A stretch of 22,977 nt of DNA from a virus: positions 1 to 22,977 of IMG/VR virus record IMGVR_UViG_3300032116_001366, one strand, 5' to 3'. The notes under the pieces were generated by a model. The model saw only the letters and a list, made by a program, of their open reading frames with translations, was not told the DNA's origin and made no database searches. This document shows positions 1 through 22,977 of this stretch, one piece after another (positions within the stretch are counted from its first letter, which is position 1; the number at the start of each line of letters is the position of its first letter). The position numbers and the translations under genes were made by a program.

Positions 1-180
1 CCATGTCACAGTGCCAGTCCCGCTCAGTTTCACAAAGCGCACACCGGCAGGAACAGTGTAGGTGCCGGTAAAAGTGTTTGCCGTTACATCAACGGGTTCA
101 CCATCAGGCAACTGAAGAATCCCATTACCGTTCCCATCCGGCAAACCGAAACCCCGAAAAGCCACAACCTGAAGCGACAT
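1..180 (-). CDS. Probable virion protein, N-terminal part (runs off the window)
   Basis: An open frame starts at an ATG at 180 and reads leftward past base 1 without a stop, so only the first 60 residues are visible. They begin MSLQVVAFRGFGLPDGNG and are rich in Gly, Thr and Val (for example LPDGEPVDVTANTFTG), like beta-rich head or tail decoration proteins. A good ribosome-binding site (AGGAG) lies about 8 bases upstream of the ATG. It is the next gene after the large terminase, where portal, head or decoration genes usually sit. A weak promoter-like pair (TTGATG, 17 bases, TAAACC on the minus strand, 237-209) overlaps the end of the terminase gene. The family is not recognised, and the virion role is inferred from position and composition only. 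Confidence 0.6.
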   Translation of the reverse strand, partial: MSLQVVAFRGFGLPDGNGNGILQLPDGEPVDVTANTFTGTYTVPAGVRFVKLSGTGTVTW

Positions 181-233
181 AGCACAGTTCTCCTGTAGAT
201 TTGGTGAGGGTTTATCACGCCATTAGTGAAACA

Positions 234-2324
234 TCAACCGAGCAAAGAGCCAAGGTCTTCGAGCGGAATCGCCTCTTTCGAATCGCTCATCAACGCAGGC
301 GCAGTCTCTTCGCCGCCGAACACCAACGGGTTTTCGTCCCACGGTGCCGCCCAGACAGGCGGGTTCTGCCAGTCGATGAACCGGATACGCACGTCAGGGT
401 GGTCGCAGATCGCCACGCAGTATGCCAGCAAGTCGAAGGCTTCGTTGCGACGGCGGCTCGGGTTGATCCACCCCTTCTGCGGGTCACGGATTTCCGTGGT
501 AAGCTGCGAATACAGCCAGTCTTGTGCCCAGCGTGGGAAGCGAACCTGCCTGCCAGTCTCGTCTCGACCGAGCATATTCGATACTTGGTCTTTTACGATA
601 TTCGAGTTCACCAGCCACACCGGAACATCGCCACGCGCAATGGCGAAGCGGTCCTTCTGCTGAGCGTTCGGATAACTGACACGCAGCGGTGCGGTTTCTG
701 TGCGCGACGGTGAACCCTTGACCAAATGGAAGCGGTCGGACTTACCTTCGCTGCGTAGCTTGCGGTAGAAGTCGTAGGCGTTGGCCGTCACGCCGTCAGC
801 ACCGCCAGAGTCACACGCGACGATCTTCACCGCCATGCGTCGCCCCGACTGGTCGTTCAGCGGATAGGAACGCTCCATCACCTGATCGACCAGAAGTTCC
901 CAATCCTCGGGGTGTGCGGCGGGGTCTAGTCCTTCGCGTTCTCCGACTTCGTTGAGGCGTGCTGACTTGGTGATCTTGAACATATCGACATGGTAGATGT
1001 CGAAGCCAACACCAATGCCGAAGATGTGAACGACAAAACTGGGGCGTCCGCCTGCCTGCACGTCAACGGTTGCAACAAGGAATCTGACAGGCTCGGGAAC
1101 ATAGGGGTCTCCATTTGCATCGTGACCGCCCCAATCTTCGGCGCGGGCCTTCAGTGTCTCGGGCAGGCGACCACCTTCAAGTGTCTTCGGTAGGTACGCT
1201 TCACCCTGATCGACGTTGACCGTGGTTCGCAGCGGCCCTTCGTCGCCGGTCGCTTCAAAATCGTTCAGCGCGTTAAGGTATTTCTTGACCAGTTCCGGCC
1301 AGTCGGTGAAGCCTGCGGCAGGCCCGAACATCCAGAACGAAGCCATGTCGCTGCGTCGCGGGGTTCCGGTGATTTCGTCCGTCTCAGGGTGCCAGACTTG
1401 ACCCGACTTCACCCACTTGCCGCCGCGATTTAATTCACGCTGCTGGCTGGGTTTCATCAGACCGCCGCAATGCGGACACGCCATTTCGGTCTGCTCGGCC
1501 ATTTCCATGATGTCTTTGGTTTCGAGGTTCGGCCAGACGAGCAGTTTGAATTGAGGCTGGAACGCGCTGCCGCAGTGTGGACAAGCCCAGTACCAGCGGC
1601 GGCGGTCGCCACGGTTATAGAGACTCAAGACACCCTTTGTCGGCGGCGCTTCGTGCGGGTCGTTCGCCATCCACTTGGGATCTTCAATGTCGTAGCCGGG
1701 GCTGGCTTCTGCGGCGCACATCCCGTAGCGGCGGAACGTCTGAGCGCGCTTCGCAGCCAGATCGAACGGCGAGCCTTCACCGTCCACGTCGAGCGGCATA
1801 CGGTCCATGTCCATGAGCCAGAGACGTGGAATCGTCTTGCCCGACAAGTTGTTGATCGTCGGCCATGTCACCAGCAGCCGCATCCCAGACAGGAAGTGCT
1901 TATCGAACACGTTGTCGTTCTGGCGACCGGGTGTCAGGCGGCTGCGAAGTTCTGGGCTGTTGCGCAGCGCCTTCGCCAAGTCTGCCTGCGACCAGTCTCG
2001 CGCTGTGTGTTGGGCCATGTGAACGACCATCATGTCAGCCGGATCGGTGATCGCGGTGTGACAGAGCCAGTTTATCATCATGGCCGACTTGCCCGTTCGC
2101 GCGGGACCGGCGAAGGTCATGTAGCGAAAATCGAGGCTGGTCAGCACGTCCATCGGCTCGCGCAGATAAGGCGTCTTGTCGAGGCTGAACGGACCTTCGT
2201 GCTGACCGGGGTTCTTGACGATGTGATACCGCTCAGCAGCTTCCGAGACGCTGATGCGCTCAGGAGGTCGCACCGCATCGGCAGTAGCGAGAATCATTTC
2301 TTCGATGGAGTTGTAGGTAGGCAT
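234..2324 (-). CDS. terL: Phage terminase large subunit, GpA family
   Basis: This is the ATP-driven DNA packaging motor and nuclease of the virion. The 696-residue protein has the usual length and order for lambda gpA-like terminases. The N-terminal ATPase has a Walker A loop GPARTGKS at residues 73-80 and a Walker B strand RLWLMDMD at about 167-174. A zinc-ribbon insertion has the pairs CPHC at 248-251 and 283-286. The C-terminal nuclease region has acidic positions at D421 (ATVDVQ) and D505 (ACDSGG). The ATG start at 2324 follows the upstream small gene by only 6 bases, so the two are probably co-transcribed. The GpA type suggests packaging from a defined cos-like site, but no cos site was identified. 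Assignment is secure. Confidence 0.96.
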   Translation of the reverse strand: MPTYNSIEEMILATADAVRPPERISVSEAAERYHIVKNPGQHEGPFSLDKTPYLREPMDVLTSLDFRYMTFAGPARTGKSAMMINWLCHTAITDPADMMVVHMAQHTARDWSQADLAKALRNSPELRSRLTPGRQNDNVFDKHFLSGMRLLVTWPTINNLSGKTIPRLWLMDMDRMPLDVDGEGSPFDLAAKRAQTFRRYGMCAAEASPGYDIEDPKWMANDPHEAPPTKGVLSLYNRGDRRRWYWACPHCGSAFQPQFKLLVWPNLETKDIMEMAEQTEMACPHCGGLMKPSQQRELNRGGKWVKSGQVWHPETDEITGTPRRSDMASFWMFGPAAGFTDWPELVKKYLNALNDFEATGDEGPLRTTVNVDQGEAYLPKTLEGGRLPETLKARAEDWGGHDANGDPYVPEPVRFLVATVDVQAGGRPSFVVHIFGIGVGFDIYHVDMFKITKSARLNEVGEREGLDPAAHPEDWELLVDQVMERSYPLNDQSGRRMAVKIVACDSGGADGVTANAYDFYRKLRSEGKSDRFHLVKGSPSRTETAPLRVSYPNAQQKDRFAIARGDVPVWLVNSNIVKDQVSNMLGRDETGRQVRFPRWAQDWLYSQLTTEIRDPQKGWINPSRRRNEAFDLLAYCVAICDHPDVRIRFIDWQNPPVWAAPWDENPLVFGGEETAPALMSDSKEAIPLEDLGSLLG

Positions 2325-2330
2325 AAGGTC

Positions 2331-2612
2331 TCAGAGCAACCCCGAATAATAGTCGTGCCACATCGAGTCCCAGTGCTGGTGATGCCCAGCAGCACAATCA
2401 CGGCACAACCTGACGCGGCGGTTCGGATCGGCAGGTGTGTCTTCGCGCCCGTGATAGTTTTCCCAGTGATACTGCGTGCGCGAGGACTCAAGTTCCACGC
2501 CTCGGACAGCGCCGCAACGCTCGCAGCCTTCGAACAAGACTTTGGATAGCGTGACCCAAAGGCTCACGACTCGCCAGTACACCTTCCAGCGGATACGGGT
2601 GAGGCGGCTCAT
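2331..2612 (-). CDS. Small CxxC zinc-ribbon-like protein between the terminase genes
   Basis: A 93-residue protein whose ATG overlaps the stop of the preceding small-terminase-like gene (ATGA at 2612-2609), indicating translational coupling. It has a basic N-terminus followed by two cysteine pairs, CERC near residue 30 and CRDC near residue 70, spaced as in a zinc ribbon or degenerate HNH fold. Histidines (HHQHW) follow the second pair. The catalytic HNH signature cannot be completed by eye. Its place between the two terminase genes suggests a packaging accessory, perhaps a nicking cofactor as seen with some HNH proteins beside terminases. That role is inference. The tight spacing on both sides supports a real gene. 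Confidence 0.72.
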   Translation of the reverse strand: MSRLTRIRWKVYWRVVSLWVTLSKVLFEGCERCGAVRGVELESSRTQYHWENYHGREDTPADPNRRVRLCRDCAAGHHQHWDSMWHDYYSGLL

Positions 2613-3355
2613 TCCACATCACTCCCATCTTCGATACCCACGCCCACCTCGGCAATCCGAGACGGCGTGTGGCTCACCTTCGGCAACTCAACCAGTGCTT
2701 CATGCAGATCCTTCTGGAACTGGTCACACGCAGCCTGCAACTTCTGCATCTGGTCGTCAGTGATACCTTCTTCACGCATCCCCTCAGTGATGAGCGGAAT
2801 GCGATCCTTTATCATCATAAATACGCGGCCCATGACTTCGAGAACCTTCTCGGTCGGCCATGCTTCGCCTGTTTCGAGCAGTGTCTTGTTGCGGATGCGC
2901 TCTGCTTCCCAGAAAACCTTGCTGATGTTCGTCGGCATATCAGCGGGGTTCAACGACCGCAGATACGTGCGAATATCCATCTTCGGCTTGACCAGATACG
3001 GAACCACCGACGCGAAGTCGTAGAGCGGTCGGTTCTGGCTGGTTCCGGCGTGACCCACTGGCGTCACCGTCCTGAGTCGGCGCTGCACAGTTTCTGCGTT
3101 GAGGCGAAGCACCTTGGCGAGAAACGAGACGCCCACTGGCATATAGAATTTCTTCTCATCGACCGCGTGGCCGCGACCAGTGGACGACATTCTGATCTGC
3201 CGCTGGCCTTCCGCTGACTGGTAGAACGCATACATATCCGCGTCCTCGACCGGCGTGTCTTCCTTCACCTCGGGATAGGTGGCTTTGACGCGGCGGCGGG
3301 GTGCGGGCGTCGGTTCATCGTCGAACAGTGCGTCGAAGTCGTCGTGTTCACTCAC
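2609..3355 (-). CDS. Small-terminase-like protein (Nu1/DUF1441 type)
   Basis: A 248-residue protein starting at GTG (3355). The N-terminus is acidic (SEHDDFDALFDDEP), followed by a basic stretch. A helix-turn-helix-like part sits at about residues 70-105 (FLAKVLRLNAETVQRRL). A helical core follows (KMDIRTYLRSLNPADMPTN) and then a long helical C-terminus. The combination of HTH, helical oligomerisation region and immediate linkage to a GpA-type large subunit fits a small terminase that recognises the packaging site. The match to the Nu1/DUF1441 group is from memory of its layout and is not certain. Translation is probably coupled to the 43-codon gene upstream, whose stop lies just inside this frame. 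The N-terminal DFDALFDDE resembles the acidic -LF- tips found on other proteins here. Confidence 0.75.
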   Translation of the reverse strand: MSEHDDFDALFDDEPTPAPRRRVKATYPEVKEDTPVEDADMYAFYQSAEGQRQIRMSSTGRGHAVDEKKFYMPVGVSFLAKVLRLNAETVQRRLRTVTPVGHAGTSQNRPLYDFASVVPYLVKPKMDIRTYLRSLNPADMPTNISKVFWEAERIRNKTLLETGEAWPTEKVLEVMGRVFMMIKDRIPLITEGMREEGITDDQMQKLQAACDQFQKDLHEALVELPKVSHTPSRIAEVGVGIEDGSDVE

Positions 3356-3479
3356 AAACTGTCTCGATAGTACCTAGAGAAACCAAATGTTGATGCACAA
3401 ATTCGATGGTGCCGAACTCGCAGATAATCAGCCGCTCGGCTTCTTGTTCACCAACAGCCTCGACGATTTCCTCATACAT
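3348..3479 (-). CDS. 43-residue microprotein overlapping both neighbours
   Basis: The frame begins at ATG (3479-3477), which overlaps the stop region of the HTH gene. It ends at TGA (3350-3348), inside the start of the small-terminase-like gene. The product reads MYEEIVEAVGEQEAERLIIC, then a glutamate-containing stretch with FVHQHLVSLG, and ends ETVCE. It is acidic and mostly helical by eye. A GGGAG ribosome-binding site lies about 9 bases upstream. The gene exactly fills the gap between two packaging-operon genes with overlapping ends, which is the main argument that it is real. Function is unknown; a packaging or regulatory adaptor is possible. Confidence 0.6.
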   Translation of the reverse strand: MYEEIVEAVGEQEAERLIICEFGTIEFVHQHLVSLGTIETVCE

Positions 3480-3660
3480 CTGCGCACACTCCCAATACCT
3501 TGTGCTGCCATGCCTCGACATCGCTGCTCAGCCAGAAAGTCTTCTCGGAGTTCGGATACTTCCGCGACTTGGGGAACGTCCCCTCACCGATGCGCCGATA
3601 AATCTCAGACTTGGAAAGCCCCGTTTTCTGAATGACGGTATCCAGACGCCAGAACTCCAT
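3472..3660 (-). CDS. AlpA/MerR-like helix-turn-helix DNA-binding protein
   Basis: A 62-residue protein with the AlpA-type winged-HTH pattern: RLDTVIQKTGLSKSEIYRRI, then a GTFPKSRK wing and a W-L-S-DVEAW ending. AlpA-family proteins are small phage or prophage DNA binders that act as excisionases, transcription activators or packaging-site recognition factors. It is the first gene downstream of the left copy of the 46-bp repeat promoter, with GGAG about 9 bases before the ATG, and it opens the packaging operon. It could therefore activate late transcription or help the terminase select DNA. The length is normal for the family. Confidence 0.85.
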   Translation of the reverse strand: MEFWRLDTVIQKTGLSKSEIYRRIGEGTFPKSRKYPNSEKTFWLSSDVEAWQHKVLGVCADV

Positions 3661-3675
3661 CGCTGCGAGTCTCCA

Positions 3676-3721
3676 TTTTCAACATTCTGGTGATTAGGTG
3701 ATTAGCGGTTGATGGTCAAGT
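3676..3721 (-). promoter_or_regulatory. 46-bp direct repeat, left copy: leftward promoter of the packaging operon
   Basis: This block is identical over all 46 bases to 6263-6308. Read on the minus strand it offers TTGACC (3719-3714), a 17-base spacer, and TAATCA (3696-3691), a plausible sigma70-type promoter. The -10 region contains a tandem CTAATCAC. The downstream end carries ATGTTGAAAA, which matches one half of the repressor operator seen at 12144-12161. The TGA stop of queC lies in the repeat and overlaps the -35 element. The predicted start of transcription is about 25 bases before the AlpA-like gene. Promoter activity is inferred; the repeat itself is directly visible. Confidence 0.7.
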
Positions 3722-4366
3722 CGCGTAAAGCGTGGGGTCGGTCACACCCGCGTCTCTGAATGCCGACTTGCGTAAGCGGCAACTATCACACTGACCGCAA
3801 TGGAAGTCACCTTTTGGATTGTAGCACGACCATGTGTTCGAAAAATCCACACCATATTCGTCACCCAGTCCGACGATTTCGGCCTTTTTCAAGTTTACGA
3901 GCGGCGTTTGAATGGTCGGCTTCGAAACTGTACCCCGCTCAAGGGTGAGGTTGAATGCTTCGAAATACTGCGGTCTGCAATCTGGATAGCCTTCGTAGTC
4001 GTCGGCGTTAGCACCAACCCATATTGTAGATGCGCCTATACTATCTGCGTAGGCTGCGGCTAACGCGATCATCACAGTGTTTCTGGCAGGCACATAGGTA
4101 TCCGCCAAGCCTGACGCCGCTTCTGTGCGTGGTTCCTGTGGTGATGTTTTTAGGAGTGTTGACGCTCCAAATCTGAACAGAGGGACAGGTAAGATTTGGT
4201 GAGAGGTTATCCTACCACTCTCTGCGACCCGAATAGCCGATTCAATTTCTCTTATGTGCCTCTGGCCGTAATCGAAACTTATAGCGTGAACCTCAGAGGT
4301 TTGCAGAGCAATCGCTAATGTGACAGTCGAATCTATACCGCCTGAAAGAAAAACTACCGATTTCAT
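3716..4366 (-). CDS. queC: QueC, 7-cyano-7-deazaguanine (preQ0) synthase
   Basis: QueC converts 7-carboxy-7-deazaguanine (CDG) to preQ0 using ATP and ammonia. The 216-residue protein has the N-type ATP-pyrophosphatase loop SGGIDST at residues 8-14. It also has the substrate region YVPARN (91-96) with ADDYEGYPDCR (121-131). The C-terminal zinc site has C181, C190, C193 and C196 (HCGQCDSCRLRK). All family landmarks are present, so an active enzyme is expected. It is the last gene of the five-gene cassette, 11 bases after dpdA, and its stop lies inside the left 46-bp repeat. No QueF-like or amidotransferase-type partner that would process preQ0 further was found in the window. Confidence 0.96.
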   Translation of the reverse strand: MKSVVFLSGGIDSTVTLAIALQTSEVHAISFDYGQRHIREIESAIRVAESGRITSHQILPVPLFRFGASTLLKTSPQEPRTEAASGLADTYVPARNTVMIALAAAYADSIGASTIWVGANADDYEGYPDCRPQYFEAFNLTLERGTVSKPTIQTPLVNLKKAEIVGLGDEYGVDFSNTWSCYNPKGDFHCGQCDSCRLRKSAFRDAGVTDPTLYAT

Positions 4367-4377
4367 TTCACACTCCC

Positions 4378-5103
4378 TTACGTGAACAACAACTCAAAAG
4401 GATCGGGCAGTGACCCTGCTCCGTTTAACGCCTCAATTCGTTCAACCAGAACTGCGGCGCGCGTCTCACGGCTCTTTGGTTGATATGTGCCCTTCCATGC
4501 TTTGTCGATCTTGATGTTTCGAGCGACGTTTGTGCTGTCGGCGCTTGCTAAGGGTAGAACTGAGAAGATTGTCGGGTTCAACATTCGCAGTCCGTGAAGT
4601 TTGCAAATGGGTTGCCCATGATTGTCGCATATCGCGTGAATCGCGCTTGTTGCCCTAGGCAGGAACTTCCGAGGCGATGAAACATCATATTTGCCGCTCG
4701 AACCAATAGCCACGCGAGGCCAGATACGAGCGAGTCGAACTAACCTTTCGATTGACTCGTTAATGTGCCAAACAACTGCGGCTTCGTGCTTCGGAAACGG
4801 CCACTGCTCTGCCAATGTGTCATTTTCATCCTCAGAACCTTCGATGACATCGGGAACAACCGCAAAATCGAAGCCGGGATGTCTGCGCCACCGTTCCACC
4901 CACTCATAGTATTTCGGCCAATTCACCGGCTTCTCGGCCTTCCAGAATGAGAAAGCACCGTTGTCCAGCGCAAAAGATTGGCACACTTCAGCCGCCAATC
5001 CAATTTGCTGCGGATGGGCATAACTTACGAAAGCATGGCGACCCGACCATGCCCTGAGCGCACAAGTATCTGGGGTGATCGGGCCACCGTGATAGTGAAT
5101 CAT
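4378..5103 (-). CDS. dpdA: DpdA-like DNA-guanine transglycosylase (TGT superfamily)
   Basis: Phage DpdA proteins exchange guanine in DNA for a 7-deazaguanine such as preQ0. They are distant relatives of tRNA-guanine transglycosylase. The chosen start is the ATG at 5103, one base after the upstream gene's TGA (TGACATG), giving 241 residues; the longer upstream frame would run into that gene. Visible landmarks are LDNGAF with D47 (like the TGT DSGGFQ segment), PDV with D85, GSSG at 134-137, LHGLRML at about 169-175, and ASADSTN with D189. D47 and D189 are the best candidates for catalytic aspartates, by inference. The zinc-binding cysteine set of bacterial TGT is absent, as is usual in short phage DpdA. 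The C-terminus ends PFELLFT. Linkage to queC, queD and queE strongly supports the call. Confidence 0.9.
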   Translation of the reverse strand: MIHYHGGPITPDTCALRAWSGRHAFVSYAHPQQIGLAAEVCQSFALDNGAFSFWKAEKPVNWPKYYEWVERWRRHPGFDFAVVPDVIEGSEDENDTLAEQWPFPKHEAAVVWHINESIERLVRLARIWPRVAIGSSGKYDVSSPRKFLPRATSAIHAICDNHGQPICKLHGLRMLNPTIFSVLPLASADSTNVARNIKIDKAWKGTYQPKSRETRAAVLVERIEALNGAGSLPDPFELLFT

Positions 5104-5104
5104 G

Positions 5105-5347
5105 TCAGTCGTGCTGCGCAGGCCAGCTTTCAGGATCAGCCAGTGCTGCACGAATATCCGACGCCATCGTAGGGTTATCAATCTCAACTGAGTCGGCATA
5201 TGCATTCAATGCGACCAGTGCGTGAGGGACACGCCCCGAGTAATCAAGAACAATATAACGAGCAGTAGGGTTGCAAGGTTTCCCGTCCTTGCGAGTCACG
5301 GTGAAGCGGTCTTCGAAACCACCTTGAACAAATCGACTATCGGTCAT
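5105..5347 (-). CDS. Conserved-looking 80-residue protein inside the deazaguanine cassette
   Basis: An 80-residue protein whose ATG overlaps the end of queD by 11 bases and whose stop is one base from the dpdA start. A segment reads FTVTRKDGKPCNPTARYIVL, followed by a stretch ending in PHALVALNAYA. It therefore has a small alpha-beta fold with a KDGKP turn and an H-A-x-x-A-L-x-x-Y-A helix. From memory this pattern recurs in small phage hypotheticals, but no biochemical function is known to me. Its position, coupled to both queD and dpdA, suggests a partner of DpdA or a precursor-handling protein. A passenger gene is equally possible. The overlap on both sides makes it very likely to be translated. 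Confidence 0.82.
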   Translation of the reverse strand: MTDSRFVQGGFEDRFTVTRKDGKPCNPTARYIVLDYSGRVPHALVALNAYADSVEIDNPTMASDIRAALADPESWPAQHD

Positions 5348-5654
5348 TTTCTATCCTTTCAACATAAGCGTAGATACGCTCAAGAGGGCGCTTGACAGCC
5401 ACAGCTTTACAGCCGTCGAGCGATTGCAGAACAAACTCTGCAATATCTTCGCTCCATGCCAAGTTATCTGGCAGTAGCGAGTGATCTAACGTTTTCAAAA
5501 CGGCGACGAGTTCTTCTTGGAGTTCACTAGCATTGCGACCGGCCAAAAATGTAGCCTCGACCTCCCAAGTGTGGCCGTGAAGCTGGCCGGTAAACTTGTC
5601 CTTATGGGCAGCACAAAAAACTGCACCGACTACGATACGCTTAACTATTTTCAT
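5337..5654 (-). CDS. queD: QueD-like 6-carboxytetrahydropterin synthase, compact, atypical active site
   Basis: QueD makes 6-carboxytetrahydropterin from dihydroneopterin triphosphate. ATG at 5654 is preferred over TTG at 5666 because it overlaps the queE stop (ATGA) and has GGA upstream. This gives 105 residues, shorter than the roughly 120 of E. coli QueD. The zinc ligands H17, H26 and H28 (AHKDK and LHGHTW) are present, as is the catalytic D57-H58 pair (LDHSL). The cysteine that normally precedes LHGH by three residues (CGRLHGH) is replaced by threonine 22 (TGQLHGH). A cysteine at position 14 (VFCAAH) might substitute. The usual C-terminal glutamate motif is also altered (VKRPLERIYA). The family call is firm, but activity is less certain. 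Confidence 0.88.
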   Translation of the reverse strand: MKIVKRIVVGAVFCAAHKDKFTGQLHGHTWEVEATFLAGRNASELQEELVAVLKTLDHSLLPDNLAWSEDIAEFVLQSLDGCKAVAVKRPLERIYAYVERIENDR

Positions 5655-6250
5655 CGTACATTCCAAACCTTATGTGCCTGAATGTTCAAACGCCATTCTG
5701 GGTGTCGATGAACATACTCAAATGCCAGTTTAATGTTTCTTTGAAGGTTCGGCCCGTCCATTGGACTGAGCCACTTGAAGCGAGCATCAATCAAAGTAGC
5801 AACCATCTGAGGACTGATACCTTCTTGAGAGTAAACCAGCTTCAGTTCGTCCGCTGCTCGAACGACAATATCGGTTCCGGCTTTAGGGCTGACGCAGATC
5901 CAATCAACATCTGGTAGAGGTCGCGTGCCATTTGTCTCGACCGCGACTAAGCAACCTAACCCTCGAACGGAATCGACAAGTTGCTGATCCAATTGAAGTG
6001 CCGGTTCACCCCCAGTGAAAATCACAAGCGGTGCCGCGAAGCGCCCAATCGCATCTGTGATTTCACCCAAAGACATACGAGTACCACCGATGAAGTCGGT
6101 ATCGCAAAACCGGCATATCGCAGTTTCTCGATCTGCCTCGCGACCACTCCACAAATTACACCCAGCGAAACGGACAAAAACTGCCGATGTGCCGCTGTTC
6201 GCGCCCTCACCCTGAACGCTATGGAAAATTTCTTTGACTGTATAAGCCAA
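5651..6250 (-). CDS. queE: QueE, radical-SAM 7-carboxy-7-deazaguanine synthase
   Basis: QueE rearranges 6-carboxytetrahydropterin to CDG using a [4Fe-4S] cluster and S-adenosylmethionine. The 199-residue protein starts MAYTVKEIFHSVQGEGANSG, typical of the family. The cluster cysteines are C31, C46 and C49, in the QueE-specific C-x14-C-x2-C arrangement, not the classical C-x3-C-x2-C. GGEP (80-83) and ETNGT are the SAM-binding strands, and SPK plus the C-terminal QAHK complete the pattern. The start is TTG at 6250, with AGGAG 8 bases upstream. The gene leads the cassette about 20 bases after the predicted transcription start in the right 46-bp repeat. No folE was found in the window, so GTP cyclohydrolase I must come from the host or from phage DNA outside this window. 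Confidence 0.96.
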   Translation of the reverse strand: MAYTVKEIFHSVQGEGANSGTSAVFVRFAGCNLWSGREADRETAICRFCDTDFIGGTRMSLGEITDAIGRFAAPLVIFTGGEPALQLDQQLVDSVRGLGCLVAVETNGTRPLPDVDWICVSPKAGTDIVVRAADELKLVYSQEGISPQMVATLIDARFKWLSPMDGPNLQRNIKLAFEYVHRHPEWRLNIQAHKVWNVR

Positions 6251-6262
6251 GGGGTCCGCTCC

Positions 6263-6308
6263 TTTTCAACATTCTGGTGATTAGGTGATTAGCGGTTGAT
6301 GGTCAAGT
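6263..6308 (-). promoter_or_regulatory. 46-bp direct repeat, right copy: leftward promoter of the deazaguanine cassette
   Basis: Identical to 3676-3721. On the minus strand it has TTGACC, a 17-base spacer and TAATCA, followed by ATGTTGAAAA and then the AGGAG ribosome-binding site of queE. Together the copies bracket the whole cassette, so that each operon starts with the same promoter. The embedded GTTGAAAA half-site suggests weak control by the phage repressor (inference). Confidence 0.7.
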
Positions 6309-6418
6309 GCCTCGCTGATACGCTGCGACCTGTCCAACAACATAGGAGGCGGCTGATGATCTATCCCCGTAACGCTCGGTGAGGGAACCCAATCTGCCGC
6401 CGCCAATCCGAATATGAT

Positions 6419-6450
6419 CGCCCTGCTGCCGAGTCACGCGCAGCAGGGCG
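6419..6450. terminator. Perfect 11-bp hairpin, possible bidirectional terminator
   Basis: CGCCCTGCTGC (6419-6429) and GCAGCAGGGCG (6440-6450) pair perfectly around a 10-base loop. The plus-strand tail is only moderately T-rich (TTTCACTTT), so termination strength is uncertain. Upstream, 6309-6418 has no supported gene. An 8-codon frame (6356-6382, MIYPRNAR) follows a perfect AGGAGG, but is too short to call. Confidence 0.45.
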
Positions 6451-6496
6451 TTTCACTTTCTGGTTGACTGGTTTCCGAATCGGCTATATCTGTCGC

Positions 6497-6598
6497 CTTG
6501 TAACCAGCCCCGCAGGCCCACAGCAGCCCTCCCTCTGCTAGTGTGCCACCTCGGAACCCCCAGCTTGAGGCGCAAGTCTCGCTGGGGGTTTTTCTTTG
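6497..6598 (+). ncRNA. Candidate small RNA ending in a strong terminator
   Basis: A promoter-like pair TTGACT (6464-6469) and TATATC (6485-6490), with a short 15-base spacer, would start a plus-strand transcript near 6497. About 60 bases later comes an intrinsic terminator: AACCCCCAGC (6555-6564), a 16-base loop, GCTGGGGGTT (6581-6590), then TTTCTTTG. No open reading frame with a ribosome-binding site lies between, so a non-coding RNA of about 100 bases is the simplest reading. The terminator is clear; the promoter and the existence of the RNA are inferred. The hairpin may instead simply insulate the integrase region from neighbouring transcription. Confidence 0.35.
6555..6595 (+). terminator. 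Rho-independent terminator
   Basis: The stem AACCCCCAGC / GCTGGGGGTT is 10 bp with no mismatch, closed by a 16-base loop and followed on the plus strand by TTTCTTT. It is the strongest plus-strand terminator in the window, yet no plus-strand protein gene precedes it for several kilobases. This supports a plus-strand RNA starting in the 6309-6550 interval. Confidence 0.75.
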
Positions 6599-6828
6599 TA
6601 TAGGGTATAGAGGCTGCGGATTGCACTGCAAAGGCTTGATGCAGTTTCATCGGGAGTGGTGCGGAAACGAGCGGGCGGGCTGAATTAACAGTCTTAGCAG
6701 GTCCGTGACGAACCACCGCTCTCGACCGATAACAGCGGCACAGGTGTAAGGCGGAAATAGCGCCATTATCCCTCGGGAGCCGAAGCCTTTCTCGTCGTGG
6801 GTAAACGAGACTCAGTGTTACTGTTATT

Positions 6829-6975
6829 GGGAGTGACGGTTTTGCGTTGCCGAGTCTGGTCAAAGGCTGAACGCGAAAGAGTAAGCGCAAGACGTGCTAG
6901 TTCCGTTCAGTGGCGCACGAAAGCCAATACTGAGGGGACCGTGGGTTCGAATCCCTACCGCTAATCGTCACTCCC
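6829..6975 (+). ncRNA. tRNA-like structured element with an extended closing helix
   Basis: The ends pair perfectly over 10 bp: GGGAGTGACG (6829-6838) with CGTCACTCCC (6966-6975). An imperfect acceptor-like helix continues inward (TTTTGCG against CGCTAAT). Inside, in tRNA order, come three arms. The D-arm TTGCCGAGTCTGGTCAAAGG resembles class II (Leu/Ser-type) tRNAs. The anticodon-type stem is GAACG/CGTTC, extendable to 7 bp, but its loop is about 30 bases instead of 7. A variable-arm hairpin (GGC/GCC) follows. The T-arm is GTGGG-TTCGAATC-CCTAC, with a loop one base too long. No CCA is encoded. It could be a decayed or intron-bearing tRNA, a tRNA mimic or an integration-related structure. The integrase stop codon lies inside its 3' helix. 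The stretch 6600-6828 before it has more short hairpins but nothing identifiable. Confidence 0.45.
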
Positions 6976-8107
6976 ACATCCCTTCAATCCGCCACTCATC
7001 CAATCGGTCGGCCCACCACTGAAGCATTGTCTTCCGTTGGTCGAGATACAGCGCGGAATTGTAAGCGCCGCGCACCGAATCATCCGAATGCGCCAGCGCC
7101 ATTTCGATCCAGTCGCGGTCGAACCCCTGCTCATTTAGCACGGTGCTGAACAGCCCGCGAAAGCCGTGGACGGTCTGCTTGCCGCGCCAGCCCAAATCAT
7201 ACAGCGCATAGATCAGCGCATTGGCATTGATCGTCGGTCGCCTCGGGCCGGAAAACAGATACTCGCCGCGACGGTGGGCCTTCAGTTCCTCCAACGCCGC
7301 CAGAGCCTGCTTGGACAGCGGAACCCGATGCTCACGGTGCATCTTCATGCGCTCAGCCGGAATCACCCAAACGCCGTCACGGATCTCTGACCAGCGCGCC
7401 TCCCGTGTCTCAGTGGTGCGGGCTGCTGTGAGGATCGTCCACTTCAACGCCAGCCTGACGACCGGAAACTGATACCTGTCAATGGCGCGCAGCAGCGCCG
7501 GAACATCCGTCACGTCCACCTTCGCCATATGCTCGACCCTTGGCCGTGGTCGCATTGCCGCACCGACTCGCGCTGCCGGATCTGTGTCGCAGTAGCCCAT
7601 CGCAATCCCGTAGCCGAAAATCTCCGACACCTTCTGCCTGAGCCGCCGCGACACGTCCAAGGCACCGCGCTCCTCGACCTTGCGTATCATGGCGATCACA
7701 TCGACAGGCTTGATCTGGTCGAGCCGCATCGCGCCTATTTCTGGCAACGCGTCCTGCTCGATGCGACGCTTCACGATGTCTATGTGTCGCGCCACCTTCC
7801 CTGTCTCCCAGACCTTCAGATGCTCGCGGAACAGTTCTTCGAAGGTGATGGTGCGCTGGGGTGTTGGCTGCTCGCCCATGCGGCGCTTCGCTCGACCGGC
7901 GAACACCGCGTCCCTCGCGTCCTTCAGGTTGATCTCGGGGAAAGAACCGAGCGACACCGTTTTTGTCTTACCGGCGTCCTTGAAGATCCACTGCCAGTAT
8001 TTCGAGCCGTTCGGCATGACCAGCAGCGACAGTCCCGCGCCATCCGCCAGTCGGTAAGATTTATCGCGCGGCTGCGCAGCCCTCACATCATCGGTTTTCA
8101 GCTTCAT
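6968..8107 (-). CDS. int: Tyrosine-recombinase integrase, P4/DUF4102 type
   Basis: This site-specific recombinase joins attP to the host attB. ATG at 8107 is chosen because GGGAG lies just upstream and the product then begins MKLKTDDVRAAQPRDKSYRL, the normal start of the DUF4102 arm-DNA-binding domain. An in-frame ATG at 8176 would add 23 unrelated residues. The protein has 379 residues: the arm-binding domain to about residue 80, a SAM-like core domain to about 185, and a catalytic domain. Catalytic residues are R230 (TAARTTE), K255, H314 and R317 (HGFRG), H340 and the nucleophile Y349 (GAYNSALYL). The ending MLQWWADRLDEW is typical of prophage and island integrases that use tRNA genes. A tRNA-3'-end attP core lies 133 bases upstream of the start. 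Confidence 0.96.
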   Translation of the reverse strand: MKLKTDDVRAAQPRDKSYRLADGAGLSLLVMPNGSKYWQWIFKDAGKTKTVSLGSFPEINLKDARDAVFAGRAKRRMGEQPTPQRTITFEELFREHLKVWETGKVARHIDIVKRRIEQDALPEIGAMRLDQIKPVDVIAMIRKVEERGALDVSRRLRQKVSEIFGYGIAMGYCDTDPAARVGAAMRPRPRVEHMAKVDVTDVPALLRAIDRYQFPVVRLALKWTILTAARTTETREARWSEIRDGVWVIPAERMKMHREHRVPLSKQALAALEELKAHRRGEYLFSGPRRPTINANALIYALYDLGWRGKQTVHGFRGLFSTVLNEQGFDRDWIEMALAHSDDSVRGAYNSALYLDQRKTMLQWWADRLDEWRIEGMWE

Positions 8108-8164
8108 CTGTTCTCCCTCAGTTGTAACGAAGGATTCCAGATTTACAGCCCTATTACAACTCCC

Positions 8165-8184
8165 ACTGGGACGCACTGGGACGC
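8165..8184. repeat. Tandem 10-bp repeat next to attP, possible integrase arm sites
   Basis: ACTGGGACGC occurs twice in direct tandem. A third TGGGAC follows at 8228-8233, closer to the attP core. Short direct repeats between int and the core are where integrase or excisionase arm-type binding sites are normally found. The repeats are visible; binding is inferred. Confidence 0.45.
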
Positions 8185-8196
8185 TCTAAGAAGAAA

Positions 8197-8222
8197 ACCC
8201 AGCAGTTTCAAAGCTGCTGGGT
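8197..8222 (-). terminator. Leftward rho-independent terminator upstream of int
   Basis: ACCCAGCAG (8197-8205) pairs with CTGCTGGGT (8214-8222) around an 8-base loop. Read on the minus strand it is followed by TTTTCTTCTT. It would end the transcript of the tail-spike operon before the integrase gene and so isolate int expression. Confidence 0.8.
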
Positions 8223-8239
8223 CTCCGTGGGACTATGGA

Positions 8240-8258
8240 TGGTAGCGGGAGAGGGATT
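8240..8258 (-). other. attP core: copy of a host tRNA 3' end
   Basis: On the minus strand this reads AATCCCTCTCCCGCTACCA: the T-stem 3' half CCCTC, acceptor 3' half TCCCGCT, discriminator A and an encoded CCA. The rest of a tRNA is absent; 8263 onward does not form the other arms. That is the expected pattern of an attP core in a phage whose integrase uses the 3' end of a tRNA gene. The ACCA-type end resembles an elongator tRNA-Met acceptor, but the identity cannot be fixed. Phage genes lie on both sides, arguing for the non-integrated form. Confidence 0.7.
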
Positions 8259-8312
8259 GAAATGATGTTGTTTTTATTAGATTGATTGGCCCAAACTCGC
8301 AAAGTTACAACC

Positions 8313-8807
8313 TTACCAGCGGCCCAGCCACCAAACGATTCGCGCCAACCATTCCCAGCGCAGCAACAGGGCCGCGACATTCTGACCGCGCTTATCCCTA
8401 TCGCCCTGCATCCGCGCGATCTCGGCGGCGCGATAAGTCCAATCGCCAGCGCGCTCCGCAGCAATAATTTCCGCGCCATGCCCTGCAAAGTCGATGGCCT
8501 CGATCTTGCGGCTGAAGCTGTCCACCGCCGCCATCACCAACGCCTGCGCAAACAGTCCCAACGCCAAAGGTTCGGGCGCAACAAAAACGAAGGGTAGGCC
8601 CGCCGCGATTGCCAGCAGCTTGTGCAGCCGAAACTCGCCCTTTTCCTGAATGTGCGCAAAGGCCGTGTTGCTGCCACCCGGATTGATCGGCCCAGCGGGC
8701 TTTACAATCCGCATAGCGTTATGCTCGGCATGGTTCCCCGCCACCGTGGGCGGGAACACGAATAGCAGCAACCATAGGGCGGGCAAGAACGCCATCAAAA
8801 GGCTCAT
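8313..8807 (-). CDS. Small membrane-associated protein, unknown function
   Basis: A 164-residue protein whose ATG overlaps the stop of the tail-spike-like gene (ATGA at 8807-8804), so the two are probably translated together. The N-terminus MSLLMAFLPALWLLLFVFPP is a strong hydrophobic segment that could be a signal anchor. A second hydrophobic stretch lies at about residues 62-92 (LLAIAAGLPFVFVAPEPLAL). The C-terminal part is charged and ends in a tryptophan-rich segment (EWLARIVWWLGRW). Holin, superinfection-exclusion or envelope-modifying roles would fit such a topology. There is no motif to choose among them. It is the last gene before the leftward terminator and attP. Confidence 0.75.
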   Translation of the reverse strand: MSLLMAFLPALWLLLFVFPPTVAGNHAEHNAMRIVKPAGPINPGGSNTAFAHIQEKGEFRLHKLLAIAAGLPFVFVAPEPLALGLFAQALVMAAVDSFSRKIEAIDFAGHGAEIIAAERAGDWTYRAAEIARMQGDRDKRGQNVAALLLRWEWLARIVWWLGRW

Positions 8808-10876
8808 GCGTAAGCCCCCGCGTCAACCGTTCCGCTAGTCTCGCGCGCGGCTGCGGCAAAGTCGCGGGCAAGCGGATATTGGCTAAACAGGTTGCGTGCA
8901 GGCGAGCCGCCTTGCAGATCGTAGTTGCCGCCCGACGAACCCGCGACAGGGCCGGGCAAGGTTGTGGCGCGATCATCGACAAACAGGATATTCCCGCCGT
9001 TGATAACCGAGCCGATCCCCGCGTAAGCCTGACCGAACGACAGCCCGCCGCCGCCGCTGTCCAGATTACGGGCGAAATTGCCCGCGCAGCCGACGCCGTG
9101 GTGGAAGGCGAAGTTGCCGGTGCGGGCACCGTTGCTCATGAACACGTCGCCCTTGGTGTTGATCTGCGGGCCGATATTGCCCTTGAAGCTGACCAGAACG
9201 TGCGTGCGCGCAGTGCCGACCGTATCGTCATAAATGACGTTGTATCGCCCGTAACCTTCAACCCCTGCCGCAGTGTTGAAGTGGCAGACAAGATGCGTCA
9301 GGTTGCCGTTGTCGCTGTCGCCCGCGATGCGGATCGCCGGGTTGCTGGTCGAACTAATCCACGGAACGACGTTCTGCACCACTGCGCCCGCCATGTTCTG
9401 CCCCGCGCTGGCGGTGCGGACGTAAATGGCCGAGTTTGTTCCGGGCGGGCTGGGCAAGTTGTTGTTGTAGATCAGGAAGCCGCGCTGTGCTGCCGGATAG
9501 TCAATCCGCGCAGCGGCAAGGCTGCAACCGATAACATTATAGCCCTCGATTGCGAGATTGTTGAAGCTGCCGGTCAGCCCGCGAATGATGCGATTGTCGC
9601 CAGCGGTGGTGTAAGCAAAGCCGCCGTTGTAGTTGCTCGCCGCCATACCGAAAACGGACAAGTGGGCATTGCTTTTCATCGCGCTCGCCGCGCCCGCGTT
9701 GCTGAAATTAAAGGAGACATTGCGGAACTGCGCGTGAATTTTGCGAGCGCCTTCCCCGAGGAAGCCAAAATCAGCCGTGCGGGTGATCGTCATGTCCTCG
9801 AACATGATCGCATTTTCGCTCGTCACCGCGCCGCTATTGCTTGAAGTCCAGAGGCGAATATCCGCAGTGCCCCATGTGACGTTGGCAGTTGCCCGCGAAA
9901 CATCAGGGTCACGCTCGACGATGATACCTGCCCCGTCCATTCGATAAGTGCCAAAAGACACGCTACCCATGTTCACGCTGTTGGTGATCCGCACGCGAGA
10001 GCCAGACAAGACATTGGTAGAGCCGCTGCCCAGCACCGCCGCGAGCCGCGTGATCGCTCCGCCTACCGTCAGCGCAGGCGAAGCCTTGGCGGTTGCCGCA
10101 TTGGTTGATACCACCGCCGTAGCATCGTTGCCGCTGCTCGAAACGTAAATCAGGTTCGGAGCGGACGCGAGGCCAGTACTCTTGTAAAAGAAGCGATTGG
10201 AAAAACGGAACTCGGTTTCGCTGTTGCTTTCCAGCACAGAACCCGAAACCCCAAACCACGGGAACACCTGCCCTTGCAGCGTAATCGTCGCATCATTGTT
10301 CAGCGAGGTAATATCCAGCGTGCCTGCAAACACCTCGGGTGCCTGCGCATCCTCGCAATAGCTTGAGAGCGTGACTGTGCTAACAGTCTGCCAGGCAGTT
10401 GTATTAGTCCCGTCAGTGGCTCGAACGCGGACGCAAACGACTTGCCGCCCAGCTCGCGCGTCGCGGTGGAACGCGATAATCTCCCAAGGGATACTGTTGC
10501 CAACAACAATACGGTCAGCCATGCCCCAAGTTGCAATCGGCTTGGGGCTAACTACGGCGCTGTTGTTGGTTGCGCCGATGATCGTGTCGGCGGCGTAGAT
10601 GTAGTCCGACACGGCCACCTTGTCTGTGGTGAAGCTTGCCTGATTGGGGAACACCTGCCGCACCCGCTTGGTCAGCAGCAGGGTGTCATTAATGGTGGTC
10701 GCCGTGCCGTTCGCGTCAAACCCTGCGCGGCCCACGGTGAAGGGCGTCAGGCTAAGATCGGTGGGGTTGGCGACGGTTGCCTGCCACCCGTCAGCCGCAA
10801 TCGAAGTGAATGGTGCGCCAATGGGACTCGCTGCCGCAATAACCCCGAAAGACAGGGGCATATTAAAAGTTCTCAT
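8804..10876 (-). CDS. Tail-spike or receptor-binding-like protein, beta-helix rich
   Basis: A 690-residue protein, starting at ATG 10876, which overlaps the stop of the preceding gene (ATGA) and has GGAG 8 bases upstream. It is rich in Asn, Gly, Ser and Thr, with few lysines. The first 250 residues look like a virion-binding or carbohydrate-binding region (ADGWQATVANPTDLSLTPFT). From about residue 250 (LIYVSSSGNDATAVVSTNAA) it shows the repeated short-strand pattern of a right-handed parallel beta-helix, with segments such as IMFEDMTITR and YNVIGCSLAAAR typical of such coils. The C-terminus SSGGNYDLQGGSPARN also occurs in beta-helix proteins. Host-surface binding or depolymerase activity is inferred, and no catalytic residues can be named. 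Confidence 0.78.
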   Translation of the reverse strand: MRTFNMPLSFGVIAAASPIGAPFTSIAADGWQATVANPTDLSLTPFTVGRAGFDANGTATTINDTLLLTKRVRQVFPNQASFTTDKVAVSDYIYAADTIIGATNNSAVVSPKPIATWGMADRIVVGNSIPWEIIAFHRDARAGRQVVCVRVRATDGTNTTAWQTVSTVTLSSYCEDAQAPEVFAGTLDITSLNNDATITLQGQVFPWFGVSGSVLESNSETEFRFSNRFFYKSTGLASAPNLIYVSSSGNDATAVVSTNAATAKASPALTVGGAITRLAAVLGSGSTNVLSGSRVRITNSVNMGSVSFGTYRMDGAGIIVERDPDVSRATANVTWGTADIRLWTSSNSGAVTSENAIMFEDMTITRTADFGFLGEGARKIHAQFRNVSFNFSNAGAASAMKSNAHLSVFGMAASNYNGGFAYTTAGDNRIIRGLTGSFNNLAIEGYNVIGCSLAAARIDYPAAQRGFLIYNNNLPSPPGTNSAIYVRTASAGQNMAGAVVQNVVPWISSTSNPAIRIAGDSDNGNLTHLVCHFNTAAGVEGYGRYNVIYDDTVGTARTHVLVSFKGNIGPQINTKGDVFMSNGARTGNFAFHHGVGCAGNFARNLDSGGGGLSFGQAYAGIGSVINGGNILFVDDRATTLPGPVAGSSGGNYDLQGGSPARNLFSQYPLARDFAAAARETSGTVDAGAYA

Positions 10877-11346
10877 TTCATGTCTCCGGTGAAATACCAT
10901 GTGTTTGCGGCACGCTTTCGGAGTCCTATGACAGAGTGCTTGGCCGAACTTCGACTAAAATTCTCCTTAACTTCCAGAGGTTGCAGGCCCGCGCCCGCAG
11001 TCGGAATAATGTTGCCATCGCCCTTTTGCAAGATTTCAACGAAACAGCCATTCGGCGCATTCAGCGAAGCGTCGCTTGGAATGGTAAGAGTAATGTCGCT
11101 GTTATTGGTAAAAACCAGAATTGCGTTGCAGTTTTCTGAAGATAGAGTGTGAGTCGTTCCCGTAATTACAAAAACGGGAGACGCCGCGCTCGGAGTGTTG
11201 TCTTCAAGCAATTTGGCGATACTCGGAACCGTACCGTTATCGGTTGTCACCACGGTATCGGCGTCGCCGTTAACGATCTGATCGAGTCGATCCATATTCG
11301 TAACCGACTTGGAAACTGCGGCCTGATACTCAGAAGCTGTGGGCAT
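10873..11346 (-). CDS. Tail-fibre-associated small protein
   Basis: A 157-residue protein with a helical N-terminus and the phrase TTDNGTVPSIAKLL, a motif common in the N-terminal parts of phage tail fibres. A small beta-sandwich-like part follows (NNSDITLTIPSDASL, then FVEILQKGDGNIIPTAGAG) and the end is NTWYFTGDMK. Its stop overlaps the start of the tail-spike-like gene, so the two are coupled and probably form a structural pair: a fibre base and its spike. The pattern is familiar from fibre proteins but no named family is claimed. The upstream gap (11347-11404) holds no clear promoter or terminator, so read-through from the repressor gene is possible. Confidence 0.75.
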   Translation of the reverse strand: MPTASEYQAAVSKSVTNMDRLDQIVNGDADTVVTTDNGTVPSIAKLLEDNTPSAASPVFVITGTTHTLSSENCNAILVFTNNSDITLTIPSDASLNAPNGCFVEILQKGDGNIIPTAGAGLQPLEVKENFSRSSAKHSVIGLRKRAANTWYFTGDMK

Positions 11347-11404
11347 AGGTCAAGAACCCCGAAAAATGGTTTCCCCAAGGCTCTATCACTTTGATGTTGA
11401 CAGT

Positions 11405-12079
11405 TCAACCCAATCGCTGAGCAAATGTCTGGATTCGTCGTAACCCCTTGGCTGACGTTTTCACCTCAACCATGCCACCTCGGTTCGATCCACGCTCGAT
11501 AGCCGACTCCGGTATCTCGTAGATTTCAAATGTAAAGCCCCGCTTGACAGTTCCGAGAACCACTGCCTCGCTGCTGACCGGAACCCTGAATACACCGTCT
11601 TCTGCAACCACCACTGCGAAGTCGTACTTCGCACCTTTGATGATGGCGTGCAGATCCACGCCGCGCTTCTGCTCGACCTCGCTGGCGAAAGCTGCGTGGC
11701 CTCCGTCCATTTCAATCAACCCTGCAACCAAGTTCACAGCGCCGCGTATCTCCCGCCCCTTGATGATGGCCTCTCGCGGTGCCAGTCCCTTATCGACACC
11801 GAGCGACAACCACGACATATCGACCTGAAGCAGTTCGGCCAGCATCGCCACCTTGTCTTGACGCGGCTTAGCCTCACCTGCGAACCACTTCCGCACTGTC
11901 TCGACGCTGACTTCTTCCTTGAATCGGCGCTTCAGTTCGTTCTGCACCCAAGTCAGTCGCCCCTTGTGCAGCGGGGGACATTGACCACCTGCTGTGCAAG
12001 CGGAGTCGAGACGCTTGGCAAACTCGGGATCGCGGATGATGCGTTCCGGTGTCAGAGCGATCTTGCGGGCGGGTGACAT
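11405..12079 (-). CDS. Phage repressor-like HTH protein (CI-type)
   Basis: A 224-residue DNA-binding regulator. The region at about residues 40-95 reads as an XRE-type helix-turn-helix (VSVETVRKWFAGEAKPRQDK, then a helix ending MSWLSLG). The C-terminal half is a mixed alpha-beta domain for dimerisation. The LexA-type Ser/Lys peptidase dyad cannot be recognised, so RecA-triggered self-cleavage is not predicted. ATG at 12079 has GGAG 8 bases upstream. It has its own promoter (TTGACA at 12137-12132), and an 18-bp palindrome just upstream is repeated at the divergent early promoters. This makes it the best candidate for the lysogeny repressor. Proof would need binding data. Confidence 0.82.
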   Translation of the reverse strand: MSPARKIALTPERIIRDPEFAKRLDSACTAGGQCPPLHKGRLTWVQNELKRRFKEEVSVETVRKWFAGEAKPRQDKVAMLAELLQVDMSWLSLGVDKGLAPREAIIKGREIRGAVNLVAGLIEMDGGHAAFASEVEQKRGVDLHAIIKGAKYDFAVVVAEDGVFRVPVSSEAVVLGTVKRGFTFEIYEIPESAIERGSNRGGMVEVKTSAKGLRRIQTFAQRLG

Positions 12080-12108
12080 GGCGTCTCTCCGTTCTGTTAT
12101 GGTCGCAG

Positions 12109-12137
12109 TAGATGCGCCTTGGGGGAGGGTTTGTCAA
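12109..12137 (-). promoter_or_regulatory. Repressor-gene promoter
   Basis: On the minus strand a consensus TTGACA (12137-12132) is followed after 17 bases by CATCTA (12114-12109). The -10 element is poor, and spacers of 18 or 19 bases (ATCTAC, TCTACT) are possible too. The promoter sits between the operator palindrome and the repressor start, the place expected for maintenance transcription. Confidence 0.5.
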
Positions 12138-12143
12138 GTCTAT

Positions 12144-12161
12144 GTTGAAAAGTGTTTCAAC
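12144..12161. promoter_or_regulatory. 18-bp palindromic operator, probable repressor site
   Basis: GTTGAAAAGTGTTTCAAC has perfect 7-bp arms (GTTGAAA / TTTCAAC) around AGTG. The same word with two changes lies at 19649-19666, over the rightward early promoter, and a half-site lies over the leftward one. The site overlaps the helicase stop codon and lies upstream of the repressor promoter -35 element, a position suited to autoregulation. A second half-site (GTTGAAA) follows at 12172-12178. Confidence 0.65.
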
Positions 12162-13590
12162 TGAACAGAGTGTTGAAATCCACATCGGTCACGATTTCCG
12201 CTTCCACGGCGTCAATGATCGCCCGCTGGTTCGTTTCTTTGCTGTCGAGCGCCGCCACCACTCGCTCATCCACCGTGTCCTCTGCCAGAATCTTGTAGAT
12301 GGCGACGATGTTTTTCTGGCCGGGACGCGGGAGTCGCGCATTCGCCTGAAGGTAGAGTTCAAGGCTCCACGTAAGGTCGAACCAGATGGCGATGTGCCCG
12401 CCATACTGAAGATTGGTGCCGTGACCACCGGACTTCGGGTGCATGAGCAGTTTCTTGATGCGACCCTCATTCCAGTCTCGGATTGCGGTGTCGCACTCGT
12501 TGAAAACCACCGCGTCAGGGTGGCGCTTCAGGATCTGGTCTTTGCTGAACTGGAACCCGTAGAAGATCAGCACCGACTCGCCGTTGGCCTGTTCGATCAA
12601 GTCGTCCAAGGCGTCGAGTTTTGCGGTGTGAACGGCTGCGATACTGCGGTCCTCGCGGTACATCGAGCCGCCGCTGAATTGGAGCAACTTGTTGGTCAGA
12701 ACGCCCGCGTTGACGGCTTCAACGTCATGCAGATCGCTGACAAGGGTTCGTCGGAATCGTTTGTATTCAGCCATCGCCTCGGGCGGCAGTTGCACTTTGA
12801 CGGGGATGTGGACAGGATCTTCGACCAGCTTTCGCGGGGGAATGCTAATCATCACATCTTTCAGCCGCTCCATGATCTCATCATGGGCGTAAGAGCGCGG
12901 CTTGATTTCACGGCTATACTTGTTCTCGTCGAACCAGCGCGCCTTGTAGTCCTCAAGTGTTGTCCCGAGACGTTCACCCTTGTCGATCAGGTAAATCTGC
13001 CCCCAGAGGTCGAGCAGTTCCCCCGGTGTGCCGGTCAACTCTACGACTTTCTTCACTTTCTTGCGGGCTGTGGAGAGAACGCCGAAGGCCGTCTGCTTAC
13101 CACCTTTGCTGACGACAGTGGTGCCGTCTGACCGCTTCCGCTTGGTCTTGGTAGTGCGCTTCTTTCCAGCTTTGAACATGGAGGATTCGTCGATCACCAA
13201 CCCATCCCACGGCCAGTTTTCAACGCTGCCGAGTTCCTTGGAGAGCCAGACTAAGTTTTCCCGGTTGATGATCGTCACCTTGGCATTTTTCGCCAGTGCG
13301 TATTTCCGTGCTGCTGGCGCTCCTACGCAAACAGCGTAGTCGAGGTCGCGCAGATGCTCCCACTCAGCAATTTCGTCGGCCCATGTGTCGCGGGCCACGC
13401 GCAGTGGTGCGATCACCAACCAGCGGTCGATTTCATCGTGCAAATCGACAATCGCGGTCAGAGTTGAGGCGGTCTTACCCCCACCCATGCCAAGGACGAT
13501 CATGCAGCCGTCTTTTTGCTTGATCGTATCGACGATGAAGTTCTGGTCGTCGCGCAGCATCGAGCGGGGTCGAACGGGTCGCTTAATCAT
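12157..13590 (-). CDS. SNF2-type DEAD/DEAH-box helicase or translocase
   Basis: A 477-residue superfamily 2 ATPase of the compact phage SNF2 type. Motif I is GMGGGKT (34-40), motif II is DESS (134-137, in LVIDESSMFK) and motif III is ELTGTP near residue 190. The second RecA-like domain carries HGTNLQYG and an arginine-finger segment, ANARLPRPGQ, at about 410. Such proteins remodel DNA or protein-DNA complexes in phage replication and recombination. It starts just inside the end of the VRR-NUC gene (8-base overlap), a pair often found together. The C-terminus is DFNTLFS, one of the -LF- tips shared with neighbours. The stop overlaps the repressor operator. Confidence 0.93.
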   Translation of the reverse strand: MIKRPVRPRSMLRDDQNFIVDTIKQKDGCMIVLGMGGGKTASTLTAIVDLHDEIDRWLVIAPLRVARDTWADEIAEWEHLRDLDYAVCVGAPAARKYALAKNAKVTIINRENLVWLSKELGSVENWPWDGLVIDESSMFKAGKKRTTKTKRKRSDGTTVVSKGGKQTAFGVLSTARKKVKKVVELTGTPGELLDLWGQIYLIDKGERLGTTLEDYKARWFDENKYSREIKPRSYAHDEIMERLKDVMISIPPRKLVEDPVHIPVKVQLPPEAMAEYKRFRRTLVSDLHDVEAVNAGVLTNKLLQFSGGSMYREDRSIAAVHTAKLDALDDLIEQANGESVLIFYGFQFSKDQILKRHPDAVVFNECDTAIRDWNEGRIKKLLMHPKSGGHGTNLQYGGHIAIWFDLTWSLELYLQANARLPRPGQKNIVAIYKILAEDTVDERVVAALDSKETNQRAIIDAVEAEIVTDVDFNTLFS

Positions 13591-13870
13591 AGAAGCTGAG
13601 TATCCGCTTTGCGTGATCGCGGTCGTTGACCAGATGCACCTTCCAGCCTGCGGCTGCGTATCGCTTATGCTCGCGGGCTTGGAGTGGGTCTGCTGCGTTT
13701 CTGCCGGGGCGCTTGAATTCGATCATCACCAGTTGCCCGTCACGAAAGAAGAAGCGGTCAGGGCACCCACGCCGACCGACATACTGCATCTTGCGGACCA
13801 GCCACCCCTCGCCTTCGGCCCATGTCACCACGTCATCTTCGACGCTGGCTTCGAGTTCCTGCTGTGCCAC
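13583..13870 (-). CDS. VRR-NUC domain nuclease
   Basis: A 95-residue stand-alone VRR-NUC (PD-(D/E)XK) nuclease. GTG at 13870 is preferred because it falls 1 base after the polymerase stop and gives a product starting VAQQELEASVEDDVVTWAEG, exactly where the domain begins; an upstream ATG at 13960 would bury 90 bases in the polymerase gene. The active-site pattern is visible: E near residue 11 (VEDD), GCPDRFF with the metal-binding Asp, and the E-x-K pair in VMIEFKRPG. Related phage enzymes act on branched DNA, and small ones often pair with SNF2 helicases, as here. Resolution of replication or packaging intermediates is the likely job. Confidence 0.9.
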   Translation of the reverse strand: MAQQELEASVEDDVVTWAEGEGWLVRKMQYVGRRGCPDRFFFRDGQLVMIEFKRPGRNAADPLQAREHKRYAAAGWKVHLVNDRDHAKRILSFYD

Positions 13871-13871
13871 G

Positions 13872-15803
13872 TTACACCGCCAGTGCGAACCAGAGGGGTG
13901 CGCTCCATTTATACAACCTGATCGGCTTGATGGGGTCGGGGCGACGGTCGAAGCCGACATCCATAAGCGTTTCGCGCGCTTCCTGAATGTAGCGCTCGTA
14001 GTCGATTAGGTGCGCGGGAAACTCGTCGGGCAGATCCATCATCGGAATGCAGCCGTCAGACTTCGGAACCTTCTTGAAGTTGCCAGTGCGCGGGTCAGGC
14101 TTCTTGTAGAAGATTTCCTCGCCGTCGATCCCCCAGATGTAGCGCACGACCTTTCCGAGATATTGACCGCGCCATGTCCCGCCGCCTTGCACGTTCACCA
14201 CGGTCACGAAGCCCCTGATGTCGGTGCAGCCGCGTATCGTGTCTTCGATAGGAACTCCCTTCGTGATGAAGTCCACCACGGCGTCCGAGACGATGGTAGC
14301 TTGGGGGTTCTTCATCAGAGTACCGCGCTTATCCTTGACGCGGCCATTCTTGTCGCGCTCGCGCCACGGGTTTGCAATGGCACCTTTCAGCTTTGCTGAG
14401 CCGTCTGGTTTGACCGCGATGTAGGTGTTGACCGACTGGTTGTAGAGGGCTGAATATTCGGTATCCTCAAGCACGAATCCAGTGTCGGCTTCCCACTGCT
14501 TCGTGATGCCCTTGAGCGTGTCTTCCAGATCGACAGGGCAGCGGAACACCACGCCATCGGTGTTGGCCGACACGACCGAGATACCGGCGCGCTCGGCCCG
14601 CTCGATGAGCATGAGCAGCGACAACTGACCTGTCAGTGTCACGGCAATGAGCAGGTGCGGTGCGTAGAGGATGGAATACTTTGACCCCAACTTCCCGAAG
14701 ACTCCGTTCAAGGCGATCTTCATGCCCTGATCGACCACCTTGTTGCCTGCCTGCTTGGCGGCAATACGGTCGTCCCTGATCTTGCGATACACGTCGAGGA
14801 ATACCGGCCCGAGCGACTTCGGATACAGGCCCGAGCCGAGAATGATCGCCGGATAGTAGCTGGCGACATCGTAATCTCGCATGAAGTGTTCTTCGTCGGC
14901 GTGAACCGCACGGTTCTTCTCGGTGCTGTGCAGCCCGCCAATACCCATCGCGTAGGTGGTGTCTCCAATGATAATATTCGCGTCACTCAACCACTTCGGC
15001 AGTTCGACCTTACCTTCGCGGGTGACATAGAACTCGGTGCCGCGAACGCGCTCCAAGATGCTGTGCAACTGGTCGCTCTCGAACGCCAGATAGGGCGGCA
15101 CCTTGTATTGAAACGAGGTTCCCGATGGCGTCTCGACCTTGTTGACGCGCTGCCCTGTTACCTGCTCGACGCGCTTCTTGATGATACCTTCACCAATCTG
15201 CGAGTCCGACTTGGACAGGAAGTCAGTCTCGTATTCCTTGGACAGCAGGGCGCGCATTTCCAGCGCCTCGCGCAACTCGTCGAACAGAGAATGCGTGTTG
15301 ATGAGGTCGTTGCCCATGTAGGACAGCACATGATCCATTTCTTCTTCGGTCAGGTGCGTGTCGGGGTCGTATGGAAGATCCTGCATCTTCTTGGCGTGCA
15401 TCCGGCCTGCGAGCGTCTTCAGCGACGCAAAAGCGTTCGGCTGCGGCTCGATGAGGTCGATGAAACTCCATTTGCGAGGCACCACCAGTCCGAGTTGCTG
15501 TTCGACCATCCAGTATTTCACGCCGCCGACAATGATGCGGTCGTTGGTGCGCTTCAGTTGCTCGTTGTCCTGCCCGTCGATCACTGCGGCGCACATCGGC
15601 GCGTCGTATGACTGCCAGTTGTAGCCGACGATAGTGTTGTTCCTGAGCAGCGACACCAAGCGGTCGCGGTCGATCTGGCGACGACGACTATGCTCCATCA
15701 CCAGCGTCTTCCCATCGCTGACACGGCGGAAACCGATGGACCAAAAATTTTTATAACACTCAGTGTCGCTAATAAGCGTTTTTTCCGCGTCGAAGAAGGT
15801 CAT
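13872..15803 (-). CDS. Family-B-like DNA polymerase with 3'-5' exonuclease domain
   Basis: The probable replicative polymerase, 643 residues. The N-terminal exonuclease shows D13-x-E15 (SDTECY), N62 to D67 (YNWQSYD) and a YMGND segment near 162-166. The polymerase motifs are A at 311-321 (YDVASYYPAII), B at 362-370 (KIALNGVFG) and C at 412-417 (SANTDG). Motif C lacks the classical DTD-S wording, having N-T-D-G, but keeps the key aspartate. The protein is shorter than cellular family B enzymes and has no obvious terminal-protein insertion. The ATG at 15803 overlaps the exonuclease stop (ATGA). The neighbours are the SSB, DUF2800 nuclease and exonuclease found with phage replisomes. Confidence 0.88.
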   Translation of the reverse strand: MTFFDAEKTLISDTECYKNFWSIGFRRVSDGKTLVMEHSRRRQIDRDRLVSLLRNNTIVGYNWQSYDAPMCAAVIDGQDNEQLKRTNDRIIVGGVKYWMVEQQLGLVVPRKWSFIDLIEPQPNAFASLKTLAGRMHAKKMQDLPYDPDTHLTEEEMDHVLSYMGNDLINTHSLFDELREALEMRALLSKEYETDFLSKSDSQIGEGIIKKRVEQVTGQRVNKVETPSGTSFQYKVPPYLAFESDQLHSILERVRGTEFYVTREGKVELPKWLSDANIIIGDTTYAMGIGGLHSTEKNRAVHADEEHFMRDYDVASYYPAIILGSGLYPKSLGPVFLDVYRKIRDDRIAAKQAGNKVVDQGMKIALNGVFGKLGSKYSILYAPHLLIAVTLTGQLSLLMLIERAERAGISVVSANTDGVVFRCPVDLEDTLKGITKQWEADTGFVLEDTEYSALYNQSVNTYIAVKPDGSAKLKGAIANPWRERDKNGRVKDKRGTLMKNPQATIVSDAVVDFITKGVPIEDTIRGCTDIRGFVTVVNVQGGGTWRGQYLGKVVRYIWGIDGEEIFYKKPDPRTGNFKKVPKSDGCIPMMDLPDEFPAHLIDYERYIQEARETLMDVGFDRRPDPIKPIRLYKWSAPLWFALAV

Positions 15804-16360
15804 CCGAAGATGTCATCCTCATCATCGGTCGCTACGGCACGGCTTCCCTTCAGCGCCATCCACATTTCCGAAACCCAGCGAGCCTGCGACTTCGCATCAT
15901 CGAGCGCATTGTGCGCTACGCCCTGCTGCACCTTGGTATCGACGCCCAGATGCGAGCCGAGATCCTTGATGGTGCGACAGTCGCGCACGTCCCAGAACTT
16001 CCACGGGGCGCTGCCACCCAATCGCCCGTAGGTGTATTCAAGGATGGTGATGTCGAAAGTCGCCCCATTGCCCCAAACAGGTGAACCGCTGCGGTAGTAA
16101 GCGTCGAACCGCTTCAACGCATCAAAGACACTTTCGCCACCTTTGATCGCGGCCATGCGCGCAGCGTCTCCCTGCTGCATCCACCACTTCACGGTACTAC
16201 CATCCGCTCTCCCGACCTTGAAGGAATCTTCAATGTTGATGGAAGCGTAAAACTCGTCACCCAACTTGCCAGTATCGGGGTCAAAATAGACCGCTCCGAT
16301 GGCGACAACCGGCGCGTCGAAACGCTGACCCATTGTTTCAAGGTCAATCATAATGTGCAT
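15800..16360 (-). CDS. DnaQ/RNase T-like 3'-5' exonuclease with acidic C-terminal tip
   Basis: A 186-residue DEDD exonuclease. ATG at 16360 is chosen because GGGA lies 8 bases upstream and the product then begins MHIMIDLETM; the upstream ATG at 16390 adds ten residues with no homologous look. D6 and E8 (IDLET) form the first acidic pair, the NGATFDI segment carries the second Asp, and AHNALDDAKSQA carries the final H and D. The phage T4 DexA-like group is the best match in style. The C-terminus ends DDEDDIFG. Coupled translation with the polymerase suggests a proofreading, trimming or recombination role. Confidence 0.9.
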   Translation of the reverse strand: MHIMIDLETMGQRFDAPVVAIGAVYFDPDTGKLGDEFYASINIEDSFKVGRADGSTVKWWMQQGDAARMAAIKGGESVFDALKRFDAYYRSGSPVWGNGATFDITILEYTYGRLGGSAPWKFWDVRDCRTIKDLGSHLGVDTKVQQGVAHNALDDAKSQARWVSEMWMALKGSRAVATDDEDDIFG

Positions 16361-16414
16361 AAGAAATTCCCGAAAAGTGAGGGGCGACACCGCAGCGCCG
16401 CCCCAAGGTGGAAG

Positions 16415-17128
16415 TCAGCCGAACAGATCGTCGTCGTCCGAGCCACCCGACGCGGTGTCACCATCGTCGAGGTCGTCCAGATCGTCATTCAGATCGTCGA
16501 AGTCATCAGCATCCTCGTCGCTGATACGGTAGCCACCGGCCATGCGATCACCAGTCTGACGCGACCGGATGAGGTGAATGGTGCTGAAGATGCCGTCGCC
16601 GCCGTTGTCAGCGCCGGTCACACCGTAGAACTCGACCTTCACATCAGCATAACAGCCGCTGTAGCACACATCGAGAATCTTGCTGTTCGACGCCTCAGCA
16701 CCCTTGTCGGGATTCCAGACCCAGTTCTTCTTGCGATCCATGATCGCAGGACGCTTCGGGTTCTTGGTGCCACCGGGGCCGTAGCCGGGAACGACCATGC
16801 AGCCCGCGTAGCCGGTGTAAACCTCATCATCGGCATTGGTGAACTTCTCACCCTTGCGATACTGGATACGCTTCGGATCGTCTTCGAGGATCTTCTTCCA
16901 CTTGTCGGGCTTGCCCCACGTTTCTTCCGACGCTGCGGTGATCGCAGCCAACACGGCCTTCTTGTTGGCTTCGAATTCCGGCGTACTGGGTTCGAGCAGC
17001 AGGTTGCAGCCGTGCTTCGGCACGCCGTTCTTGACGGTCGCCTTGGCCTCACCGAGCGAGTCAGTGAAGGACAGGCGCACGTTCTTCAGCGTGGCGATGC
17101 GGGGGTTCTTCTTCTTTTCATCAGTCAT
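16415..17128 (-). CDS. Single-stranded DNA-binding protein, DUF2815 (Enc34 type)
   Basis: A 237-residue protein of the phage Enc34 SSB family (formerly DUF2815), which has an OB-like fold and coats single-stranded DNA. ATG at 17128 has GGAG 7 bases upstream, and the product begins MTDEKKKNPRIATLKNVRLS, the normal family start. Visible landmarks are HGCNLLLEPSTPEFE, then KWKKILEDD, GCMVVPGYGPGG and the C-terminal FSTIHLIRSRQTGDRMAGGY. The tail after about residue 200 is strongly acidic, with DDFDDLNDDLDDLDD and a final SDDDDLFG, as in SSBs that recruit partners with an acidic tip. It lies between the DUF2800 nuclease and the exonuclease genes. Confidence 0.93.
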   Translation of the reverse strand: MTDEKKKNPRIATLKNVRLSFTDSLGEAKATVKNGVPKHGCNLLLEPSTPEFEANKKAVLAAITAASEETWGKPDKWKKILEDDPKRIQYRKGEKFTNADDEVYTGYAGCMVVPGYGPGGTKNPKRPAIMDRKKNWVWNPDKGAEASNSKILDVCYSGCYADVKVEFYGVTGADNGGDGIFSTIHLIRSRQTGDRMAGGYRISDEDADDFDDLNDDLDDLDDGDTASGGSDDDDLFG

Positions 17129-17166
17129 ACAGTTACTCCGTGGCACAGTGGCACAGTTTCTCAGTG

Positions 17167-18435
17167 TCAATCGTCGTCCAGATCGTCGAAGTCCCCTGCG
17201 TCTGTGAACGACTCCAGCGCGGGTCTATCGTCAGCTTCGTCAACCAGTGTCGGCTTGCGAGCGCCTACGATTACGTGTTCCTCGAAGATGGGCTTCCAAT
17301 CCTCGGGAGAGATAGCCTTACCCGCTTGTGTTGGGGTAATCAATTTCTTGGTGAAACTTTTCTCAGCGAGACGGGCAGTCAGCGCCTTCTCAGCCGCCTT
17401 CGGGTCTTTCCACTTGTCGGGGTTCTTCCGACCCTCGACCAGTTTCAGACCCGCTGTGTCGTCGCCGTTCATCGCCGCTTGGAACAGACTCGCATGAACG
17501 CTTTCGAGCCACTTCTTGATGAGCGGCGCATGTTCCATAATGACGCGGCGACGTGCTGGCGTGAAACCCTGTGGATCTGGGAGCGCCAAGTCTTCCAGAT
17601 CGTCGAGGTCGCTGAAGTCGTCCAGTCCAAGGAAGGACAGATTGAACTTGTGATAGGCGTCGCAGTCGTCTTTACCAGCGCACCACAGACACGCATCGAC
17701 GCTGGGATTGCGCGGCGGCTCGGGCTGGCGTGTCGCCTCTGCTGCGGCTCGGGCTTCCTCGCCAAACTCTAACAGTTCTCCGAGCGTCACCGTCCAAAAG
17801 CCGCCACCTGCTGCGTTGCGCGGCTGGTCGATGTGGATGGTCACGGGGAACGCCGGATCGGTGATGTGCGATGCGTACTTCTTCCATGCCCCGAGCGCGT
17901 AGAGGCGCAGTTGCTTGTTGCCGACTGCTTGAACCGCGATGCCCCTGCCCCATTTGAGGTCAGACACGAGGATTCCGCTGTCAGACAAGATGACACGATC
18001 CATCGTCCCGAACTGGTTCTCCCCGAGCCAGTCTGAGAGATCGACGCGCGCTTCGCCGTAGAACGTGCCTTCCTGCTCTCGAATCCAGTCGATGCCGGGT
18101 TGCAGTGCGTCGGCGTCGTCCTCAGTCCATGTGAACGACCAGTTGACCGTTTCCACTTCGTCGGTCTTGATCCACCTGCCCGACGAGTCCTTCACGCTTT
18201 TGCGGCGCTTGCCGGTGATGTTCGTCACCGTGCCAATCATGTCGTAGGCGTCGAAGCCGTGGGTCAGGCAGAAGTCGCTGATCGCATGGGCTGCGGTGCC
18301 CTCGGCTGCGGCCTCATTGTCTTCGTTGAGGTACTGCGCGTTGACATCAGGATAGGCGGCGCACTGCATCCAGCCCGAAGCTGATGATGGAGAGAGTTTG
18401 GCGTGGGCGGTGTAGTCGCGCTGCTCAACAGTCAT
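17167..18435 (-). CDS. DUF2800 Cas4-like PD-(D/E)XK nuclease
   Basis: A 422-residue protein. ATG at 18435 overlaps the previous gene's stop (ATGA) with AGAGG upstream, and gives MTVEQRDYTAHAKLSPSSAS; a longer start at 18465 is less likely. LSPSSASGWMQC opens the DUF2800/Cas4-like fold, followed by the EGTAAH helix. The nuclease core at about residues 145-175 includes GTMDRVIL and LVSDLKWGRG, with Asp and Lys as metal-site residues. A cysteine cluster (CLWCAGKDDC, near residue 255) resembles the Fe-S anchor of Cas4/AddB-type nucleases, although the fourth cysteine may lie at the N-terminus. Such genes almost always neighbour DUF2815 SSBs. The C-terminus is acidic (GDFDDLDDD) without the LF ending. 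Confidence 0.92.
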   Translation of the reverse strand: MTVEQRDYTAHAKLSPSSASGWMQCAAYPDVNAQYLNEDNEAAAEGTAAHAISDFCLTHGFDAYDMIGTVTNITGKRRKSVKDSSGRWIKTDEVETVNWSFTWTEDDADALQPGIDWIREQEGTFYGEARVDLSDWLGENQFGTMDRVILSDSGILVSDLKWGRGIAVQAVGNKQLRLYALGAWKKYASHITDPAFPVTIHIDQPRNAAGGGFWTVTLGELLEFGEEARAAAEATRQPEPPRNPSVDACLWCAGKDDCDAYHKFNLSFLGLDDFSDLDDLEDLALPDPQGFTPARRRVIMEHAPLIKKWLESVHASLFQAAMNGDDTAGLKLVEGRKNPDKWKDPKAAEKALTARLAEKSFTKKLITPTQAGKAISPEDWKPIFEEHVIVGARKPTLVDEADDRPALESFTDAGDFDDLDDD

Positions 18436-18830
18436 CCGTACCTCTTCTGTGCCCATGCCGACCAAGCGTCGATAAGTTCCTGCAATGTCGAGAAGCGTTC
18501 GTCACCGACAAATCGCAGATTGGTCGGATCGCCCTCGAATTCGAATGCGTCGGTGTTGCAGAGAAGTGTCGCGCAGAGCAGTTGCCCCGGTGTACCCTTG
18601 AAATTGGGATCACAAGACGGCGGGACCGGACTCTGGTTCAACCGCACCAAAAAGCAGATGATTTCCAAATCCAACTTCTCGAAATATCCCCCGCAGTGGA
18701 CCCCGAGCCAATCCCACGGGTCGAATTGTGTGATGGCCTCATCGTCAGTTTCTCGCTGACACCTAGCGCGAAATGCTGCTTCCCGTTCGTCTTCATACGC
18801 TTGTAGCGCGCGATACTCTTTCCAACCCAT
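18432..18830 (-). CDS. Hypothetical early protein, 132 residues
   Basis: The frame starts at ATG 18830 with GGGAG upstream and ends in an ATGA overlap with the DUF2800 gene, so it is part of the early leftward operon. The product begins MGWKEYRALQAYEDEREAAF, a charged helix. A middle part follows with FDPWDWLGVHCGGYFEKLD and then CDPNFKGTPGQLLCATLLC, giving six cysteines in all. It ends in a helix, ELIDAWSAWAQKRYG. The cysteines do not form clean CxxC pairs. I do not recognise the family. Location suggests a DNA-metabolism accessory. Confidence 0.75.
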   Translation of the reverse strand: MGWKEYRALQAYEDEREAAFRARCQRETDDEAITQFDPWDWLGVHCGGYFEKLDLEIICFLVRLNQSPVPPSCDPNFKGTPGQLLCATLLCNTDAFEFEGDPTNLRFVGDERFSTLQELIDAWSAWAQKRYG

Positions 18831-18854
18831 TATCTCATCACTCCCTCAAAAGGA

Positions 18855-18888
18855 TTGCCCCGCCACACAGTCCCATGCAGCGGGGCAA
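18855..18888 (-). terminator. Hairpin after the first early gene, partial terminator
   Basis: TTGCCCCGC (18855-18863) and GCGGGGCAA (18880-18888) form a perfect 9-bp stem with a 16-base loop. On the minus strand the tail is TCCTTTTG. It sits between the acidic-tailed protein gene and the rest of the operon, so it may attenuate downstream transcription so that the first gene is made in excess. Confidence 0.6.
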
Positions 18889-18893
18889 ACTCA

Positions 18894-19508
18894 TCAGCAG
18901 AACAGATCGTCGTCGTCTTCGGCAGCGGCTTCAGCGACCTGCTCGACCACCGGCTCATCCTGAAGCGGATCGCCAGCAAAGTCATACGGGGCGTCATAGT
19001 TGACCGGCAGACCCTTCACATGGCGCTTGAGGAAGAACATCGCCTTGTCTTCGTCTTCGGGCTTCAGTTCGCTCATCTTCCCCGCTCCGAAGTGACCAAG
19101 GATTCCCATGATGGCGACACCGCGCTTCTTGTGTTCGTCGCTACCCTTCTCGGCCTTGTCCAGCCACCGCTTCGACACGTCCTTGAACGGCGGCGGTGCG
19201 TCAGGCGCGGCGGCAGGGGTTTCAGACGCAGTTGTGGCAGCGGCCTCCCCAGACGCCGTGTCGGCAGGTTTTTCGGATGTAGTCGGGGTATCGGTCGCGG
19301 GGGTCTCCGCTGCGGGTTCGGCTTCCGGCTCGGGGTTCTTCTTCGGGCGACCGCGAGTCGGCTTGTCGGGGTTTCCCGCCGCCACCTTCTCGATTGCGGC
19401 CTGCTGACCAGCCAGCAGTCGCTCCTGATTGTGTGCGACCTTTTCCATGATCGCGGCGAGAGCGGTCATCGCCTCGGTGTTGGCGGTGAGTGCTTGTTCA
19501 AGGCTCAT
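18894..19508 (-). CDS. Acidic-tailed, coiled-coil early protein (possible replication scaffold)
   Basis: A 204-residue protein, first gene of the leftward early operon. ATG at 19508 (MSLEQALTANTEAMTALAAI) is preferred because GAAGGGA precedes it; in-frame starts at 19529 and 19625 lack a ribosome-binding site, and 19625 lies upstream of the predicted promoter. Residues 1-45 form a helix or coiled coil. Residues 50-110 are a Pro/Ala/Glu-rich linker with a basic GRPKKN patch. A compact domain follows (KDVSKRWLDKAEKGSDEHKK, then ILGHFGAGKMSEL). The C-terminus is DDDDLFC, almost the same as the SSB tip. The coding bases for the two tips are nearly identical as well (GAACAGATCGTCGTCGTC). Function is unknown; a scaffold or SSB competitor is inference. 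Confidence 0.8.
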   Translation of the reverse strand: MSLEQALTANTEAMTALAAIMEKVAHNQERLLAGQQAAIEKVAAGNPDKPTRGRPKKNPEPEAEPAAETPATDTPTTSEKPADTASGEAAATTASETPAAAPDAPPPFKDVSKRWLDKAEKGSDEHKKRGVAIMGILGHFGAGKMSELKPEDEDKAMFFLKRHVKGLPVNYDAPYDFAGDPLQDEPVVEQVAEAAAEDDDDLFC

Positions 19509-19590
19509 AGGTAAGTTGGTCCCTTCCATGTTGGGGTTGATGTTTTTCGACGTTCCGGTGCGGCTGTGAGCCAACGCCGAGTCGCTGCAC

Positions 19591-19619
19591 CTTAAAGCAC
19601 AGCGGCGTTGCTGTTTCAA
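19591..19619 (-). promoter_or_regulatory. Leftward early promoter (pL-like)
   Basis: On the minus strand TTGAAA (19619-19614), a 17-base spacer and TTTAAG (19596-19591). The -35 lies in GGTTGAAAC, one half of the repressor operator. It would drive the long replication operon down to the helicase. The rest of the non-coding gap 19509-19713 holds only this control region and leader sequences. Confidence 0.6.
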
Positions 19620-19648
19620 CCCCATAGTGAAAAAACCATCACCACAGG

Positions 19649-19678
19649 GTTGAAAAGTGTTTCGGCTGGCGCTACACC
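19649..19678 (+). promoter_or_regulatory. Rightward early promoter (pR-like) with overlapping operator
   Basis: TTGAAA (19650-19655), a 17-base spacer and TACACC (19673-19678). The operator GTTGAAAAGTGTTTCGGC (19649-19666) covers the -35 element and most of the spacer, so repressor binding would block RNA polymerase. It serves the Cro-like and primase genes; transcription should start near 19685. Confidence 0.65.
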
Positions 19679-19713
19679 CCTAACCGAGAAACCTTCAACT
19701 AGGAGAATACCCA

Positions 19714-20025
19714 ATGGCGTCCAGCCGCCGCGATCAGTGGGCCGATGGCCCGCTCTACACGTTCCTCAACGACATTTTCCCCACCTACCGGACAGTCCTC
19801 GGCAAGTTCGACGTGCTTCGTCTCGCCAAGGAAATGGGTCTGTCACATGAGGCCGTCTACAAGTGGCTGCGCAAGCGCGAGGGTCGCTGCCTGACGCCGC
19901 AGAACGCCGAACGGATTCTCGAACTCGCGCTCGAATCGCCCAATGTCGATGCGCTGGTGGACAGCGGCGAACCACGACCGACGATTCGTGACTTCGACAT
20001 CTTCGTCTATGGCAAGGCCACCTGA
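19714..20025 (+). CDS. Cro-like helix-turn-helix protein
   Basis: A 103-residue protein, first gene on the rightward early transcript, starting at ATG 19714 with AGGAG 8 bases upstream. The segment FDVLRLAKEMGLSHEAVYKW is a helix-turn-helix: LAKEMGLS, then recognition helix HEAVYKWLRK. The following TPQNAERILELA helix is typical of XRE or Cro-type regulators. The C-terminal 35 residues (ALVDSGEPRPTIRDFDIFVY) are extra. By position it is the anti-repressor or Cro equivalent, opposing the repressor at the shared operators. The two proteins differ greatly in sequence, so shared operator binding is inferred from genetics of similar phages only. Confidence 0.82.
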   Translation: MASSRRDQWADGPLYTFLNDIFPTYRTVLGKFDVLRLAKEMGLSHEAVYKWLRKREGRCLTPQNAERILELALESPNVDALVDSGEPRPTIRDFDIFVYGKAT

Positions 20026-20072
20026 CGCTCCGCTTTCTTCAGGACTTACACCTATGAAAGCGGGACGATTTT

Positions 20073-22568
20073 GTGAACGAATTTGATGATTCCATTCTAG
20101 CGACAGCGAGGGAACTGAGCAGTCTCGGTTTTTCCCTTCACTGGTTGCACCAGCGACAGAAGCGCCCCATTGGGAAGGACTGGTCCGAGCGGGGTTTCCA
20201 GACCTTCGAGGCGCTGCGCAATACGCATACTGGCGGCACCAACATCGGTGTTCGCCTTGGCGAGCCTTCGCGTCTCGCTGACGACCGTTACCTTCATGTG
20301 ATCGACGCTGACATTCGTGTTGCCAGTCTCGCTGACGAGGCGATGGAGAAGCTGCGCGAACTGCTGCCTGTCGATCCTGACACGCTGCCAATGGTGCGCT
20401 CGGGGTCAGGTGGCGCGTCGTTCCACCTCTACTTCGTCACCGACAAGCCGTTTCGTTCGAAGCGTCTCGCTGTCTCTGAGGGCAAGCACCGCGACAGCGA
20501 GGGTCGTTGGCACTACGACTGGGAATTGGAACTGTTCGGCACAGGCAAGCAAGTCGTGTTGCCGCCGTCGATCCATCCGAGCGGAAAACCCTATGTCTGG
20601 GAGCGCGAGTTCGACAGTTTCGCAGTCGAGTTCGACGACGCCTACCGGATTTCGAGCGACGATCTTGCGCGTCTCGCTGTCGCTGAGCATGACCACTTCG
20701 ATTACGAGGATGTCCCTGCCCTAACCTTCAAGTCGGGGCAGATCGAACGCATCTTTGCTGACATCGAGTCGAGCCGCATCGACGACTACCATGATTGGGT
20801 GTTGTTGGGTCAGGCGATCCACCACCAGTTTGGCGGCAGCGACGAGGGCTTCGAGATTTGGGACCGCTTGTCACAGCAGTCCGAGAAATACAGCAGCCGT
20901 GGGATGCGTCGCAAATATGCGTCCTTCGGCAAGTATCGCGGTCGCCCTGTTACGATGGCGACCATCAGCCAGTGGGCACAGGAAGCCCGCCTCGCGGCGC
21001 TCGCTGATGATTTTGACGACTTGGAGGATCTGGACGATGAGGAAGCGGAAACTGCTGGACGAAGTGATCTTCATTCAGTCGGGGGTGACTTTGCGCACCT
21101 TTTTGATGATGAATCTGACGATGCTGGCGGTGACGCTGGGGATAGCGTGGGCGGTGAATCAGACGACCCCTTCGACGCCCCCGAACCCGTCAAACCTGAC
21201 CCAGCAATCAAGTGGCAGTCGCTGCTCGATGTGAACGAAGAAGGTGCCATCAAAGGCACGCTGCACAACATCGCCCTGATCGTCGAGAACGACCCGCGCA
21301 GCAAGGGAATCATCCGCTACAACGCCTTCGCGGACAAGCTGGTGCAGCACACCACTCCCGGCACGCTGACCCGTCGCAAGAAAGCCGCCAAGCCGACCAT
21401 CCAGTTGGAAGGTGAAATCTGGCGCGTGCGCGACCCGATGAACGGCGACCCGTGGATCGACACCAAGGACGCGCTGCTGCGTCGCATGATCGAAGCGCCC
21501 AAGACTCAAGGTGGCTACGGGATCAAGGTGTCCGACCGTGACCTTGTTGCGGCCATCGAAATCTGTGCTGCGCGCAACTCGTTTCATCCGGTGCAAGACT
21601 ACCTGAAGTCTCTCACATGGGACGGCCAGCCGCGCATCGACAACCTGTTCATCGAATACCTGAAGACCCCGAACAACGCCTACTATCGCACCGTGGCACG
21701 GCTGAGCCTGATCGGCGCTGTGACGCGCGTGTTCGAGCCGGGTCACAAGTTCGACTTCTGCGCCATTCTCGAAGGGCTTCAGGGTCGCCGCAAGTCCACC
21801 TTCATCAAGGTGCTGGGCCGCGACTGGTCAGCGGAACTGGACGGCGACTTCGCTGACGACCGTGCCATGATCGAGAAGATGCAGGGTGCATGGATTCTGG
21901 AAATCCCTGAACTGTCAGGCTTCACCAAAGCCGAGGTCAACCACATCAAGGCGTTCATGACTCGTCAGGAAGACCGCGCTCGCATGGCCTATGCTCGCCG
22001 CGTGTCGATCTTCCAGCGTCAGTGCATCTTCATGGGATCTACGAACGACCGGAAGTACCTGAAGGATGAGACGGGTGGGCGGCGTTTCTGGCCGGTCGAA
22101 TGTACGCTCGGACCTGATGAAGAAATCGACACCGACCGGCTGGCCGAGAACGTCGATCAGATTTGGGCAGAAGCGTATCAAGCCTATCTGGCGATGCGCG
22201 CCGAGCAGCCCTTCGGTACGTTGCCGCTCTACATCCGTGACCGTGATGCTGCCAAGATTGCGCTTGCGCTGCAAGAAAGCCGCCGTGTTGAGAGCATGAC
22301 CGACAATCTGCGCGGGATGATCGAGGAATGGCTGAACAAGCCCCACTATACCGGCGACATCGCTGACGGCGATGCTCAGGTGCGGACGCAGACCTGTGCC
22401 GTTGAAATCTGGGTCGAGTGCTTCGGCGGTGATCCCAAGAAGTTCCCCTACCCTGAGTCGGTCAACATCAACAAGGCGATGCGCTCGCTTGAAGGGTGGC
22501 AGGAAGTCGGACAACGGCGTTTCAAGAAGTATGGGCGTCAGAAGGGGTACGAAAGGGTGTCGGGCTAA
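20073..22568 (+). CDS. Prim-pol / PriCT / VirE-type primase-helicase
   Basis: An 831-residue replication initiator, starting at GTG 20073 with GGGA about 8 bases upstream. Residues 1-190 form a bifunctional primase-polymerase domain: IGKDWSERGF, the metal aspartates D78 and D80 (VIDADI), SGSGGASFHLYF with H118, and TGKQVVLPPSIHPSGKP. Residues 220-310 are a PriCT domain (DDYHDWVLLGQAIHHQFGGS). An acidic low-complexity linker follows (about 310-370, DDFDDLEDLDDEEAE and FAHLFDDESDD). The C-terminal helicase is of the VirE/D5 type, with Walker A GLQGRRKST at about 567-575, ILEIPEL as Walker B, then GGRRFWPVE. It should prime and unwind at the phage origin, which may lie nearby but was not recognised. 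Confidence 0.94.
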   Translation: MNEFDDSILATARELSSLGFSLHWLHQRQKRPIGKDWSERGFQTFEALRNTHTGGTNIGVRLGEPSRLADDRYLHVIDADIRVASLADEAMEKLRELLPVDPDTLPMVRSGSGGASFHLYFVTDKPFRSKRLAVSEGKHRDSEGRWHYDWELELFGTGKQVVLPPSIHPSGKPYVWEREFDSFAVEFDDAYRISSDDLARLAVAEHDHFDYEDVPALTFKSGQIERIFADIESSRIDDYHDWVLLGQAIHHQFGGSDEGFEIWDRLSQQSEKYSSRGMRRKYASFGKYRGRPVTMATISQWAQEARLAALADDFDDLEDLDDEEAETAGRSDLHSVGGDFAHLFDDESDDAGGDAGDSVGGESDDPFDAPEPVKPDPAIKWQSLLDVNEEGAIKGTLHNIALIVENDPRSKGIIRYNAFADKLVQHTTPGTLTRRKKAAKPTIQLEGEIWRVRDPMNGDPWIDTKDALLRRMIEAPKTQGGYGIKVSDRDLVAAIEICAARNSFHPVQDYLKSLTWDGQPRIDNLFIEYLKTPNNAYYRTVARLSLIGAVTRVFEPGHKFDFCAILEGLQGRRKSTFIKVLGRDWSAELDGDFADDRAMIEKMQGAWILEIPELSGFTKAEVNHIKAFMTRQEDRARMAYARRVSIFQRQCIFMGSTNDRKYLKDETGGRRFWPVECTLGPDEEIDTDRLAENVDQIWAEAYQAYLAMRAEQPFGTLPLYIRDRDAAKIALALQESRRVESMTDNLRGMIEEWLNKPHYTGDIADGDAQVRTQTCAVEIWVECFGGDPKKFPYPESVNINKAMRSLEGWQEVGQRRFKKYGRQKGYERVSG

Positions 22569-22577
22569 GCGACACCC
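22555..22577. terminator. Hairpin between convergent genes
   Basis: GGGTGTCG (22555-22562) and CGACACCC (22570-22577) pair perfectly around a 7-base loop that contains the primase TAA stop. There is no real T-run on the plus strand; the minus side has only TTTCG. The site between two convergent genes favours a bidirectional terminator, of uncertain strength. Confidence 0.45.
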
Positions 22578-22583
22578 CTCTAC

Positions 22584-22976
22584 TCAATCGAACAGGAAAT
22601 CGAAGTCGGCTGGAACTGCGAAAGTGGTTCTGGCCGATTTTACGTGCGCTGGAACGCATTGTCCTCGGTTCGTGTAGCGCCAGTTGTCGCCGCATTCGCA
22701 GGGTAGCCCGCGATAGCGATGTGCGCCTAACATCTTAGCAACTTCCCGCATCTTTCGATCAGATTTGTGGGTGAGAACTGGAATCATTTTTCCGCTGATA
22801 AGCAGACTAGACCTTTCCTTTACGAAAACCTTCTGATTACCTCTGTGGCTACCCCAAATCAGTTCGAATGAATTGCAGCCTTCGCAAGCAGCATTTTCAG
22901 ATTTGTACAAGTTACATCCGCACTCCGAACACAAGTCGCCATAATAGTGATGCTGACCAAGCTTAACAGCCTTCAC
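22584..22976 (-). CDS. Protein with duplicated zinc-ribbon modules, 5' end uncertain
   Basis: At least 130 residues, reading leftward and convergent with the primase gene. The first possible start is GTG at 22976, at the window edge, so the gene may begin further right. Two similar modules are visible: LGQHHYYGDLCSECGCNLY with CEGC near residue 32, and LGAHRYRGLPCECGDNWRYT with QCVPAH near 105. The pattern of aromatic-G, two cysteines plus G, R-Y-x-N and a final cysteine resembles the zinc modules of phage HNH or endonuclease VII-type proteins, but no nuclease core is seen. The coding DNA is more A+T-rich than the primase gene, suggesting a separate origin. The C-terminus ends DFDFLFD. Confidence 0.75.
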   Translation of the reverse strand: MKAVKLGQHHYYGDLCSECGCNLYKSENAACEGCNSFELIWGSHRGNQKVFVKERSSLLISGKMIPVLTHKSDRKMREVAKMLGAHRYRGLPCECGDNWRYTNRGQCVPAHVKSARTTFAVPADFDFLFD

Positions 22977-22977
22977 C

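Follow-up and report, generated by a model that had tools for sequence, protein, structure and literature searches.

The window analyzed here, the whole of the DNA under study, is a virus fragment of 22,977 bases with 26 called genes. Gene order and sequence similarity assign it to a Casjensviridae-like phage, whose head genes lie outside the fragment. The gene order compared was primase/HTH/coiled-coil/DUF2800/SSB/exonuclease/polymerase/VRR/helicase/CI/integrase/TerS/TerL, with synteny to RcSalem, RHph_X2_30, AchV4, Phobos and Ruegeria V18, and the order of the replication module recurs in these phages as well as in PspYZU01, all of them Casjensviridae. The terminase and integrase side carries the terminase subunits, queC, a DpdA-like gene, queD, queE, an integrase and tail-like genes, and the replication side carries a CI-like repressor, an SNF2 helicase, a VRR nuclease, a family B-type polymerase and an RNase T-like exonuclease. 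The window also encodes a gp2.5-type SSB, a DUF2800 Cas4-like nuclease, a small protein, a coiled-coil protein and an HTH protein, and the primase-polymerase/VapE helicase is located on the strand opposite to the replication genes. The genes from queC to queE (Table 1) suggest that this Casjensviridae-like phage, a temperate one, modifies its DNA with 7-deazaguanine.

Some variation in gene content was observed at fixed positions. Replicative polymerases at one syntenic place are non-homologous, being of the family B type in the window and of family A in V18, Enc34 and Phobos (compared at 13872-15803 of the window and 9025-11271 of locus L009). In locus L006, a homing-endonuclease match (phrog_314; 9087-9962) stands at the position held by the exonuclease in the window.

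Table 1. Positions of the tip-bearing proteins and other features of the window.
Feature	Position	Strand	Sequence features	Tip status
T7 gp2.5-type SSB (DUF2815/Enc34 family)	16415-17170	(-)	ends SDDDDLFG; start probably 17128	core member
Coiled-coil protein	18894-19625	(-)	ends EDDDDLFC; start probably 19529	core member
RNase T/Rv2179c-like 3'-5' exonuclease	15800-16390	(-)	PF16473 1.2e-54; ends DDEDDIFG	core member
SNF2-type helicase	12157-13590	(-)	ends VDFNTLFS	variant tip probable
DUF2800 Cas4-like nuclease	17167-18465	(-)	PF10926 8.4e-63; ends DFDDLDDD; internal DDFSDLDDLEDL	
Primase-polymerase/VapE helicase	20073-22568	(+)	linker motifs DDFDDLEDLDDEE and GDFAHLFDDE	no terminal tip
Small terminase (TerS)	2609-3355	(-)	N-terminal DDFDALFDDE	
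DpdA-like 7-deazaguanine DNA transglycosylase	4378-5205	(-)	ends DPFELLFT	weak candidate member
Putative zinc protein	22584-22976	(-)	ends ADFDFLFD; extends to fragment end	candidate member
Family B-type DNA polymerase	13872-15803	(-)	phrog_1252	no tip
Overlap of polymerase and VRR nuclease ORFs	13872-13960		89 bases, different frame	
queC, DpdA-like, queD and queE genes	3716-6250		between terminase and integrase	

Tip-bearing proteins of the window

A sequence-only reading of this DNA had listed independent proteins that end in similar acidic, LF-type tips. Every C-terminal tip that it quoted (SSB, coiled-coil protein, exonuclease, helicase, zinc protein and DpdA) was present, as were the two internal motifs, FAHLFDDE in the linker of the primase and DFDALFDDE near the start of TerS. 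Membership of the SSB, the coiled-coil protein and the exonuclease is solid, that of the SNF2 helicase is probable and that of DpdA is weak; the list was partly too wide in taking in the zinc protein and DpdA, and it could not include RdgC or the post-capsid-gene protein, which are both absent from this fragment.

Profile, fold and acidic C-terminal tail together identified the SSB as a T7-type (DUF2815/Enc34) protein, with PF10991 at 1.6e-15, a profile match to the Enc34 SSB 5odj at 1.8e-52 and Foldseek matches to 4klk, 4jg2, 5odj (2.9e-10) and 1je5 (1.1e-4). Its AF2 model has a mean pLDDT of 88 and a tail of low confidence (55-68), a value that says nothing on docking to another chain. The coiled-coil protein comprises a long N-terminal helix, a disordered linker, a small helical domain and the acidic tail; no fold match was found for it, and in the relatives scanned it gave no Pfam family and, for some, only unnamed PHROGs. 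In locus L018, the SSB ends in SDDDLFG and the homologue of the coiled-coil protein in DEDDDIFA.

Homologues of the exonuclease carry the tip of their own genome, for example DDDLGI, DIDLLG, DIDDI or LDDLLG. The helicase tip is altered in the two nearest relatives, to FDFEAMFS (76% identity) and TFESLLG (72%), and lost further away. For DpdA, the homologue in L098 ends in DDFEDFL beside an SSB ending in DDFD, and the homologue of phage BTP1, outside the family, is without a tip-like end; no homologue of the putative zinc protein was found among the fetched loci. The exact terminal tip is absent from the primase, TerS and DUF2800 nuclease of the window. The DUF2800 nuclease bears a genome-specific tip in many relatives and a family-type EFDDLD end in the clade of the window, the primases of relatives have terminal tips, unlike that of the window, and TerS has a C-terminal tip in other clades (Chi, Enc34, L065, L032 and others). 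Polymerase termini in relatives gave no robust tip match.

The pattern [DE]x0-3[LIM]Fx0-1-end occurs in 6 of the 26 called genes of the window and in 46 of 5266 genes (0.87%) in other loci, an over-representation of about 26-fold with a binomial P of about 7e-8 (for 6 of 25), for a pattern defined post hoc. Because it was set after the list had been seen, relatives were used as an independent test.

One shared tip per genome in related phages

Shared tips were found in the phages Chi, Enc34, Seifer, BUCT551, Phobos and V18 and across some 60 loci, with up to nine unrelated DNA-handling proteins per phage sharing an end. The set that tends to share one tip consists of the SSB, the upstream coiled-coil protein, the primase, the DUF2800 nuclease, the exonuclease, RdgC, TerS and the post-capsid protein, and small unassigned ORFs also carry it. 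The tip itself is a property of the genome: DDDLFG in the window, DDDLLG in V18, DGLI in Phobos, DDEV in Chi and DDEI in BUCT551.

In V18, the ends are IEDLLG (primase), DDDILG (coiled-coil protein), VDDLLG (DUF2800), DDDLLG (SSB) and GEDLLG (post-capsid protein). Phobos has DGLI on the coiled-coil protein, the SSB and the post-capsid protein and EDLI on the helicase, RdgC and a small early protein, with eight LI- or LL-ended proteins in total. Nine proteins of Salmonella phage Chi end in acidic residues followed by V, seven proteins of Aeromonas phage BUCT551 have a [DE]I end, and Hafnia phage Enc34 encodes, in its first 50 kb, seven proteins with the acidic-plus-V end seen in Chi, RdgC being the eighth. 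In Klebsiella phage Seifer, DDV or DEV ends the primase, coiled-coil protein, DUF2800 nuclease, SSB and TerS, and RdgC ends in DDEV. In five members of the Casjensviridae (Chi, Enc34, Seifer, Aeromonas A18P4 and Phobos) RdgC ends in the tip of its own genome, which is not so for the RdgC of phage H66, outside the family. In GU169904 and OR850247, which are labelled as Staphylococcus phage, RdgC is 97-98% identical to that of Chi; these records are probably mislabelled or contaminated.

Tips are concentrated on DNA-transaction and packaging proteins, while structural proteins and control enzymes are without them, and, as in T7, an acidic, hydrophobic-ended C-terminal tail is common to at least two replication proteins of one genome. 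No genome-wide shared tip was found among the proteins listed for T7 or for JG012 and AH03, which have a similar polymerase and lie outside the family, and none was found in Firmicutes and marine DUF2815 phages. Conservation of the tips in close homologues, on which the sequence-only reading had staked its proposal, took an informative form: the exact letters vary, and in each relative the whole set has shifted to one new version of them.

Further motifs of similar type were observed away from the C-terminus. TerS N-termini of many relatives carry a DDxLLG/DDLIG-type motif, nearly uniform as DDxLLG in L106-L112, L117, L175, L065 and others. The primase linker of V18 contains three copies of DDLLG or DGLLG, and the corresponding motif is DDLL in RcSalem and DDIL in RHph_X2_30. 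N-termini of the HTH protein, encoded next to the primase, include SDDLGLDD (L106), ADDDFGLDD (L179) and DHDLIGG (L109). Elsewhere, the helicase of Pseudomonas phage JG012 (L005, 9877-11652) ends in DLDDDIPF, and several marine-phage primases (L128, L136, L143 and L161) end in DVPF or FVPF; these near copies of the bacterial SSB tip represent possible mimicry of the host SSB.

Within-genome matching and concerted change

Loci were collected from IMG/VR and GTDB contigs by scans with helicase and polymerase alignments, since those of DUF2800 and SSB showed too much diversity for this purpose. Genes were called automatically and assigned with HMMs, the assignment being loose for the fast-evolving coiled-coil protein, and the loci, some of them partial, were thinned to <85% SSB identity. 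The last four residues of the SSB and of a second protein were scored with BLOSUM62, and pairs from the same genome were compared with all cross-genome pairings.

Tip sharing within related genomes was far above the cross-genome controls, and this result is decisive. Between SSB and coiled-coil tips, the score was 9.5 in the same genome and 1.0 across genomes (Z 14.8, 85 loci), in permutation statistics that retain some relatedness between genomes. The primase (Z 7.1), TerS (6.1), the DUF2800 nuclease (5.4) and the exonuclease (4.4) also matched the SSB, as did the post-capsid protein (Z 3.2, from five loci only), and the match of the helicase family was marginal. For polymerase B, a p of 0.01 at the 85% identity threshold gave way to nothing at a strict 50%. 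No tip signal was detected for polymerase A, VRR, HTH, CI, integrase, TerL, portal, MCP, protease or decoration protein. Single members lack the tip in some genomes; by the cut used, the SSB matches the coiled-coil protein in 63 of the 85 loci, which include non-family phages without sharing; in the first, smaller set, matching of the SSB with the coiled-coil protein and with the primase persisted below 45% SSB identity. When an exact terminal dipeptide in acidic context was demanded, 92 genes matched the SSB of their genome, where 7.2 were expected, and the count stayed at or below 35 in all 20,000 permutations.

The tips vary from genome to genome, and their change is concerted. Among 20 disjoint nearest pairs in which the SSB ends differ, the coiled-coil end follows the SSB end in eight and is swapped in none. 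Synonymous codons vary between the tip copies of one genome, the final Val in Chi being encoded by GTA, GTT, GTG or GTC, and such differences place selection at the protein rather than the DNA level. A shared DNA repeat or recent gene conversion as the origin of the tips was ruled out by the same differences.

A probable shared docking tag and its candidate partner

Taken as sequence evidence, these patterns make it probable that the tip is a phage-lineage-specific shared docking tag, a candidate for binding one common partner. The tip would be a C-terminal short linear docking motif on otherwise unrelated DNA-transaction proteins, formed by several Asp/Glu, one to three hydrophobic residues and sometimes a final Gly or Ala, and usually placed on an acidic, probably disordered tail. 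All copies in one genome would bind one pocket on one partner, presumably phage-encoded, which would keep them alike and may gather replication, recombination and packaging factors at the phage DNA. If the pocket changed, the tips would have to follow, so that each phage lineage would acquire its own address. The common docking tag for such factors envisaged by the sequence-only reading is strongly supported by within-genome sharing, with the correction that its letters are not family-wide. Rather more tentatively, each Casjensviridae lineage may have a private address code, in which one phage-encoded receptor recruits the entire protein set by its tip, receptor and tips co-diverge and the DNA factory is insulated from that of a co-infecting relative.

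The leading candidate for the partner, possible though doubtful, is the groove of the gp2.5-like SSB. It leads since tails of T7-type SSBs enter neighbour grooves in crystals, as described for the tail of the Enc34 SSB (PMC5686142), and since the SSB core tracks the tips of other proteins when other genes are allowed for (partial Mantel p 0.002-0.004, eleven families tested). Such tracking was also seen for TerS and, weakly, for the HTH protein, and the SSB result is accordingly not specific. When candidate receptors were compared with tip type column by column, the association was diffuse, with scattered columns and no localised pocket. A cluster in the HTH protein (F17/N19/I21) was considered as a tip-associated site and was unconvincing when the alignment rows were read.

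The T7 arrangement, with the DNA polymerase of the phage as the hub, is unlikely here. In T7, the acidic Phe-ended tails of gp2.5 (DGDF) and gp4 (NDTDF) both engage gp5, which has no such end, basic patches of gp5 bind the gp4 tails (PMC12593628), and the polymerases of the Casjensviridae are likewise without a tip; however, the DDDLLG tip occurs beside PolA in V18 and beside the non-homologous PolB in L108, and neither polymerase family tracks tips in the Mantel test, which together disfavor this hub, and TerS and the post-capsid protein bear the tip too. The DnaN clamp or another host protein, for which the tips would be divergent clamp-binding peptides, is a distinctly unlikely partner. DDDLFG and LLG-type tips are partly like the QL[SD]LF consensus, and T4 gp33 and gp55 bind gp45 by a C-terminal LDFL (PMC9690074), but DDEV, DFNIG and DGFGD fall outside that consensus, the window tips have no Gln and LF is absent from most family tips. 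Moreover, phages that share a host have different tips, DDV/DEV in Seifer against DLV/ELI in N133 on K. pneumoniae, and a single Rhodobacter strain has two phages, RcSalem and RcCWillis, that also differ in their tips, which argues against any host receptor. The likeness to clamp-binding (QL[SD]LF) or bacterial SSB (DDDIPF) motifs that the sequence-only reading had noted is thus not a family rule, and no window protein ends in IPF or PF.

It is very improbable that the tips have no common partner and are generic acidic tails serving DNA mimicry, solubility or protease protection, shared through gene conversion or bias. Many tips are indeed very acidic, and the acidic tail of the Enc34 SSB modulates DNA binding (PMC5686142). 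Against this, proteins of one genome agree in the very hydrophobic residues at their ends, which change in concert, the codon differences between copies oppose recent gene conversion, and structural proteins and control enzymes lack such tails. Encapsulin cargo has C-terminal loading peptides, and the tip is found on the post-capsid-gene protein in several phages; even so, a role of the tips as cargo-loading peptides that bring early proteins into the capsid is extremely improbable, as published virion mass spectrometry of one relative, AchV4, listed the post-capsid protein and none of SSB, coiled-coil protein, DUF2800 nuclease and primase (PMC7996906, Table 1).

If the docking-tag reading is true, sequence alone would predict which unknown genes join the phage DNA-processing machinery, replication and packaging would be linked by one motif, and these phages would hold a natural record of how a short motif evolves in concert at as many as nine loci of one genome. 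Chi and other laboratory phages would allow an immediate test, and crystal structures exist for the Enc34 SSB. No earlier report of a shared phage C-terminal motif of this kind was found in the open-access literature searched; other journals may carry one.

Comparison with known systems

Bacterial SSB recruits its partners by a tip (DDDIPF) that forms the hydrophobic end of an acidic, disordered tail. The Casjensviridae tips resemble it in the acidic disordered tail and hydrophobic end and differ in lacking the IPF end and in their arrangement: in bacteria one tip serves many receptors, whereas in Casjensviridae many proteins bear the tip, which points to one receptor. The Enc34 SSB (ORF6) belongs to the same protein family as the SSB studied here, and the passages that describe it, which place its tail in the groove of a neighbour in the crystal, treat that tail as a property of the SSB and make no mention of sharing with other Enc34 proteins (PMC5686142).

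By analogy, the tails of T7 gp2.5 and gp4 and the gp45-binding tails of T4 are small-scale precedents. As in T4, where several phage proteins dock on one phage hub by a similar C-terminal peptide (PMC9690074), one peptide type is distributed over several proteins; in contrast, the Casjensviridae replication modules inspected showed no clamp gene, and their tips are without a single family-wide consensus. T7 likewise places one acidic tail end on two non-homologous replication proteins, and the family SSB is a structural homologue of gp2.5 (1je5 match). However, T7 involves two proteins and one known partner, while in Casjensviridae seven to nine proteins are involved, including packaging and recombination factors, the tips vary between related phages and the polymerases come from two unrelated families.
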